This document shows positions 1 to 64,000 of a stretch of 64,000 nt of DNA, in pieces; position 1 is the first letter of the stretch; each line of letters starts with the position of its first letter. The position numbers and the translations under genes were made by a program. The stretch comes from Streptomyces sp. V3I7. Lineage in GTDB: Bacteria > Actinomycetota > Actinomycetes > Streptomycetales > Streptomycetaceae. The notes under the pieces are model-generated. The model was not told where the DNA came from and searched no databases. It was given only the letters and a program-made list of their open reading frames with translations. The stretch spans positions 992,001 to 1,056,000 of the forward strand of contig NZ_JAUSZK010000001.1 in the NCBI RefSeq assembly GCF_030817495.1, written 5' to 3'.

Positions 1-1045
1 CCGCCTGCTTCAGGGGCAGCGGGAGGGAGGGCGCGAGGAGGTGGCCGTACAGGTCGGTGCCCGAGGCGGTCAGGGGCGTGGCGAAGGCCTGCCGGTCCTG
101 CTCGGCGCGGAAGAGCGGGCCCGCTTCGAGCAGCCGGGACTGCAGCTGGGTGTGCCGGCGGATGCAGTCCTTGACGATGTCGACCAGCTCGGCGGCCCGG
201 CGCTTGTGCCCGGGGTCCTCGCTCTCGTCGCGCGCCTTGCGGATGTTGGTGAGGATCGCGTTCTCGTGGCGGTACCGGTCGGCGACGTGGTCGAGCGCCT
301 CGGCGATCATGTCGGGCACGGAGTTGAGCCAGTCCACGGCGCGCACGTTGCGCCGGGTCGCCTCCAGGGCGCGGCGCAGGGTCTCCGCGTACTGGACCGT
401 GCGGTAGCGGGCCTGCTCGGCGGCGAGCTGGGCGTCGGCGAGCCGGCCGCGGTTGATCAGCACCTCCAGCTTGACCTCGGCGGCGATCTGGGCGCTGGTG
501 ACATCGGTGTCCAGGGCGCCGACGAGGACGTTGACGGCCTCGTCGGTGGTGCGCAGGAAGACCGTGCCGCCGGGGCCCGGGACCTCCTCGATCAGCTTGA
601 AGTCGTAGTCGCGGCGGACGTAGGTGCCGTCGGCCGCGAAGGTGCCGTACACGGCGCGGAAGCCGCGGTCGACACTGCCGACGTTGATGAGGTTCTCCAG
701 AACCCAGCGGGCCACGCGCTCGTGCTCGGTGGCGGGGCGCGCGGGGGCCTGGGCGGCGATGCGCGGGAGGAGCCGTGCGACTATCTGGTCGTGGTCGGCG
801 CCGGTGTCGAAGTCCATGTTCAGGGTGACGAGGTCGATGGCTGCGAGGGCCACCTCCGCCATGCCGTACACCGAGTAGGCGCCCGCGAGGTTCGCCTTGC
901 GGGTGTCCAGGTCGTGCAGCGGCGCGGTGCAGGCGAGCGCGCGCAGCCGCCGCGCCAGTCCCTCGTCGGCGGCCGGGCCCACGGCGGGGCGCGGCCCCGC
1001 GCTGAGCTGGGGCGGAACGCTGTCCGTCGATGCAGGCGAAGTCAC
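1..1045 (-). CDS. 3'-truncated gene, possible MksF/JetA-like condensin kleisin
   Basis: The GTG at 1043-1045 opens a minus-strand frame running without a stop to the window edge, about 348 codons visible, so the C-terminus lies outside. After a Pro/Ala-rich N-terminus come a helical region, a stretch with a wing-like turn (YVRRDYDFKLIEE, then FLRTTDEAVNVLVGAL), and a long helical coiled-coil segment ending in RRNVRAVDW and a second helical domain. Winged helix, then 'D-x-T-x-A-Q-I-A-A-E' and paired helices, recalls the kleisin subunit of Mks/Wadjet condensins (MksF/JetA); this is a remembered fold resemblance, not an alignment. Partner genes (MukE-, MukB-like, TOPRIM) would lie to the left, outside the window. 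It could equally be an uncharacterised Streptomyces coiled-coil protein. The gene is secure; the function is weak. Confidence 0.6.
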   Translation of the reverse strand, partial: MTSPASTDSVPPQLSAGPRPAVGPAADEGLARRLRALACTAPLHDLDTRKANLAGAYSVYGMAEVALAAIDLVTLNMDFDTGADHDQIVARLLPRIAAQAPARPATEHERVARWVLENLINVGSVDRGFRAVYGTFAADGTYVRRDYDFKLIEEVPGPGGTVFLRTTDEAVNVLVGALDTDVTSAQIAAEVKLEVLINRGRLADAQLAAEQARYRTVQYAETLRRALEATRRNVRAVDWLNSVPDMIAEALDHVADRYRHENAILTNIRKARDESEDPGHKRRAAELVDIVKDCIRRHTQLQSRLLEAGPLFRAEQDRQAFATPLTASGTDLYGHLLAPSLPLPLKQA

Positions 1046-1139
1046 GGTGCACAGACTAGGTCCTCGCCCTGACAACTACCCAAACGGCGCAGAAACGACG
1101 GCCGTCACGGCGACGCGAGACACGCTGGCCGCGGTCGCG

Positions 1140-1400
1140 CCGCCCTCGGTCGACTCCCGGCCCGTACCCAGTCGGCGACTCCAGCCCGCCCTCGGTCGAC
1201 GGCTCCCGGCCCGTCCTCGACTCCGGCCCGCCCCCAGTCGGCGACTCCAGCCCGCCCTTGGTCGGCCACTACCGGTCCATGCCCAGTCGGCGACTCCGGC
1301 CCGCCCTCAGCCGGCCACTCCCGGCTCACTCTCATTCGGCCGCTGTCGGCCCGCCCTCAGTCGGCCGCCGCTGAGCCACTCTCATTCGGCCGCCGCCGGC
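1140..1400. repeat. degenerate tandem repeats at the 3' end of the FadR-type gene
   Basis: The stretch between the kleisin-like gene and the GntR gene is built from imperfect copies, about 30-35 bp each, of a motif resembling CAGTCGGCGACTCCAGCCCG followed by CCCTCGGTCG. At least six decayed copies are visible, and the last ones run into the 3' end of the regulator gene. The open frames here read only Arg/Pro/Ala low-complexity protein, so I regard it as non-coding. No other feature is seen in the 336-bp gap 1046-1381. Confidence 0.6.
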
Positions 1401-2092
1401 CCGCCCTCGCCGACGCGGCGCCGGTACACCTCCACCACTCGTTCGAGCGAGTCGGCGAGGTAGGTGTCCAGCAGCCTTTCGGCCTCGCGGCTGTCCCCGG
1501 CCTGGAGCGCCTGGAGGATCTGGCGGTTGCGTGCCAGGTACGGCTCGTGCAGCCGGCGCGGGTCGTCGACGACGTGGAAGGCGAGGCGCAGCTCGGCGAA
1601 GACGCTGCGCATCAGTTCGTCGGTGCGCTCGCTGCCGGCCAGGGCGACGAGCTCCCGGTGGAAGTGGATGTTGGCCGTACCCAGTGCTTTCCAGTCATTT
1701 TCGACGGTCGCCAGCTGCCCCTCCGTGACCGCGGCGGCCAGTCCCCGCACGGCGTACGGCGGTTCGCCGAGCGCGCGGACGACGGCGCATTCGACCAGGG
1801 TGCGGGTGCGGTAGATGTCCTCGACGTCCTCCACCGTCAGGACCCGGACGAAGACGCCCCGGTTGAGCTCGTGGACGAGCAGGCGTTCGTGGGTGAGCAG
1901 CCGGAACGCCTCGCGCAGTGTGTTGCGCGACACACCGAGCGCCCCGCCGATGCTGTCCTCGGACAGCCGGGTGCCTGGCGGGAAATAACCCTCGGCGATA
2001 CGGCTTCTGAGGATGTCGGACACCCGCTCCGCGGTGCTGGTGCGCCCGAGGAGCGCGCGGTCGTCGGACAGTTCCGTCAACTGCTCTGCCAT
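1382..2092 (-). CDS. GntR-family (FadR/FCD) transcriptional regulator of the pxp operon
   Basis: A 236-residue regulator. Residues about 15-85 form a GntR winged helix (RVSDILRSRIAEGYFPPGTR, then LGVSRNTLREAFRLL). Residues about 95-220 form an all-helical FCD ligand domain with its typical metal-binding histidine region (NIHFHRELVALAG). It is divergent from the MFS/DUF1445/pxpABC operon with a FadR-type operator in between, so by context it should control that operon in response to 5-oxoproline, D-glutamate or a related acid; the effector is inferred. The last codons (GEGGPAAAE) lie in degenerate repeat DNA, so the C-terminal tail may be strain-specific. Confidence 0.88.
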   Translation of the reverse strand: MAEQLTELSDDRALLGRTSTAERVSDILRSRIAEGYFPPGTRLSEDSIGGALGVSRNTLREAFRLLTHERLLVHELNRGVFVRVLTVEDVEDIYRTRTLVECAVVRALGEPPYAVRGLAAAVTEGQLATVENDWKALGTANIHFHRELVALAGSERTDELMRSVFAELRLAFHVVDDPRRLHEPYLARNRQILQALQAGDSREAERLLDTYLADSLERVVEVYRRRVGEGGPAAAE

Positions 2093-2144
2093 GCCCGGAA
2101 TTCAACCGCAGACATAAGGACGAGACAACGTAGGTATTGAAGGA

Positions 2145-2155
2145 TCGTTGAACGA
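2145..2155. promoter_or_regulatory. FadR-type operator between the regulator and the pxp operon
   Basis: TCGTTGAACGA fits the TNGTNNNACNA consensus of FadR-subfamily GntR proteins. It is the core of a perfect 8-bp inverted repeat with a one-base centre, GGATCGTT-G-AACGATCC at 2142-2158. It lies 53 bp upstream of the regulator start and about 100 bp upstream of the MFS start, where it could repress both directions. Binding is inferred. Confidence 0.6.
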
Positions 2156-2257
2156 TCCCCTACGGTGCTCCGCACGGCAAGGCTCCCCCACGGCCCCACG
2201 ACCCACGGCTCAGCCCCGCACGCCCCGCACCCTCCGTCCCTCATCTGCGAGGTGCCC

Positions 2258-3577
2258 ATGAGCACGACCCCTCCACCGCAGGCCCTCCCCTCCGACACGT
2301 CGCCGGGCGCGCGTGAACGCGGCTCCGAAGACGGCCCGTTGGGCTGGCTGCACGCCCTCGGTCCGCGCGGCAGGCGCGCGTTCACCGGAGCTTTCGGTGG
2401 ATATGCCCTGGATTCCTACGACTACTTCACGCTGCCGCTGACGATGGTCGCGCTGGCCGCGTACTTCGGCCTGGACAGCGCCCAGACCGGTCTGATCACC
2501 ACGGTCACGCTGGTCGTCTCCGCGGTCGGCGGCGCCCTGGCGGGCGTGCTCGCGGACCGGGTCGGCCGGGTCAAGGCGCTGATGATCACGGTGGTCACGT
2601 ACGCCGTCTTCACCGTGGCCTGCGGCTTCGCGCCCAACTACGAGACGCTGCTGGTCTTCCGCGCCTTCCAGGGGCTCGGCTTCGGCGGCGAGTGGGCGGT
2701 CGGCGCGATCCTGGTCGCCGAGTACGCGAGCGCGAAGCACCGCGGCCGTACGCTCGGCGCCGTCCAGAGCTCGTGGGCCGTCGGCTGGGCGCTGGCCGCG
2801 GTGGTCTACACGCTGGTCTTCTCGTTCGCCGGCGAGGACCTGGCCTGGCGTGTGATGTTCTGGACCGGTGCGCTGCCCGCCCTCCTCGTGGTGTGGCTGC
2901 GGCGCCGGGTGAAAGACGCGCCGCAGGCCGAGGCGGCCCGTGAGGAGAGCGCGGAGCGCGGCTCGTTCGCGGCCATCTTCCGGCCGGGCAGCGCCGAGGC
3001 GCCGGGGCTGCTGCGGACGACGGTCTTCGCGGGCCTGCTGTCCACCGGTGTCCAGGGCGGCTACTACACGCTGGCGACCTGGGTCCCGACGTACCTGAAG
3101 AGCGAGCGCGGGCTGTCGGTCGTCGGCACCGGCGGCTATCTCACCTTCCTGATATCGGGCGCCTTCATCGGCTATCTGACCGGCGGTTACCTCACCGACC
3201 GACTGGGCCGGCGCCGCAACATCTGGCTCTTCGCGCTGCTGTCGGCCCTGTGCATCCTGGTGTACGCCAACATCCCGAGCGGCGCCAACACCCTGCTCCT
3301 GGTGCTCGGTTTCCCGCTGGGCTTCTGCATGTCGGCGATCTTCAGCGGGTTCGGCTCCTACCTGAGCGAGCTGTACCCGACGGCGGTGCGCGGCACCGGG
3401 CAGGGCTTCACGTACAACACGGGGCGCGCGGTGGGCGCGGTCTTCCCGACCCTGGTGGGCTTCCTCGCCGACAGCTGGGGTGTGGGCGGCGCGCTGGTCT
3501 TCGGCGCGATCGGCTACGGCCTCGCGGCACTGGCGCTCCTCGGTCTTCCGGAGACGCGGGGGAAGGAGCTGGCGTGA
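2258..3577 (+). CDS. MFS transporter (organic-acid:H+ symporter type)
   Basis: A 439-residue, 12-helix major facilitator. The first helix carries the [15 protein letters not shown] pattern common to the aromatic-acid/sialate/lactate symporters. The loop 2-3 signature is [11 protein letters not shown], and a second copy [11 protein letters not shown] sits in the C-terminal half. I start at ATG 2258 because GAGGTG precedes it at SD distance; upstream in-frame codons read low-complexity protein. It is the first gene of the operon and overlaps the DUF1445 gene by 4 bp, so it probably imports the acid that the operon degrades, such as 5-oxoproline or a dicarboxylate. The substrate is inferred from context. 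Confidence 0.87.
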
Positions 3578-4431
3578 GCGGGATTCACCGTACGCAGGAG
3601 GGTCCGGCCCTCGTCGCACAGGACCGCCCCGTGACGCTCGTCGACGAGCACGCGCGCGCGTGGAGCCCGAAAACCGCCCGCGACCGCTTCCGCAGGGGCC
3701 TCGCGGGCCCCACGGCCGGGGTCGCGGCGGGCCACACGCAGGCCAACCTCATCTCGGTGCCCGCCGACTGGGCCTACGACATGCTGCTGTTCTGCCAGCG
3801 CAACCCGAAGCCGTGTCCGGTGCTCGACGTCACGGACGCCGGGTCCTGGAGCACCGTCCTCGCGGACGGCGCCGACCTGCGCACCGACCTGCCGCGCTAC
3901 CGGGTGTGGCGGGACGGCGAGCTGGTGGAAGAGCCGACGGACGTGCGTGCCTACTGGCGCGAGGACCTGGTGTCGTTCCTGATCGGGTGCAGCTTCACGT
4001 TCGAGTGGGCGCTGGCGCAGGCGGGTGTCCCGATCCGGCACGTGGAGCAGGGCCGCAACGTGCCGATGTACGTGACGGGCCGGCAGTGCCGTCCGGCGGG
4101 GCGGCTGCGCGGTCCGATGGTGGTGTCGATGCGCCCGGTGCCCGCGCGGCACCTGGCGGCCGCGATCGGCGAGAGCAGCCTGCTGCCCGCGGTGCACGGC
4201 GCTCCCGTGCACTGCGGCGATCCCTCGGCTCTCGGCATCGACGACCTCGGGCGGCCCGACTTCGGTGAGCCGGTCGAGGCCGGTCCGGACGACATCCCCG
4301 TGTTCTGGGCCTGCGGTGTGACCCCTCAGGCCGCGGTGATGGCGTCCCGGCCGCCGTTCGCCCTCACCCACGCGCCGGGCCAGATGTTCGTCACCGACGC
4401 CCGCGACGAGCAGTACCGCGTGGCCGCCTGA
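3574..4431 (+). CDS. DUF1445 / D-glutamate cyclase-family protein (putative hydro-lyase, YcsI-like)
   Basis: A 285-residue protein starting at GTG 3574 inside the MFS stop (GTGA overlap), with GGAAGGAG in front. It matches the DUF1445/UPF0317 family: the N-terminal [16 protein letters not shown], the middle [14 protein letters not shown], and the C-terminal [14 protein letters not shown] with [11 protein letters not shown] are its hallmarks. The human homologue DGLUCY cyclises D-glutamate to 5-oxo-D-proline, and bacterial members often sit with LamB/KipI/KipA genes as here. The likely role is to interconvert D-glutamate and 5-oxoproline, feeding the 5-oxoprolinase encoded downstream. The specific reaction is inferred from family and neighbours. 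Confidence 0.88.
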
Positions 4432-4474
4432 CGGCCGGCGCGGCGCACGCCCACGGAAGGACACCGAAGGACCC

Positions 4475-5233
4475 ATGACCTCGATCGATCTGAACGCCGA
4501 CCTCGGCGAGGGCTTCGGCCGCTGGCGGCTGACCGACGACGAGCGGCTGCTGTCCGTCGTCACCAGCGCCAACGTGGCCTGCGGCTTCCACGCCGGGGAC
4601 GCGGCGACCATGCGGCGGGTGTGCGAGCTGGCGGCCGAGCGGGGCGTGACGATCGGCGCCCAGGTTTCCTACCGGGACCTGGCCGGGTTCGGCAGGCGCG
4701 CGATGGACGTGCCGGCCGCCGAGCTGGCGGCCGAAGTCGCCTACCAGATCGGGGCCCTGGACGTCTTCGCGCGCGCGGCGGGGTCACGTGTGGCGTACGT
4801 GAAGCCGCACGGCGCGCTGTACAACCGGGTCGTGCGCGACGAGGAGCAGGCCACGGCGGTGGTCGACGGCGTGCTCCTCGCGGGCGCCTCCCTGCCGGTG
4901 CTGGGTCTGCCGGGCTCGCGTCTGCTGGAGCTGGCGGGCAAGGCCGGACTGCCCGCCGTCACCGAGGCGTTCGCGGACCGCGCCTACACCGAGGAGGGCA
5001 CGCTCGTGCCGCGCGGGCAGGAAGGCGCGGTGATCAGCGACCCGCTGGACGTCGTGGAGCGCTCCATGGACCTGGCCCGGGACGGCCGGGTCGCCTCGCA
5101 CTCGGGCGTGGTCATCCCGGTACGCGCGCGTTCCCTGTGCGTGCACGGCGACTCACCCGGCGCGGTGGAGCTGGCCCGCCGGGTGCGCGGTCGGCTGGAG
5201 GCGGCGGGCATCCGGGTGGAGGCGTTCGCATGA
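4475..5233 (+). CDS. pxpA: 5-oxoprolinase (ATP-dependent) subunit A, LamB/YcsF family
   Basis: A 252-residue LamB/YcsF protein: IDLNADLGEGFGRW at the N-terminus, then NVACGFHAGD, YVKPHGALYN and the C-terminal SLCVHGDSPGAVELAR are the family motifs. PxpA works with PxpB and PxpC to open 5-oxoproline to glutamate using ATP, in the cytoplasm. Start ATG 4475 has GAAGGA in front. Only 43 bp separate it from DUF1445, and it overlaps pxpB by 4 bp (ATGA), so the genes are translationally coupled. Function is secure at family level. Confidence 0.94.
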   Translation: MTSIDLNADLGEGFGRWRLTDDERLLSVVTSANVACGFHAGDAATMRRVCELAAERGVTIGAQVSYRDLAGFGRRAMDVPAAELAAEVAYQIGALDVFARAAGSRVAYVKPHGALYNRVVRDEEQATAVVDGVLLAGASLPVLGLPGSRLLELAGKAGLPAVTEAFADRAYTEEGTLVPRGQEGAVISDPLDVVERSMDLARDGRVASHSGVVIPVRARSLCVHGDSPGAVELARRVRGRLEAAGIRVEAFA

Positions 5234-5847
5234 GGACACGGCGGGTCGGTGACAGCGCCCTGCTCGTCGAGGTCGGATGCGGCGACGAGGCCCAGGCGCT
5301 GCACGCGGAGCTGCTGCGCCGCCGCGCGGAGGGCGAGCTCACCGTCCGCGAGATCGTCCCGGCGGCCCGCACGGTGCTGCTCGACGGGCTGGCCGATCCG
5401 GTCCGCTGGGAGACCGAACTGAGCGCCGCCGCGGTGCCGCCGGTGCCCTCCCGCGCGCGTGAGGTCGTCGAACTCCCGGTCCGCTACGACGGCCCGGACC
5501 TCGCCGAGGTCGCGGCCCACTGGGGCGTACCGGAACCGGAGGTGGCGTCCATCCACGCGGGCGCCGAATTCACCGTCGCCTTCTGCGGGTTCGCGCCCGG
5601 CTTCGGCTACCTCACCGGTCTGCCCGAGCGCTACGACGTGCCGCGCAGGTCCTCCCCGCGGACGACGGTCCCGGCGGGCGCGGTGGCGCTGGCGGGTCCG
5701 TACACCGGCGTGTACCCGCGCTCCTCCCCCGGCGGCTGGCAGCTGATCGGGACGACGGACGCGGTGCTGTGGGACCACGCGCGCGTGCCGGCCGCGCTGC
5801 TGTCACCGGGCGCCCGTGTCCGCTTCGTACCGGTGGCCGCGGCATGA
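5230..5847 (+). CDS. pxpB: 5-oxoprolinase subunit B (KipI family)
   Basis: A 205-residue KipI/allophanate hydrolase-subunit-1 type protein. Family motifs include the PVRYDGPDLAEVA segment, FCGFAPGFGYL, the PRRSSPRTTVPAGAVALAG run and GGWQLIG. It starts at ATG 5230, overlapping the pxpA stop, and ends in the pxpC start. In B. subtilis KipI also inhibits the sporulation kinase KinA; here the pxpA-pxpB-pxpC order points to the metabolic 5-oxoprolinase role. Confidence 0.93.
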   Translation: MRTRRVGDSALLVEVGCGDEAQALHAELLRRRAEGELTVREIVPAARTVLLDGLADPVRWETELSAAAVPPVPSRAREVVELPVRYDGPDLAEVAAHWGVPEPEVASIHAGAEFTVAFCGFAPGFGYLTGLPERYDVPRRSSPRTTVPAGAVALAGPYTGVYPRSSPGGWQLIGTTDAVLWDHARVPAALLSPGARVRFVPVAAA

Positions 5848-6713
5848 CCGACCGCGCGCTCGTCGTCGAGCGGTCAGGCGCCCTGACCACCGTGCAGGAC
5901 CGGGGCCGGCCCGGGTACGCCCACCTGGGCGTGCCGCGCTCCGGGGCGCTCGACATGCCCGCCGCGGCGCTCGTCAACCGGCTCGTCGGCAACCCGGCGG
6001 ACGCCGCCGTCCTGGAGACGACCCTCAACGGCTGTGCCCTACGCCCGCGTTCCACGGTCGCCGTGGCGGTCGGGGGTGCTCCCTGCCCCATCACGGTGGG
6101 CGGCCGCCCCGCCGCCTGGGGTGCGCCGGTCGTGGTTCCGGCCGGGAAGCTCCTGAACGTGGGAACGGCTGCCTCCGGCGTACGGTCCTATGTGGCCGTC
6201 TCCGGCGGCATCGCCGTCGAACCGGTCCTCGGCAGCCGCTCCACCGACTTGTTGTCGGGCCTCGGCCCGGCGCCGCTCACGGACGGCACGGTGCTGCCGC
6301 TCGGCCGCCCCGCCGCACCCCACGCGCGCGTGGACGTCGCCCCGCAGCCGCGCCCGCCGGCCGAACTGGTCCTGCGCGTGACCCTGGGGCCGCGCGACGA
6401 CTGGTTCACGCCCCAGGCGCTCCGGGACTTCACCACGCGCACCTATCGCGTGTCCGCCGCCGGCAACCGCATCGGCCTGCGCACGGAGGGACCGCCCCTG
6501 GAGCGGGCCGTCTCCGGTGAACTCCCCAGCGAGGGCATGGTGTGGGGCGCGGTCCAGGTCCCCCCGGACGGCCGCCCGGTCGTCTTCCTCGCCGACCATC
6601 CGACCACCGGCGGCTACCCGGTGATCGCCGTGGTCCGCCCCACCGACCTCCCCGCAGCCGCACAAGCCGCCCCCGGCACCCCACTCCGCTTCACCGCCGT
6701 ACGCCATCGCTGA
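5844..6713 (+). CDS. pxpC: 5-oxoprolinase subunit C (KipA family)
   Basis: A 289-residue biotin-dependent carboxyltransferase-like (KipA) protein, starting at ATG 5844 inside the pxpB stop. The N-terminal TTVQDRGRPGYAHLGVPRSG, the middle SYVAVSGGI, and the C-terminal GMVWGAVQVPPDGRPVVF with DHPTTGGYPVIA are diagnostic. It is the last gene of the five-gene operon and converges on the glycosyltransferase gene about 100 bp away. Confidence 0.93.
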   Translation: MTDRALVVERSGALTTVQDRGRPGYAHLGVPRSGALDMPAAALVNRLVGNPADAAVLETTLNGCALRPRSTVAVAVGGAPCPITVGGRPAAWGAPVVVPAGKLLNVGTAASGVRSYVAVSGGIAVEPVLGSRSTDLLSGLGPAPLTDGTVLPLGRPAAPHARVDVAPQPRPPAELVLRVTLGPRDDWFTPQALRDFTTRTYRVSAAGNRIGLRTEGPPLERAVSGELPSEGMVWGAVQVPPDGRPVVFLADHPTTGGYPVIAVVRPTDLPAAAQAAPGTPLRFTAVRHR

Positions 6714-6816
6714 CCCCTGACACCGGCCGGGCCCGGCGGCGAGTCCGTCCGCCAGGAGCGCGGCCCAGCCTCGCCACCCGTCGCCGAGTCCCCGAGCGCC
6801 ATGAACCGCACCGGTT

Positions 6817-7974
6817 TCATCCCACGCCCTTCGGCAGACCGCGCGCGCCCGCGGTGGAACGTCCCGTCCGCACGGGCCGGACCGTCGCGTCATGGGCCGC
6901 GAGGAACGCCTCGACCGCCGTACCCCACCCGAAGCACTCCGCCCACGCGCGGGCCGCTTCCCGGCGCTGCCGCTCGGGGCGCTCCAGGAGCAGCTCCACG
7001 GCGTCCGCGAAGGCCTCGCCGTCGTCGCCGCCGCCGGCGGCGGGGGCGACGACGGGCAGGCCGCTCGCCATGGCCTCCTGCACGGTCTGGCAGAAGGTCT
7101 CGAACGGGCCGGTGTGCGCGAAGACGTCGAACGAGGCGAAGATCCGGGCGAGTTCGGGCCCCGTGCGGCGGCCCAGGAAGACGGCGCCGGGCAGCGTCTC
7201 GGCGAGGTGGGCCCGGCTGGGCCCGTCCCCGACGACCACGACGCGTACCCCGGGCAGGCCGCAGGCCTCCGCCAGGAGCTCCACGTGCTTCTCGGGGGCG
7301 AGCCGTCCGACGTAGCCGACGATCAGCTCGCCGTCCGGGGCGAGTTCGCGGCGCAGCGACTCGTCCCGGCGCTCGGGCCCGAAGCGCGCGGTGTCGACGC
7401 CGCGCGGCCACAGGCTCACGCGCGGCACGCCGTGCGCCTCCAGGTCGCTCAGGGCCGGGCGGGAGGGAGCGAGGGTGCGGTCGGCGGCGGCGTGGACGGA
7501 ACGGATGCGCCGCCAGGCGGCCGCCTCGCCCGCCCCCATGTAGGTGCGGGCGTACCCGGCGAGGTCGGTCTGGTAGACGGCCACGGCCGGGATGCCGAGC
7601 CGGGCGGCGGCCGCCATGCCGCGGACGCCGAGGACGAAGGGGCTGGCCAGGTGGACGACGTCGGCCCGGTGCTCGGCGAGGGCCACGGCGACGCGCCGGC
7701 TGGGGAGGGCGACGCGGACCTGCGGATAGCCGGGCAGCGGCAGGGACGGCACCCGGACGACGGGGCACGGCACCTCGGCGGGGTCGCCGCCTCCGGCGTC
7801 GGACGCGCCTCCCGGCCCAGGCGGCACGGGGTGGGCCGTGGACTTCGGAACGGCCGGGGCGACGACCAGGGGAGCGTGCCCGCGATCGACGAGGTGCCGG
7901 ACGGTCTGGAGCGCGCAGTGGGCCACGCCGTTCACATCGGGGGGAAAGGACTCGGTCACGATGACGACACGCAT
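6817..7974 (-). CDS. GT4-family glycosyltransferase (MgtA/PimB-like mannosyltransferase type)
   Basis: A 385-residue GT-B glycosyltransferase. The N-terminal domain begins MRVVIVTESFPPDVNGVA, typical of actinobacterial GDP-mannose-dependent alpha-mannosyltransferases. The C-terminal domain has GYVGRLAPEKHVELL and the GT4 signature FETFCQTVQEAMASGLPVVAP, with the donor-binding glutamate. I chose ATG 7974 because that motif always sits at the N-terminus of the family; the open frame continues 37 codons upstream. A role in phosphoinositol mannoside or glycolipid assembly at the inner membrane face is likely; donor and acceptor are not shown by the sequence. It is monocistronic. Confidence 0.82.
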   Translation of the reverse strand: MRVVIVTESFPPDVNGVAHCALQTVRHLVDRGHAPLVVAPAVPKSTAHPVPPGPGGASDAGGGDPAEVPCPVVRVPSLPLPGYPQVRVALPSRRVAVALAEHRADVVHLASPFVLGVRGMAAAARLGIPAVAVYQTDLAGYARTYMGAGEAAAWRRIRSVHAAADRTLAPSRPALSDLEAHGVPRVSLWPRGVDTARFGPERRDESLRRELAPDGELIVGYVGRLAPEKHVELLAEACGLPGVRVVVVGDGPSRAHLAETLPGAVFLGRRTGPELARIFASFDVFAHTGPFETFCQTVQEAMASGLPVVAPAAGGGDDGEAFADAVELLLERPERQRREAARAWAECFGWGTAVEAFLAAHDATVRPVRTGRSTAGARGLPKGVG

Positions 7975-8184
7975 ACGGGTGTTCTCGTCGTGCCGGACGT
8001 GGCCACGCCAAAGTGGATCTTTCCGAACGGCGAACGTCCCGTGAGCGTTGCGCCAGACCGCGACGCAGGTCAGGCCACGTCCCACCTCGTGACCGCCAGG
8101 TCATCCGGGGTTCAGGTTCACCCGGCGGCCGTTCCCGTGCGCCCCTGGGGCGCGACGCCCGCCCGGTCCGGCCGTCCCTGGCCG

Positions 8185-9603
8185 TCACACGGCGGGCCCG
8201 TCCGGACCGATCCGGCTGCGCACCGCCGTCTGGACCTCGGCCTCCTCGGCCGGGTCGGCGGCGAGGCGGCGCAGGCGCTCGACGACGCGGTTGTCACCGG
8301 TCTCCGCGTAGCGGGCGGCGAGTTCGCGGGTGGTCTCCTCGCAGTCCCACAGGCATTCGACGCCGAAGCCGGTCGGGAAGGAGGGGTCGGTGGCGGCCAG
8401 GGCGCGGGCGGCGCGGCCGCGCAGATGGGAGGACGCCGTCTCCCGGTACACGTGGCGCAGCACGGGCGCCGCGCAGGCGATGCCGAGGCGGCCGGCTCCG
8501 TCGACGAGGGTCCACAGTCCGGGCGCGTCGGGCCCCTCGCCCCGTACGGTCTCACGGAGCGCGCCGAGGACGAGGTCGCTGTCCTGCGCCCCGCCCCGGC
8601 AGGCGAGCACGCGACCGGCGGCGGCGCCGAGGGCGTCGGGCCGGTGGGCCCAGCCGCGCGCCCGCTCGACGGCGGCCTCGCCGCGCATGCGCTCGAAGGC
8701 GTCGACGGCGGCCTCCATGACGGGCCCCGGACCGTCGGCCACCGCGGCCTCGATCAGGGCGGGAGCGTCGGGATCGTCGCTGTCGGCGAGGTAGCGAAGG
8801 GCGGTGCAGCGGGCGCCCTCGGTGCCGGCGCGGGCGGCCAGGAGGATCTCCGGACGGTCGTCAGGGGCCGCGACGGCGGCGAGACAGCGGGCGGCCGGGA
8901 CATGGAGGACGGCGCCGCGTTCGACGCCCTGCTGGGCCCATTTGAAGACCGCTGACACACTCCACCCCGGGCGGGGACCGCTCGGCCGCATCTGCCGTTG
9001 CCAGCGGTCGAAGCTGCCCGTTTCCTGGGCGGTGCGCACGCGCGTGGCGATCGACTCGCGCGGGTCCTCGGCCCACAGCCGCCAGGGCCGCGGCTCGAAG
9101 GCGTCCCGCACGGCGACGGCCAGTTCGGCCTCACCCTCGGCGTCGGCAGGGAAGCGGGCCAGGACCGGGGCGGCGAGGGCGCGCAGGCCGGCGTCGTCGT
9201 CCCGGAGCGCCAGTTCGTCCAGGGCCCAGGCCCAGTTGGCGCCCGAGGCGGCGTACCTGCGCAGCAGCACGAGCGCGTCGCGCCTGCCGTACGACGCGAG
9301 GTGCCCGAGAACGGACAGGGCGAGGCCGGTGCGGGCCTCCTCAGGGTCGAGGACGTCCTCGGCGCCGAAGAGGTGCGTCTCGATGGCGTCCAGTTCACCG
9401 TGCAGGTCGAGGTAGAGCCGCGCGTAGTACAGGGAGCGGTTCTCGACCTGCCAGTCGTGGCGCGGGTCGCGCAGCACGCAGTGGTTGAGCGCCGCGAGCG
9501 CTTCGGGGCGCGGGGCGGTGAGGGCGTGCAGCGTGCCGTCGCCGCGGCCCCGCTGGAGCAGGCCCAGCAGTGTGCCGCTGGGCGCTATGACCGGATCGAA
9601 CAT
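8185..9603 (-). CDS. HEAT-repeat-like helical hypothetical protein
   Basis: A 472-residue soluble protein of repeated helical pairs. Segments such as ALRYLADSDDPDAPALIEAA, ALGAAAGRVLACRGG and HLRGRAARALAATDPSFP look like HEAT/PBS-lyase repeats. No catalytic motif, signal peptide or membrane helix is seen. Start ATG 9603 is preferred because GAGG lies about 10 bp upstream; a GTG at 9618 is also in frame. A scaffold or adaptor role is all the fold suggests; similar genes are common in Streptomyces and uncharacterised. Confidence 0.75.
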   Translation of the reverse strand: MFDPVIAPSGTLLGLLQRGRGDGTLHALTAPRPEALAALNHCVLRDPRHDWQVENRSLYYARLYLDLHGELDAIETHLFGAEDVLDPEEARTGLALSVLGHLASYGRRDALVLLRRYAASGANWAWALDELALRDDDAGLRALAAPVLARFPADAEGEAELAVAVRDAFEPRPWRLWAEDPRESIATRVRTAQETGSFDRWQRQMRPSGPRPGWSVSAVFKWAQQGVERGAVLHVPAARCLAAVAAPDDRPEILLAARAGTEGARCTALRYLADSDDPDAPALIEAAVADGPGPVMEAAVDAFERMRGEAAVERARGWAHRPDALGAAAGRVLACRGGAQDSDLVLGALRETVRGEGPDAPGLWTLVDGAGRLGIACAAPVLRHVYRETASSHLRGRAARALAATDPSFPTGFGVECLWDCEETTRELAARYAETGDNRVVERLRRLAADPAEEAEVQTAVRSRIGPDGPAV

Positions 9604-9737
9604 GGGAAACAGCCTCACATCAAGCGTCGACGTGACCGGGACACACGCATTACCTGGCCGCGTGACACAACGTCGGGGCGCCCGCCGTCTCGTGCTTGCT
9701 GTAGACCATTTTTTCCTCTGCCTCTCGTCGGAGCCCT

Positions 9738-9760
9738 CGCGGACCGCGTCACGGTCCGCG
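9738..9760. terminator. GC hairpin between the ankyrin and HEAT-repeat genes
   Basis: CGCGGACCG at 9738-9746 pairs perfectly with CGGTCCGCG at 9752-9760 across a 5-nt loop, about 180 bp beyond the ankyrin stop. There is no strong T tract, as is usual for Streptomyces terminators, so an operator or processed hairpin is also possible. Nothing else is recognisable in the 336-bp gap 9604-9939. Confidence 0.4.
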
Positions 9761-9939
9761 TGTGTGCGGCAACATCTGCCCCGCCATCTCGACCGTGAAT
9801 CACGACGTCATGATGACCCGCGGTTTCTCCTGCCGCGACCGTATTTCGGGCGGCCTTTTCACCGCCTCCCCCGTTTTTCTTGCCGTGCCCGGTCAGTTCC
9901 TGCTCAGGACCTGGTCAGCCCTGGTCAGGGCGGTTCGGA

Positions 9940-10332
9940 TCAGCGTGTACCGAACAATTCCAGGAGTTCCGTCCTGCCGAACATCCGGGCGGTGTCGATG
10001 GCCGACGGAGTTCCGGCCGCGGGATCGGCGCCGCCTTCGACAAGCGCCTTGATCACTTCCTGCTCGCCCTTGAAGACGGCACCGGCGAGCGGCGTCTGGC
10101 CGCGGTCGTTGACCCGGTCCACGGCGGCCCCGCGCGCGAGCAGCGCGCGCACCGTTTCGGCGTGGCCGTGATAGGCGGCGAGCATCACCAGGGAGTCGCC
10201 TCGGTCGTTGGTGAGGTCGGCCGGGACGCCGGCGTCGACGTAGGCCACGAGCTCCTCGGTCCGCCCCTGCCGGGCCAGATCGAAGATCCTGGTCGCCAGC
10301 TCCACGACCTCGGGGTCGGGGGCTTCACTCAT
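9940..10332 (-). CDS. small ankyrin-repeat protein
   Basis: A 130-residue protein of about three ankyrin repeats, visible as DRGDSLVMLAAYHGHAETVR and DRGQTPLAGAVFKGEQEVIK with a degenerate final repeat. It has no signal peptide, so it is probably a cytoplasmic protein-binding module with unknown partner. ATG 10332 is chosen over the GTG at 10344 because GGAGAGG lies 11 nt before it. It is transcribed away from smeA-sffA. Confidence 0.85.
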   Translation of the reverse strand: MSEAPDPEVVELATRIFDLARQGRTEELVAYVDAGVPADLTNDRGDSLVMLAAYHGHAETVRALLARGAAVDRVNDRGQTPLAGAVFKGEQEVIKALVEGGADPAAGTPSAIDTARMFGRTELLELFGTR

Positions 10333-10570
10333 CGGGCGGACCACCTCTCCTGCGCATTTCTCGAACCGGGGGAGCGTACGTCAGCGCGCGATTCGACTGC
10401 CGTACGGGTGAAGCGCCAGCGTACTGGCCTGCAGGGGGCCGTCCGGGCGCCGCCAACCGGGGGAAATGCGCCGAGATTCACCCAGTTGCACCTTTTATCG
10501 TATGGATACATGCTGTGATGCTGGAACAACTCATGGTGACTGTCCCCCCATCGACACCAGGAGACCTCAA

Positions 10571-10765
10571 ATGATTCTCTCCATGTCCGGCGTTGTCCTG
10601 CTCGGCATCATCGTCTTCCTCTTCTTCAGGAAGGACGGCCTCAAGGCTTCCCACGCAGTGGTCGCATCCCTGTTCGGCTTCTACCTCGCCAGCACGGCCA
10701 TCGCCCCGAGCATCAAAGCCGGCGGCGAGAGCCTGGCGAGCCTCCTCGGCGGCATCAAGTTCTGA
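10571..10765 (+). CDS. smeA: SmeA small membrane protein of sporulation septa
   Basis: A 64-residue protein with two hydrophobic helices: residues about 5-20 (SGVVLLGIIVFLFF) and 28-45 (HAVVASLFGFYLASTAIAP). Size, topology and position directly before an FtsK-like gene match SmeA of S. coelicolor (about 63 residues), which is known to localise SffA to sporulation septa and affect spore chromosome segregation and maturation. The start ATG 10571 has AGGAGA 8 nt upstream; only 39 bp separate it from sffA. A GACAC pentamer (WhiA core motif) lies at 10553-10557, but pentamers occur often by chance. Confidence 0.88.
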   Translation: MILSMSGVVLLGIIVFLFFRKDGLKASHAVVASLFGFYLASTAIAPSIKAGGESLASLLGGIKF

Positions 10766-10804
10766 CGCACCCCTCCCGCCCTTACGCACCGACAGGAGAC
10801 AGCA

Positions 10805-12463
10805 GTGGCCCGGCGCCCTCTCCCCCGCATTCTGAGCAACGGCAGCGCACAGATCGCCAGGAGCCGGGAGCTGGCCCGGACGGCGGCCGACAGCGCCACC
10901 GACGTCCTCCACCCGCTGATCACCGTCACGCGCGGACTGCGCCGGCTGGCCTCGGCCGGACGGCGCAAGTGGGCGGACACGCCCAAGGACAAGCGCGGGC
11001 CGCTGCTGTTCCTGGTGGCCGCGGTGGTCCTGGTCGTGGCGCTGGTGCCCTACGGCCCGCTGCTCGCCGTCATCTCGCTGATGGCGGCGGCAGCCTGGCA
11101 CGGCCGGGACCGCACCGCGTCCGAACCCGAGGGGCCCGACGAGTCCCAGGCGCAGCGGCTCCAATCGCTGTACGAGGCCCTGGTGCCGTACTTCTCTGCC
11201 CCCGAGGACCCGGCGCCCCTCTACGCCCACGGCGGGGCCTGGGACAAGGCCTTCGCCACCCACGAGTTCGACGACGCGGGCCGCGTCGGCCACCTCGTGA
11301 TCCGCTACCCGGCCTACTTCCCCGACGGCGAGCCCGAAGCCCGCGCGCGGATCGAGCATCTGCTCACCGCCAAGGCCGGCCGGGGCCGTGAGTACCACTT
11401 CGTGTGGGACGAGGAGGCCAACCAGCTCACGGTCACCGTCCTCGCCCCGCTGCCCACCGACATCGCCGCCCAGCGGTTCGTCACCGCGCCCGGCGAGACC
11501 GTCCTCGGCTTCACCGACCCCACCGAGGTCCAGCGCACGCTCCCCCTCGGCTACGGCGAGGAGCAGCGCGATGTCCCGCCGGTCGTCTGGCGCACCGGCA
11601 TCCGCTCCACCGAACCGCACCTGCTGGCCGTCGGCCAGCCCGGCAGCGGCACCTCGACCCTGCTGCGCTCGATCGCCCTCCAGGCGCTCCAGCACGGCGA
11701 TGTGCTCATCGTCGAAGGCGGCGGCACCAGCGAGTACGCCTGCCTGACCGGCCGGGACGGTGTCGTGGCCGTCGAGTGCGGGCTGACCGGGGCGCTCTCC
11801 AGCCTGGAGTGGGCGGCACACGAGACGGAGCGGCGGCTGATCGCCGCCAACCGGGCCCGGCAGGCCGGGCATCCGCCGCCGGACGACACCAGGCGTCCGC
11901 TGTGGATCCTGCTGGACCGGCCGAGCACCTTCACCCACCTCGCGGCCGCGGAGGGACGCAGGGATCCGCAGGCACTGCTCCAGGTCCCGCTGCGGCACGG
12001 GCGGGCGGCCAATGTGACCGTGGCCGTCGCCGAACAGCTCGACGGCGCGGACGCGTTGAGCGAGGCGGTACGGCAGCACACGCGCGCGCGGGTCGTGCTC
12101 GGACCCGCGACGCCGGAGCAACTCGCCTCGGTCTTGGGCGCGCCCGCGCACACGACACCGCTCACCGACGTCCCGCCGGGGCGCGGTTACGCGCGGCTGG
12201 GCTCCGGTCCGGTTCACCGGCTCCAGGTGCCGTCCACGCCCGACCCGTACGACGACGCGACGAGCGACGCCGACCGGCAGGCGGTGCTGGCCCTGCTCCC
12301 GGCCCGCACCTCCCCCGAGGCCGGCGAGCCGCTGGACGCGGCCGGGCCGGACGCGACCCCCGTGGAGGCCGAGCCGGTGCCCGCCGCGCCGGTGGAGGCA
12401 CAGCCGAAGGGCCCGTCGACCCAGCCGCTGCACGCCCAGGCCATGGCGGCCGAGAGCACCTGA
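10805..12463 (+). CDS. sffA: SffA, SpoIIIE/FtsK-family protein of sporulation septa
   Basis: A 552-residue protein from GTG 10805 (AGGAGA upstream). Residues about 65-98 form two membrane helices, followed by a soluble FtsK/SpoIIIE-type motor region. The P-loop position at residues 277-284 reads GQPGSGTS, so threonine replaces the lysine of the Walker A motif (GxxxxGK[ST]). A Walker B-like strand is PLWILLDRPS. There is no FtsK gamma domain; the C-terminus is a disordered Ala/Pro/Glu tail. In S. coelicolor SffA is recruited to sporulation septa by SmeA. Loss of the lysine suggests weak or no ATP hydrolysis unless compensated. Confidence 0.85.
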   Translation: MARRPLPRILSNGSAQIARSRELARTAADSATDVLHPLITVTRGLRRLASAGRRKWADTPKDKRGPLLFLVAAVVLVVALVPYGPLLAVISLMAAAAWHGRDRTASEPEGPDESQAQRLQSLYEALVPYFSAPEDPAPLYAHGGAWDKAFATHEFDDAGRVGHLVIRYPAYFPDGEPEARARIEHLLTAKAGRGREYHFVWDEEANQLTVTVLAPLPTDIAAQRFVTAPGETVLGFTDPTEVQRTLPLGYGEEQRDVPPVVWRTGIRSTEPHLLAVGQPGSGTSTLLRSIALQALQHGDVLIVEGGGTSEYACLTGRDGVVAVECGLTGALSSLEWAAHETERRLIAANRARQAGHPPPDDTRRPLWILLDRPSTFTHLAAAEGRRDPQALLQVPLRHGRAANVTVAVAEQLDGADALSEAVRQHTRARVVLGPATPEQLASVLGAPAHTTPLTDVPPGRGYARLGSGPVHRLQVPSTPDPYDDATSDADRQAVLALLPARTSPEAGEPLDAAGPDATPVEAEPVPAAPVEAQPKGPSTQPLHAQAMAAEST

Positions 12464-12508
12464 CCGCCACGGGACGACGTACGAATACGGGGCCCTGCTG
12501 CGGCGGGG

Positions 12509-12694
12509 CTCCACCAGCCGGGCCGCGGCAGCCAGGCGTACCGCAGCCTCCTCCGCCACACCGCACGAAGGACGGACACGGGACCCCACCCGTGCCTACG
12601 CCACGAACGTGCGCGGCGGCTCCGCTCCGCCCGTCGCACCCGACTCCACCAGCCGGGCCGCGGCAGCCAGGCGTACCGCAGCCTCCTCCGCCAC
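12509..12694. repeat. 51-bp exact direct repeat duplicating the mocR 3' end
   Basis: Positions 12509-12559 and 12644-12694 are identical over 51 bp, 135 bp apart. The right copy encodes the MocR C-terminal VAEEAAVRLAAAARLVE; the left copy lies outside the gene in the sffA-mocR intergenic region. The two sequences diverge immediately on either side. Confidence 0.9.
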
Positions 12695-14104
12695 CGCTCC
12701 CGCCACGGTGAACGGCAGTCGCACATAGCCCTCGAAGGCGCCGTCGACCCCGAAGCGCGGGCCGGAGGGCACGCGGACGCCGACCCGCTCCCCCGCCTCC
12801 GCCAGCCGCGAGCCCGACAGACCGCCCGCGCGCACCCACAGCGTGAGGCCGCCCCGGGGCACCTCGAACTCCCACTCCGGCAGTTCGCGCCGTACCGCCG
12901 TCACGAGGGCGTCCCGGTTCTCCCGCGCCTGGACGCGCCGCAGGTCCACCGCCTGCTCCCAACCGCCGGTGCTGAAGAGCCAGTTCACGGCGAGCTGCTC
13001 CAGGACGGGGGTGCCCAGGTCGGCGTACGCGCGCGCGGCGACCAGGCTGCGGATGACATCAGGAGCCGCGCGGACCCAGCCGATGCGCATCCCGGCCCAG
13101 AAGGCCTTGCTGGCAGAACCGACCGTGATGACCGTCGAGCCGGCCGGGTCGAAGCCGCACACCGGGCGCGGCATGTCCGCGCGAGTCAGGTCCTCGTCCA
13201 GGTACAGCTCGCTCATCGTCTCGTCGACGACGAGCACCGTCCCCGCCGAGCGGGCCGCGTCCACCAGCCGGCGCCGCTGGTCCTCGTCGGCCAGCGCGCC
13301 GCTGGGGTTGTGGAAGTCGGCGACGACATAGGCGAGCCGGGGCGCGGCCTCGCGCAGCACCTGGCGCCAGCGGTCCAGGTCCCAGCCCGTGAGCCCCTCG
13401 CCCATGGCGACCGGGACCAGCCGGGCGCCCGCCTCCCGCATCAGCTGGAGGATGTTGGCGTACGACGGCGACTCGACGGCGATGCGCTCGCCGCGGCCGG
13501 CGAAGAGGTGGCAGATCGCGTCCATGGCGCCCATGGCGCCGGTCGTCACCATGATCTGCTCGGGCATGGTGGGGATCCCGCGCTCCGTGTAGCGCTCGGC
13601 GATCATCGCGCGCAGCGCGGGCAGACCGGCCGGGTAGTCGCCGTGCGTGTGCGCGTACGGCGGTAGTTCCTCCAGCGCGCCCTGGACGGCCCGGGTCAGC
13701 CACGGCTCGGGCGCGGGCAGCGCGGCACAGCCGAGGTCGATGACCGAGCCCAGCGACTCGGGCGGCAGCGGTTCGAGCCCGCGCGCGGGCAGCGGATTTC
13801 CGGCCGGTACGGCGGTCCAGCTGCCCGCGCCGCGCCGGGACTCCAGGAAGCCCTCGGTGCGCAGCGCCTCGTAGGCGGCGGCGACCGTGGTGCGGCTGAC
13901 GGAGAGGGAGAGCGCCAGTTCGCGCTCGGCGGGCAGCCGGGCGGCCACGGGCACGCGCCCTTCGAGCACGAGCAGCCGGATGCCGTCGGCGAGCGCACGG
14001 TAGGCGGGCGGGCGGCGGGTTCCGGGGCCGGCGGGGCGGTCCTGCTGGGAGTTGAGGAGCCGGGCGAGCTGAGCGGCTCCCACCGCTGAGGTCCACGACG
14101 CCAT
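12596..14104 (-). CDS. MocR-type regulator (GntR helix-turn-helix fused to class I aminotransferase fold)
   Basis: A 502-residue MocR protein. Residues about 30-100 form a GntR winged helix (YRALADGIRLLVLEGRVPVA, then SLSVSRTTVAAAYEAL). The rest is a fold-type I aminotransferase domain: YVVADFHNPSGALADEDQR, then ITVGSASKAFWAGMRIGW whose SASK lysine would hold PLP. ATG 14104 is preferred because AAGGTGG sits 10 nt upstream. It is divergent from a YczE-type membrane protein gene, the arrangement also known for B. subtilis yczR-yczE, so it probably controls that gene with PLP or an amine as signal (inference). Its 3' end is partly duplicated downstream. Confidence 0.9.
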   Translation of the reverse strand: MASWTSAVGAAQLARLLNSQQDRPAGPGTRRPPAYRALADGIRLLVLEGRVPVAARLPAERELALSLSVSRTTVAAAYEALRTEGFLESRRGAGSWTAVPAGNPLPARGLEPLPPESLGSVIDLGCAALPAPEPWLTRAVQGALEELPPYAHTHGDYPAGLPALRAMIAERYTERGIPTMPEQIMVTTGAMGAMDAICHLFAGRGERIAVESPSYANILQLMREAGARLVPVAMGEGLTGWDLDRWRQVLREAAPRLAYVVADFHNPSGALADEDQRRRLVDAARSAGTVLVVDETMSELYLDEDLTRADMPRPVCGFDPAGSTVITVGSASKAFWAGMRIGWVRAAPDVIRSLVAARAYADLGTPVLEQLAVNWLFSTGGWEQAVDLRRVQARENRDALVTAVRRELPEWEFEVPRGGLTLWVRAGGLSGSRLAEAGERVGVRVPSGPRFGVDGAFEGYVRLPFTVAGAVAEEAAVRLAAAARLVESGATGGAEPPRTFVA

Positions 14105-14155
14105 GAAGATCAGTCCACCTTCCCCGAATTGGCCATGGATGGCTTCTGTTTCCAA

Positions 14156-14168
14156 GCCACAGAGTGGC
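14156..14168. promoter_or_regulatory. small palindrome in the mocR-yczE intergenic region
   Basis: GCCAC-AGA-GTGGC is a perfect 5-3-5 palindrome, and GCCACA recurs about 20 bp to its right. It lies about midway between the divergent starts and is a reasonable candidate operator for the MocR protein, whose relatives use direct or inverted half-sites. Binding is inferred. Confidence 0.35.
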
Positions 14169-14205
14169 ATGCACCGGTCCACCATTGCCACACAGGGGGG
14201 CACTT

Positions 14206-14883
14206 TTGTCCGCTGAGCCGTTCACCGACCCGTCCAAGCGGAGCCATCTCGCGCGGCGGCTGATCCAGCTGTACGTCGGCCTCGTCCTGTACGGCGCGAG
14301 CACCGCCCTTTTCGTGGAGGCGGGCCTGGGCCTGGAGCCCTGGGGCGTCCTGCACCAGGGGCTCGCGAAGCTGACGGGGCTGAGCATGGGGCTGGTGCTG
14401 ACCATCGTCGGCGCGCTGGTGCTGCTGCTGTGGGTGCCGCTGCGCCAGCGCCCCGGCCTCGGCACCGTCTCCAACGTCCTGGTGATCGGCTTCGCCATGG
14501 ACATGTGCCTGACCGTCCTCCCCGACGTCCACACGCTCGCCGTGCGGATTCCGGTGCTTGTCGCGGGCATCGTGCTGAACGGCATGGCGACCGGCCTGTA
14601 CATCGCGGCGTCCTTCGGCCCGGGCCCCCGCGACGGCCTGATGACCGGGCTGCACCAGCGCACGGGACGCTCGATCCGGCTGATCCGCACCGTCCTGGAG
14701 GCGACCGTGGTCGCGACCGGCTTCGCCCTCGGCGGCACCGTGGGCGTCGGCACTGTCCTGTACGCGCTGTGCATCGGCCCGCTGGCCCAGTTCTTCCTGC
14801 GGGTGTTCGCCCTGCCCTCGGCATCGGGGCGCAGCACGGTCGTCGCCGGACGGCAACCGGAGCGCGCGATACTTCACCCGTGA
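14206..14883 (+). CDS. YczE/YyaS/YitT-family integral membrane protein
   Basis: A 225-residue protein with about five membrane helices (QLYVGLVLYGASTALFVEAG, then LVLTIVGALVLLLWV and others). LGLEPWGVLHQGLAKLTG and FGPGPRDGLMTGL are signatures of the YczE family, whose substrate is unknown. I choose TTG 14206 because AGGGGGG sits 7 nt upstream; a GTG at 14164 is also in frame but lacks an SD. It is divergent from a MocR gene and overlaps the downstream phosphodiesterase gene by 4 bp. Confidence 0.83.
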   Translation: MSAEPFTDPSKRSHLARRLIQLYVGLVLYGASTALFVEAGLGLEPWGVLHQGLAKLTGLSMGLVLTIVGALVLLLWVPLRQRPGLGTVSNVLVIGFAMDMCLTVLPDVHTLAVRIPVLVAGIVLNGMATGLYIAASFGPGPRDGLMTGLHQRTGRSIRLIRTVLEATVVATGFALGGTVGVGTVLYALCIGPLAQFFLRVFALPSASGRSTVVAGRQPERAILHP

Positions 14884-15650
14884 CCACCGTGCCGATACGC
14901 CATCCCTATCTCGACCATCCCGGCCCGATCCCCTTCGCCCACCGGGGCGGGGCGGCGGACGGCCTGGAGAACACCGCGGCCCAGTTCAGGCAGGCGGTGG
15001 CGGCGGGCTACCGGTACATCGAGACGGACGTGCACGCCACGGCCGACGGCCGGCTCGTCGCGTTCCACGACGCGACGCTGGACCGGATCACCGACGGGGC
15101 GGGCCGGATAGCCGACCTGCCCTGGGCGGACGTACGGCAGGCGCGGGTGGCGGGGCGCGAGCCGGTGCCGCTGTTCGAGGAGCTGCTGGAGGCGTTCCCC
15201 GAGGTCCGCTGGAACATCGACGTCAAGGCGGAGCCCGCCCTGCGCCCCCTCCTGGAGCTGATCGAGCGCGCGGACGCCTACGACCGCGTCTGCGTGGGCT
15301 CCTTCTCCGAGGCGCGGGTGCTGCGCGCCCAGCGGCTCGCCGGGCCGCGCCTCGCCACGTCGTTCGGCACCCGCGGCGTGCTCGGTCTGCGGCTGCGGTC
15401 CTGGGGACTGCCCGCCGCCGTACGTCGCTCGGCGGTCGCCGCGCAGGTCCCCGAGTCCCAGTCGGGCGTGCTGGTGGTCGACCACCGCTTCGTCCGCGCC
15501 GCACACGCGCGCGGGCTTCAGGTGCACGTGTGGACGGTCAACGAACCGGAGCGGATGCACCGGCTCCTGGACCTGGGGGTCGATGGCATCATGACCGATC
15601 ACATCGACATGTTGCGCAAGGTCATGGAGGACCGAGGCGTCTGGGCCTGA
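14880..15650 (+). CDS. glycerophosphodiester phosphodiesterase
   Basis: A 256-residue cytoplasmic GDPD TIM barrel starting at GTG 14880 (GTGA overlap with the gene before). The catalytic motif is FAHRGGAADGLENTAAQF: the HR pair and the ENT acidic residue, followed by ETDVHATADGRLVAFHD, which supplies the metal-binding Glu and Asp and the second histidine. C-terminal VHVWTVNEPERM and GVDGIMTDHID are also typical. It hydrolyses glycerophosphodiesters to glycerol-3-phosphate and an alcohol. No signal peptide is seen. Confidence 0.92.
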   Translation: MTTVPIRHPYLDHPGPIPFAHRGGAADGLENTAAQFRQAVAAGYRYIETDVHATADGRLVAFHDATLDRITDGAGRIADLPWADVRQARVAGREPVPLFEELLEAFPEVRWNIDVKAEPALRPLLELIERADAYDRVCVGSFSEARVLRAQRLAGPRLATSFGTRGVLGLRLRSWGLPAAVRRSAVAAQVPESQSGVLVVDHRFVRAAHARGLQVHVWTVNEPERMHRLLDLGVDGIMTDHIDMLRKVMEDRGVWA

Positions 15651-15709
15651 TCACCCCCGGCGCGCCCCCGCCTTGGCACGGCACCGTCAGCGGGGGAAGC
15701 GAGGCACGG

Positions 15710-17095
15710 GTGGGGACGAAGACCGAGCGGGCGATGGGGGTCCCGCCCGAACGCGACCTGCCGGAACCGGCGGCGGAGGCCGCCGAGCGGCGGCGCGAGC
15801 AGCACGGCTGGTACTTCTACGACTGGGCGTGCTCCGTCTACTCGACGAGCGTGCTCACCGTGTTCCTCGGCCCCTATCTGACCGCGGTCGCACGGTCGGC
15901 GGCGGACGCGGACGGATACGTGCACCCGCTGGGCGTCCCGGTCCGTGCCGGAGCGTTCTTCGCCTACTCGGTGTCCCTGTCGGTGGTCCTGGCGGTCCTG
16001 GTGATGCCCCTGGTGGGCAGCGCTGCCGACCGCACCGGCCGCAAGAAGCCCCTGCTCGCGGCGGCGGCGTACACCGGGGCCGCGGCGACGACGGGCATGT
16101 TCTTCCTGGACGGCGACCGGTATCTGCTCGGCGGCGCCCTGCTGATCGTCGCGAACGCGGCCCAGTCCGTGGCGATGATGCTCTACAACTCCTATCTGCC
16201 GCAGATCGCCCCGCCCGAGGAACGCGACGCGGTCTCCTCGCGCGGCTGGGCCTTCGGCTACGCCGCGGGCTCCCTGGTGCTGGTCGCCAACCTCGTCCTG
16301 TACTCCGCGCACGACAGCTTCGGCCTGTCCGAGACGGTCGCGATCCGTGTGTGCCTGGCCTCGGCCGGGCTGTGGTGGGGCGCCTTCGCGCTCGTACCGC
16401 TGCGGCGGCTGCGCGACCGGCGTACGGGCGGGCCGACGGCCGCCCGCGCCACCACTCCCGCGCTACGGCAACTGGTGGCGACCGCCCGCGACATGCGCCG
16501 CCACCCGCTGACGCTGGCCTTCCTGCTGGCGTACCTCGTCTACAACGACGGCATCCAGACGGTGATCACCCAGGCGTCGGTCTACGGCTCCGAGGAGCTG
16601 GGGCTCGGCCAGTCGACGCTCATCGGGGCGGTGCTGATGGTCCAGGTGCTGGCGGTCGTCGGCGCGCTGGCGATGGGGCGGCTGGCCCGGGCGTACGGCG
16701 CCAAGCGCACGATCCTCGGCTCGCTCGTCGCCTGGACGGTCACGCTGGGAGCCGGGTACTTCCTGCCGGCCCGGGCGCCGGTGTGGTTCTACGTGCTGGC
16801 CGCGGGGATCGGGCTGGTGCTCGGCGGGAGCCAGGCGCTGTCCCGCTCGCTGTTCTCCCATCTCGTGCCGCCCGGCAAGGAAGCCGAGTACTTCTCCGCT
16901 TACGAGATGAGCGACCGGGGCATGAGCTGGCTGGGGCCGCTGCTGTTCGGGATGACATACCAGCTGACCGGCAGCTACCGCTCGGCGATCTTCTCGCTGG
17001 CCGCCTTCTTCGTCATCGGGTTCGTCCTGCTGGCGAGGGTGCCGGTACGGCGAGCGGTGACGGAGGCGGGCAATCCGGTCCCGGAACGGATGTAG
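15710..17095 (+). CDS. MFS transporter, UMF1 (Atg22-like) family
   Basis: A 461-residue MFS protein. It begins with the family hallmark HGWYFYDWACSVYSTSVLTV before helix 1; loop 2-3 is GSAADRTGRKK and the second half carries GGSQALSRSLFSHLVPPGKE. Members resemble yeast Atg22, an amino-acid effluxer, but bacterial substrates are unknown. I use GTG 15710, which has GGAAGCGAGG upstream; ATG 15734 is a credible alternative. It follows the phosphodiesterase by 59 bp and may be co-transcribed. Confidence 0.85.
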   Translation: MGTKTERAMGVPPERDLPEPAAEAAERRREQHGWYFYDWACSVYSTSVLTVFLGPYLTAVARSAADADGYVHPLGVPVRAGAFFAYSVSLSVVLAVLVMPLVGSAADRTGRKKPLLAAAAYTGAAATTGMFFLDGDRYLLGGALLIVANAAQSVAMMLYNSYLPQIAPPEERDAVSSRGWAFGYAAGSLVLVANLVLYSAHDSFGLSETVAIRVCLASAGLWWGAFALVPLRRLRDRRTGGPTAARATTPALRQLVATARDMRRHPLTLAFLLAYLVYNDGIQTVITQASVYGSEELGLGQSTLIGAVLMVQVLAVVGALAMGRLARAYGAKRTILGSLVAWTVTLGAGYFLPARAPVWFYVLAAGIGLVLGGSQALSRSLFSHLVPPGKEAEYFSAYEMSDRGMSWLGPLLFGMTYQLTGSYRSAIFSLAAFFVIGFVLLARVPVRRAVTEAGNPVPERM

Positions 17096-17273
17096 CGCTG
17101 ATTTAGCGCTCAACACGAAAGGGCGGTAGTGTACGCGTTTGGCCTGCCAGGCGTACCGTTACTGCGCGTCAAAGATGCCGAAACGCCGGGTGACATCTGT
17201 TTGCAGATGTGACAAACCGGGCGCCGGTGGGTACAAAAAGGGGCGGCTACGACGGCGACGCATGACCCTGAAC

Positions 17274-17300
17274 GGGAATCTTTACCGCCGACCGGACGTT
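17274..17300 (+). promoter_or_regulatory. sigma-R-type promoter of rbpA
   Basis: GGGAAT at 17274-17279 and GTT at 17298-17300 are separated by 18 bp, matching the Streptomyces sigma-R consensus GGAAT-N18/19-GTT. It lies about 60 bp upstream of the rbpA start. rbpA is an established member of the sigma-R (disulfide stress) regulon in S. coelicolor. Confidence 0.8.
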
Positions 17301-17361
17301 GACCGGATGACGACGACAGCGACACCTGTCCTGTGGGCGACAAGCCCGGGAGGCACGATTC

Positions 17362-17736
17362 ATGAGTGAGCGAGCTCTTCGCGGTACGCGCCTCGTGGTG
17401 ACCAGCTACGAGACCGACCGCGGCATCGACCTGGCTCCGCGCCAGGCCGTGGAGTACGCATGTGAGAAGGGACATCGCTTCGAGATGCCCTTCTCCGTCG
17501 AGGCGGAGATTCCGCCGGAGTGGGAGTGCAAGGTCTGCGGTGCGCAGGCACTCCTGGTGGACGGCGACGGCCCTGAGGAGAAGAAGGCCAAGCCGGCGCG
17601 TACGCATTGGGACATGCTGATGGAGCGACGCACCCGTGAGGAACTCGAAGAGGTCCTCGAGGAGCGTCTGGCGGTTCTGCGCTCCGGTGCGATGAACATC
17701 GCGGTTCATCCCCGGGACAGCCGCAAGTCGGCGTAG
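17362..17736 (+). CDS. rbpA: RbpA, RNA polymerase-binding transcription activator
   Basis: A 124-residue actinobacterial RbpA. The core carries a zinc site, C34, H38, C56 and C59 (YACEKGHRFEMPF, WECKVCGA). It is followed by a basic linker (EEKKAKPARTHWDML) and the C-terminal sigma-interaction helix (RRTREELEEVLEERLAVL). RbpA binds group 1/2 sigma factors and the polymerase and stabilises the open complex. ATG 17362 has GGGAGG about 9 nt upstream, and a sigma-R promoter precedes the gene. Size and residues match the family fully. Confidence 0.97.
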   Translation: MSERALRGTRLVVTSYETDRGIDLAPRQAVEYACEKGHRFEMPFSVEAEIPPEWECKVCGAQALLVDGDGPEEKKAKPARTHWDMLMERRTREELEEVLEERLAVLRSGAMNIAVHPRDSRKSA

Positions 17737-17788
17737 TCCCTGCGGGGTCCTTGCGGGGCTCGGCCGGTTCACAGCACGCGTAAACGAT

Positions 17789-17834
17789 CGCGGGCGCCGT
17801 ACGTGAGATCACGTACGGCGCCCGCGGTTTTGTT
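17789..17834. terminator. bidirectional terminator between rbpA and the fxsA-like gene
   Basis: A perfect 17-18 bp stem, 17789-17806 pairing with 17809-17826, closes a tiny loop and is followed by GTTTTGTTT. It sits between two convergent genes and carries A residues on the other flank, so it should stop transcription from both sides. This is the strongest intrinsic terminator in the window. Confidence 0.9.
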
Positions 17835-17857
17835 TGCGTGCGCCGGGGCCGGCGGGT

Positions 17858-18406
17858 TCAGCGATTCAGCGGCGGGCGCTGTTCCCTCGGGGTGTCGGAC
17901 GGTTCGTCCCGGATGACCTCGCCCTGGACGACCTTGCCGTCGGGGCGGTGCATGCGGGCCTGCTGGAAGGCGTCGCCCAGCGTTCCGGCGGTGGCGCCGC
18001 GTAGCTTGCGGTCGAAGAGGCGCTGGCCGTGACCGCTCAGGGTCTTCTGGACCGGCGGGACCAGCAGGAGCAGGCCGATGACGTCGGAGAGCAGGCCGGG
18101 CAACATCAGCAGCAGGCCGCCGAGCATCGTCAGGCCGTTGCCGCCGGCGCGCTTGGGGGAGGCGCCCCGCTGGAGCGCCTCGTTGAGGCCGCGGAAGGCG
18201 CGGCGCCCCGCGCGCTTGACGACGACGGACCCGGCGATGACGCCCGCCAGCAGGAGCAGGAACACCGTGAGACCGCCGGCCGCGTGCGCCACGAGGGTCA
18301 GCAGCCAGATCTCCAGCACCAGCCACGCCGCGATGCCCAGCGGCAGGAAGGTCCGCAGCCGGGAGCGCCGGGGCCTGTCGGTCGGGGTCGGAGCGCCAGT
18401 CATCAT
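17858..18406 (-). CDS. fxsA: FxsA-family membrane protein
   Basis: A 182-residue membrane protein with hydrophobic segments at residues about 20-43 (FLPLGIAAWLVLEIWLLTLV), 45-62 and 93-118 (TMLGGLLLMLPGLLSDVIGL), the last being the FxsA signature. E. coli FxsA overexpression blocks exclusion of T7 by F plasmid; its normal role is unknown. The tail is charged and disordered. Two tandem ATGs (18406 and 18403) are possible starts; the inner one has the better SD spacing. It converges on rbpA. Confidence 0.85.
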   Translation of the reverse strand: MMTGAPTPTDRPRRSRLRTFLPLGIAAWLVLEIWLLTLVAHAAGGLTVFLLLLAGVIAGSVVVKRAGRRAFRGLNEALQRGASPKRAGGNGLTMLGGLLLMLPGLLSDVIGLLLLVPPVQKTLSGHGQRLFDRKLRGATAGTLGDAFQQARMHRPDGKVVQGEVIRDEPSDTPREQRPPLNR

Positions 18407-18467
18407 GCTCCCAGTGTGCCTGGGCCCGGCTCAGTGCGGGATAAGGGGACGATCAACGCGGACGAGG

Positions 18468-19289
18468 TCAGGCGCCTTGCTTGCCCTGCTTGCCCTGCTT
18501 GCCGGCGGCCTTGTTCGCGAGCTTGCCGACCCGCTCGCGCACGCCCCACGCCGTGACCCGCCACAGCGCCTCGACCAGGATGTCGCGGCTCATCTTGGAG
18601 TCGCCCAGTTCGCGTTCGACGAAGGTGATGGGCACTTCGACGACGTGGAAGCCGGCCTTCACCGCGCGGCGGGCCAGGTCGACCTGGAAGCAATAGCCCT
18701 GGGAGGCGACGTCGTCGAGGCCGAGGCCCTCCAGCGTCTCGCGGCGGAAGGCGCGGTAGCCACCGGTGATGTCGCGCAGCGGCAGGTCGAGGGCGAGGCG
18801 CGAGTAGAGGCTGCCGCCGCGGGAGATGACCTCACGGCTCCTGGGCCAGTTCACCACCCGGCCGCCGGGCACCCAGCGCGAGCCGAGCACCAGGTCGGCG
18901 CCCTTGAGCGCGGTGAGCAGCCGGGGCAGTTCCTCGGGCCGGTGAGAGCCGTCGGCGTCCATCTCGACCAGCACGCCGTAGCCGTTGTCCAGGCCCCAGC
19001 GGAAGCCGGCGAGGTAGGCGGCGCCGAGGCCCTCCTTGCCCTTGCGGTGCAGCACGTGGACCTGGTCGTCCAGGGCGGCCAGCTCGTCGGCGAGCTTGCC
19101 CGTGCCGTCGGGGCTGTTGTCGTCCGCCACGAGGACATGCGCCTCGGGGACGGACTTGCGCACCCGGCCGACGATGGCCTTGACGTTCTCCGCCTCGTTG
19201 TAGGTCGGGATGATCACCAAGGTGGTGCCGAGCGGACCGAACTGCCTGCCCTGGGCCTGTGCCCCGCGGGTCCCGTCGCCGTCGTTCAC
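18468..19289 (-). CDS. ppm1: polyprenol-phosphate mannose synthase (Ppm1)
   Basis: A 273-residue GT2 glycosyltransferase. Motifs are [46 protein letters not shown] (metal-binding DXD) and [14 protein letters not shown], all typical of dolichol-phosphate mannose synthase. There is no fused Lnt domain and no C-terminal membrane helices, as expected for Streptomyces, where Ppm1 is separate from Lnt1. It supplies polyprenol-phosphate-mannose for protein O-mannosylation; S. coelicolor ppm1 mutants resist phage phiC31. GTG 19289 has AAGGGG upstream. The C-terminus ends in a GKQGKQGKQ repeat coded by three 9-bp units. Confidence 0.93.
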
Positions 19290-19684
19290 TGCTGCCCCTT
19301 CGTGTCGTACGCAGGGGACCACCATAGTGGCCGCGTCCTGCGATGACGCGGCGGCGCGGGGGCTCGGTGGTGTCGAATCCGCGAGCGCGGGGTACACGTG
19401 AGGGTTTCGGGTTCGCCGCGACTTCTGCGGATGGGGGCCCGGCACCCTTCGGGCCGGCCCGGGACCCGCTGGCTGCGGGTCGACCTGAGGCCGTTGTCTA
19501 CTGAGCGTCCGGGCCCCACCCGGGTCGCACCTTCCCGACCGGCCGGAACGTTCCCTCGTCGGCGCGGACGCTGAGCCTGGCTCCCAGCGACGGTGCCCGG
19601 TGCGGCACACCGTCCCTGACCCAGCGGCGCTGCGACGCGTGCGCGGAAGCTCCCCCGTCGGGCGTCCGGTGGTGGACTCCGCCG
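19290..19684 (-). other. long structured leader upstream of ppm1
   Basis: About 400 bp between the putative promoter and the ppm1 start, without a convincing gene. Read on the minus strand it holds consecutive GC hairpins, for example 19464-19469 pairing with 19475-19480 and 19436-19441 with 19450-19455. A 74-codon frame at 19498-19722 has no proper SD and atypical composition. I recognise no known riboswitch class. Beyond the promoter, 19716-19813 holds only the 3' flank of the amidohydrolase gene. Confidence 0.4.
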
Positions 19685-19715
19685 AACCTACCGGCCACCC
19701 GCCGTCGGCTGTCAA
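19685..19715 (-). promoter_or_regulatory. putative housekeeping promoter of ppm1
   Basis: On the minus strand TTGACA (19715-19710) and TAGGTT (19690-19685) are separated by 19 bp, a little long but close to the HrdB-type consensus. Transcription would start near 19678 and give a leader of about 390 nt. Confidence 0.45.
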
Positions 19716-19813
19716 CAGTCACCTGAGCTGCGTAAACGTGCTCGAATGCCTGGTCAGGGCAGAAGTGACACAGGTCGTGGGACGGATGATCAACGGCGCG
19801 ACGCCACGGTAGA

Positions 19814-21427
19814 TCACTCGCCCGGCCGTACGAACACCGTCCGCCCGCCGACCACGGTACGCAGGCAGACCGGCAGGTCGTGGCCCGGGGTCAGGTCGGG
19901 CAGGCCGGGCGTGCCGGAGCGGGGGTCGGTCGACCAGCGTGCGACCCGGTCGTCGGGGGCCTGGACGACGAGCGCGTCGGTACGCCACACGGCGTAGTCC
20001 GCGGGCGCGCCGGGCACCAGGAGACCCGCGTCGTCCCGGCCGATGGCCCGCCAGCCGCCGCGCGTGTGCGCGGTGAACGCGGCGCGCACGGAGACGCGGT
20101 GCTCGGGCGTGCGGTGGAAGGCGGCGGCGCGCACGGTGCCCCACGGGTCGAGCGGGGTGACCGGGCTGTCGGAGCCGAAGGCGAGCGGAACGCCGGCCCG
20201 CAGCAGGGCCGCGAAGGGGTTCAGCGTGCGGGCCCGCTCCGCACCCAGGCGCTGGACGTACATGCCGTCCTCGCCGCCCCACAGCGCGTCGAAGGCGGGC
20301 TGGACGGAGGCGGTCAGACCGAGCTCGGCGAACGCAGCGACGGTCTCGGCGGTGAGCATCTCGGCGTGCTCGACGCGGTGCCGGGCGGCGCGGACCCGGT
20401 CGACGCCGACCTTCTCGGCGGCGGCGCGCACGCCCTCGACGACGGCGGTCACCGCGGCGTCGCCGATCGCGTGGAAGCCCGCCTGGATCCCCGCCTCGGT
20501 GCAGGCGACGACATGGGCGGCGACGCCGGCCGCGTCCAGGTAGGCGGCACCGGTGTGGCCGGCGTCGGCGTAGGGCTGGTGGAGGCAGGCGGTGTGCGAG
20601 CCGAGGGCGCCGTCGACGAACAGGTCGCCCGCGGCGCCCAGCGCGCCGAGCTCCCGGGCCCTGGCCACACCTTCGTCGCCCTGCTCGGCCCAGTAGCCGG
20701 TCACCCGGGGTCCGTCCACCTCGGCGGCGAGCCGCAGCAGTCCGGTGAAGTCGTCCTCGGAGGAGATCTTCGGGCCGCCGCACTCGTGGACCGACCCGAT
20801 GCCGAGCGAGGCCGCCCGAGCGAGGGCGGCGCGCTGGGCCTCGGTGCGCTGGGCGGGCGTGACTGCGGCGAACGCGGCGGCGCGGACGGCGTGGTGGTCG
20901 TCGCGGGTGAGCGGGCCGTCCTCGCGCGTGATGCCACCCGGGACCAGGTCCAGCAGGGCCGTGGTCACGACCGCCGAGTGGACGTCGATACGGGAGAGGT
21001 ACAGCGGGCGTCCGCCGGTGGCCGCGTCGAGCTCCGCGCGCGTGGGCAGACGTCCGCCGGGCCAGCGGGCGGCGTCCCAGCCGTGGCCGAGCAGCACCCG
21101 GTCGCCCGGGCGGGCGGCGGCGAAGTCCCGTACGAGGGCGAGGGCGGCCTCCAGGGTGGGCGCGGCGGACAGGTCGAGGCCGGTCAGCGCGAGGCCCGTG
21201 GACGTGGTGTGCACATGGGCGTCGGTGAAGGCCGGGGTGACCAGGGCGCCGTCAAGGTCGACGACCTCGTCGACGCCGTCCGCGAAGGCGTCCGCGGCCC
21301 CCTCGGAGCCGACCCAGGCGACCCGGCCGCGCTCGACGACCATCGCGGTGGCGAAGGGGTCGGCGGGGCTGTGGACCTCACCCCGGCGCAGGAGGACGGT
21401 CTTCGGTTCGGCGGGACGCTCACTCAT
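19814..21427 (-). CDS. amidohydrolase 3 / YtcJ-like metal-dependent hydrolase
   Basis: A 537-residue amidohydrolase. TPAFTDAHVHTTSTG carries the HxH metal ligands, HAIGDAAV with the preceding strand and RHRVEHAEM give further histidines, and FGSDSPVTPLDPWGT gives the essential aspartate. This set fits the amidohydrolase 3 subfamily (YtcJ, LAF3-like), which hydrolyses exocyclic amides; substrates are mostly unknown. Start ATG 21427. It is divergent from ppm1 only by distance and lies 60 bp downstream of an Lrp gene on the same strand. Confidence 0.9.
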   Translation of the reverse strand: MSERPAEPKTVLLRRGEVHSPADPFATAMVVERGRVAWVGSEGAADAFADGVDEVVDLDGALVTPAFTDAHVHTTSTGLALTGLDLSAAPTLEAALALVRDFAAARPGDRVLLGHGWDAARWPGGRLPTRAELDAATGGRPLYLSRIDVHSAVVTTALLDLVPGGITREDGPLTRDDHHAVRAAAFAAVTPAQRTEAQRAALARAASLGIGSVHECGGPKISSEDDFTGLLRLAAEVDGPRVTGYWAEQGDEGVARARELGALGAAGDLFVDGALGSHTACLHQPYADAGHTGAAYLDAAGVAAHVVACTEAGIQAGFHAIGDAAVTAVVEGVRAAAEKVGVDRVRAARHRVEHAEMLTAETVAAFAELGLTASVQPAFDALWGGEDGMYVQRLGAERARTLNPFAALLRAGVPLAFGSDSPVTPLDPWGTVRAAAFHRTPEHRVSVRAAFTAHTRGGWRAIGRDDAGLLVPGAPADYAVWRTDALVVQAPDDRVARWSTDPRSGTPGLPDLTPGHDLPVCLRTVVGGRTVFVRPGE

Positions 21428-21487
21428 GCCCGACAGTCTCTCGCGCGCCCGCGCGCGAGGGTCACCCGGGTCAGCGTCGCGGGCGGT

Positions 21488-21928
21488 TCAGAGCCTCGGC
21501 GGGCGCGCCTCGTACGGCGTGGACAGGACCACCGTCGTACGGGTGGAGACCCCGGCCAGCGACCGCAGTCGGGCCAGGAGCTCCTCGAGTTCGTGCGGGG
21601 TGGCCACGCGCACCTTGAGGATGTAGTTCTCGTCGCCCGCGACGCTGTGGCACGCCTCGATCTCGGGGACGCCGGCGAGGCGGTCCGCGATGTCGTCGGG
21701 GGCGCTGGGGTCGAAGGGTTTCACCGAGATGAACGCGGTCAGCGGCAGCCCCACGGCCTCGGGGTCGACGACCGCGGCGTACCCGCGGATGACACCACGC
21801 TGTTCCAGCCGGCGCACCCGCTGGTGCACGGCCGACGTGGACAGGCCCGTGGCCTTGCCCAGATCTGTGTAGCTCATCCGCCCGTCCTTGACGAGCAGCT
21901 GCACGATTTGACGGTCCAGCTCCTCCAT
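21488..21928 (-). CDS. Lrp/AsnC-family regulator
   Basis: A 146-residue Lrp/AsnC protein. The N-terminal HTH is EELDRQIVQLLVKDGRMSYT with TGLSTSAVHQRVRRLEQRG, then the RAM effector domain (GLPLTAFISVKP, HSVAGDENYILKV). I start at ATG 21928, where the family normally begins; the frame stays open 54 codons further but reads low-complexity sequence. There is no SD, and a TAGGTT lies 8 nt upstream, suggesting a leaderless transcript. The amidohydrolase gene downstream may be a target. Confidence 0.9.
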   Translation of the reverse strand: MEELDRQIVQLLVKDGRMSYTDLGKATGLSTSAVHQRVRRLEQRGVIRGYAAVVDPEAVGLPLTAFISVKPFDPSAPDDIADRLAGVPEIEACHSVAGDENYILKVRVATPHELEELLARLRSLAGVSTRTTVVLSTPYEARPPRL

Positions 21929-21936
21929 GGCGCCAA

Positions 21937-21942
21937 AACCTA
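21937..21942 (-). promoter_or_regulatory. -10 element placing a leaderless start on the Lrp gene
   Basis: TAGGTT on the minus strand ends 8 nt before the ATG at 21928, so transcription would begin at or beside the A of the start codon. No Shine-Dalgarno sequence is present, in agreement. The -35 region is not clear. Confidence 0.45.
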
Positions 21943-22205
21943 CAGCGTGCGTGATCCCCGCGGATACCCGAGCGACGCGGGCGACCCAGGTCATGCCCCG
22001 GTTCGCGCGATGCGGGGCGCGGAGACACCCCGGCCCGGGGGACAAATCAGCCGCACCCGGCGCCTGCGACCGGCATGTGACGAACGCCACATCGCTCGGG
22101 CTCGCTCCGTGATGCTCTCGCGGTTACGGCGGAGACCGGACGGGAAGTGCTTGGTGTGGTCGAGGCCGCAGCGCCTTCACGGCCCAGCCCGAGGGGGAGA
22201 ATCCC

Positions 22206-22643
22206 ATGAACAGTCTTAAGCGCCCTGGTCGTCCGTCTGCCAAGCGGCAGTACCTGGCCGTCGAGGCCGAGCCGGAGGGCGTCGAATCCGACGCTTTCGA
22301 GGCCGAGCCTCTCGACGCCTACGACACCTTCGAGATGTACCGGGTGATCTGCCCGGACTGCGCCCAGCCCATCGCCCTCCTGGCAGACGAGGAGGCCCTG
22401 CCCGAGCACGCGCTGTGCGCCTCCCCGTGGAACCCCTTCGGTCTCACCGTGTGCGCCGGTACGGGCCGCGCGGCCACCGAGGCCCGTTCGGCGGACGAGT
22501 CGTACGAGCCGCAGGAGCAGGACACCGCGCTCCTGCTGACGCTCCCCCAGGAGCTCGACTGGCGTACGCAGCCCTTCTCCCACGTCGGCGGCCCGGGCTC
22601 GCGCCCGATGCGCGTCCCGACGATGCGCCGCCAGGCGGCGTAG
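22206..22643 (+). CDS. conserved Streptomyces hypothetical protein with one zinc-ribbon-like pair
   Basis: A 145-residue acidic protein. The N-terminus is basic (SLKRPGRPSAKRQY); the centre has YRVICPDCAQPIALLADE followed by HALCASPWNPFGLTVCAGTG, so CxxC and two later cysteines could bind zinc. Start ATG 22206 has GGGGGAGAA upstream. I do not recognise a function. It lies downstream of the divergent Lrp gene and may share its control region. Confidence 0.8.
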   Translation: MNSLKRPGRPSAKRQYLAVEAEPEGVESDAFEAEPLDAYDTFEMYRVICPDCAQPIALLADEEALPEHALCASPWNPFGLTVCAGTGRAATEARSADESYEPQEQDTALLLTLPQELDWRTQPFSHVGGPGSRPMRVPTMRRQAA

Positions 22644-22757
22644 CACTTCCGCGAAGCCGGCCCCCGCGCCCCTTCGGGGCGCGCCGAACCCACCGCCGAA
22701 CGTACGGCCGATTCAGTGGATCGGTGACCTCCGCGGCCGGGTGCGCGTTGCCCAGGC

Positions 22758-23012
22758 ATGAGCCCCACGTACTCGGCCACCGGGCGTCAGCGCCGGCTCT
22801 TCGTCCCCTCTCCCACAGGATCGCCCGCAGGATCGGTTCCGCCGCCGCAGCCGCAGGACCCGCCGATCTACCGCGACATGATGCGCACCTGGGCCGACCG
22901 TGGCCGTACGCTGCCGGGCCGCCACGACCCCGAGTGGGTCAGGCTGGCGGCCCTTCCGGTCAGCCTCGGCCGGATCAGCGGCCCTCAGGCCCCGCCAGGT
23001 GACGGGCGATGA
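22758..23012 (+). CDS. small hypothetical protein overlapping the acyl-CoA dehydrogenase 3' end
   Basis: An 84-residue, Pro/Arg-rich protein whose second half (IYRDMMRTWADRGRTLPGRH, DPEWVRLAA) looks conserved rather than random. The SD is weak. It overlaps the convergent acyl-CoA dehydrogenase gene by 38 bp. Function unknown; it might be over-predicted. Confidence 0.5.
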   Translation: MSPTYSATGRQRRLFVPSPTGSPAGSVPPPQPQDPPIYRDMMRTWADRGRTLPGRHDPEWVRLAALPVSLGRISGPQAPPGDGR

Positions 23013-24147
23013 CCATCCGCTGGATCTGGTTGGTGCCCTCGACGATCTGCAGGACCTTGGCCTCGCGCATGTAGCGCTCGACGGGGAAGTCGGCGGTGTA
23101 GCCGTAGCCGCCGAGGACCTGGACGGCGTCGGTGGTCACCTTCATCGCCGTGTCGGTGCAGTGCAGCTTGGCCATGGCCGCCAGCTTGGCGAACGGCCGG
23201 CCGGCGTCGCGCAGCCGGGCGGCCGCGAGGTACAGCGCCCGGCCCGCCTCTATCTGGGTCGCCATGTCGGCGAGCATGAAGCGCAGGCCCTGGAAGTCGG
23301 AGATCGGGTGCCCGAACTGCTGCCGGCCGGCGGCGTAGGCGACCGCCTCGTTCAGCGCGGCCTGGGCCACGCCGATCGCGCAGGCGGCGATGCCGAGCCG
23401 GCCCGAGTCGAGCGCGGAGAGGGCGATGGCGAAGCCCTGCCCCTCCTCACCGAGGCGCCGCTCGTCGGACACGCGCACGCCGTCGAAGTGGACCTGCGCG
23501 GTGGGCGAGCCCTTCATGCCCATCTTCTTCTCGGGGGCGGCGGCGCTCAGGCCCTCGGCGTCACCGGGGACCAGGAACGCGGTGATCCCGCGCGGGCCGT
23601 CCTCGCCGGTGCGCGCCATGACGGTGTAGAAGTCGGCGATGCCACCATGCGTGATCCAGGCCTTGGTGCCGGTGATCACCCACTCGTCGCCGTCCCGCAC
23701 GGCCTTGGTGCGCAACGAGGCGGCGTCCGAGCCGGAGGACGGCTCGGACAGGCAGTACGCGCCGAGCAGGCCGCCGCCGAGCATGGCGGGCAGGTGCTCG
23801 ACCTGCTGCTGCTTGGTGCCGTAGGTGGCGAGGCCGTAGGAGGCGAGGGTGTGCACGCTGACGCCGAGGCCGACGGTGAGGCGGGCCGCGGCGAGTTCCT
23901 CGAGAACCTGGAGGTAGACCTCGTACGGCTGCTCGCCGCCGCCGTACTCGGAGTCGTAGGGGAGGCCGAGCAGTCCGGACTCCGACAGGAGAGTGAAGAC
24001 CTCGCGCGGGAAGTGCCCGGCGTCCTCCTCGGCGGCCGCCTTCGGGGCGATCTCGTGCTGGGCGATGTCGCGGACGAGCGAGATCAGGTCCCTGGCCTCG
24101 TCGGTGGGCAGCTCACGCTCCACCGGCTGCGGGGCGCGGTCGGACAT
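22975..24147 (-). CDS. acyl-CoA dehydrogenase
   Basis: A 390-residue acyl-CoA dehydrogenase from ATG 24147 (AGGAGA 8 nt upstream). Domains run N-terminal helical, beta-barrel (YCLSEPSSGSDAASL, WITGTKAWITHGGIAD), C-terminal helical (FGHPISDFQGLRFMLADMAT). The catalytic glutamate lies in LQIVEGTNQIQRMVIARHL, the usual 'EGT' position of short/medium-chain enzymes. It oxidises an acyl-CoA to the trans-2-enoyl form with FAD. Chain preference cannot be read. The gene stands alone. Confidence 0.95.
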   Translation of the reverse strand: MSDRAPQPVERELPTDEARDLISLVRDIAQHEIAPKAAAEEDAGHFPREVFTLLSESGLLGLPYDSEYGGGEQPYEVYLQVLEELAAARLTVGLGVSVHTLASYGLATYGTKQQQVEHLPAMLGGGLLGAYCLSEPSSGSDAASLRTKAVRDGDEWVITGTKAWITHGGIADFYTVMARTGEDGPRGITAFLVPGDAEGLSAAAPEKKMGMKGSPTAQVHFDGVRVSDERRLGEEGQGFAIALSALDSGRLGIAACAIGVAQAALNEAVAYAAGRQQFGHPISDFQGLRFMLADMATQIEAGRALYLAAARLRDAGRPFAKLAAMAKLHCTDTAMKVTTDAVQVLGGYGYTADFPVERYMREAKVLQIVEGTNQIQRMVIARHLAGPEGR

Positions 24148-24458
24148 GGCGACGGTCTCCTCCCTGAGTCGGGCACATCGGCGGACGTACACCGGGGTGG
24201 GGCGGCGCCGCCTGGTCCTTCTGGAGCCGGCCGAGGAGAGCACTTCCGGGTCGCGGAAGCTGCTGACCAGCGGCTGTGCGCTGTGAGTATGCCCGATCGG
24301 GGGCCTCCCGTCACCAGTTAACGACCGCTTACTTCAGGAAATCCACAGGAGGGTTCCAGGCGGGTGAAAGGTGGGGCTTCCGGGCCTCCCACGATGCGCG
24401 GGTGTGCCGCGCGGCCAGCGGGGTTCGCGGGGCCTTCAACAAGGGTGCGCGGGGCGGC

Positions 24459-25117
24459 TCAGCCGTCGCGGCGGGCGGCCTGCGGGGCCCGGTAGGCGGG
24501 GTCCAGCTCCTCGATGGCGCGCAGGGCTCCGCCGAGCGTCTTCGCCAGCAGTTCGCGCATCACGTCGCGGTCGAGGCCGGGGCGGGCCAGCCAGTCGAGG
24601 GTGGCGCCCTCGACGCCGCAGACCCAGGCGAGCAGTCCCATGCGGGCGAGCGGGGCGATGTCGCTGCGGCCGTACGCCCCGTCGGCGATGGTGGCGACGA
24701 TCGCCTCGCGCACCCCGTCGCGGATGGCCTGCACCTCGGCGTCGAAGCCGACGCCGCCGCTGACGATGGTGCGGTAGGCGGCCTGGTGGTGCTCGGCGTA
24801 GCGGAGATAGCCGTCGATGGTGCGGTGCAGGCGGTCCACAGCCGGGAGGTCCAGGCCCCCGGCGGCGAAGGTGACCAGGTCCTCGACGGCGTCCTGGACG
24901 ATCGCCAGGTAGTAGCCGCGCTTGGAGTGGAAGTAGTAGTAGATCAGCCCCTTGGCGACGTGTGCCTGCCGGGCGATGTCGTCCATGGACAGGGCGTCGT
25001 ACGAGGTGTCGGCGACAACTTCCGGCCGACGGCGATGAGTTCGGCACGGCGCGCCTCGGAGCGGTCGGTGCCGCGCCTGCGGGGCCGGACGACGCCGGGC
25101 TGGTGAGTGGTGTTCAA
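24459..25117 (-). pseudogene. TetR-family regulator with a frameshift in the DNA-binding domain
   Basis: The N-terminus (RRRGTDRSEARRAELIAVGRK, from TTG 25117) and the rest (VADTSYDALSMDDIARQAHV onward, 175 residues from ATG 24986) lie in different frames. Together they make one normal TetR protein: helix-turn-helix SMDDIARQAHVAKGLIYYYF, then a ligand domain ending DPAYRAPQAARRDG. The frames join near 25014-25016, where AAGTTGTCGCC lacks one base compared with the expected Lys-Leu-Phe-Ala codons. This is a single-base deletion or a sequencing error at a T run. If real, ATG 24986 would give a protein without the first helix. Confidence 0.7.
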
Positions 25118-25223
25118 GCTGGACCCTGGTCTCGGCAGCGGCGGGATGCCCGCAGTATGGCAGAACGCCACCGCGCGGCCGGGCGGGCGGCCCCCGTGCA
25201 GGCGGGGGCCGCCGGGATCCGGG

Positions 25224-26585
25224 TCAGCGCACGCCCACCGCCGCAAGTGCCTTGCGCTGCAGGGGAGTCGGGCGGGCCGGGAAGTACAGGTAGCAGACGC
25301 CGCCGGTACCGCCTCTGACCTTGCCGTTCGCGTCGTACCGCTTGGTGCGGAGCCAGATGTTCTCCCACTCCCGCCGCAGGTAGACGCGCCGCACCGCCGG
25401 ATCGTCCGGCGAGGCCGGGTCGTTGGCGATCACGTCGCCCTCGGCGGTGAAGCCGATCACCGTCATCAGGTGGCCCGAGGTGCCGTAACCGGCCCCGGTG
25501 AGCTCGGTCTTGAGGAAGGACTGGGACGTTATGGCCGGGATGCCGGCGGCGATCAGCGTCTCCAGGTCGGTGAGCGAGCTCAACCGGGTGACGATGCCCT
25601 GGAGGCCCGGGAAGGTGGCCGCGTAGGCCGCGTTGAAGGGCCAGTTGCCGCAGCCGGAGTACTGGTAGTCGTACGTGGAGCGGGCTGCGTGGTCCACCTG
25701 CGGGTCGGCGTAGCTCGGGTCGACCCAGGACAGCTGCTCGGGGGTGAGCCGGCCGCCCCAGTACTCGATGATCATCTGCGAGGAGGTGGGGCTGCACCAG
25801 GCCTCGCCGCCGCCGTCGTACTGCGGGTACTGGCCCTTGTGGATCTCCTGCGAGTAGCGCGGGACGGTCAGCTCGTGGGCGAGGCCCGGGGTGGAGGCCG
25901 GCACGGTGAAGCGGTCGGGGATGTCGGAGCCCATGGCGCCGAGCCGCCAGACGGTGGGGGTGAGCCGGGTGCCGGGCCTGCGGTGGAGGGTGAGGCGCAG
26001 CCGGTACGACAGCAGGCGCAGGCCGGTGGAGGCGTCGTCGATGGCGAAGGTGTCCGTCCAGACGGTGCTCTTGCCGTCGCTCTGGTCATCCACCGAGGTC
26101 CGCTTGATGTCCTCGTCACCGGCGGCCCAGCGGCCCATCACGTACCAGGGGGTGTCCGTGCCGTCGGTGTACGTCCCCTGCAGCTCGACCTGGAGCCAGG
26201 TGCCGGCCGGGGTGTCCGCGTTCCAGGACGCGATCACCTCGGTGGCGGGCACGCGGAGGTGATGGACCGGCGAGGTCCATGTGGCGTACTCCCAGGCGGC
26301 GGTGGTGCCGGTGTGCGGGTCCGTGTAGTCGGTGGTGCCGGCGGGGGTGGCGAGCACGAGCCCGGGACGGGAGCCGGCGACGGCGAGCGTCCCCTCCTCG
26401 GCGCCCGAGCGCCAGTCGGTGTACGTCGTCCAGGCGCGGTAGTCCACGGGGCGGTCCGGCGTGGCGCCGTCGGCATCGGCGGACGCGGCCGGCGCGGCGA
26501 GCGCCGGAACCGTCCCCGAGGCCACCGCCACGGCGACCGCGGCGGCCAGAATGGTTCTGCGGGAGGGCTGTTGAGCTCTGCTCAT
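25224..26585 (-). CDS. Tat-exported C39-like cysteine peptidase
   Basis: A 453-residue secreted protein. The N-terminus SRRTILAAAVAVAVASG with AlaAla sites is a twin-arginine signal. After an N-terminal beta-rich domain of about 200 residues (PVHHLRVPATEVIASWNADT) comes a papain-like C39_2 domain: catalytic Cys in GGGEAWCSPTSSQMIIEYWG, His in GYGTSGHLMTVIGF and Asn/Asp in VIANDPASPDD. ATG 26585 is chosen since it immediately precedes the Tat signal. Targets are unknown; a role in cell-wall or extracellular peptide processing is possible. Confidence 0.88.
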   Translation of the reverse strand: MSRAQQPSRRTILAAAVAVAVASGTVPALAAPAASADADGATPDRPVDYRAWTTYTDWRSGAEEGTLAVAGSRPGLVLATPAGTTDYTDPHTGTTAAWEYATWTSPVHHLRVPATEVIASWNADTPAGTWLQVELQGTYTDGTDTPWYVMGRWAAGDEDIKRTSVDDQSDGKSTVWTDTFAIDDASTGLRLLSYRLRLTLHRRPGTRLTPTVWRLGAMGSDIPDRFTVPASTPGLAHELTVPRYSQEIHKGQYPQYDGGGEAWCSPTSSQMIIEYWGGRLTPEQLSWVDPSYADPQVDHAARSTYDYQYSGCGNWPFNAAYAATFPGLQGIVTRLSSLTDLETLIAAGIPAITSQSFLKTELTGAGYGTSGHLMTVIGFTAEGDVIANDPASPDDPAVRRVYLRREWENIWLRTKRYDANGKVRGGTGGVCYLYFPARPTPLQRKALAAVGVR

Positions 26586-26819
26586 GGGCGGAAGACCCCC
26601 AGGTGTCCGAGTCGGTCCAGTGCGGCTGTGCGCCAACTATGGAACAGGCGGCATGCCCCTGCCAGCACTTCGACCCAGGGCACGCCCACGAATATTGGTC
26701 TCGTCCTGTGAACGTGGGGGGTGTGTGCTTCGGGGTGGGGCTGGTTCGGGGGTCGGCGGAGGGTGTTCGGCCGCCGAGTTAGGAGGGGGGCGGAGGCTGG
26801 GAGCGCGACTCGGCTCAGG

Positions 26820-27420
26820 CGGCGCGCGTCGAGGCGGACGCCGACGACTGTCTGGGCGGGGCCGTAACGCTGCCTGGACCGGGGCACCCTGACGCGCGCC
26901 CCACTCGCGACCGCACGGCGCTCGCCCGATTCCGGGCGCCGGACGCGCGTACGGCACAAGGCCTCGGGCGGCCCGTACGGACCTCGCTCCCGCGGCCACA
27001 CCCCCGGCCGGACCGGGACACGAGCCCGGCGCCGCGCCGAGCAGGCCCTTGCAACGGCGCCGTGGCACAAGCCGGTGGCTCGACCACGACCGCGGACTTC
27101 GGGGGCGACCGAGCACTCAACTCCCGTACGTGACCAAGGCCGGCAGGCCGAGCGCCCCGGCCAGGGGCTCCAGGCGGCCCCTCAGGCAGCCGGAGCCACG
27201 CCGAAAGCCCCCCCCCGATCGGACCGGGACACGAGCCCGGCGCCGTGCCGAGGCGGACCCTGCAACGGCGCCGTGGCACAACCAGGGGGGGCACGAGCGC
27301 GGGCTGCGCGAAGCGGACCGCGCGCTCAACTCCCGTATGTGTCAAGGGCCTCAAGGCCGACAGCCCCGACCGAGAGCTCCAGGCGCGGCCCCTCGGGCAG
27401 TAGGAGCCACTCGAGCACTC
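26820..27420. repeat. gene-free region built of ~210-bp degenerate tandem repeats
   Basis: Two copies of a unit of about 210 bp are plain: GACCGGGACACGAGCCCGGC starts at 27011 and at 27222, GCAACGGCGCCGTGGCACAA at 27051 and 27262 (both offset 211), and CTCAACTCCCGTA at 27116 and 27325 (offset 209). A more decayed third copy seems to lie before 27000. All open frames here read Arg/Pro/Ala/Gly low-complexity protein on both strands. The flank 26586-26819 holds nothing recognisable. Confidence 0.75.
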
Positions 27421-27435
27421 CCCCGCGACTGGTCA

Positions 27436-27507
27436 GGGCCGTGCGACACGCCCGGCCGGGGTCGGGCGCAGCTCGCCCACCCTGACCGAGGGCGTGTCGC
27501 ACGGCCC
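27436..27507. terminator. 18-bp inverted repeat next to the amino-acid permease 3' end
   Basis: GGGCCGTGCGACACGCCC at 27436-27453 and its exact complement at 27490-27507 enclose 36 nt. It lies just beyond the stop of the minus-strand permease gene (27519). An alternative pairing of GGTCAGGG (27431-27438) with CCCTGACC (27479-27486) overlaps it. It is most likely the permease terminator. Confidence 0.6.
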
Positions 27508-27518
27508 CTCCCCCACCC

Positions 27519-29060
27519 TCAGATCAGGTCCATCGCCGCGACCTCGTCCGGGCGGCCGTAGCTCACCGGGCCCTGGAAGCGGCGGCGGGCCGTGGCGAAC
27601 CACCAGACGGTGGCGATGAGCAGGACCGCGGCCAGGGCGATCGGGGCGTAGTTGAAGGAGTCGACGGTGATCGGGGAGGCCTGGGGCAGCATGAACAGGA
27701 CGCTGCTCAGGAGGATCCAGGTCACCGCGAGCCAGCCGATCGGGCGGCCCCAGCGGCCCAGGTGCCAGGGGCCCGGCTGGAAGTCGGCGCCGAGCCGCAG
27801 GCGCAGGAAGACCGGGACGGCGTAGGCGAGGAACAGTCCGACGACGTTGACGCTGACGATGGCGGTGAACGCCGTGTGGGACCACCAGCCCGGGACCACG
27901 AGGGCGAGGGAGCACGCCACCGCGAGCCAGACCGCCTTGACCGGCGTACGGGTGCGCGAGGAGACCGAGTGCCACCAGCGGGAGCCGGGCATGGCGCCGT
28001 CACGGGAGAAGGCGAAGATCTGCCGGGTGTTGCTGGTGAGGTTGGCGAGACCGCAGAACAGCATCGCGCCGATCACGATCAACAGCATCGCCTTCGCCCA
28101 GCCCAGGCCGAGTCCGTCGATGAGAATCTGGACGGGCGGAGCGGAAGCGCTCGCCACATGGCCGTAGTCGCCGATGCTGTAGACCAGTGCGAGCATCAGG
28201 ATCAGACCCGTGATCGCCGAATAACCGATGGCGCGGGTGATCCCCTTCGGCGCGTTGACCGTCGCCTGGACCGTTTCCTCCGACATGTGGAAGCTGCCGT
28301 CGAAGCCCGTGAACGTCCAGCTGGTCACCAGGAGACCGAGCATCCCGCCGTAAAGTCCGTTCGTGAAGCCGGTGTTGTTCACGAAATGCGTGGCGAAGGA
28401 CGCCGACTGGTGGTGCTCCGGCATCACGACCAGTGCCGTCACGATCACCACGAGTCCGATCAGCAGCCACCACACGGAAATCCGGTTGAGGATGGCGACG
28501 AGCCGGACGCTGTAGGTGTTGGCGAGCCCCTGGAGCACGATGATCAGGGCCGTGATCAGCACCGTCTGGTGTGCGGTCGGCTCGTAGGAGGGCCACTGGA
28601 GGGCGACGAATGCCTGGATGAAGGTGGCCGCGGCGTACCCCGTGGCGGCCGTACCGCCGATCTGGCCGACGAAGTTCAGCCAGCCCGTGTACCAGGACCA
28701 GGCGCCCTTGTTCCGCTTGGCGAGTTTGCCGGCGGAGAAATACAGGGCACCGCTCGTCGGATACGCGGACGCGACCTCCGCCATGGCCGCGCCGATGAGC
28801 AGCACCATGACGGAAACGCCGATCCAGCCGAATATCAGAATGCGGGGACCGCCCGCGTTCATACCGAAGCCGAAGCTGGAGAAAATACCCGACAGGACGT
28901 TGATGATGGTGAACGAGATGGCGAAATTGTCGAACGCCTTGAATCTCCGCGTGAGTTTCCGCGGATAACCCATCGCGTGCAATGTCGCGTCGTCGTCCAG
29001 CATGACCGCATCCGCTCCCGCACGGGCCTTGTCCCGTGGAGCCGATATCCGTTCCGACAC
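27519..29060 (-). CDS. APC-superfamily amino-acid permease
   Basis: A 513-residue permease with 12 hydrophobic helices. The first helix carries FKAFDNFAISFTIINVLSGI, and GALYFSAGKLAKRNKGAWSW with TGFDGSFHMSEET are typical of the amino-acid/GABA permease family (BAT1/GabP-like). GTG 29060 is chosen because AAAGG sits 7 nt upstream. Candidate substrates are GABA, choline or other amines; the exact one is not readable. It is downstream of the frameshifted hypothetical gene on the same strand, 37 bp away. Confidence 0.92.
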   Translation of the reverse strand: MSERISAPRDKARAGADAVMLDDDATLHAMGYPRKLTRRFKAFDNFAISFTIINVLSGIFSSFGFGMNAGGPRILIFGWIGVSVMVLLIGAAMAEVASAYPTSGALYFSAGKLAKRNKGAWSWYTGWLNFVGQIGGTAATGYAAATFIQAFVALQWPSYEPTAHQTVLITALIIVLQGLANTYSVRLVAILNRISVWWLLIGLVVIVTALVVMPEHHQSASFATHFVNNTGFTNGLYGGMLGLLVTSWTFTGFDGSFHMSEETVQATVNAPKGITRAIGYSAITGLILMLALVYSIGDYGHVASASAPPVQILIDGLGLGWAKAMLLIVIGAMLFCGLANLTSNTRQIFAFSRDGAMPGSRWWHSVSSRTRTPVKAVWLAVACSLALVVPGWWSHTAFTAIVSVNVVGLFLAYAVPVFLRLRLGADFQPGPWHLGRWGRPIGWLAVTWILLSSVLFMLPQASPITVDSFNYAPIALAAVLLIATVWWFATARRRFQGPVSYGRPDEVAAMDLI

Positions 29061-29097
29061 AGATCGACCTTTCTCTCGATAAGGGATGAGCAGGACG

Positions 29098-30082
29098 TCA
29101 GGCGCCTCCCGGCACGGGCAGCCCGCACGCGCGCCGGGCCCGGGAGAGCTGCTCGGCGGGGTCGCCGAAGACGCTCCAGGGCATGCGCGAGGCGTACCGG
29201 CCCATCGCCGCGAAGACGGCCCTGGCCTCGAACTCGCGCTGCGCCATGACGAGCGCGTGCGCGAGGTAGGCCAGGTCGAGCACCGGGGTGAAGCGGTAAC
29301 CGGCCACCACGGGCAGCCAGTTGTGGTAGATCGCGAGCGCGGCGGAGCGCCACTGCGGCTCCTCCCAGACGCGGTTGGCGAGCAGTTGGGAGGGGTTGTA
29401 GCTCTCGACCAGGGCCACCAGCGGCAGCAGCCTGAGGGGCGAGTCGGCGGGCGCCCGCTGGCTGAGGAACGCGGCCACGTCCCAGGCGGCGTTGGCGGAG
29501 CCACCGTGCCCGGGTGAAGAAGAAGGACAGGAAGCGGTGGTGGGCCTCGCGGTTCCACGGGTCGAGCGTGAGGATGTGCGCGAACAGCCGCCAGGGCCCG
29601 GGCGGAGCGGTGAGCAGCCCGCTGGGGGCGGGGTCGCGCAGCCGGTGCAGCCGCGCCATGGACAGCTTGGCGACCCAGGGAGTGGGGTCCGCGGGTGCCA
29701 GGTTGGCGGCCCGGGTGCAGGCGGACAGCGCGATGCGCTCCAGCGCCTCGGCCCGCTCGTCGTGGGCGTCCGCGGCGCGCACCGCCCGCAGCACGGCCAC
29801 CCGCGCCCACATCAGCGCCGACTCGGGCGTCGGCTCCTCGGCCAGCCAGCGCTCGACGAGGTCGGTGTCGGCGGCCTCGGAGGCGAGGACCAGGGAGCGG
29901 TGGGCGCGCAGGCCGAAGTCGGTGCGCGTCTCGACCAGGAGTTCACCCGCGGTCAGATATCGCCCGGCGCGCACGTCGACACACGCCTTTGCCAGGACAC
30001 GGTCGTCGGCGGCGGGATGCCACACATACTGCCCCTCGAAAAACTCCGCGGCCATCGTCCCCTGTCCGTCCGCACCACTCAT
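29098..30082 (-). pseudogene. hypothetical protein gene split by a frameshift
   Basis: The first part (ATG 30082, or ATG 30055 with GGGG upstream) encodes a helical TPR-like protein: RAGRYLTAGELLVETRTDFG, RAANLAPADPTPWVAKLSMA, HHRFLSFFFTR. The rest continues in another frame as SANAAWDVAAFLSQRAP, then VALVESYNPSQLLANRVW and ends RACGLPVPGGA. The frames meet near 29509-29513 at CCCGGG, which appears to hold one extra G. Rejoined, the protein is about 327 residues, cytoplasmic, of unknown function. A sequencing error is possible. It precedes the permease gene. Confidence 0.65.
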
Positions 30083-30219
30083 CACAGATGTGCAGGAGGC
30101 ACCTTACTCAGCGCGAGGCACACCGGGAACGCCGATTTCGACATATCGGTCAGCCGATTCGGAATATATGCCGGACGAATCCCCGCGGGGCGCCGGGAAG
30201 TTCAACGGGGCACGTTTCA

Positions 30220-30945
30220 TTGGGCCCGCCGCCCGTCCACTATGGGCCACTACTAGAATGTTTCAGGAAAACAGCCCACACCGCACCACAGCCCAGCACA
30301 CCGCACCACAGCCCAGGAATCGCCATTCACACCCTCGCCTCCCTCCTGCGCGGGCTTCCGCCGTCCTGCGGACCGGTCCGGCTCATCGGCGTCGACGGGC
30401 ACGCCGGTTCCGGGAAGTCCACGTTCGCCGCCCGGCTGAGCGCCACCCTCGGTGGGGCACCGCTGCTGCACCTGGACGACGTCGCCAGCCACGACGAACT
30501 CTTCGGCTGGACGGGGCGCCTGCTGGCCCAGGTGATCGAGCCGCTCGCCCGCGGCGAGAGCGCCTCCTACTTGCCCTACGACTGGCGTGCCCGCCGATTC
30601 GGCGAGCCCCGCGCCCTGCCGCCCGCGCCCGTGGTCCTGATCGAAGGGGTCGGCGCCGGGCGCCGGGCGCTGCGTCCACATCTGGCGCGGCTGCTGTGGA
30701 TGGAACTGCCGCACGAGGAGTCCTGGACGCGCGGGCGCCGGCGGGACGGGGCGGAACAGCGGGACTTCTGGGCCGGATGGGTCGAGGCGGAGCGCCGGCA
30801 CTTCGCCGAGGACCCCTCGCGGCCGTACGCGGATCTTCTGGTGCTGCAGTCACAGGAGGGGTACGAGGTGCTGCCGGGACCCGGCGCGTCCACCGGACCG
30901 GTCCGCGATGTCACGCACCGTGACGAACCGCCCGCAGTGTGGTGA
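30220..30945 (+). CDS. P-loop (uridine kinase-like) kinase, 5' end unresolved
   Basis: The core is clear: VRLIGVDGHAGSGKSTFAAR is a Walker A loop at 30398-30421, followed by LLHLDDVASHDELFGW, APVVLIEGVGAGRRAL (Walker B-like) and a C-terminal REWTE-like charged helix (RDFWAGWVEAERRHFAEDP). This resembles small uridine/nicotinamide-riboside kinase-type NTPases of Streptomyces. No ATG/GTG/TTG lies in the kinase frame after TTG 30220. The ATG at 30258 (MFQENS) is out of frame, but becomes in frame as MFQENSRIAIHTLA if the 40 bp of tandem repeat at 30277-30316 is removed. The start given is therefore provisional; the end is firm. Confidence 0.7.
   Translation: MGPPPVHYGPLLECFRKTAHTAPQPSTPHHSPGIAIHTLASLLRGLPPSCGPVRLIGVDGHAGSGKSTFAARLSATLGGAPLLHLDDVASHDELFGWTGRLLAQVIEPLARGESASYLPYDWRARRFGEPRALPPAPVVLIEGVGAGRRALRPHLARLLWMELPHEESWTRGRRRDGAEQRDFWAGWVEAERRHFAEDPSRPYADLLVLQSQEGYEVLPGPGASTGPVRDVTHRDEPPAVW
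30277..30316. repeat. exact 20-bp tandem duplication at the kinase 5' end
   Basis: CACACCGCACCACAGCCCAG occurs twice head to tail (30277-30296 and 30297-30316). Twenty is not a multiple of three, so each copy gained or lost changes the reading frame joining ATG 30258 to the kinase body. Confidence 0.9.
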
Positions 30946-31063
30946 ACGTGTGAATGCCCTTGCGCGGGAACTTCTCCGAGTGCCTCAACTCTGCTTGACC
31001 GGGGGGCCGTACAGGACTTACGTTCTCAATGTGCGGCCATTCGGAGCCGCCCATCAGCGCGAG

Positions 31064-31103
31064 GCCCCCGGTTGTTCCCCCGTGACCGGGGGCTTCGTTC
31101 TGT
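31064..31103 (+). terminator. intrinsic terminator after the kinase gene
   Basis: GCCCCCGGT at 31064-31072 pairs with ACCGGGGGC at 31085-31093 across a 12-nt loop, followed by TTCGTTCTGTCC. It lies 120 bp beyond the kinase stop. In the rest of the 431-bp gap 30946-31376 I see no gene; a possible weak promoter is TTGACC near 30994 with TTACGT 17 bp on. Confidence 0.65.
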
Positions 31104-31376
31104 CCTGAAGCCGTTCCGTGGACGCCATACGCGCTGATTCGCTCACCCTCGGTCACCGCGCCGGATGCGCCCCGTCTGCTCCCACCTCGTCGAACGGCCT
31201 GTGCGACACCCCTTCGGCGCGCGTACACCGCGCAGGTACGATGCCCTCGGTGCGACCTTCGAGCGATTGCCTCGCGCACCTGCAACTCCGTTCCGCGGCA
31301 CTGCGATTGGACCAAGGCGGTCGCCGGGCGATCACCCGGTGGCGAACCGACGGGGGCACGGTTTGTGGGGGACGTG

Positions 31377-33242
31377 ATGGACTTCGGCACGCAGGGCCCC
31401 AAGGCCCCGGCCGACCTCGCCTGGCTGAGAGGCGTGGACGCCTACACCATGGGCGCCTACCCGCAGGCGGAGGAGGAGTTCCGCGCCGCGGTGCGGATGG
31501 ATCCCGGAATGACGGACGCGTGGCTCGGGCTGCACGCACTGCGCGTGGACACGACGACCGCGCTGCTGAGGATGTTCCGGCACCGCGACCGCTTCGGGGA
31601 GCAGCGGGCGCGGCACGGCCGGACGCTCAACTCCTGGTACTGGCTGGGCTGGTGGGTGCAGCCGGTGCTGGAGAGCCCGCGCGATCTGCTGCTCGCGCAC
31701 GCCTCGCACTGGCTGGACGGCCGGCACGTGCCGGAGCTGGACCGGGCGCTGGCGGGCCTGCCGCCGGTGGACACCGATCCGCAGGTGCGCTTCCTGCACG
31801 CCTGCCGGGCCTATCTGGTCAAGGACTGGGAGCAGCTCGTCCGGCACACCGAACCGCTCCTCGACGATCCCCTGCTGGGCATCGAGGCCGGTCTGTTCGG
31901 CGGCATGGCCCGGGTGCGGCTGGAGATGTACGGCCACGCGGAGCCGCTGCTGTCGGCGGCGCTGATGCGCTGCCGCAGCGAGCAGCCGCAGCGCAAGGAG
32001 CTGCGCTACTGGCTGGCGCGGGCCCATGAGGGGACGGGGCGCAGCGCGGCAGCGCTCCCCCTGTACCGGGCGGTGCACCGGGTCGACCCCGCCTTCATGG
32101 ACACCGCGGCCCGGCTCGCCGCCATCGGCGAGGCCGACGGCTACGACGAGGTGGCCGACCTCGCCGCGATCACGCTCACCGGCGCCGGCCAGGACACCGT
32201 GGACGGCCCCGACACCCTCGACCCGCTCTTCGGCACCGAGGGCCGCGACCTCCGGCTGACCGAGCCGGAGCTGCGGGCGTCCGGTCCGCTGCCGTCGGCG
32301 GGCGATCCGGCGGGGCGGGAGAAGAGCGCCGTACCGTCGCCGCCGCTGCCCCCCGGGCCGACCGATCCGGCGCTGCTGGAGGAGGCGCTCGCCGAGCTGG
32401 AGCGCATGGTGGGCCTCGAACCGGTGAAGCGGCAGGTCAAGGCGCTGTCCGCACAGTTGAACATGGCGCGGCTGCGGGCCGGTCAGGGGTTGCCCGTCCA
32501 GCCGCCGAAACGCCACTTCGTCTTCTCCGGCCCCTCGGGCACCGGCAAGACCACCGTCGCCCGCATCCTCGGCCGGGTCTTCTACGCCCTCGGGCTGCTC
32601 GGCGGCGACCATCTGGTGGAGGCCCAGCGGGCGGACCTCGTCGGCGAGTACCTGGGCCAGACGGCCGTGAAGGCCAACGAGCTGATCGACTCCGCGATCG
32701 GCGGCGTGCTGTTCGTGGACGAGGCGTACGCGCTGTCCAACGCGGGCTACGGCAAGAGCGACGCCTACGGCGACGAGGCGTTGCAGGTGCTGCTGAAGCG
32801 GGCCGAGGACAACCGCGACCACCTGGTGGTGATCCTGGCCGGCTACCCGGAAGGCATGGACCGGCTCCTCGCCGCCAACCCGGGGCTGTCGTCCCGCTTC
32901 ACGACCCGCGTCGACTTCCCGTCGTACCGCCCCCTGGAGCTGACCGCGATCGGCGAGGTGCTCGCCGCCGAGAACGGTGACGTGTGGGACGAGGAGGCGC
33001 GGGAGGAGCTGCTGTCCATCGCCGGGCACGTGGTCGACCAGGGGTGGATCGACGAGCTGGGCAACGGGCGGTTCCTGCGGACGCTGTACGAGAAGAGCTG
33101 CGCCTACCGCGATCTGCGGCTGTCCGTCTGTCCGGGCGCGCTGTCCCGGGAGGATCTGGCGACGCTGCGGCTGCCGGATCTGATGCAGGCGTACGGGGAG
33201 GTCCTGTCGGGGCGGGGGCCGCAGGATCCGTCGGCACTGTGA
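31377..33242 (+). CDS. CbxX/CfqX (EccA-like) AAA+ ATPase with TPR domain
   Basis: A 621-residue protein. The first ~290 residues are TPR-like helices (LRGVDAYTMGAYPQAEEEFR, RKELRYWLARAHEGTGRSAA), then a disordered Pro/Gly linker and a CbxX-type AAA domain: LERMVGLEPVKRQVKALSAQ, Walker A GPSGTGKT at 385-392, Walker B GGVLFVDEAYAL, sensor/Arg-finger region NPGLSSRFTTRVDFPSY. TPR plus AAA is the architecture of EccA, the cytoplasmic ATPase of type VII secretion. No other ESX gene is present. ATG 31377 follows GGGGG by 5-6 nt; GTG 31365 is also in frame. Confidence 0.88.
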   Translation: MDFGTQGPKAPADLAWLRGVDAYTMGAYPQAEEEFRAAVRMDPGMTDAWLGLHALRVDTTTALLRMFRHRDRFGEQRARHGRTLNSWYWLGWWVQPVLESPRDLLLAHASHWLDGRHVPELDRALAGLPPVDTDPQVRFLHACRAYLVKDWEQLVRHTEPLLDDPLLGIEAGLFGGMARVRLEMYGHAEPLLSAALMRCRSEQPQRKELRYWLARAHEGTGRSAAALPLYRAVHRVDPAFMDTAARLAAIGEADGYDEVADLAAITLTGAGQDTVDGPDTLDPLFGTEGRDLRLTEPELRASGPLPSAGDPAGREKSAVPSPPLPPGPTDPALLEEALAELERMVGLEPVKRQVKALSAQLNMARLRAGQGLPVQPPKRHFVFSGPSGTGKTTVARILGRVFYALGLLGGDHLVEAQRADLVGEYLGQTAVKANELIDSAIGGVLFVDEAYALSNAGYGKSDAYGDEALQVLLKRAEDNRDHLVVILAGYPEGMDRLLAANPGLSSRFTTRVDFPSYRPLELTAIGEVLAAENGDVWDEEAREELLSIAGHVVDQGWIDELGNGRFLRTLYEKSCAYRDLRLSVCPGALSREDLATLRLPDLMQAYGEVLSGRGPQDPSAL

Positions 33243-33266
33243 CGGATCCCGCGGCCCGCGCGCGGA

Positions 33267-34352
33267 TCAGCTGGCCAGGGCCTGCTCCGGCCGGCCGCCG
33301 GCCGGCTGCTCCGTGACCTTGACGTCCGGGGCCCGCCGGTGCGCCGGGTCCCGGACCTCGCCCACGAGGACCTCCAGTACGTCCTCCAGGGCGACCAGGC
33401 CGAGGACCTTGCCGGAGGCGTCGGCGACCTGCGCCAGGTGGGTCGCCGCGCGGCGCATCACCGTCAGGGCGTCGTCCAGGGGCAGTTCGGCCCGGAGGGT
33501 GGCCATGGGGCGCCAGATGTGCTGCGGCACGGCCCGTTCGGAGTCCTCCAGGTCCAGTACGTCCTTCACGTGCACGTAGCCCATGAAGGCCCCGTTCTCG
33601 GAGGCGACCGGGAAGCGGGAGTAGCCGGTGCGGGCGGTCAGCTCGACGATCTGGCCGGGCGTGACCGACGGCGGCACCGTCACCAGGGACTCGCGCGCCA
33701 GGAGCACGTCGGTGACCGGGCGCGACCCCAGCTCCAGCGCGTCCTCCAGGCGCTCCTGCTCCTCGGGGCCGAGCAGGCCCGCCTGGCCGGAGTCCTCCAC
33801 CAGCCGGTTGAGCTGCTCGCTGGTGAAGACGGCCTCGACCTCGTCCTTGGGCTCGACGCGGAAGAGCCGCAGGATGCCCTGGGCGCAGGCGCCGAGGGCC
33901 ACGGTGATGGGCCGGCAGACGCGGGCGAAGGCGACCAGACCGGGGCCGAGCCACACTGCGGCCTTCTCCGGGGCGGCCATCGCCAGGTTCTTCGGGACCA
34001 TCTCACCGATCACGAGGTGGCAGAAGACCACCGCCGCGAGGGCGATGACGTAGCCGAGGGGATGGATCATCCCTTCCGGCAGACGCATCCACACGAACAC
34101 CGGCTCCAGCAGGTGCGCGACCGTCGGCTCGGCGACCGCGCCCAGGGTGAGCGAGCAGACGGTGATGCCGAACTGGGCGGCGGCCATCATCTGCGGCAGC
34201 CGCTGAAGGCCGTACAGCACCTGGCGGGCGCGCGTGGTGCCGAGCGGTTCGATCTGGCTGCGGCGCACGGACACGAGCGCGAACTCGGCGCCGACGAAGA
34301 ATCCGTTGGCGAGCACGAGCAGCGCGGCGAAGAGGAGTTGGAGCACGCTCAT
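33267..34352 (-). CDS. CNNM/CorC-type membrane protein with CBS domains
   Basis: A 361-residue protein: a DUF21 (CNNM) membrane domain of about four helices (LLFAALLVLANGFFVGAEFA, then GYVIALAAVVFCHLVIGEMV-PKN), followed by a CBS pair (VLLARESLVTVPPSVTPGQI, GYSRFPVASENGAFMGYVHV). It lacks a clear C-terminal CorC/HlyC domain, so it is shorter than its partner. Such proteins are linked to Mg2+/Co2+ efflux or tolerance. It overlaps the gene before it by 4 bp (ATGA) and is convergent with the AAA gene. Confidence 0.92.
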   Translation of the reverse strand: MSVLQLLFAALLVLANGFFVGAEFALVSVRRSQIEPLGTTRARQVLYGLQRLPQMMAAAQFGITVCSLTLGAVAEPTVAHLLEPVFVWMRLPEGMIHPLGYVIALAAVVFCHLVIGEMVPKNLAMAAPEKAAVWLGPGLVAFARVCRPITVALGACAQGILRLFRVEPKDEVEAVFTSEQLNRLVEDSGQAGLLGPEEQERLEDALELGSRPVTDVLLARESLVTVPPSVTPGQIVELTARTGYSRFPVASENGAFMGYVHVKDVLDLEDSERAVPQHIWRPMATLRAELPLDDALTVMRRAATHLAQVADASGKVLGLVALEDVLEVLVGEVRDPAHRRAPDVKVTEQPAGGRPEQALAS

Positions 34353-35683
34353 CGGACCGCCTCCACGACGGGGGCCACGGGGGCGGTACGGACGATGCGG
34401 ACGCGCTCGGCGCGGTAGTGCCCGACCTGGCGCACCAGGAGCCGCCAGCCGGGCAGTTCGGCCCGGTCGCCCGGGACGGGGATGCGGCCGAGCAGGTCGG
34501 CGACGAGTCCGGCGACGGTCTCGTAGGGCCCCTCGGGCACCTCCAGGCCTATGCGCTGGAGGGTGTCGACGCGCACGCTGCCGGCCACGTCCCAGGCGGG
34601 CCTGCCGTCCTCGGGGGGAGCGACGGCGAGTTCGGGGACGGCGTGGCCGTCGTGCTCGTCGCGGACCTCGCCGACGAGTTCCTCGACGATGTCCTCCAGC
34701 GTCACCACACCCGCGGTGCCGCCGTACTCGTCCACGACGACCGCGATGGGCTGCTCGCTGCGCAGCCGGGTGAGCAGCGGCTGCACCGGCAGGGTCTCGG
34801 GGACCAGCAGCGCCGGGCGGGCGATGCGGGTGACCGGGGTGCGCAGCCGGTCGCGGACCGGAACGGCGAGGGCGTCCTTGAGGTGCGCCATGCCGACGAC
34901 CTCGTCGATCTTCTCCCGGTAGACGGGGAAGCGGGACAGGCCGGTGGCCCGGGTGAGGTTGACGACGTCCTCGGCGGTGGCCGACGACTGCAGCGCGCTG
35001 ACCTTCACGCGCGGCGTCATCACGGCTTGCGCGGTCAGCTCGCCCAGCGACAGGGTCCGTACGAACAGATCGGCCGTGTCCTGCTCCAGGGCGCCCGCCT
35101 GGGCGGAGTGCCGGGCCAGGGAGACGAGCTCGCCGGGGGTGCGGGCGGAGGCCAGTTCCTCGGCGGGCTCGACGCCGAGCGCGCGCACGAGCCGGTTGGC
35201 GACCGTGTTCAGCGCGGCGATCACGGGCCGGAACAGGCGCGAGAAGCGGGCCTGCGGGGCCGCGACGAAGCGGGCCACCTGGAGCGGCTTGGAGACCGCC
35301 CAGTTCTTGGGGACCAGTTCCCCGATCACCATCTGCACCGCCGAGGCGAGCAGCATGCCGACGACCACGGCGACGCCGGAGACGGCCCCGTCAGGTATCC
35401 CGATCGCGGTGATCGGGGCGTGCAGCAGCTCCGCCAGGGCCGGTTCGGCGAGCATGCCGACGACCAGGGAGGTGATGGTGATGCCGAGCTGGGTGCCGGA
35501 GAGCTGGAAGGACAGCTCCTTCAGCGACTCCACGACCGTACGGGCGCGTCGGTCGCCGTCGGCCGCGGCGTTCTCGGCGTCGGCGCGCTCGACCGTGACG
35601 AGGCCGAACTCGGCCGCCACGAAGAAGCCGTTGGCGAGGATCAGCACGAACGCGGCTGCGAGGAGCAGCAGGGGGGTGGTCAT
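34349..35683 (-). CDS. CNNM/CorC-type membrane protein with CBS and CorC domains
   Basis: A 444-residue protein with N-terminal DUF21 (LLAAAFVLILANGFFVAAEF, GQLGITITSLVVGMLAEPAL, MVIGELVPKNWAVSKP), then a CBS pair (QAVMTPRVKVSALQSSATAE, GLSRFPVYREKIDEVVGMAH, VVDEYGGTAGVVTLEDIVEE) and a C-terminal CorC/HlyC domain (VAGSVRVDTLQRIGLEVPEG). Tandem DUF21 genes of this kind are common in actinobacteria, and the pair may form a heteromeric Mg2+ transporter. Gap 35684-35933 upstream holds no recognisable gene. Confidence 0.93.
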   Translation of the reverse strand: MTTPLLLLAAAFVLILANGFFVAAEFGLVTVERADAENAAADGDRRARTVVESLKELSFQLSGTQLGITITSLVVGMLAEPALAELLHAPITAIGIPDGAVSGVAVVVGMLLASAVQMVIGELVPKNWAVSKPLQVARFVAAPQARFSRLFRPVIAALNTVANRLVRALGVEPAEELASARTPGELVSLARHSAQAGALEQDTADLFVRTLSLGELTAQAVMTPRVKVSALQSSATAEDVVNLTRATGLSRFPVYREKIDEVVGMAHLKDALAVPVRDRLRTPVTRIARPALLVPETLPVQPLLTRLRSEQPIAVVVDEYGGTAGVVTLEDIVEELVGEVRDEHDGHAVPELAVAPPEDGRPAWDVAGSVRVDTLQRIGLEVPEGPYETVAGLVADLLGRIPVPGDRAELPGWRLLVRQVGHYRAERVRIVRTAPVAPVVEAVR

Positions 35684-35933
35684 GATGCCGCCGCCTCCGT
35701 GAGGACGCCGCGGACGGGGTCCGCGGTATGTCGGGAGGGGGCGGCGCAGGTACTACAGGACGATCCGTCCATCGCCGGAGAGGGTCACTCCTCGGTTAGC
35801 AGGAACCCCTGTGCACCGGGCGTGCCACAGGGGTGGAGGCGCATCCGTGCGCGCCTCCATCACCAGATTAATCAAGACAGGGCCGAGTGCGTCAGGGCGA
35901 GCGGCCCTGATTCGGCCCTGATCTTGCTCGGGG

Positions 35934-36398
35934 TCAGCCCTGGTGCGGCTCCGGACCGCCGAGGGCGCGGGCCTCGGTGAGGGCCCGCAGCGTGCGCGCG
36001 TCGGCGACGGCGCGCTGCCGGTCGATGCCCGGCTGGATGCCGAGCGCGGGCAGGCTGGTGCCGTCGCTGAGGTCGAGGAACACCCAGGGATCGCCCGGGC
36101 GGAGGTTCACCCGGAGGATCTCCGCCCAGTCCAGCCGGCGGCTGCGGGCGATGTTCACCACGGTCACGCCGGACTCGTCCGCGACGACCTTCACCCGGGC
36201 GAACCGGGCGAGCGCCCACAGGGCCAGGGCCCCGGCGACGATGAAGGTCACCCGGTCCCCCGGACCGAGCTGCTCCAGCAGCAGGGCCACCGCGGTGAGG
36301 ACCAGGAAGATCACGACTCCGGCGGTGAGCAGGACGGCGCGCGTGCGGCCCGGCCGCAGGGTGACGGGCAGCGCGGGAAGGGGTGTGGTCTGCGACAT
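35934..36398 (-). CDS. PH-domain membrane protein, last gene of the rib-his operon
   Basis: A 154-residue protein with two helices near the N-terminus (AVLLTAGVVIFLVLTAVALL, RVTFIVAGALALWALARF) and a PH-like (bPH6) beta domain: ADESGVTVVNIARSRRLDWA, VNLRPGDPWVFLDLSDG. It is 20 bp downstream of hisG. Function unknown; co-transcription with hisG is conserved in many Streptomyces, as I recall. Confidence 0.85.
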   Translation of the reverse strand: MSQTTPLPALPVTLRPGRTRAVLLTAGVVIFLVLTAVALLLEQLGPGDRVTFIVAGALALWALARFARVKVVADESGVTVVNIARSRRLDWAEILRVNLRPGDPWVFLDLSDGTSLPALGIQPGIDRQRAVADARTLRALTEARALGGPEPHQG

Positions 36399-36418
36399 CG
36401 GGGTGCGGCCTTGTCCGG

Positions 36419-37267
36419 TCAGAGGCGGCAGGCGTGGATGGCGGTGGTCAGGATGGCCCGCGCGCCGATGGCGTACAGGTCGTCCATGATCCGCTGGGCG
36501 TCCTTGGCGGGGACCATGGCGCGCACGGCGACCCAGCCCTCGTTGTGCAGCGGGGAGATGGTCGGGGACTCCAGACCGGGGGTGAGCGCGACGGCCTTCT
36601 CCAGCTGCTCGACGCGGCAGTCGTAGTCCATCATCACGTACGTCCGGGCCACCAGGACGCCCTGGAGGCGGCGCAGGAACTGCTGGACCTTGGGTTCGTC
36701 GGTGTCGGCGCCGGTGCGGCGGATGACGACCGCCTCGGAGGTCATGATCGGCTCGCCGAAGACCTCCAGGCCGGCGTTGCGCAGCGAGGTGCCGGTCTCG
36801 ACGACGTCGGCGATGACCTCGGCGACGCCCAGCTCGATGGCCGTCTCGACCGCGCCGTCGAGGTGGACGACGGAGGCGTCGATGCCGTTGTCGGCGAGGT
36901 GCTTGGCGACGATGCCCTCGTAGGAGGTGGCGACGGTCTTGCCGCCGAGGTCCGCCACGTCGGTGGCCGTGCCCGGCTTGGAGGCGTAGCGGAAGGTGGA
37001 GCGGGCGAAGCCGAGCGGGAGGATCTCCTCCACGCCCGCGCCCGAGTCGATCAGCAGGTCGCGGCCGGTGATGCCGATGTCGAGGCGGCCGGAGGCGACG
37101 TAGATCGCGATGTCGCGGGGGCGGAGGTAGAAGAACTCGACCTCGTTCACCGGGTCCACGACGCGCAGTTCCTTGGACTCCCGGCGCTGCCGGTAGCCGG
37201 CCTCATGCAGCATCTCCCCCGCAGGGCCGGACAGGGAACCCTTGTTGGGGATGGCGATGCGCAGCAT
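36419..37267 (-). CDS. hisG: ATP phosphoribosyltransferase
   Basis: A 282-residue long-form HisG. MLRIAIPNKGSLSGPAGEML, DIAIYVASGRLDIGITGRD, ADVVETGTSLRNAGLEVFGE (PRPP loop) and the C-terminal ACT-like regulatory domain (SPTISPLHNEGWVAVRAMVP) are present. It catalyses the first step of histidine synthesis and is inhibited by histidine. ATG 37267 has AAGGAAG upstream. It lies 54 bp after hisE. Confidence 0.97.
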   Translation of the reverse strand: MLRIAIPNKGSLSGPAGEMLHEAGYRQRRESKELRVVDPVNEVEFFYLRPRDIAIYVASGRLDIGITGRDLLIDSGAGVEEILPLGFARSTFRYASKPGTATDVADLGGKTVATSYEGIVAKHLADNGIDASVVHLDGAVETAIELGVAEVIADVVETGTSLRNAGLEVFGEPIMTSEAVVIRRTGADTDEPKVQQFLRRLQGVLVARTYVMMDYDCRVEQLEKAVALTPGLESPTISPLHNEGWVAVRAMVPAKDAQRIMDDLYAIGARAILTTAIHACRL

Positions 37268-37321
37268 GAGGTCGGCTTCCTTTGCGAGACGGGGGTGGTG
37301 CGGTGGGAACTGCGGGGGTGC

Positions 37322-37594
37322 TCAGAGGTGGGCGTAGACGTCGTCCAGGGAGATGCCGCGGGCGACCATCATCACCTGGACGTGGTACAGCAGCTGCGAG
37401 ATCTCCTCGGCGGCCGCGTCCTTGCCCTCGTACTCGGCGGCCATCCAGACCTCGGCGGCCTCTTCGACGACCTTCTTGCCGATGGCATGAACACCCTTGC
37501 CGACCAGTTCCGCGGTGCGGGAGGTGGCGGGATCGCCGGTGGCTGCCTTGTGCTGGAGCTCGGTGAAGAGCTCCTCGAACGTCTTCTTGGACAT
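37322..37594 (-). CDS. hisE: phosphoribosyl-ATP pyrophosphohydrolase
   Basis: A 90-residue His[21 protein letters not shown] and [20 protein letters not shown] carry the EExxE/ExxD residues that bind Mg2+ in this fold. It is monofunctional (no HisI fusion) and converts phosphoribosyl-ATP to phosphoribosyl-AMP. It lies 34 bp after ribH, on the same transcript. Confidence 0.96.
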
Positions 37595-37628
37595 GGTGGT
37601 CCTAACCCTACGCGGTCCGGGCGGTGTC

Positions 37629-38114
37629 TCAGTGCCAGGGTTCGGACACCGAGCGCAGCGTGACCGCGGTGGCGACCGCGGCGGTCACGGCCTCGTGGCC
37701 CTTGTCCTCGCTCGATCCCTCCAGGCCGGCCCGGTCCAGGGCCTGCTCCTCGGTGTCGCAGGTCAGCACGCCGAAGCCGACGGGGACGCCGGTCTCGATG
37801 GAGACCTGGGTGAGGCCCTGGGTGACGCCCTGGCAGACGTAGTCGAAGTGGGGGGTGCCGCCGCGGATGACGACACCGAGGGCGACGACCGCGTCGTAGC
37901 CGCGGCCAGCGAGGACCTTGGCGGCGACCGGGAGCTCGAAGCTGCCGGGGACCCTGAGCAGGGTCGGCTCGTCGATACCGAGGTCGTGCAGGGCGCGCAG
38001 GGCGCCGTCCACCAGACCGTCCATCACCTTCTCGTGCCACTGGGCCGCGATGACGGCGACCCGCAGGTCGCTCGCGCCTCGTACGGACACTTCCGGTGCA
38101 CCCTTGCCGCTCAC
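37629..38114 (-). CDS. ribH: 6,7-dimethyl-8-ribityllumazine synthase
   Basis: A 161-residue lumazine synthase. [20 protein letters not shown] (substrate loop with aromatic Trp), [37 protein letters not shown] (phosphate-binding and catalytic His) and [20 protein letters not shown] are diagnostic. GTG 38114 has AGGAGA in front. It condenses the ribBA products into lumazine. Upstream ribBA ends 50 bp away. Confidence 0.97.
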
Positions 38115-38164
38115 GTCTCTCCTCGTGCTGTTCGTAACTGTCTTGCCGGCTGATCCGGTCTTGC

Positions 38165-39493
38165 CTACTGGCCCGCGCACGCGGACACGGCGGGCGTCTC
38201 CAGCCAGGGCAGGTCGTGGCCCATCCGGTCCCGCTTGGTGCGCAGGTAGCGCAGATTGTGCTCGCCCGCCTGTACGGGCATCGGCTCGCGGTCGGTGACC
38301 TTGAGGCCGTGGCGCCGCAGTGCGTCGGTCTTGTCGGGGTTGTTGGTCATCAGGCGCAGGCTGCGCACGCCCAGGTCCGCGAGGATCCGCGCGCCGGCGC
38401 CGTAGTCGCGGGCGTCGGCGGGCAGTCCGAGTTCGAGGTTGGCGTCGAGGGTGTCGTGGCCGCGTTCCTGGAGTTCGTACGCGCGCAACTTGGACATCAG
38501 GCCGATGCCGCGCCCCTCGTGTCCGCGCAGGTAGACGACGACGCCCCGGCCCTCGGCCTGGATGCGCCGCATCGAGGCCTGGAGCTGGGGGCCGCAGTCG
38601 CAGCGCTCGGAGGCGAAGACGTCGCCGGTGAGGCATTCGGAGTGGACGCGCACCAGGACCTCCTCGCCGTCGCCGATGTCGCCGTGGACGAGCGCGACGT
38701 GCTCGACGCCGTCGGCGGTGGAGCGGTAGCCGTACGCGGTGAACGCGCCGTGCGCAGTGGGCAGATGGACCTCGGCCTCGCGGCGTACGAGGGGCTCGGC
38801 GGCGCCCGTCTGCTGCTCGGGCACCGACGGGCGCTCGGCCGCGCGGAGGTGGGTGACGAGGTCGGCGATGGAGATGATCGTCAGGCCGTGCTTGCGGGCG
38901 AACGGGATCAGCTCGGGCAGGCGCAGCATGCGGCCGTCCTCGCCGGCGATCTCGACGATCGCGCCGGCCGGGCGCAGGCCCGCGAGCCGGGCGAGGTCGA
39001 CGGCGGCCTCGGTGTGGCCGCCTCGGACCAGCACACCGCCGGGCCGGGCGCGCAGCGGGAAGACATGGCCGGGCCGGTCGAACTCGGTGGGCTCGGCGGT
39101 GCCGCTCGCGAGCAGCTGGAGGGTGGTGGAGCGGTCGGCGGCGGAGATGCCGGTGGTCACGCCGTGCGCGGCGGAGGCGTCCACGGAGACGGTGAACGCG
39201 GTCTTCATCGACTCGGTGTTGTCCTCGACCATCTGCGGCAGCCGCAGCCGGTCCAGTTCGTCGCCCTCCATGGGCGCGCAGATCAGCCCGCGGCACTCGC
39301 TCATCATGAAGGCGACGATCTCCGGGGTGGCCATCTCGGCGGCGATGACGAGGTCGCCCTCGTTCTCCCGGTCCTCGTCGTCGACGACCACGACGGGGCG
39401 GCCGGCCGCGATGTCGGCGACGGCCTGCTCGACGGGGTCGAGCGTGAACTCCTCGACGTCGTCGGTGCGGTGCAGGGTGGGTGCCGTGGTCAT
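38165..39493 (-). CDS. ribBA: bifunctional DHBP synthase / GTP cyclohydrolase II
   Basis: A 442-residue fusion. N-terminal Rib[21 protein letters not shown] and [18 protein letters not shown]-terminal Rib[21 protein letters not shown] (zinc cysteines), [20 protein letters not shown] and LTNNPDK-like [16 protein letters not shown]. It produces 3,4-dihydroxybutanone phosphate and the pyrimidine from GTP. ATG 39493 overlaps the ribM stop by 4 bp. Confidence 0.97.
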
Positions 39494-40134
39494 GCCGGCG
39501 CTCCTTCCAGGACGGGCCGCGCCGCGTTGCGGGAGCGCAGCCACCAGTCGCGCATGCCCCACAGGACGAGTGCGCCGTAGATGACGTAGACGAAGCCGGA
39601 GAAGGCGAAGCCGTTGTGGAACGCGTAGGGCACGCCCACCGCGTCCACCAGCAGCCAGGCGAACCAGAACTCGACCATGCCGCGCGCCTGGGCGTACATG
39701 GCGACGATCGTGCCGACGAAGATGTAGGCGTCCGGCCAGGGGTCCCAGGACAGGGACGGGACGGCCTGGAACAGTTCGGCCACCGCGACGGTGCCGAGGA
39801 CGGCGGCCCCGGCCAGCAGGGCGCGCTCGGGCCAACGGGCGAACCGCACGGCGATGTGACCGTCGTCGGCCTGTCCCTTGCCGCGGTTCCACTGCCACCA
39901 GCCGTACCCGGCGACGAGCATGACGACGATCTGCTTGCCCGCGCTGCCGGAGAGGTGGGCGGTGGCGAAGGCCGCGAAGAGGATCAGGCCGGAGAGGAAC
40001 TGGGTGGGCCAGCTCCAGATGGAGCGCCGCCAGCCGAAGGCCAGGGCGATCAGGCCGACGACGTTGCCGATCATGTCCGACCACTTGATGTGCTGGCCGA
40101 ACAGGACGAACGCCTCGGAGTTGAGCCAGTTCAC
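39490..40134 (-). CDS. ribM: PnuC-family riboflavin transporter
   Basis: A 214-residue PnuC-type carrier with about seven helices ([79 protein letters not shown]). In Streptomyces the PnuC homologue placed inside the rib operon, RibM, is an established riboflavin/roseoflavin facilitator. The position between ribE and ribBA and 4-bp overlaps on both sides support this over nicotinamide riboside uptake. Confidence 0.92.
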
Positions 40135-40733
40135 CGGCCGGTCTCCTTCGCCGCGAGGAGCCGCTCGACGTACTTGGCGATGACGTCGACCTCGAGGTTG
40201 ACCGGGGCGCCGGGCTGCTTGTGGCCGAGCGTGGTCAGGGCGAGCGTGGTGGGGATGAGGCTCACGGAGAAGAAGTCCGGGCCCGCCTCGACGACCGTGA
40301 GGCTGATGCCGTCGACGGTGATGGAGCCCTTCTCGACGACGTAGCGGGCGAGGTCCACCGGGAGCGAGATCCTCACGATCTCCCAGTGCTCGGACGGCTT
40401 GCGCTCCAGCACCTCGCCGGTGCCGTCCACGTGACCCTGCACGATGTGCCCGCCGAGGCGCGCGCCGACGGCGGTGGGGCGTTCGAGGTTGACGCGCGAG
40501 CCGACGGTGAGCGCGCCGAGGCTGGAGCGGTCGAGCGTCTCGGCCATGACGTCGGCGGTGAACTCGTCGCCCTCGTGCTCGACGACGGTGAGGCAGACGC
40601 CGTTCACGGCGATGGAGTCCCCGTGGCGGGCGCCCTCGGTGACGACGGGGCCGCGCAGTCGGAAGCGGGAGGCGTCGCCGAGGTTCTCGACGGCGGTGAC
40701 CTCACCCAGTTCTTCGACGATTCCGGTGAACAC
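40131..40733 (-). CDS. ribE: riboflavin synthase, alpha subunit
   Basis: A 200-residue riboflavin synthase with the two internal homologous lumazine-binding repeats: [12 protein letters not shown] with [12 protein letters not shown], and [12 protein letters not shown] with [15 protein letters not shown]. It dismutates two lumazines to riboflavin. The GTG 40733 start has AGGAGG 9 nt upstream. It is the first gene after the FMN riboswitch. In some naming schemes it is ribC. Confidence 0.97.
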
Positions 40734-40889
40734 TTCCCGGGTCCTCCTGCCTCATTCGGGCACGGACTCCGGGGCCTGTCGATGACGACAGATCGAACAG
40801 GTGGGCCTCACCGGATACGACGCCGAGGGCCCGTCCGCGTACGGACGAGACCGGAATCGGCGGCGCGCACACAGGCAGGCCCGCCCGCC

Positions 40890-41016
40890 GCGCACTGCCT
40901 CCCATCCGGACTTTAACCGTCGGTCCAGGAATTTCACCTGGTCAACCGGCCGCTGGAGGCGACCGGGTCGCGGACTGTAACCGCCGGTTCGGACTTTCAC
41001 CGACCCCGGAGTGCGC
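40890..41016 (-). ncRNA. FMN riboswitch (RFN element)
   Basis: Read on the minus strand the RFN landmarks appear in order: closing stem GCGCAC (41016-41011) with GTGCGC (40895-40890), then GGGGTCGGTGAAAGTCCG, CCGGCGGTTACAGTCCGCGA, CCAGGTGAAATTCCTGGACC, and CGACGGTTAAAGTCCGGATG with GGGAGG. It precedes ribE by 156 nt. Downstream small hairpins (for example CGTCCG-TACG-CGGACG near 40836-40851) may form the expression platform. It should switch off rib genes, and probably the co-transcribed his genes, when FMN is high. Confidence 0.95.
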
Positions 41017-41173
41017 TGCTTCTGGTACGTAGCCAGTTTGCCACGCCCGCGCGCCGGCCAGACAGGGGGCCGGTGTGGGCTGACTCACAGCTCGGCCGGC
41101 GCGGACCGGCCGGTTCGCGCGGTTGACGCCAACTCCCCAACGACCGTTCGGTATTGACTCCGCGTCAAAACCG

Positions 41174-41202
41174 TTGACGAGCTGGTCTAGTCCTCTTAGG
41201 GT
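41174..41202 (+). promoter_or_regulatory. promoter with a DasR/chitinase-type operator in its spacer
   Basis: TTGACG (41174-41179) and TAGGGT (41197-41202) are separated by exactly 17 bp. The spacer contains GCTGGTCTAGTCCTCT (41181-41196), close to the DasR responsive element ACTGGTCTAGACCACT and to repeats I remember from Streptomyces chitinase promoters. The next gene downstream is an MFS transporter, not a chitinase. Confidence 0.65.
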
Positions 41203-41204
41203 GC

Positions 41205-41256
41205 GGGCGGGCCCGGTGGCGGTGACGACGGCCCTTGCCCGCCGCCGGGCCCGCCC
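41205..41256 (+). terminator. strong GC hairpin directly after the chitinase-type promoter
   Basis: GGGCGGGCCCGG at 41205-41216 pairs perfectly with CCGGGCCCGCCC at 41245-41256, with a partly paired inner stem. It begins only a few bases after the -10 element, so nascent RNA would fold at once. No T run follows. It may be a terminator left next to a promoter by deletion, or an mRNA leader hairpin. Confidence 0.5.
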
Positions 41257-41332
41257 ACGTCTCCCCCGACGCCCCGGCCCCTGAAAAGGTGGGAGGAGGG
41301 GACGGACCACACCAGGGGAGGGCCGCCGGGAG

Positions 41333-42562
41333 ATGAGCGATGTGGGCCACGCGCAGGATCGGGTGAGGCGGGCGCGGTACGCCGTCGCGGCGGTGTTCGC
41401 GGTGCACGGCGCCGTCACCGGCTCGTTCGCGACGCGCGTGCCCTGGATCCAGGACCATGCCTCGCTCGGTGCGGGGCAGCTAGGTTTCGCGCTGGCCTTC
41501 ACCGCGTTCGGCGCCGCGTGCTCGATGCCGCTGGCGGGCCGGATCAGCCACCGCTTCGGCAGCCGTACGGCGCTGCGCGGTCTGATCGCGCTGTGGACGC
41601 TGTGCCTGGTTCCGCCGTCGCTCGCGCCGAACCTCTGGACGCTGTGCCTGGCGATGTTCGCCTGCGGCGCGAGTGCGGGGATGGCCGACGTCGCCATGAA
41701 CGCGCTCGGCGTCGAGGTCGAGCGGCTGCTCGGGCGGTCGGTGATGTCGGGGCTGCACGGCATGTGGAGCGCGGGCGCCCTGATCGGCTCGGCGGCCGGC
41801 ACCCTCGCCGCGCACCTCGGCTCGGACGCGCGTCTGCACTTCGCGCTGGCCGCCGCCGTGCTCACCCTGCTGGGCGTACTGGCCTGCACCTGGGTGCTCG
41901 ACACCCCGCCCGGCGAGGACGAGGAGCCCCCGCCGCACTTCGCGCTGCCGCCCCGGTCGGCGCTGCTGATCGGCGCGGTCGGCTTCTGCGCGGTGTTCGC
42001 GGAGGGGGCGAGTCTGGACTGGTCGGCGGTGTTCCTGCGCGACCGGCTGAACAGCTCCGCCGGTCTTGCGGCGGCCTCGACGACCGGGTTCGTGCTGACG
42101 ATGGCGGTGGCCCGGATCGCCGGGGACGCGGTGGTGGACCGCTTCGGTGCCGTCCGCACCGTGCGGGCGGGGGGCGTGTGCGCGGTGCTCGGCGGACTGC
42201 TGGTCGCCGCCTCCGCGCAGTTCGCCACCTGGGGCGAGGCGGTGGCCATGGGCGGGTTCGCGCTGATGGGCCTCGGTATCGCGGTCGTCGTCCCGCTGTG
42301 CTTCGCCGCCGCCGGCCACAGCGGCCCGAACCCCAGCCAGGCCATCGCGGGCGTGGCGACGATCACCTACACCTCGGGCCTGATCGCCCCGAGCCTCATC
42401 GGAGGCGTGGCCCAGGCCACCAGCCTGGTGGTGTCCTTCTGCCTGGTCACAGCCCTGTCCACCGGCCTCATCCTCTTCGCGAACGTCCTACGCCCCACCC
42501 CGCGCCCCACCCACACCGAAGTGGGCCCGCGCGCGGGGGCGGTGCGCGGCCCGCGGGGCTGA
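41333..42562 (+). CDS. MFS transporter
   Basis: A 409-residue MFS protein of 12 helices. GSFATRVPWIQDHASLGAG, GRISHRFGSRTALRGL and GMADVAMNALGVEVERLLGR resemble the YbjJ/FucP-like MFS clade. The SD is ambiguous (GGGAG abuts ATG 41333). C-terminal residues after FANVLRPTPRPTHTE read a low-complexity GC-rich tail whose DNA is partly repeated downstream. Substrate unknown. Confidence 0.85.
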   Translation: MSDVGHAQDRVRRARYAVAAVFAVHGAVTGSFATRVPWIQDHASLGAGQLGFALAFTAFGAACSMPLAGRISHRFGSRTALRGLIALWTLCLVPPSLAPNLWTLCLAMFACGASAGMADVAMNALGVEVERLLGRSVMSGLHGMWSAGALIGSAAGTLAAHLGSDARLHFALAAAVLTLLGVLACTWVLDTPPGEDEEPPPHFALPPRSALLIGAVGFCAVFAEGASLDWSAVFLRDRLNSSAGLAAASTTGFVLTMAVARIAGDAVVDRFGAVRTVRAGGVCAVLGGLLVAASAQFATWGEAVAMGGFALMGLGIAVVVPLCFAAAGHSGPNPSQAIAGVATITYTSGLIAPSLIGGVAQATSLVVSFCLVTALSTGLILFANVLRPTPRPTHTEVGPRAGAVRGPRG

Positions 42563-42812
42563 GCGTGGGGGGGGACGGGTGCCCGCCGAGGCGCCGCCGA
42601 CGGCGTCCGGCCAGGCCCGGCTCGGCGGCGGCCGCCGCCCAACCACCACGCCCCTACCGGCAGCACCCACGCGCGGGCCGCGCCCGGCCCCCGGCCTGAC
42701 CCGCAGGAATGCCAGGCCTGGAACCTTGGGGCGGCCTGCGGCCCGACGCCCGCGCCACCCGCACCGAAACGAGCCCGCACGCGGAGGCGGTGCGCGGCCC
42801 GCGGGGCTGAGC
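42500..42812. repeat. near-duplicate of the MFS 3' end in the downstream gap
   Basis: A 27-bp sequence, GGCGGTGCGCGGCCCGCGGG plus GCTGAGC, occurs at 42538-42564 (containing the MFS stop) and at 42786-42812, 248 bp apart. About 35 bp before each copy is also similar (ACCCACACCGAA versus ACCCGCACCGAA). Nothing else is recognised in the 391-bp gap 42563-42953. Confidence 0.75.
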
Positions 42813-42953
42813 CGGGGGCGCGCGCGACCGGTCCGCTCAACGCCCCGCGCAGGGCCCCCGCAGGTCATCGGCATGATCCCGGGAGCGAAGGGGGCGAGGC
42901 AGCCGCGACAATGGTGCGGACCGACTGCTCGACAACGAAAGCGAAACCTCACC

Positions 42954-44366
42954 ATGGATCTCGGCGTGCGCTGGAAACTGCACGGTGACGGGCGCACGCC
43001 CGCGCCCGGAGCGGTGGTACGCCCCGACGAACGGCTCTCGTGGCCCCGCACCGTGGGGCTCGGCGCCCAGCACGTGGTGGCCATGTTCGGCGCCTCCTTC
43101 GTGGCCCCCGTCCTCATGGGCCTGGACCCCAACCTGGCGATCATGATGTCGGGCGTCGCCACCATGATCTTCCTGCTGGCGACCCGCGGCCGCGTGCCGA
43201 GCTACCTGGGCTGCTCGCTGTCGTTCGTGGGCGTCGCGGCGATCATCCGTGCGCAGGGCGGCACCAGCGCGACCGTCACCGGCGCGATCCTGGTCGTCGG
43301 CATCCTGCTGTTCCTGGTGGGTCTCGCGGTGCAGCGGTTCGGGGCGCACATCATCCACGCGGTGATGCCGCCGATCGTGACCGGTGCGGTCGTCATGCTG
43401 ATCGGTTTCAACCTCGCCCCGGTGACCGCCACCGTCTACTGGCCGCAGGACCAGTGGACGGCCCTGCTGGTGATGCTGTTCACCGGCCTGGCCGTCGTCT
43501 GCCTGCGCGGCTTCTGGTCGCGCATCGCGATCTTCCTGGGCCTGGTCTTCGGCTACGGCATCTCCTGGATCTTCGACCTGGCCTTCGGCAAGATCCACTC
43601 CAACGACGGCAGCGGCAAGGTCACCGACCACTGGCGCCTGGACTTCTCCGGCGTCGGCAAGGCGGACTGGATCGGGCTGCCCTCCTTCCACGCCCCGGCC
43701 TTCCAGTGGTCGGCGATCCTGGTGGCGCTCCCGGTCGTCATCGCCCTCGTCGCGGAGAACGCCGGTCACGTCAAGGCGGTCGGCGAGATGACCGGCCAGA
43801 AGCTGGACGACAAGCTCGGCACGGCGATCTCGGCCGACGGCGTCGCCTCGGTGCTCTCCACCGCGGTCGGCGGTCCGCCCAACACCACGTACTCCGAGAA
43901 CATCGGCGTGATGGCCGCGACACGCGTCTACTCCACGGCCGCGTACTGGGCCGCCGCCTTCTTCGCGCTGCTCTTCGGCGTCTGCCCCAAGTTCGGCGCC
44001 ATCGTCGCCGCGATCCCGGGCGGTGTCCTCGGCGGCATCACCGTCATCCTGTACGGCATGATCGGCCTGCTCGGCGCACAGATCTGGATCAACGCCAAGG
44101 TCGACCTGCGCAACCCGCTGAACCTGGTCCCGGCCGCCGCGGGCATCATCATCGGCGTCGGCAACGTCTCCATGAGCTTCGGCAGGCACTTCACCCTCAG
44201 CGGCATCGCGCTCGGCACCCTGGTCGTCATCACCGGCTACCACGCGCTGCGCGCCTTCGCCCCCGCCCATCTCAAGCGGCAGGAGCCGCTGCTGGACGAG
44301 GGCACGTCCTCGTACGACGAGGACGAGGTCGAGGCGAACGAGCAGCAGCAGCGCGCCACCTCCTAG
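42954..44366 (+). CDS. NCS2-family uracil/xanthine permease
   Basis: A 470-residue nucleobase:cation symporter-2. AQHVVAMFGASFVAPVLMGL, GLALQRFG-like GLAVQRFGAHIIHAVMPPIV, and the signature VALVAENAGHVKAVGEMTGQ with TAVGGPPNTTYSENIGVMAA (QN-substituted NCS2 loop ending 'NT-TYSEN') indicate the uracil permease (UraA) branch. The start ATG 42954 has only a weak A-rich SD. It is followed by a terminator and probably monocistronic. Confidence 0.93.
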   Translation: MDLGVRWKLHGDGRTPAPGAVVRPDERLSWPRTVGLGAQHVVAMFGASFVAPVLMGLDPNLAIMMSGVATMIFLLATRGRVPSYLGCSLSFVGVAAIIRAQGGTSATVTGAILVVGILLFLVGLAVQRFGAHIIHAVMPPIVTGAVVMLIGFNLAPVTATVYWPQDQWTALLVMLFTGLAVVCLRGFWSRIAIFLGLVFGYGISWIFDLAFGKIHSNDGSGKVTDHWRLDFSGVGKADWIGLPSFHAPAFQWSAILVALPVVIALVAENAGHVKAVGEMTGQKLDDKLGTAISADGVASVLSTAVGGPPNTTYSENIGVMAATRVYSTAAYWAAAFFALLFGVCPKFGAIVAAIPGGVLGGITVILYGMIGLLGAQIWINAKVDLRNPLNLVPAAAGIIIGVGNVSMSFGRHFTLSGIALGTLVVITGYHALRAFAPAHLKRQEPLLDEGTSSYDEDEVEANEQQQRATS

Positions 44367-44385
44367 GCGCCCGCCCGCCACGGCA

Positions 44386-44435
44386 CCGACGGGCCCGTGC
44401 GTTCCCCCGTTCTGGGGAAGCGCCGGGCCCGTCGG
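44386..44435. terminator. terminator after the NCS2 permease gene
   Basis: CCGACGGGCCCG at 44386-44397 and CGGGCCCGTCGG at 44424-44435 form a perfect 12-bp stem with an inner CCCCC/GGGG pairing. It starts 20 bp beyond the permease stop. Confidence 0.7.
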
Positions 44436-44470
44436 CGTTCCGGCGGGCCCGGGGCTGGGAACCTGCCCCC

Positions 44471-45166
44471 ATGGCGCAATTGGAACAGTTCACGCCCCTC
44501 GCAGGCACCGTGGACTCCGTCGTCTCCCGGATGCGCGCCCTGGACGCGGCACTGCCCGCGCGTGACGGGGTCGCGGTGTTCAACCGCGTCTATCTGACCG
44601 TCACCGAGGAGGTCCAACGGCAGTTGTCGGGCGGGCGGTTCACCGATCCGCGGGCGGCGACCGCGCTGGACGTACGGTTCGCCGAGCGCTATCTGGCCGC
44701 CGTCGACGCGGCCGCGGACGACCGCCGCCCGCCCGCCTGCTGGCGGCCCCTGTTCCAGTTCCGCCGCCATCCCGGCGTACGCCCACTCCAGTGCGCCCTC
44801 GCCGGCATCAACGCGCACATCGGCCACGACCTGGCACTCGCCGTGGTGGACGCCTGCCACACGCTTGGCTGCCACCCCGCCGATCTGGAGGACGAGTTCG
44901 ACCGCGTGGGCGATCTGCTCGCGTCGCTGGAGGAGCGCATCCGCGAGGATCTGATGCCCGGCCCCGACCTTCTCCAGATCGCCGACCCGCTCACTCATCT
45001 CCTCGGCTCGTGGAGTCTGGAGCGGGCCCGGGACGCCACCTGGTCGGCAGCGCGGGCACTGTGGGCGCTGCGCGGATGCGCCGACGTGGCCGAGGAGTTC
45101 ACCGAACGCCTGGACGCCGCCGTGGGGTTCGCGGGCCGCATGCTGCTCACGCCGCTCCCCGACTGA
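44471..45166 (+). CDS. DUF5995-family protein
   Basis: A 231-residue soluble protein. The segments VSRMRALDAALPARDGVAVF, FNRVYLTVTEEVQRQL, LQCALAGINAHIGHDLALAV and GRMLLTPLPD match what I recall as DUF5995, a family found in actinobacteria with conserved histidines (NAHIGHDL) that might bind metal. No catalytic function is known. Start ATG 44471 has a poor SD. Confidence 0.78.
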   Translation: MAQLEQFTPLAGTVDSVVSRMRALDAALPARDGVAVFNRVYLTVTEEVQRQLSGGRFTDPRAATALDVRFAERYLAAVDAAADDRRPPACWRPLFQFRRHPGVRPLQCALAGINAHIGHDLALAVVDACHTLGCHPADLEDEFDRVGDLLASLEERIREDLMPGPDLLQIADPLTHLLGSWSLERARDATWSAARALWALRGCADVAEEFTERLDAAVGFAGRMLLTPLPD

Positions 45167-45245
45167 GGCCGTCCAGGCCTTCTCCTCAACTCCGCACCCA
45201 CCGCTGTATGTTGAGCCCGCAACCGATCGCGAAGGAGCGCACCGC

Positions 45246-46175
45246 ATGGCGACCCGTCTCGGACTCGGACTCCCCCAGACCCGGCAGTACACCCTCGGGC
45301 GGGACGTGCCCGACGTGGCACGCACCGCCGAACGGATCGGCTACGAGAGCCTGTGGGTCTTCGAACGCGCCCTCTTCCCGGAGCCGGCCACCCAGGGCCT
45401 GTACGGCATCCCGGGACTGCCCTGGCCCGACACCTACCGCGACGTGGCCGAGCCGCTGGTCACGCTCACCCTCGCCGCGGCGGCCACAGAACGGGCCCGG
45501 CTCGGTTCGAGCGTGCTCGTCGCCCCGCTGCACCAGCCGTTCCGGCTGGCCAAGTCGCTGGCCACGCTGGACGCGGCGAGCGGCGGCCGGGTGGTCGCGG
45601 GCTTCGGTACGGGCTGGTCGGTGGACGAGTACGCGGCGGCGGGCGTCCGGCCGATGGAGGAACGCGGCCAGGTGCTCGACGAGGTCATCGATGTGTGCCG
45701 GGCCGTGTGGGGCCCGGATCCGGTGCGCTACAAGGGGCGCATCACCGAGATCGCGTCCGCGGCGGTCGGACCGAAGCCCGCCCGGCCGATCCCGATTCTG
45801 CTGGCGGCGCGCACCCGCAAGGCGCTGACCCGGATGGTCGACCGCGCCGACGGCTGGCTGCCGAACGGCATCGGCGCCGAGCGGGTGGCGGCCGAGTGGC
45901 GGCGGGTCCAGGACCTGGCCGCCGAGCGCGGCCGCACCGAGCCGGTCCGGACGGTGCTGCGGGTCAACGCAGTGCACTCGGCCCGGCCTTACGAGGGCGA
46001 GGGCCGACGTCCCTTCCAGGGCAGCGTCGAGCAGATCGTCGAGGATCTGGTCGCTCACGCGGCGCTCGGCATGGACGAGATCCTGATCGATCTCCAGTAC
46101 ACCCCGCGGGACGCCGAGGAACTCAAGGACGTCGCCGCGGAGGTGTACGAGAAGGCGCGGGCGGCCGGGGTCTGA
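45246..46175 (+). CDS. LLM-class F420-dependent oxidoreductase
   Basis: A 309-residue luciferase-like TIM barrel. GLGLPQTRQYTLGRDVPDVA, YESLWVFERALFPEPAT, RLGSSVLVAPLHQPFRLAKS, ASGGRVVAGFGTGWSVDEY and RADGWLPNGIGAERVAAEW are typical of the TIGR03619-like F420 clade. It probably reduces or oxidises an unknown substrate with F420. ATG 45246 has GAAGGAG 9 nt upstream. It converges on davB. Confidence 0.9.
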   Translation: MATRLGLGLPQTRQYTLGRDVPDVARTAERIGYESLWVFERALFPEPATQGLYGIPGLPWPDTYRDVAEPLVTLTLAAAATERARLGSSVLVAPLHQPFRLAKSLATLDAASGGRVVAGFGTGWSVDEYAAAGVRPMEERGQVLDEVIDVCRAVWGPDPVRYKGRITEIASAAVGPKPARPIPILLAARTRKALTRMVDRADGWLPNGIGAERVAAEWRRVQDLAAERGRTEPVRTVLRVNAVHSARPYEGEGRRPFQGSVEQIVEDLVAHAALGMDEILIDLQYTPRDAEELKDVAAEVYEKARAAGV

Positions 46176-46190
46176 CCCGGTGAACCCCCG

Positions 46191-47888
46191 TCAGTCCTCG
46201 GGGAGTTCGACCGGTGCGATCTCGTCGTAGACGTCGCCGGGCCCGGGGTTGGTGGGGTCGGTCTCGCCGCCGAAGTGGTGCATGACGCCCCAGACCGCGT
46301 TCAGCGCGGTCTGGATCGCGCCCTCGGCCCAGCCGGCCGTCCACGAGATGTCGTCGCCCGCCAGGAAGATGCCCCGCTTGTCCTCGGGCAGCCGGTCCTG
46401 CATGAAGTGCGTGAACAGGCGCCGCTGGTAGCGGTAGTGGCCCGGCAGGTTGGCCTTGAACGCGCCCATGAAGTACGGCTCGTTCTCCCAGGAGACGGTC
46501 ACCGGGTTGCCGATGATGTGCTTCCTGATGTCGACCTTCGGGTAGATCTCGCCGAGCGACTTCAGCATGACCTCCAGCCGCTCGTTCGCCGACAGCGGCA
46601 GCCACTTCAGGCTGTCGTCGCACCAGGTGTAGGAGAGGCAGATGACGGCGGGCTTGTCGGGGCCGTCGTCCAGCAGGTAAGTGCCGCGCGTCATACGGTC
46701 GGTGAGCGTCATCGACATGACGTCCCGGCCGGTCTCCTCGTCCTTGTCGAGCCAGAACGGCCGGTCGACGGGCACGAACAGCTTGGAGCTCTCCATGTAG
46801 TGGGTGCGCTCCATCGCCGTCCAGTGGTCGATGGGGAAGAGCGAGTCGTCACAGGCGATCTTGGAGAGCAGCATCCAGGACTGGGCGGTGAAGATCGCCG
46901 CCTGGTACGTCCGGATGTCGCCGTTCGCGTCCGTCACCGTGATCTGGTTGCCCGCGGTGCGGTTCAGCCGGGTCACGGCGGGGCGCGGCTCGCCGTTCAC
47001 GTGCAGGGAGCTGAGCGACGTGCCGTACGGCCAGTGGACGATCTTCTCCGGCTCGCGCTCCCAGAGCCTGAGCGGCAGTTGCTGCGAGCCGCCGACGATG
47101 CCGCGGTGGTGGTCGTCGGCCTCGGTGTAGACGACGCGCAGGATCTCCAGGATGGAGTTGGGGAAGTCGGTGTCCCAGCCACCGGTGCCGAAGCCGACCT
47201 GGCCGAAGATCTCGCGGTGCCGGAAGGACGTGAAGGCCTCGGATGCGCAGAGGAAGCCGTAGAAGGTCTGGTTGTCGAGCTTCTCGACCAGGTTGGCCCA
47301 GATCTCACGGATGCGCGGCACGTCCCGCTCACGTATCGCGCGGTTCATGTCACCGAAGTCGGCGCCCTCTTCGAGGCACTTGTTCCAGGCGGCGGCGACG
47401 TCGCGGTAGACCTGCGGCAGGTCGTCGACCGTCTCGGCGTAGTGCGACTCGCCCTTGAGGTCGACGACGGTCGAAGGCGTCGTCTCCGCAAGGGGGTTGG
47501 GGAAGGGCCTGGTCTCCAGACCCACCAGGTCGATGTAGTGCTGGAGGGCGGTGGAGGAGGGCGGGAAGCGCATCGCGCCCATCTCGGCGGTCAGCGAGGC
47601 GTCGCAGCCCTCGAAGCCCACGGTCCGCAGCCGGCCGCCGAGTTGGTCGGCCTCGTACACGACCGGCTTGAGGCCCATCTTCATCAGCTCGTACGCCGCC
47701 ACGATGCCGGACAGACCGCCGCCGATGACCGCGACCTCTGTGCCGTGCTCGGTGGCCGGGACCTGGCCGAGGCCCGCCGGGTGCGCGAGGAAGTCGTCGT
47801 ACGCGTAGGGGAAGTCGGGGCCGAACATGGTGATCGGCGGCTGCTGCTCGTCGGCGTGCTCGACGGCGTTGGGCACCGTGGACGTCAT
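46191..47888 (-). CDS. davB: L-lysine 2-monooxygenase-like flavoprotein (DavB)
   Basis: A 565-residue flavin amine oxidase. VAVIGGGLSGIVAAYELMKM and VVYEADQLGGRLRTVGFEG bind FAD; ITMFGPDFPYAYDDFLAHPA, GQVGFGTGGWDTDFPNSILE, ESSKLFVPVDRPFWLDKDEE and IFLAGDDISWTAGWAEGAIQ closely follow Pseudomonas putida DavB (about 560 residues). DavB converts L-lysine with O2 to 5-aminovaleramide. AAGGAG lies upstream of ATG 47888. davA precedes it by 51 bp. Tryptophan 2-monooxygenase is the nearest alternative. Confidence 0.87.
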   Translation of the reverse strand: MTSTVPNAVEHADEQQPPITMFGPDFPYAYDDFLAHPAGLGQVPATEHGTEVAVIGGGLSGIVAAYELMKMGLKPVVYEADQLGGRLRTVGFEGCDASLTAEMGAMRFPPSSTALQHYIDLVGLETRPFPNPLAETTPSTVVDLKGESHYAETVDDLPQVYRDVAAAWNKCLEEGADFGDMNRAIRERDVPRIREIWANLVEKLDNQTFYGFLCASEAFTSFRHREIFGQVGFGTGGWDTDFPNSILEILRVVYTEADDHHRGIVGGSQQLPLRLWEREPEKIVHWPYGTSLSSLHVNGEPRPAVTRLNRTAGNQITVTDANGDIRTYQAAIFTAQSWMLLSKIACDDSLFPIDHWTAMERTHYMESSKLFVPVDRPFWLDKDEETGRDVMSMTLTDRMTRGTYLLDDGPDKPAVICLSYTWCDDSLKWLPLSANERLEVMLKSLGEIYPKVDIRKHIIGNPVTVSWENEPYFMGAFKANLPGHYRYQRRLFTHFMQDRLPEDKRGIFLAGDDISWTAGWAEGAIQTALNAVWGVMHHFGGETDPTNPGPGDVYDEIAPVELPED

Positions 47889-47939
47889 GGGGTACGGGCT
47901 CCTTGCGCGGGGTTGAACTCGGGGAGGCTGTGGGGTGGT

Positions 47940-48728
47940 TCAGATGAGGGAGCCGTACAGACCGGGGCGGCGGTCCTTCAGGTACGGGTTGCCCTCGCGG
48001 GACGCGGCGAGGAAGGCGGCGTCGACGTCGGCCAGGACGAGCTGCTCGGTGCGGCCGGCGCGGGTGCGGGCGATGCCGTCGGGACCGGCCAGCGTGGACA
48101 GCCCGACGAACTCGAACTCGCCCTCGGCGCCGACCCGGTTGACGTACGCGACGTACATCTGGTTCTCGAAGGCCCGCACCGGGACGACGGACTCGGCGAC
48201 GAACTGGAAGGGGTGCATCTGCGCCGTCGGCACGAGCAGCAGGTCGGTGCCGGCGAGGGCGTGGGCGCGGACGTTCTCCGGGAACTCGACGTCATAGCAG
48301 ATCATCAGGCCGACGGTGAGGCCGTTCACCTCGGCCTGGACGACCGGCTGGTCGCCCGGGGTGAAGTGGTCGCGCTCGAAGCAGCCGAAGAGGTGGGTCT
48401 TGCGGTAGTTGGCCAGACGGGCGCCGTCGGCGGAGATCAGCTGGGCCGAGTTGTGGACCGCGTCACCGGCGCGCTCGGGGTAGCCGTAGGCGATGGCCAG
48501 GCCGTGCCGGCGGGCGATGTCGGCGACGGCGTCCGCGGCGTCACCGTCGGCGGGCTCGGCGAGGCGGGCGATGCCGTCGCCGATCGCGTAGCCGGTGAGG
48601 AACATCTCCGGAGCGGCGAGCAGCGCGGCGTCCGCCGCGGCGGCACGGACCGCGGCCGCCTCGAGGACCTTCAGGTTCTCGGCGGTGGAACCGGGGGTGC
48701 CGGAACTCTGGAGCAGGGCCGTGCGCAT
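47940..48728 (-). CDS. davA: 5-aminovaleramide amidohydrolase-like nitrilase (DavA)
   Basis: A 262-residue C-N hydrolase with the Glu-Lys-Cys triad: E in LLAAPEMFLTGYAIG, K in LANYRKTHLFG, C in GLMICYDVEFPENVRAHAL. Its sequence is close to P. putida DavA along its whole length, including PTAQMHPFQFVAESVVPVRA and ENQMYVAYVNRVGAEGEFEF. It would hydrolyse 5-aminovaleramide to 5-aminovalerate and ammonia. GAGGA precedes ATG 48728. With davB it forms a two-gene lysine-degradation operon; davT/davD are not in the window. Confidence 0.88.
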   Translation of the reverse strand: MRTALLQSSGTPGSTAENLKVLEAAAVRAAAADAALLAAPEMFLTGYAIGDGIARLAEPADGDAADAVADIARRHGLAIAYGYPERAGDAVHNSAQLISADGARLANYRKTHLFGCFERDHFTPGDQPVVQAEVNGLTVGLMICYDVEFPENVRAHALAGTDLLLVPTAQMHPFQFVAESVVPVRAFENQMYVAYVNRVGAEGEFEFVGLSTLAGPDGIARTRAGRTEQLVLADVDAAFLAASREGNPYLKDRRPGLYGSLI

Positions 48729-48809
48729 GCGTCGTCCTCACCGGTGACGGAGGGGTCTGGGGGTCGGATAGACGCTACGGTCGGCGGACTCCGCGGGACA
48801 AGAAGCAGC

Positions 48810-48871
48810 CGTTGCGCGCAGGTGGACGAAACGTTGCGTGCGAAACGGGCGGGGTGGCGATTCGTTGCGTG
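48810..48871. promoter_or_regulatory. triple direct repeat upstream of davA
   Basis: CGTTGCGCG (48810-48818), CGTTGCGTG (48832-48840) and CGTTGCGTG (48863-48871) are direct repeats spaced 22 and 31 bp, the latter two within GAAACGTTGCGTGC and ATTCGTTGCGTGC. They lie 80-145 bp before the davA start, a likely regulator-binding site, perhaps for an Lrp- or GntR-type lysine regulator (inference). Confidence 0.5.
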
Positions 48872-48900
48872 CCCCACTGCAGGGCGGCCGCGCTGTGCCG

Positions 48901-49284
48901 CTACAGCTCGCGCAACCGCGCGATGATCTCCCGCAGCAGTTCGGGGTCCGCGGCGGGGCCGTCCAGCGGCGGCCGGCGGGGTGCCTCGATGCGCACCAGC
49001 CCGGCCTCGACGAGGTCGCCGAGCAGCACGCGGACGACGGTCAGCGGGAGATCGGCGTCGGCGGCCAGCTCGACGACGGGCCGCGGGCCGCGCCGTACCA
49101 GGTCGAGCAGCACGGCGTGGCCGTGCTCGACGCGCGGCTGCCCGGCCTGCGCGACGAGGGCGGTGATGTGCGACATGAGGTCGATCACATGCCGGTCCGA
49201 GGGTTGGGTGCGGCCCCGGGTGACGGTGTACGGGCGCACCATCGACCCGGTCTCGTCCTCGTACCAGTGGTCCTCGCTCACCAC
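48901..49284 (-). CDS. cvnC: conservon protein CvnC (DUF742)
   Basis: A 127-residue DUF742 protein: VRPYTVTRGRTQPSDRHVI, then a winged-helix-like ADADLPLTVVRVLLGDLVEAGLVRI. DUF742 proteins are the third component of Streptomyces conservons and associate with CvnA/CvnB. The gene starts 11 bp after cvnB. No CvnD GTPase gene follows; the next gene is davA, 172 bp away. Confidence 0.93.
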   Translation of the reverse strand: MVSEDHWYEDETGSMVRPYTVTRGRTQPSDRHVIDLMSHITALVAQAGQPRVEHGHAVLLDLVRRGPRPVVELAADADLPLTVVRVLLGDLVEAGLVRIEAPRRPPLDGPAADPELLREIIARLREL

Positions 49285-49295
49285 GCACCTGGGGA

Positions 49296-49733
49296 TCAGG
49301 GGGCCGACCGGGCGGCGGCGTCCAGGTGGCGGCCGAGGCGGCGCACGAGCAGCGCCATCTCGTGGGCGAGCTGGCCGACGTCCGTCCGCGCCTCACTGAG
49401 CACGGCCAGTCGGCTGCCGTGCCCGGCCGGGGTGATGAAGAGGTAGGCGTCGTCGAGCATCACCATCGTCTGCCGGACCTCTCCGGCGGCGAACCGGTCC
49501 CCCGCCGACGCGGCCAGGCTGTGGAAGCCGGAGCAGACGGCGGCCAGGTGCTCGATGTCGCGTCTGCGCATGCCCTCGGAGCAGCTCAGCGGAAGGCCGT
49601 CCGCGGTGAGGAGGACCGCCTGGCGGACATGGTCGGTCCGCGCCACCAGGTCGTCCAGCAGCCAGCCGAGGTCCGTGCCGGGTGCTCCGGTGGCCGCGGT
49701 CGGGCGCTCAGAGCCGTGCTGTTCACCGAGCAT
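49296..49733 (-). CDS. cvnB: conservon protein CvnB (roadblock/LC7)
   Basis: A 145-residue roadblock/LC7 protein: DLGWLLDDLVARTDHVRQAV, LLTADGLPLSCSEGMRRRD, VMLDDAYLFITPAGHGSRLA. ATG 49733 overlaps the cvnA stop by 11 bp. Roadblock proteins usually act as platforms for small GTPases (MglB-like); here the cognate GTPase CvnD is missing. Confidence 0.94.
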   Translation of the reverse strand: MLGEQHGSERPTAATGAPGTDLGWLLDDLVARTDHVRQAVLLTADGLPLSCSEGMRRRDIEHLAAVCSGFHSLAASAGDRFAAGEVRQTMVMLDDAYLFITPAGHGSRLAVLSEARTDVGQLAHEMALLVRRLGRHLDAAARSAP

Positions 49734-52722
49734 CGTCGGTATACGTCCCTTCGTCGGTGTCGGTGCGCCCCTGGGATCCGGTGGCGGTGTCGTCGTCCGC
49801 GCCGGGCAGGCCCTTGCGCCCGCGGTCCAGTCCCCGCTGGAAGGCCCCGAAGATCGCCCGCATCTCGTCGGCGTCGACCTCACGCTGCGGGACGGCGTCG
49901 GGTGCGGGCGGTTCGTCGCGCAGTTCGGCGGCGAGCGACGCCTGCCGGACGCGGGTGGGAAGGGCGGGCGGTACGGCACCGGCCTCGACCGGACCGAGCG
50001 CGCGGGGCCCGGTCTCCGACGCCCGAGCGCCCGAGCCGAGCACGGAGGATCCGGCCTCCGGCACCCGAGCGCCCACGCCGAACCCAGGAGACCCGGACTC
50101 CGACACCCGAGCGCCTGGGCCGAACGCAGGGGCCCCGGCCTCCGGCACCCGAGCGCCCACGCCGAACCCAGGAGACCCGGACTCCGACGCCCGAGCACCT
50201 GGGCCGAGCGCGGAGGATCCAGGCTGCGGCACCCGAGCACCCGAACCGAACCCAGGAGACCCGGCCTCCGACACCCGAGCACCTGGGCCGAGCGCGGAGG
50301 ATCCAGGCTGCGGCACCCGAGCACCCGAACCGAACCCAGGAGACCCGGACTCCGACGCCCGAGCACCTGGGCCGAGCGCGGAGGATCCAGGCTGCGGCAC
50401 CCGAGCACCCGAACCGAACCCAGGAGACCCGGCCTCCGACACCCGAGCACCTGGGCCGAGCGCGGAGGATCCAGGCTGCGGCACCCGAGCACCCGAACCG
50501 AACCCAGGAGACCCGGACTCCGACGCCCGAGCACCTGGGCCGAGCGCGGAGGATCCAGGCTGCGGCACCCGAGCACCCGAACCGAACCCAGGAGACCCGG
50601 CCTCCGACACCCGAGCACCCGAACCGGCGCTCTCGCGCGAGCCGGCACGTTCCTCGGCAGGGCCCTGCCGAGGAACGCCCGCTGCCGGGCCGGCTGCCGT
50701 GGCGCCGCCACCACCCGGGCCGGCACCCCTCTCCCCCGACGATGCCTCCCGCCGCACGGGCAGCGCGCCCGCGTGGGCCGGCTGGGGCTCGGGAGTCGGT
50801 GCGGGGGCCGGGTCGGCGTCGGCCAGGACCGACGGCGGCAGCAGCACCACGGCCGTCGTGCCGCCGTACGGGGACTCCCGCAGCGTGACCTGGATGCCGT
50901 GCCGGGCGGCGAGGCGTCCCACGACGTACAGGCCGAGGCGGTCATGGCGGGTCGGGTCGAAGTCGTCCGGGCCGGACAGGGCGCGGTGGGCGTCGTCGAG
51001 CTGGTCGGTGTCGAGGCCGAGGCCGCGGTCGTCGATCTCCAGGACGAAGCCGCCGGACACCGGACCGGTGCGCAGGGTGACCTGCGTGTGGGGCGGCGAG
51101 AACGCCGTGGCGTTCTCCAGGAGTTCGGCGATCAGATGGACGACGTCGGCGACCGCGTCGGCCGCGATGCCGACCTCGGGCATCGGCGGGATCTCGACGC
51201 GCGCGTAGTCCTCGATCTCGCTCACCGCCGAGGACACGACGTTCGCGACGGGCACCGGACGCCGCCAACGGCGGCCGGGCGCCGCGCCGGAGAGGATGAT
51301 GAGGCTCTCCGCGTGGCGCCGCATCCGGGTGGTGAGGTGGTCGATGCGGAACAGGTCCTGGAGGATGTCGGGGTCGTCGGTGCGCCGTTCCAGCGTGTCG
51401 ACGAGCTTCAACTGGCGGTGGACCAGGGCCTGGCTGCGGCGCGCGATGTTGAGCAGCACCGCGAACAGGCCCCGTCGCAGCGTGGCCTGCTTCACCGCGG
51501 CCTCGACCGCGGCGAGCCGCGCGGTGTTGAAGGACATGGCCACCTGGCCGATCTCGTCGGACCGGACCTCGTCGGCGGGCAGCGGCGGCGCCTCGGCCGT
51601 CGCGTCCACGCCCTCGCCGAGACTCAACCGCACCATGACGTCGGGGAGTTGGCGGGTGGAGAGGACGTCCGCCGCGTCCCGGAGCGCCTCCAGGCGGCGC
51701 GAGATGCGCCGGGCGCCGCGCACCGCGGACCACAGCGACAGGCCGACCGCCGCGAGCCCGGCCACGCCGACGACCGCCGCCTTGGTCAACTCCCGGTAGG
51801 CGAAGGCCCGTCCGCGCGCGGCCGAGTTCTCCGCCGACCGGGTGCACATCCGCATGTAGTGGACGACGGCTCGGTCGGTGGTGGTCCGCCAGGTGTCCGC
51901 CGCGACCGCCTCGCCGGCGCCGTCCGCGCCCGCCCGCAGCAGCGCGTCCTCGCCGCGCACCAGCGACCGGTGCAGGCTCCCGCGCTGGAACTCCTCGAAC
52001 AGCGACCGCGAGTCGGCCGGCAGGTCGGGGACGTACGTCCGCTCGAAGACGCGCCGGTCCTCGATGGTCGCCGTCAGGGTGTCGTACTGCCGGTCGGTCA
52101 GCGTGCCCGCGGCGCGCGCGCCGGCGACCAGGGCGTCCTCGCGGGAGACGAACTCCCGTACCCGCACCAGCTCGACGACGATCTGCGCCTCCCGGGCCAG
52201 TTGCCCGGCCTGGAGCGCGGTCAGCGCGGACTGGACGTCGAAGCCGGGCTCGACGAGCGCGCTGTACTCGCTGACGGCCCGGTCCCAGGAGATGTCGCGG
52301 GACAGCACCCGCTCCCGCAGCCGCTCCAGGTGCCCGGTCGCTTCCAGCACGGTGTCGAGCACCTGCCGCTGCCGATCGCTCAGCCGGTCACGGTTCCCGT
52401 CCCGGATCGCGTCGCGCATGGCGTTCACGGCACGATCGGTACGGCGTTGCTGTGCCAGCAGCTCACCGGCGGCGTCCGTGTCGAGGTGCCCGCCGAGGTA
52501 CGCGGCGGACAGCCGGCGCTCGATCTGGATCTGGCCGATGGCCGTGTCGACGGGGGTGCCGAAGTCCTCGTACACCCCCTGGAGCCGGATCAGCGCGCGC
52601 AGTTCGCCGGTGACGGACACCATGGCGAAGCTCCACAGCGCCATGAGGGCGACGGCCGGAGCGAGCGCGAGCGCCACGATGCGGGTGCGGACGGTGGTGG
52701 GACGGCCGACAGGCCAGCGCAT
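49723..52722 (-). CDS. cvnA: conservon sensor kinase-like protein CvnA with repeat tail
   Basis: A 999-residue protein. Residues 1-45 hold a membrane helix (RIVALALAPAVALMALWSFA), then an extracellular nitrate/nitrite-sensing (NIT) helical domain, a second helix (AVVGVAGLAAVGLSLWSAVR), HAMP, a degenerate DHp and an HATPase_c domain (LIAELLENATAFSPPHTQ, EIDDRGLGLDTDQL, DRLGLYVVGRLAARHGIQ). No standard phospho-accepting His motif is evident, as usual in CvnA. Residues 700-909 are 15 tandem copies of a 14-residue motif, followed by an acidic tail (QGRTDTDEGTYTDDAR). Its ATG follows a weak SD. Confidence 0.92.
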   Translation of the reverse strand: MRWPVGRPTTVRTRIVALALAPAVALMALWSFAMVSVTGELRALIRLQGVYEDFGTPVDTAIGQIQIERRLSAAYLGGHLDTDAAGELLAQQRRTDRAVNAMRDAIRDGNRDRLSDRQRQVLDTVLEATGHLERLRERVLSRDISWDRAVSEYSALVEPGFDVQSALTALQAGQLAREAQIVVELVRVREFVSREDALVAGARAAGTLTDRQYDTLTATIEDRRVFERTYVPDLPADSRSLFEEFQRGSLHRSLVRGEDALLRAGADGAGEAVAADTWRTTTDRAVVHYMRMCTRSAENSAARGRAFAYRELTKAAVVGVAGLAAVGLSLWSAVRGARRISRRLEALRDAADVLSTRQLPDVMVRLSLGEGVDATAEAPPLPADEVRSDEIGQVAMSFNTARLAAVEAAVKQATLRRGLFAVLLNIARRSQALVHRQLKLVDTLERRTDDPDILQDLFRIDHLTTRMRRHAESLIILSGAAPGRRWRRPVPVANVVSSAVSEIEDYARVEIPPMPEVGIAADAVADVVHLIAELLENATAFSPPHTQVTLRTGPVSGGFVLEIDDRGLGLDTDQLDDAHRALSGPDDFDPTRHDRLGLYVVGRLAARHGIQVTLRESPYGGTTAVVLLPPSVLADADPAPAPTPEPQPAHAGALPVRREASSGERGAGPGGGGATAAGPAAGVPRQGPAEERAGSRESAGSGARVSEAGSPGFGSGARVPQPGSSALGPGARASESGSPGFGSGARVPQPGSSALGPGARVSEAGSPGFGSGARVPQPGSSALGPGARASESGSPGFGSGARVPQPGSSALGPGARVSEAGSPGFGSGARVPQPGSSALGPGARASESGSPGFGVGARVPEAGAPAFGPGARVSESGSPGFGVGARVPEAGSSVLGSGARASETGPRALGPVEAGAVPPALPTRVRQASLAAELRDEPPAPDAVPQREVDADEMRAIFGAFQRGLDRGRKGLPGADDDTATGSQGRTDTDEGTYTDDAR
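49996..50625 (-). repeat. 15 x 42-bp coding tandem repeat in cvnA
   Basis: Fifteen units of 42 bp encode 14-residue repeats such as GSGARVPQPGSSAL and GPGARASESGSPGF. Units alternate in pairs and higher-order blocks repeat every 168 bp (for example units 1-4, 5-8 and 9-11 are nearly identical). Copies at the C-terminal end are more diverged (GVGARVPEAGAPAF, GSGARASETGPRAL). The tail is low-hydrophobicity and predicted disordered. Confidence 0.95.
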
Positions 52723-52845
52723 GGGGTACCCGCCCGATTACCAGTCAGTAGTTCCGAGAGTGCCGCACAAACTACGGGATCGTCAGTTCGATCGCAATGG
52801 TTACCCTTGGTATCCCTGGGTATCCGCAGCGCTGCGATCCGGCTC

Positions 52846-54315
52846 TCACAGCGCGAAGTCGGTGACCACGGCCGCGTGGTCCGAGGGCCAGTCGTTGCCC
52901 GCGGCCTCGGGCCAGGGGCGCGGGGTGCCCGTGACGAGCGTGCGGGAGCCGAGCGCGGTCAGACCGCGGTGCAGGACGTAGTCGATCCGGTCCTGCGGCT
53001 CGGGACGCCCGCTGCCGTCCTCGCACACCGGATGGATCGGCGACCAGGTGTGACCGGGAGAGGCCGCCGGATCCGGGTGGATCTCGCGGTAGGAGTCGCG
53101 CAGACCCGCCTCCTCGGCCGCCTTCGTCACCGGCCACTCGACGTCTGGCCAGTCGAGGTGGGAGGGGCAGTTGAAGTCCCCGACGAGCACGACGGGAACG
53201 GCCGGCACCGCGGCGCCGCCGGCCTCGTCGATCCGGCGCAGGGTGTCCCGCACCTGCGCGAGACGCACCTCCTCGTGGCCGATCAGCTCGTCCGCCGTGA
53301 GCCCGTCGAAGACGGCCTCGTACGGCCCGTACGGCGTGTAGTGCAGGTGGGCCGTCCAGACGTCGATCTCGCGGCCGGGGGCGACCTCGATACGGACCCC
53401 GGCGGCGCCGTAGAAGCCGACGTCCGGGTCGCCGAAGCGCGCGGTGATGGGGTGGCGGCTGAGGACGCCGAGGTTCACTCCGGCCCGGTGATGGTGCCAG
53501 CCGAGGGCCTCGGCCAGCTCCTGGGCGGAGGTGCCGCCCGTCTCCTGAAGGCCGACGACGTCCGCGCCGCTGTCCAGGATGACCTTGAGCTGCTTCGCAC
53601 GATGGTCGTCGATCTTGCTCCCGCCGAGCCACAGGTTCCAGGACATGACCCGCAGGCGCGGTCGGGGCTCCACCATGGCGCTCAGCTCGTCCAGCGTGAC
53701 CCCGACCAGGGCGTCGCGGACCGTCCGTCCGGGTGCCCCCTCGATCGGCGCGAGCGAGGGCACGGCCAGTACGGCGCACCCGGCCGCCTCGGCGGAGGCC
53801 ACACCCGTCTCGGTGTCCTCGACCGCCACGCACGCGGCCGGTTCGACACCGAGGGCGCGGCAGGCGGCGAGGTAGGGATCGGGCGCCGGCTTGGTGCGGT
53901 CGGTGTCGTCCGCGGTGACGGACGCCGCGAACCGGCTCGCGCCGAGGGCGTCGAGCACGAGGTCGGCGACCGGGCGCGGGGACGCGGTGACCAGGGCGGT
54001 GGGGACACCGGCGCCGGCCAGCGCGTCCAGCAGGGCGAGGGCGCCGGGCCGGGGCACGATGCCGGTGCGGACGCGGTCCGCGAACTCCCGGTGCAGGGTG
54101 GCCGCGACGTCCGCGACCGGTGTGCCGTCGGCCGCGCCGAGCCACGCGGCGGTGTCCTCGACGGCGCGGCCCAGCACCTCGGGCTGGTCGGCCTCGGTCA
54201 GCGGACGTCCGGCCACCTGCTCCACCGCCTCCCACCACAGGCGCTCGGTGTCGACGAGCGTGCCGTCCATGTCGAACAGGACGGCCTGGAGCGGCAGTCG
54301 GGGGTTCGGGGTCAC
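52846..54315 (-). CDS. HAD phosphatase fused to an EEP (endonuclease/exonuclease/phosphatase) domain
   Basis: A 489-residue two-domain protein. Residues 10-215 are a HAD-IA phosphatase: nucleophile D15 and D17 in VLFDMDGTLVDTERLW, T110 in ALVTASPRP, K142 in TKPAPDPYL, acidic E167/D168. Residues 221-489 are an EEP domain: LRVMSWNLWLGG, GLQETGG, HLHYTPYG, VVLVGDFNCPSHLDWPD and PSDHAAVVTDF. Start GTG 54315 follows AAAGGAA. It is the last gene of an operon with a phosphonate/iron-type ABC importer, so a phosphodiesterase-then-phosphatase acting on an imported organophosphate is a good guess (inference). Confidence 0.9.
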   Translation of the reverse strand: MTPNPRLPLQAVLFDMDGTLVDTERLWWEAVEQVAGRPLTEADQPEVLGRAVEDTAAWLGAADGTPVADVAATLHREFADRVRTGIVPRPGALALLDALAGAGVPTALVTASPRPVADLVLDALGASRFAASVTADDTDRTKPAPDPYLAACRALGVEPAACVAVEDTETGVASAEAAGCAVLAVPSLAPIEGAPGRTVRDALVGVTLDELSAMVEPRPRLRVMSWNLWLGGSKIDDHRAKQLKVILDSGADVVGLQETGGTSAQELAEALGWHHHRAGVNLGVLSRHPITARFGDPDVGFYGAAGVRIEVAPGREIDVWTAHLHYTPYGPYEAVFDGLTADELIGHEEVRLAQVRDTLRRIDEAGGAAVPAVPVVLVGDFNCPSHLDWPDVEWPVTKAAEEAGLRDSYREIHPDPAASPGHTWSPIHPVCEDGSGRPEPQDRIDYVLHRGLTALGSRTLVTGTPRPWPEAAGNDWPSDHAAVVTDFAL

Positions 54316-54340
54316 ATCGGTTCCTTTCCTCATGACGCGG

Positions 54341-55432
54341 TCACTTCCCGGCACGTTCCGCCACCAGCACGGGCCGCTCGGGCAGTGACACGTTCACGGC
54401 GGCTCCGGCGCCGAGCCCGGCGGCCTCGTGCGCGGGCAGGTCGGCCTTGGCCTCGGTGCCGTCGGCGAGCTTGACGGTGACCCGTACGACGGCGCCCAGG
54501 AAGGCCGTGGCGACGACCCGGGCGGTGCCCTGCTCGTCGGCCCGCACCTGGACGGCCTCGGGCCGCACCAGCACGTCGACCTCACCACCGGCCGGGACTT
54601 CCCCGTCGGCCGGCAGCCGCTGCCCGAGCACCTCGACGACGCCCTCACCGAGCCGACCGGGAATCCGGCTCATCGTGCCGACGAACTCGGCGACGAAGGG
54701 CGTGGCGGGACGGCCGTACAACTCGGCTGGTTCGGCGCACTGTTCGAGCCGTCCGGCGCGCATCACGGCGACCCGGTCGGCGATCGACAGCGCCTCCTCC
54801 TGGTCGTGCGTGACGAACAGGGTGGTGATGCCGAGCTCCTGCTGGAGCCGGCGGATCTCCTCGCGCAGGCTGGTGCGCACCTTGGCGTCCAGCGCCGACA
54901 GCGGCTCGTCGAGCAGCAGCACGCGCGGGCGCAGGGCGAGCGCGCGTGCCAGCGCAATGCGCTGCTGCTGGCCGCCGGAGAGCTGGTGCGGGTAGCGCTC
55001 CCCCTTGTCGCCCAGGCCGACCAGCTCCAGCAACTCGGCGGCGCGGGCGTGCCGTTCGGCCGTACGCACCTTGCGCATACGGAGCCCGAACGCGACGTTG
55101 TCGACGGCGCTCAGGTGCGGGAAGAGGCTGTACGACTGGAAGACCATCCCGGCGTCACGGCGGTGGGCGGGGACCTGGGTGACGTCCTCGCCGTCCACCA
55201 ACACGGCGCCCTCGTCGGGGTGTTCGAAGCCGGCGAGCATGCGCAGGGCGGTGGTCTTGCCGCAGCCGGACGGGCCGAGCAGTGCCAGGAACTCCCCCGG
55301 GCGGACGGTCAGGTCGAGCCCGTCGAGGGCGACGGTGAAGCCGAACTCCCGGCGCAGTCCCCGGAATTCGACGGTGGCGGCGGCCTTCGCGGCCTTTTCC
55401 GCGAGAGCCTTCTCAAGCGTGGTGGCGGTCAT
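54341..55432 (-). CDS. ABC importer ATPase (iron/thiamine/aminoethylphosphonate type)
   Basis: A 363-residue ABC protein with Walker A GPSGCGKTT, the LSGGQQQRIALARALA signature, Walker B LLLDEPLSALD, and a C-terminal TOBE domain (DVLVRPEAVQV, ATAFLGAVVRVTVKL). It belongs to the Fe3+/thiamine/2-aminoethylphosphonate (PhnT-like) subfamily. It sits between the permease and HAD-EEP genes with 25 bp between them. Confidence 0.94.
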   Translation of the reverse strand: MTATTLEKALAEKAAKAAATVEFRGLRREFGFTVALDGLDLTVRPGEFLALLGPSGCGKTTALRMLAGFEHPDEGAVLVDGEDVTQVPAHRRDAGMVFQSYSLFPHLSAVDNVAFGLRMRKVRTAERHARAAELLELVGLGDKGERYPHQLSGGQQQRIALARALALRPRVLLLDEPLSALDAKVRTSLREEIRRLQQELGITTLFVTHDQEEALSIADRVAVMRAGRLEQCAEPAELYGRPATPFVAEFVGTMSRIPGRLGEGVVEVLGQRLPADGEVPAGGEVDVLVRPEAVQVRADEQGTARVVATAFLGAVVRVTVKLADGTEAKADLPAHEAAGLGAGAAVNVSLPERPVLVAERAGK

Positions 55433-55438
55433 GGTGGT

Positions 55439-56257
55439 TCATCCCCGGGACGAATCGATACGGGTACGCCCACCGGCACCGGCGAGCGTGAGGAGCAGGG
55501 CCCAGGTGACGAGCAGGCTGAGCACGGACACGGCGACGGACATCTGGGCCTCGGCGCCGCCGACATCGGCGATCCACACGGCGAACGGCTGGAAGCCCAG
55601 CAGTTGGGCGACGGTGAACTCGCCGAGCACCAGCGCCAGCGTGAGGAAGGACGCGTTCAGCAGCGCCCCGCGCAGGTTGGGCAGGACGGCCCGCAGCAGG
55701 GCCTGCGGCCAGGAGGCGCCGCAGCTGCGGGCGGCCTCGACGAGCGTACGTACGTCGATCGAGCACAGCCCCGAGTCCAGCGCCCGGTACACGAAGGGCA
55801 GCGCCATCACGACGTACGCGAGGACGAGCACGATCGGGAAGGCGGGGTTCTGCAGGGCCACGAACGTCTGGAACAGCGGCGTGGCGGACAGATAGTCCGG
55901 GCCCCACTTCAGGACGGTGACGATCCCGGCGACGAACGCGATGGGCGGCACGACCAGCGGCAGCGAGCACACCACCTCCACCACCGGCCGCAGCCGGGGC
56001 GCGCCGAGCCGCAGCGCGACCACGGCGGGCACCGTCAGCAGCAGCACGCCGCCGATGGTGGCGGCGGCCAGCTCCAGCGAGAGCAGCAGGCTGGGCAGGA
56101 AGCCGTCGGCCGAGAGGATCCGGGTGTAGGCGTCGAAGCTGACGCCCGGCCCGGGCGCGTCCAGGGTGAAGACCACGGACGCGGCCAGCGGCACGAGGAA
56201 GTACAGCGCGGCCAGGCCGAGTACGGCCCACCGCCAGGGGGTCAGGCGTCCAGCCAT
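55439..56257 (-). CDS. ABC importer permease, second subunit
   Basis: A 272-residue inner-membrane permease with six helices and the EAA loop (LVEAARSCGASWPQALLRAV). VVCSLPLVVPPIAFVAGIV and LALVLGEFTVAQLLGFQPF fit the PhnV/ThiP/FbpB-type binding-protein-dependent permeases. ATG 56257 lies 16 bp inside the preceding permease gene, so translation is coupled. Confidence 0.92.
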   Translation of the reverse strand: MAGRLTPWRWAVLGLAALYFLVPLAASVVFTLDAPGPGVSFDAYTRILSADGFLPSLLLSLELAAATIGGVLLLTVPAVVALRLGAPRLRPVVEVVCSLPLVVPPIAFVAGIVTVLKWGPDYLSATPLFQTFVALQNPAFPIVLVLAYVVMALPFVYRALDSGLCSIDVRTLVEAARSCGASWPQALLRAVLPNLRGALLNASFLTLALVLGEFTVAQLLGFQPFAVWIADVGGAEAQMSVAVSVLSLLVTWALLLTLAGAGGRTRIDSSRG

Positions 56258-57141
56258 CGGGCGCTCCGTCGTTGCAGGGGCAGGTACACGGCCATGACCA
56301 GGCCCGCGACCAGGACCATGTCGAGGCTGAGGGCGAGCGCCACGTTCTCCTGGCCGACCAGCACGTTGCCGGACAGGGCGTCGGCGATCTGCAGGGTGAC
56401 CAGCGGGACCGCGCTGCCCACCATGGCGGCGGCCGTGGCGTAGGCGGCGAAGGCGCTGCCGAACAGCAGGACCAGGCCGCCGAGCAGGGACGGCGCGAGC
56501 ACGGGCAGGGCCACGTGCCGCCAGTACTGCACACCTGTGGCGCCGTTGTTCCGGGCGGCCTCGCGCCACGGCCCGCGCAGGCCGTCGAGGGCCGGGGTGA
56601 TGGTGAGGACCATCAGCGGGATCAGGAAGTACAGGTAGACGATCACCAGGCCCCAGAAGCTGTACAGGTCCCAGCCCTTCTCCGCGAGCCCGAAGTGCCG
56701 CGTCAGCACACCGGCGTTGCCCAGCGTCGCGACGAAGGCGAAGGCCAGCGGGACACCGCCGAAGTTGGCGAGGACACCGGAGGCGGTGAGCACGGCCTCG
56801 CGCAGCGCCCGCGAGCGGGAGCTGACGACGGCCTGCGCGAGCGGCAGCCCGAGCACGGCCGCGAGGGCGGCGGAGATCGCGGACAGCTTGACGCTGCCCA
56901 TCAGGGCGGTGAGGTACGGCCTCTGCAGCGAGGCGGTCAGATTCTGCGCGGTGTACGAAGTGGCCCCACTGACCTGGTCCTTGACCGTGAAGGCGCCGTC
57001 GATCACGGCCAGCGCGGGCACGCCGAAGGCGACCGCGGTGAACACGAGCAGCGGCACGACGGCCGGCCAGCCGGGGGCGCGGCGCCGGCGCTTCGCCGAA
57101 GCGGCCGGCGCCACGTCCGCGCGCGGGAGAGCGGCCGTCAT
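56242..57141 (-). CDS. ABC importer permease, first subunit
   Basis: A 299-residue permease with six helices and the EAA loop (REAARNNGATGVQYWRHVAL). VVSSRSRALREAVLTASGVL, GGVPLAFAFVATLGNAGVLT and FAAYATAAAMVGSAVPLVTL are typical of the PhnU-like partner. ATG 57141 overlaps the binding-protein stop (ATGA). Confidence 0.92.
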   Translation of the reverse strand: MTAALPRADVAPAASAKRRRRAPGWPAVVPLLVFTAVAFGVPALAVIDGAFTVKDQVSGATSYTAQNLTASLQRPYLTALMGSVKLSAISAALAAVLGLPLAQAVVSSRSRALREAVLTASGVLANFGGVPLAFAFVATLGNAGVLTRHFGLAEKGWDLYSFWGLVIVYLYFLIPLMVLTITPALDGLRGPWREAARNNGATGVQYWRHVALPVLAPSLLGGLVLLFGSAFAAYATAAAMVGSAVPLVTLQIADALSGNVLVGQENVALALSLDMVLVAGLVMAVYLPLQRRSARWLDA

Positions 57142-58295
57142 CCGGAGACGGCCTTCGCCCAGCCCTGCGTGACGACCGTCTTGGCCTTGTTCTGCTGGGC
57201 CTCGGTCGGGAAGGAGGGCGCGCCGGAGACCTTCGGGAGCTTGGCGGCGGCCGTCTTGTCGAGGCTGCCGTCCTTCTCCATGGCGGGCATCAGGACCGGA
57301 CGGGCGGACCCCTTCAGCCACAGGTTCTGGCCCTCGGCGCTGTAGAGGTACTCCTGCCACAGCCGGGCGGCCGCCGGGTGCGGGGCGCCCTTGGTGATGG
57401 CCTGGGAGTAGAAGTTCGCGTACGTGCCGTCGCCCGGCACGCTGACCTTCCAGTCGAGGCCCTTGGACCTGAACTCCTCGGCGTAACCGGCGTTGACGTA
57501 GTCCCAGTCGACGGTGATGGGCGTCTCGCCCTTCTCGACGGTGGCCGGGGTCGCCTCGACGGGCGTGTAGTTGCCGCTCTTCTTCAGCTTGGCGAAGAAG
57601 TCGAGGCCGGGCTGGACGTCGTCGAACGAGCCGCCGTTGGCGAGCGCGGCCGCGTACACGCCGGCGAAGGCCGCACCGGCCTTGGTCGGGTTGCCGTTGA
57701 GCGCGACCTGGCCCTTGTACTGCGGCTTGAGGAGGTCGTGGAAGGTCTTCGGGCACTCCTTGACCTTCTCGGCGTCGCAGCCGAGGGAGATGTAGCCGCC
57801 GTAGTCGTTGTACCAGCGGGCCTGCGCGTCCTTCTGCGCGGCCGGGATCTCGTCGTACGAGGCGACCTTGTACGGCGCGAGCAGGCCCTGCTGGGCGGCG
57901 CTGAGCGCGAAGGAGCTGCCGAGGTCGAGGACGTCCGGCAGCCGGTCCTGGCCCTTGCGGGAGGTCACGGCGTTGATCTCGTCCTGGCTGGAGCCGTCGG
58001 GGCTCTCGACCTGGACCTTGATGCCGTACTTCTTCTGGAAGCCGTCGATGAGAGCGCCGTAGTTGGCCCAGTCGCGGGGCAGCGCGATGGCATGCAGCGT
58101 GCCCTCCTTCTTGGCCGCCTTCACGAGGGCGTCCATGCCGCCGAAGTCGGCGGCGGAGGCGGCGGTGGCGGCCTTGCCGCCGGCGGCGGCGGTCGACGTG
58201 TTGCCGGGGGCCGCGCCACAGGCGCTCAGGGCGAGCACGGCGACGACGGCGAGGGAGCCGCCGAGGACGGCGGTTCTCGACAGGGACACGGTCAC
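57138..58295 (-). CDS. ABC importer solute-binding lipoprotein
   Basis: A 385-residue type II binding protein. The lipobox is VAVLALSACGAA, so it is anchored outside the membrane. TLHAIALPRDWANYGALIDG, YGIKVQVESPDGSSQDEINA and TVEKGETPITVDWDYVNAGY are typical of the iron/2-aminoethylphosphonate/spermidine family. Start GTG 58295 follows GGAGAG. It is the promoter-proximal gene of the importer and faces the GntR gene. Confidence 0.94.
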   Translation of the reverse strand: MTVSLSRTAVLGGSLAVVAVLALSACGAAPGNTSTAAAGGKAATAASAADFGGMDALVKAAKKEGTLHAIALPRDWANYGALIDGFQKKYGIKVQVESPDGSSQDEINAVTSRKGQDRLPDVLDLGSSFALSAAQQGLLAPYKVASYDEIPAAQKDAQARWYNDYGGYISLGCDAEKVKECPKTFHDLLKPQYKGQVALNGNPTKAGAAFAGVYAAALANGGSFDDVQPGLDFFAKLKKSGNYTPVEATPATVEKGETPITVDWDYVNAGYAEEFRSKGLDWKVSVPGDGTYANFYSQAITKGAPHPAAARLWQEYLYSAEGQNLWLKGSARPVLMPAMEKDGSLDKTAAAKLPKVSGAPSFPTEAQQNKAKTVVTQGWAKAVSG

Positions 58296-58345
58296 GGTCT
58301 CTCCAGGAGTACGCACGAGGGTGGGGTGGCACGAGAAGCGTGCAG

Positions 58346-58363
58346 AACTTGTCTGAACAAGTT
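58346..58363. promoter_or_regulatory. GntR-type operator for the importer operon
   Basis: AACTTGT-CTGA-ACAAGTT is a perfect 7-4-7 palindrome. It lies 51 bp before the binding-protein start and 164 bp before the divergent GntR gene. It is the best candidate site for the UTRA-GntR repressor; binding is inferred. Confidence 0.6.
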
Positions 58364-58526
58364 GACCCCAGTACGCACGCCGAGGGTGTCCTCTTCATGA
58401 ACACCGGTGAAACCCGGACCCCTGTTTTCCTGCACGGTCAGGATGGCCGCCACACGGACACGGGGCGCCCGGAAACGTCGATTAGGCTGCTGATGCTGTG
58501 GACAGTGACCTGGTCAGAGGGGAAGC

Positions 58527-59267
58527 ATGACGGCGCGACACGAGGAGATCGCCGACGCGCTGCGACGCGCGATAGACGGCGAGGAGTACACAGTCGGCAG
58601 CCGGCTGCCCTCCGAGGCCGAACTCGCCGCGCGGTACGGCGTCTCACGCGGCACCGTGCGCCAGGCCGTCGCGGCCCTCGACGCCGAGGGGCTCATCGGC
58701 TCACGCCAGGGGGCCCGCCGCGTGGTCCTGGCCAGCCGCCGCAGCCAGAGCTTCGCGGAGCTGCGCAGCTTCGCCCAGTGGGCCCGGGCGATGGGCCGCG
58801 AGGCGACCGGACACGTGGTGGAGCAGGAGCGCCGCCCGGCGACGAAGGAGGATTCCGTACGCCTCCAACTCGACGCCGGGGCACCGGTGTTGCACGTGCT
58901 GCGCGTGCGCGGCCTGGACGGCGAACCGGTGCTCCTGGAGCGGACCGTGTACGCCGGCTGGATCGCCTCGGCGGTCGAGGCGATCGAGCCCGAGTGCCCC
59001 TCCGTCACGCAGCGGCTCTACGAGGACACCGGCCTGGTCTTCGCCTACGGCGAGCACGTCATCGACGCGGTCGCTGCGGGCGCCCAGGACGCCGGCCTGC
59101 TGGGCGTCCGCCGTACGAGCCCCCTGCTGCGGGTCCGCAGAGTGACCACGACACGCGAAGGGCGCCCGGTGGAGTGGTCGGACGACCGCTACCGCTCGGA
59201 CGCCGTGAGCTTCAGCGTGCACAACTCGATCGGGAACAACGCGCTGGCGCGCAAGACGGCGGAGTAG
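58527..59267 (+). CDS. GntR-family (HutC/UTRA) regulator
   Basis: A 246-residue GntR protein. N-terminal winged helix: IADALRRAIDGEEYTVGSRL, RYGVSRGTVRQAVAAL. C-terminal UTRA domain: LRVRGLDGEPVLLERTVYAG, VIDAVAAGAQDAGLLGVRR, EWSDDRYRSDAVSFSV. It resembles PhnR-type regulators of phosphonate importers. Divergent from the importer operon, it most likely represses it until the ligand binds UTRA. GGGG lies upstream of ATG 58527. Its stop is 6 bp from a MITE-like element. Confidence 0.92.
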   Translation: MTARHEEIADALRRAIDGEEYTVGSRLPSEAELAARYGVSRGTVRQAVAALDAEGLIGSRQGARRVVLASRRSQSFAELRSFAQWARAMGREATGHVVEQERRPATKEDSVRLQLDAGAPVLHVLRVRGLDGEPVLLERTVYAGWIASAVEAIEPECPSVTQRLYEDTGLVFAYGEHVIDAVAAGAQDAGLLGVRRTSPLLRVRRVTTTREGRPVEWSDDRYRSDAVSFSVHNSIGNNALARKTAE

Positions 59268-59273
59268 GACTAG

Positions 59274-59492
59274 GGTCTGTCGTTTGGATCAGGCCGGCTG
59301 TGAGGTGCGGTACTTCTCGACCGACCCCGAGCGGGGTCTGGTGCGTGCAGCTGCAAGGCGGAGGAGGGCGTCAACGCGATGGGGGTCCCCCCGCGCGAGC
59401 GGAGCCGAGCGTGGGGGAGTTGGCAACCGACGACAACGCGGCAGATGTGCGTGCCAGGCCCCGCGACGCCGGGATGATCCAAACGACAGGCC
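59274..59492. mobile_element. MITE-like element (IS5-type ends, no transposase)
   Basis: A 219-bp element bounded by near-perfect 22-bp terminal inverted repeats, counting the flanking CTAG: 59270-59291 and 59475-59496, one mismatch. CTAG flanks both ends as target duplication. It contains no transposase and a palindromic GGGGGTCCCCCC-type motif at about 59382-59417 that is common in Streptomyces genomes, as I recall. It is probably mobilised in trans by a related IS. Confidence 0.8.
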
Positions 59493-59496
59493 CTAG

Positions 59497-60905
59497 TAGT
59501 GCTTCGTTAGGTTCTGCTTCTGTCTCTGCGGCTGTTTCTTGGCAGGGTTCGGCCGCAGGTGGTGCAGGTGCCGGTCCAGCACTTCAGCAGGTCCTGGAGT
59601 GTGTCGAGGACCTGGTAGAGGGTCAGGCCGGCGTCTGGGCTTTTGGGTCGAGCCGCCTGAGGGTGAGGAAGGCCTGGGCTGCGGTGACGAGGGTGACGTG
59701 GTGGTGCCAGCCGCGCCAGGTGCGGCCCTCGAAGTGGTCCAGGCCCAGGCCATGCTTGAGTTCGCGGTAGTCGTGCTCGATCCGCCAGCGCATCTTCGCC
59801 CACCGCACCAGGTCGGCGATCGGGGTGCTGGCGGGCAGGTTGCTCATCCAGTAGCCGGTCGGCTCCGACGCGTCTTCGGGCTGCTCGACAAGCAGGGTCC
59901 GCAGCGGCAGCACTCCGTCCCAGCGGCTGCGTCCGCCAGCCTGTTCCTGCGCGGTGCGGGTGGCTTCCTTTCCCGACGGCCGCACTTTCAGCATGGCGAA
60001 ACGCGAGGTCATCGCGCCTTTGCTGCCCTGCCGCCATGTGACCTCCTCGAAGCGGGTACCGGCGTCGATGAGGTCGGGCAGGGGCCGGGCAGGCCCGCGG
60101 TAACGGGGCAGGGTGGGCGGCCCCAGCCCGCCATAGGCAGGCTGAGACGGCTCAGCCGTCGCAGGCCGAGCGATCTCCTTGGGATCCACCGCCATCACGT
60201 AGGACCAGCCGCGTTCCTCCAGCGCGAGCCGGAAGGAGACGCTGCGGCCATAGCCTGCGTCCGCCACGATCACCGGCACCACCAGCCCCTGGCCGGCGAG
60301 CCGGTCCAGCAGGCCGAGTGCCAGACGTGTCTTGGACGCGTGCTCGACCTCGTCGGGCACCCCGGCCCGTCGGCGCCGCAGCTGGTCCCCCGCCCATTCC
60401 TCGGGCAGGAACAACTCCCACTCCAGCGGGCACGAGGCGGTGTCGGTGGCCGCGTGGACACTGACCGCGACCTGGCAGTTGGCCCGCTTGCCCAACGCTC
60501 CGCAGTACTGCCGGGCCACCCCGACCGACGCGGTGCCGCACTTGGGAAACGACACGTCGTCGACCACCCACACATCGGGAGCGATCACCTTGCACAGCCG
60601 CTCGGCGATCCGCCGCCGCACCGGCGACCACTCCCACGGCGATTGGTTCACGAACTGCTGCAGGGCCTGCATGTTCCCGTCCGGCAGCCGTTCCGCCATC
60701 GGCTGGACCGACTTCCGGCGGCCGTCCAGCATCAGACCCCGCAGATAACACTCGCCCCAGCGGCGTTGATCCCGCCGCGGCACCGACCCGAACACATCGG
60801 CGACGAACTCCGCTAACTCACCCCGGAGCCGTTCCACTTCCCTCAACCTCATACCGGAAAGGCTGCCCACCACCAGACGAGATCACCCGACGTAACGAAG
60901 CACTA
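59497..60905. mobile_element. IS701-family insertion sequence
   Basis: A 1409-bp IS with 13-bp terminal inverted repeats TAGTGCTTCGTTA (59497-59509) and TAACGAAGCACTA (60893-60905). It is flanked by CTAG target duplications at 59493-59496 and 60906-60909. The 4-bp YTAR-type target is typical of IS701. It sits between the MITE and the AsnC gene, and shares the MITE's right CTAG. Confidence 0.88.
59623..60852 (-). CDS. IS701-family transposase
   Basis: A 409-residue DDE transposase. VWVVDDVSFPKCGTASVGVA, VVPVIVADAGYGRSVSFRL and RWRIEHDYRELKHGLGLDHF carry the catalytic Asp, Asp, Glu. The start ATG 60852 fits the family; GTG 60873 is also open. The C-terminus RRLDPKAQTPA ends early; the next frame continues LYQVLDTLQDLLKCWTGTCT then TCGRTLP, the usual family ending as I recall, so a one-base deletion near 59636 is possible. 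Confidence 0.9.
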   Translation of the reverse strand: MRLREVERLRGELAEFVADVFGSVPRRDQRRWGECYLRGLMLDGRRKSVQPMAERLPDGNMQALQQFVNQSPWEWSPVRRRIAERLCKVIAPDVWVVDDVSFPKCGTASVGVARQYCGALGKRANCQVAVSVHAATDTASCPLEWELFLPEEWAGDQLRRRRAGVPDEVEHASKTRLALGLLDRLAGQGLVVPVIVADAGYGRSVSFRLALEERGWSYVMAVDPKEIARPATAEPSQPAYGGLGPPTLPRYRGPARPLPDLIDAGTRFEEVTWRQGSKGAMTSRFAMLKVRPSGKEATRTAQEQAGGRSRWDGVLPLRTLLVEQPEDASEPTGYWMSNLPASTPIADLVRWAKMRWRIEHDYRELKHGLGLDHFEGRTWRGWHHHVTLVTAAQAFLTLRRLDPKAQTPA

Positions 60906-60920
60906 CTAGGGGGACGTCGG

Positions 60921-61373
60921 TCAGCCCGGTGCGCCCGAGGAGAACCGGCGCAGCAGTGGCGAGAGCACCAGCACCGACTTGGTCCGCTCGACGAACGGCT
61001 CCCCGGCGATCCGCTCCAGCACCCGCTCGAAGTGGCGCATGTCGGAGGCGAAGACCTGGACGACCGCGTCCGCGTCCCCGGTGACGGTCGACGCGGCCAC
61101 CACCTCCTGGTAGCGCTCCAGGCCCCGCTGGATGGTCTCGGGCGAGGTGTTGCTCCGGCAGTAGATCTCGATGAAGCCCTCGGTCTCCCAGCCGAGGGCC
61201 GCCGGGTCCACCCGGACGGTGAACCCGGTGATGGCACCGGTGGCACGCAGCCGGTCCACGCGCCGCTTCACGGCGGGCGCGGACAGCCCGACGACCTGCC
61301 CGATGTCCGCGTAGGAGCGACGCGCGTCCTCGGCGAGGGCGTGCACGATGCGTTCGTCGAGATCGTTCAGCAC
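60921..61373 (-). CDS. Lrp/AsnC-family regulator
   Basis: A 150-residue Lrp/AsnC protein: NDLDERIVHALAEDARRSYA, VGLSAPAVKRRVDRLRATG, then RAM domain VASTVTGDADAVVQVFASD. I use GTG 61373 as the family normally starts VLNDLDERI; GTG 61418 is in frame but lacks an SD. The IS701 element ends 15 bp after its stop. Target unknown, possibly guaB1 upstream on the same strand. Confidence 0.88.
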   Translation of the reverse strand: MLNDLDERIVHALAEDARRSYADIGQVVGLSAPAVKRRVDRLRATGAITGFTVRVDPAALGWETEGFIEIYCRSNTSPETIQRGLERYQEVVAASTVTGDADAVVQVFASDMRHFERVLERIAGEPFVERTKSVLVLSPLLRRFSSGAPG

Positions 61374-61490
61374 TGCTGGCGGTTCACTTCTTCGGATCGG
61401 TCGTGTCTGGGCGGGCACGGAGGGCGGCGAGGGCCGGATACGCAGGAGAAGTAGATCACGGCCCCGACCGCCCTCCGGACTGCGACGACG

Positions 61491-63162
<1,672 letters not shown>

Positions 63163-63170
<8 letters not shown>

Positions 63171-63507
63171 TGGCGAGGACGACCGCCAGCGTCGAGTCGT
63201 ACTCCTGCTGGCGCCCTGCCATCGACTCCAGCGCCTGCTGGGCGTTCTCCCACTCCTGGGGTTGCGCCTTGGCGAAGTCGCGCCAGCCGATCACGACCAT
63301 CAGCCGGCCCGCCGTGGCCGGTCCCCAGCCGATGTCGCCGCAGGCGTCGACGAACGCGTCCCAGTTGCGCCCGAAGTCCTTTGGCAGGTCGAGGGCGGTC
63401 GTGGCGCGGTCCATGAAGCTTTCCTTGTCCGTCACGCCGGCGAGGTCGAGCGGGATGACCTTCCAGCCGGCCGAACGGACGGCCTCGGCGAGGGTTGCGT
63501 GAGTCAT
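63163..63507 (-). CDS. barstar-family RNase inhibitor
   Basis: A 114-residue barstar homologue. LDLAGVTDKESFMDRATTAL, LPKDFGRNWDAFVDACGD (the inhibitor helix with the conserved Asn-Trp-Asp) and LMVVIGWRDFAKAQ are typical. ATG 63507 overlaps the RNase stop by 4 bp (ATGA), ensuring immunity is made with the enzyme. Confidence 0.95.
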
Positions 63508-63929
63508 TTCAGCACCGCCTTGAACGAGTTGTAGTGATCGTCGGTGTAGTAGAGCTCCCCGCCCTGCCCGGTGACGAGGCGCCGGGCTCCCCGGTCGGAC
63601 TCACCGGGGGTTCTGACCGTGTACTCGTGGTAGTAGCCGCGCGGATGCCGCGGCAGGTGCCGCTCGAAGTTCCCGAACACGGCACCGTCGGCGGCGTACG
63701 GGAAGGGCCCGCCGCGGTCGATGAGGGCGAGCGTGTGCCGCGCCTCGGCCGGGAGCCGGGCCACGGCGACGGTCTGCATTCCGCCGGCCCAGGAGGGGGC
63801 GGACGTGGCAGCCGCCGACTTGGGCGACGTCGTCGCCGTACCCGTAGAGGAGCACCCCGCCAGCAGGACCAGCACCCCACAGCACAGGACCAGACCGGCG
63901 AGCACACGGGCCCGCCACCGGAACAACAT
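63504..63929 (-). CDS. RNase Sa/barnase-type ribonuclease lipoprotein
   Basis: A 141-residue protein. Residues 1-26 form a lipoprotein signal ending VLLAGC (C26). Residues 57-141 match Streptomyces RNase Sa closely: LPAEARHTLALIDRGGPFPY, RHPRGYYHEYTVRTPGE (E102 catalytic base) and TDDHYNSFKAVL (H132), with R117 in RRLVTG. The two cysteines that form the RNase Sa disulfide are absent. Unlike RNase Sa, this protein should be membrane-anchored outside. Start ATG 63929. Confidence 0.93.
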   Translation of the reverse strand: MLFRWRARVLAGLVLCCGVLVLLAGCSSTGTATTSPKSAAATSAPSWAGGMQTVAVARLPAEARHTLALIDRGGPFPYAADGAVFGNFERHLPRHPRGYYHEYTVRTPGESDRGARRLVTGQGGELYYTDDHYNSFKAVLK

Positions 63930-64000
63930 GCTGCCGATGCTGTCACGCCGCCCCCGGCCCGGCGCGCTGTCGGGCGCCGTACGGGTCGGGGCGGGGACGG

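Follow-up and report, generated by a model that had tools for sequence, protein, structure and literature searches.

We describe here an operon of Streptomyces sp. V3I7 that probably encodes an importer of organophosphates together with the means to dephosphorylate them inside the cell. It lies in a stretch of 64,000 nucleotides, the window, for which a first-pass annotation had proposed an organophosphate importer equipped with a diesterase and a monoesterase. In kind, this proposal has gained support, because the gene order is conserved, because a second HAD-EEP architecture occurs in the same kind of operon, because relatives of the transporter adjoin aminophosphonate or phosphoesterase genes, and because an operator-like palindrome also precedes genes for secreted phosphoesterases; the substrate is what we infer. 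A narrower version, in which esters of lipid headgroups would be imported and then dephosphorylated, is suggested by these sequences, and we hold it tentatively. Its fullest form is possible but distinctly more doubtful: an intact uptake route for headgroup esters of phospholipids and sphingolipids (phosphoethanolamine, phosphocholine and their glycerol diesters). Some strains would regulate it jointly with secreted sphingomyelinase C-like or other phosphoesterases, its fused diesterase-monoesterase would have been assembled at least twice in actinobacteria, and its substrate-binding protein (SBP) would have a common ancestor with the binders of aminoethylphosphonate and might resemble them in the shape of its ligand.

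Anatomy and conservation of the operon

Five genes on the minus strand encode, in order, a binding protein, two permeases, an ATPase and a 495-aa HAD-EEP fusion, and a UTRA-GntR gene diverges from them (Table 1). Pfam searches bore out this composition as it had first been described, including the presence of HAD and EEP domains in a single open reading frame at the end of the operon (PF00702/PF13419 and PF03372). The genes lie slightly closer together than the range of 4-25 bp first given for their spacing: the SBP and permease 1 genes overlap by 4 bp and the two permease genes by 16 bp, with gaps of 6 bp between permease 2 and the ATPase and 7 bp between the ATPase and the fusion (25 bp with the GTG start). 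The N-terminus of the SBP, judged by eye, resembles that of a lipoprotein.

Table 1. Features of the operon and its surroundings, in window coordinates.
Feature	Position	Strand	Remarks
GntR-UTRA regulator	58527..59267	+	PF00392 and PF07702
Palindrome ACTTGTCTGAACAAGT, proposed operator	58347..58362	.	between gntR and operon
Substrate-binding protein (SBP)	57138..58316	-	PF13343, 98.8 bits
Permease 1	56242..57141	-	PF00528, 34 bits
Permease 2	55439..56257	-	PF00528, 38.4 bits
ABC ATPase with TOBE domain	54341..55432	-	PF00005, 133.4 bits; PF08402 (TOBE_2)
HAD-EEP fusion, 495 aa	52846..54333	-	ATG 54333; alternative start GTG 54315
HAD domain, about residues 15-220	53674..54291	-	first half of fusion; PF00702/PF13419 matches
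EEP domain, about residues 226-495	52849..53658	-	second half of fusion; PF03372

The search for further fusions and their neighbors, which had been suggested at the outset, revealed that the fusion is widespread in Streptomyces. The complete gene set, including the ABC and GntR genes, is present in 78 of 80 loci, and the two incomplete ones (L039 and L063) are both cut by contig ends; the idea that the fusion is an assembly artefact was therefore rejected. In each of the 80 loci the fusion is one open frame, in which 14 catalytic positions are invariant (D21, D23, S118, K148, E172, D173, N233, E264, H329, D386, N388, D448, D485 and H486). These include the HAD motif residues D21, D23, S118, K148 and E172/D173, the first, second and fourth of which had earlier been numbered D15, D17 and K142 and acquire their present numbers when counted from the ATG at 54333. 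They also include the EEP residues N233, E264, H329, D386, N388, D485 and H486.

Assignment of the first domain to the HAD-IA hydrolases (TIGR01509, 63.8 bits against a cut-off of 29.4) is accompanied by the four HAD motifs, and that of the second to the EEP superfamily (PF03372, 63.3 bits against 24.5) by its catalytic residues. The predicted structure of the fusion has a mean pLDDT of 94.0 and a pTM of 0.76, and the HAD and EEP structures returned by Foldseek were those already found in an earlier search. Among solved structures the EEP domain has no close relative, its best profile match being partial (E 4e-7). Family and relative searches place the HAD domain closest to enzymes of the sugar-phosphatase type, with a score of 93 bits that lies below the cut-off of 153.35 for the beta-phosphoglucomutase/sugar phosphatase subfamily (TIGR02009). 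Its score with the PhnX phosphonatase model (TIGR01422) was 47.5 bits against a cut-off of 220. Motif I of the HAD domain in the window reads DMDGTLV, and D-x-D-G was found in all 15 operon HADs examined, as opposed to D-x-A-G in 6 of 6 PhnX-like enzymes. We take D-x-A at this motif to be a mark of PhnX, and the difference presumably bears on function; on this sequence comparison a phosphonatase role for the operon HAD is disfavored. The GPC/GPE phosphodiesterases of S. sanglieri were considered as relatives of the EEP domain and dropped, since the published description suggests that they use Ca2+ and a serine intermediate (PMC5095149).

A second fusion and the partners of related transporters

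A Cryobacterium-like genome has, in an operon of this kind, a gene for a differently built HAD-insert-EEP protein. A single origin of both fusions is disfavored by the AU test (p 0.0415 with all rows, where long branches are in play; p 0.0005 when one long-branch row is omitted), and the two probably arose separately. In a survey of 60 chosen loci of related transporters, HAD-EEP was present in 2 and a HAD protein alone took the place of the fusion in 12. PbfD-like plus PhnX-like genes adjoined the transporter in 6, a TIGR03767 metallophosphoesterase was present in 5 and an AP-type phosphodiesterase in 1. Beyond the HAD-EEP loci, 23 of the 60 possessed one or another of these partners, and 35 possessed none. 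One PbfD-like/PhnX-like operon (G1147) carries the palindrome described below twice, and its SBP groups with the HAD-only SBPs (75% identity). PbfD enzymes oxidize N-methyl-AEP and AEP (PMC10590968).

A palindrome at the operon and at genes for secreted phosphoesterases

The palindrome ACTTGTCTGAACAAGT has a single match in the window and none in 100 shuffled sequences. A degenerate form is found in 78 of 79 gntR-SBP regions and in 12 of 13 HAD-only loci, and none was seen in the Cryobacterium-like HAD-insert-EEP locus. As a conserved palindrome that adjoins gntR, it is proposed as a putative operator for this HutC/UTRA-type regulator.

Across 382 genomes of the genus, RCTTGTTCANACAAGY occurs at 123 sites in 116 genomes, 116 of the sites being of the operon type; a control pattern gave 0 matches, and about 1.5 chance sites would be expected. 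All 7 of the remaining sites, found in only 7 of the 116 genomes, lie 94-132 bp upstream of genes for secreted phosphoesterases (sphingomyelinase C-like, secreted EEP and PF04185 proteins), a count to be read with the fact that three of them had suggested the phosphoesterase idea and were already known when the pattern was narrowed to RCTTGTTCANACAAGY, while four came afterwards. Since three of the four sphingomyelinase-like sites are near-copies, there are about four independent cases. In the V3I7 genome the site at the sphingomyelinase gene sits at the center of an inverted repeat that extends beyond it. That this sphingomyelinase might be common in the genus was not borne out, for it was detected in 1 of 101 genomes at E 1e-30, a threshold that passed over an approximately 30% identical enzyme in a genome of the same sample (G128).

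When up to 2 mismatches were allowed, the V3I7 genome yielded 13 places for the palindrome but 34 for the control pattern, and the analysis of this genome was therefore confined to the 2 exact sites. The broader RCTTGTNNNNACAAGY occurs in 46 of 101 genus genomes, with control matches in many, and brought in 30 loci, 19 of which have SBP and GntR genes; the other 11, all with other centers, have none of the genes sought except for a weak GntR match in two. In one further family (f89) the pattern RCTTGTTYRNACAAGY occurs in 32 of 150 genomes, with control matches in five. SBP and GntR genes adjoin the site in 27 of 30 loci, two loci (L327 and L342) have the SBP and no GntR on a short stretch, and one (L341) has neither; two further places have no locus. 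Among these 30 loci, then, the only site outside the transporter is that of L341, which lacks all of these genes, and no extra targets were seen.

What does the importer carry?

The SBP and its relatives permit several readings of the substrate. Searched by sequence against solved structures, the SBP matches 5t1p best (E 1e-42), followed by the hexose-phosphate binder AfuA (4r72, E 1e-10, 44 bits) and by 8x1a, named as an iron-compound binder (E 3.5e-10). The presence of iron binders among the weaker matches might suggest that the transporter imports ferric iron and that the hydrolase encoded by the last gene has nothing to do with it. Clear clustering of the SBP with Fe3+ binders, together with an enzyme inactive on organophosphates, was an outcome that the first-pass annotation had counted against its own proposal. 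No such clustering was found: 5t1p is far ahead and the remaining iron binders have E values of 1e-6 or weaker. Since the operon has kept its hydrolase and partners related to phosphorus recur, iron uptake is very improbable indeed. It is also unlikely that the system scavenges sugar phosphates. Import would then be AfuA-like, of phosphorylated sugars or sugar phosphodiesters; the EEP domain would have sugar phosphatase or diesterase activity, and the HAD domain would be a hexose or hexitol phosphatase. The SBP is far closer to 5t1p than to AfuA. Moreover, aminophosphonate genes adjoin related transporters, and the genes downstream of the extra palindrome sites are of the sphingomyelinase-like, EEP and PF04185 kinds, with no glycosidase among them. 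A pairwise sequence alignment has gaps at the sugar-binding His205, Asp206 and Glu229 of AfuA and favors neither side. Comparison of the SBP clades at the pocket yielded nine differing positions, from which we read no ligand.

Phn models are indeed the best or among the high-scoring matches of the SBP, ATPase and GntR protein, as would be expected of an importer of aminophosphonate (AEP) or inorganic phosphate akin to PhnSTUV/AepSTU or to mycobacterial PhnDCE, in which HAD-EEP would do a side job. All of these scores are below cut-off: PhnS, 70.8 of 395.3, and NF011620, 84 of 310, for the SBP; PhnT2, 396.1 of 457.7 bits, for the ATPase; and PhnF, 123 of 156.8 bits, the best NCBIfam match of the GntR protein. 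Related SBPs have PbfD/PhnX-like neighbors, and phnF-phnDCE of Mycobacterium smegmatis, for its part, turned out to carry phosphate, as a 2021 review relates (PMC7866108). Against this, PbfD, PhnX-like, PhnW and C-P lyase families were absent among the operon proteins scanned with Pfam and, apart from permease 2, NCBIfam, the HAD domain has DxD and not DxA, and a HAD or HAD-EEP protein accompanies the transporter in all 80 Streptomyces loci and in 15 others. We consider such an importer improbable.

For the preferred reading, uptake and dephosphorylation of organophosphates, the following scheme may be envisaged. The system would scavenge phosphorus, and perhaps choline or ethanolamine as well. 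Secreted phosphoesterases would free small phosphate esters outside the cell; lipid headgroups, such as phosphoethanolamine and phosphocholine, or glycerophosphodiesters are the most likely ones. Phosphoethanolamine is AEP plus one oxygen. The SBP would capture these esters and the two permeases and ATPase would bring them uncleaved into the cytoplasm, where the EEP domain would cut a phosphodiester to a phosphomonoester, from which the fused HAD domain would then free phosphate. Until a phosphorylated ligand has entered the cell, GntR-UTRA, acting at the palindrome, would keep the operon repressed and, in some strains, a gene for a secreted phosphoesterase as well. Counting against the headgroup version are the small number of sites outside the operon, the transporter loci that lack any of the partners, the likeness of the HAD domain to sugar phosphatases, the want of a close solved relative of the EEP domain and the absence of the palindrome from the Cryobacterium-like locus. 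We infer the import, both activities, their order, the repression and, above all, the substrate.

Discussion

The system may be compared with several that are known. The 2-aminoethylphosphonate importers PhnSTUV/AepSTU share with it a PF13343 SBP (the family to which PMC8316502 assigns AepS and AepX), a PhnT2-like ATPase and PbfD/PhnX-like genes beside related transporters, but differ in that the window proteins fall short of the Phn cut-offs and the enzyme is a DxD HAD, alone or EEP-fused across loci. AfuABC, an importer of hexose phosphates, and P5PA exemplify a family once read as iron binders and shown, by the accounts cited, to bind phosphorylated compounds (PMC4546632, PMC8427247), although AfuA is a distant match. 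UgpBAEC with UgpQ/GlpQ likewise couples ABC uptake of phosphate esters, namely glycerol-3-phosphate and glycerophosphodiesters, to a phosphodiesterase, as summarized in the review (PMC7866108); here, however, the SBP is of the PF13343 type and the diesterase is EEP, not GDPD. The M. smegmatis system resembles ours in that a GntR repressor is encoded divergently and the ABC transporter bears a Phn name, but it is reported to carry inorganic phosphate, and the review's passages on it mention no HAD or EEP gene (PMC7866108).

Neither a HAD-EEP fusion nor a bacterial ABC importer of phosphocholine or phosphoethanolamine was found described in titles and abstract openings among the matches listed from the open-access literature, outside of which most subscription journals lie. 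In Pseudomonas, PlcH is a secreted phospholipase C and PchP a HAD phosphorylcholine phosphatase, and dephosphorylation occurs outside the cytoplasm. The likeness lies in release of the headgroup outside the cell followed by dephosphorylation by a HAD enzyme, but the ester in our scheme would enter intact. Neither a ugp cluster nor uhp genes are reported for Streptomyces in the 2021 review, which calls it an open question whether this genus takes up glycerol-3-phosphate intact (PMC7866108). For Streptomyces, this operon offers a concrete candidate for the uptake of intact organophosphates. Many soil members of the genus carry it, and it would give them a route of phosphorus scavenging that has so far not been assigned to them. 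Should the headgroup reading prove true, the secreted enzymes of sphingomyelinase and phospholipase type in soil bacteria would be tied to cytoplasmic use of their products.

Conservation of the fusion operon

A search with the HAD-EEP fusion protein returned 862 relatives at E ≤0.001 (7994 candidates), and Pfam found both domains in each of the 120 relatives listed. Fusion relatives are encoded on 146 stretches of GTDB contigs, of which the best 80, all titled Streptomyces, were kept as loci. In all 80 the fusion is a single open frame with 14 catalytic positions intact, and 78 possess GntR, SBP, both permeases, ATPase, HAD and EEP; contig ends cut the other two (L039, L063). The fusion with ABC importer and GntR neighbours, described from the window alone in the first-pass annotation, is thus not confined to it, and the operon is real, widespread and conserved. 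A sample of 396 genomes of the phylum, searched at E 1e-20 with scoring of three candidates in each, gave full-length matches in 4, all within the 12 same-genus genomes; the remaining matches covered one domain.

Features of the window and of other loci
Feature	Position	Strand	Remarks
NIT-domain histidine kinase gene	window 49723-52722	minus	just downstream of operon
84-bp tandem repeat	window 50008-50619		7.3 copies, 93% matches; in C-terminal part of kinase gene
DDE transposase gene	window 59623-60873	minus	near gntR; PF13546, 303 bits
Inverted repeat	L221 (own genome) 6865-6900		upstream of sphingomyelinase C-like gene
Stretch with GntR paralogue	L268 (genome G808) 3742-6488		paralogue between PhnX-like and PbfD-like genes

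The palindrome and secreted phosphoesterases

The palindrome, in degenerate form, is present in 78 of 79 gntR-SBP regions (the window and 78 loci; exception L054), and RCTTGTN4ACAAGT in 12 of 13 HAD-only loci (exception L159); the latter was not found at L197, the Cryobacterium-type fusion locus. The exact palindrome occurs once in the window (0 in 100 shuffles) and twice in the V3I7 genome, where the second site precedes a sphingomyelinase C-like gene. Two further genomes have a second site sharing that centre, at a sphingomyelinase C-like gene in G128 and at a secreted EEP gene in G812. Once these three sites were known, the pattern was narrowed to RCTTGTTCANACAAGY, which in 382 genus genomes gave 123 sites in 116 genomes; a control pattern gave 0, and about 1.5 sites are expected by chance. 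All 116 genomes encode the SBP at E 1e-90 (80/80 and 36/36). An SBP gene lies within 400 bp of 115 sites and one more (G933:C36) is a GntR-HAD site with SBP and ATPase remnants, so that 116 are of operon type. The other 7 all lie just upstream of secreted phosphoesterase genes, 94-132 bp from author-chosen starts, secretion being called by eye from N-termini. The V3I7 product is sphingomyelinase C-like (TIGR03395 121.5 bits, below the cut-off of 248.2; PDB matches are sphingomyelinases), as are those of G128, G947 and G1054, which are 89-90% alike and 30-33% to that of V3I7. The G812 EEP is 43% identical to the fused EEP, and G976 and G846 have PF04185 phosphoesterases. Four of the seven (G947, G1054, G976, G846) came after the idea had formed. 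As a rough judgement, this placement of all seven is not chance.

By eye, the second V3I7 site forms the core of a perfect inverted repeat whose arms are 18 bases long and which might be a hairpin. At L268 a similar palindrome, ACTTGTCTTCACAAGT, lies beside the GntR paralogue; this 10.5-kb stretch gave no SBP match.

Partners of the transporter

The SBP was matched in 111 of 394 class genomes (E 1e-30). Sixty transporter loci from these places, selected for spread and non-random, were scanned with profiles for the operon genes; profiles for four partner types, chosen after an initial inspection, were run alongside. The type cases were PbfD-like (TIGR03364, 384.8 bits; cut-off 285.1), PhnX-like (TIGR03351, 260.4; 218.9), metallophosphoesterase (TIGR03767, 390.2; 330.75) and AP-type phosphodiesterase (PF01663, 85.5; 23). 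HAD alone follows the ATPase at 12 loci (L157, L158, L161-L170) and is divergent at L159; HAD-EEP occurs at L173 and L197. PbfD-like and PhnX-like genes occur together at six (L176, L177, L180, L181, L185, L214; PhnX-like match weak at L180, L185 and L214), the metallophosphoesterase at five (L183, L185, L196, L203, L214) and the AP-type enzyme at one (L206). Altogether 25 loci have a HAD, HAD-EEP or sought partner.

In the SBP tree a 28-row clade (support 99/97) unites fusion and HAD-only SBPs with four lone SBPs and L160, and the fusion label needs two changes, forced by starred branches. The lone SBPs (L171, L172, L175, L179; Streptomyces) have no permeases or ATPase nearby. At the first three the gene lies directly behind that of an ~890-aa protein, with sCache, GAF, SpoIIE phosphatase and HATPase domains at L171; such SBPs have perhaps been recruited as sensors.

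The L197 fusion is one 659-aa protein (HAD, ~140-aa insert, EEP); in a search with it, 14 of 18 proteins have both domains, the two named being Cryobacterium. Constraining Streptomyces and Cryobacterium-type EEPs together cost 17.7 log units (AU p 0.0415); when the long-branch row P0254 was dropped, the cost rose to 45.7 (p 0.0005). Two separate joinings of HAD and EEP are favoured. By eye, most fused-EEP relatives, which come from actinobacteria, fungi and others, have signal-like N-termini and some do not. Fungal-named rows (Purpureocillium, Kalmusia, Aaosphaeria, Corynespora; such as P0189, P0205, P0207, P0226, P0227) branch among bacterial ones, and between-kingdom gene transfer may account for this.

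The imported compound

PbfD-like/PhnX-like operons use SBPs related to, and nested among, those of this transporter. In a quick tree the SBP of G1147 (L343) falls with those of HAD-only operons (SH-aLRT 95-96), to which it is 75% identical. Its locus is ordered PbfD-SBP-permeases-ATPase; a GntR-PhnX-like pair diverges from these genes, and the palindrome occurs there twice. PbfD enzymes are described in PMC10590968 as oxidising N-methyl-AEP and AEP. The operon HAD has a DxD motif and the PhnX-like enzyme DxA. Because AEP and phosphoethanolamine are one oxygen apart, exchanging PbfD and PhnX-like enzymes for a DxD HAD, or the reverse, fits the corresponding exchange between a phosphonate and a phosphate ester with the same headgroup. 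Phosphocholine is the product released by sphingomyelinase C. Our best guess is that HAD-only operons would handle phosphoethanolamine or phosphocholine; that the added EEP domain serves diesters such as GPE or GPC is a guess, and the weakest step.

This headgroup reading is weakened by several observations: 109 of the 116 genomes lack a second exact site, the profile scan found none of the sought partners (HAD, HAD-EEP, four types) at 35 of 60 loci, the fusion's HAD resembles sugar phosphatases, and no extra targets outside the operon were seen in the palindrome scan of family f89 (150 genomes). The proposal of an organophosphate-ester uptake and dephosphorylation system holds in kind, given the conserved gene set and the phosphoesterase and aminophosphonate partners; its details are putative. 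What the analysis newly brings is the operon's link to secreted phosphoesterases.
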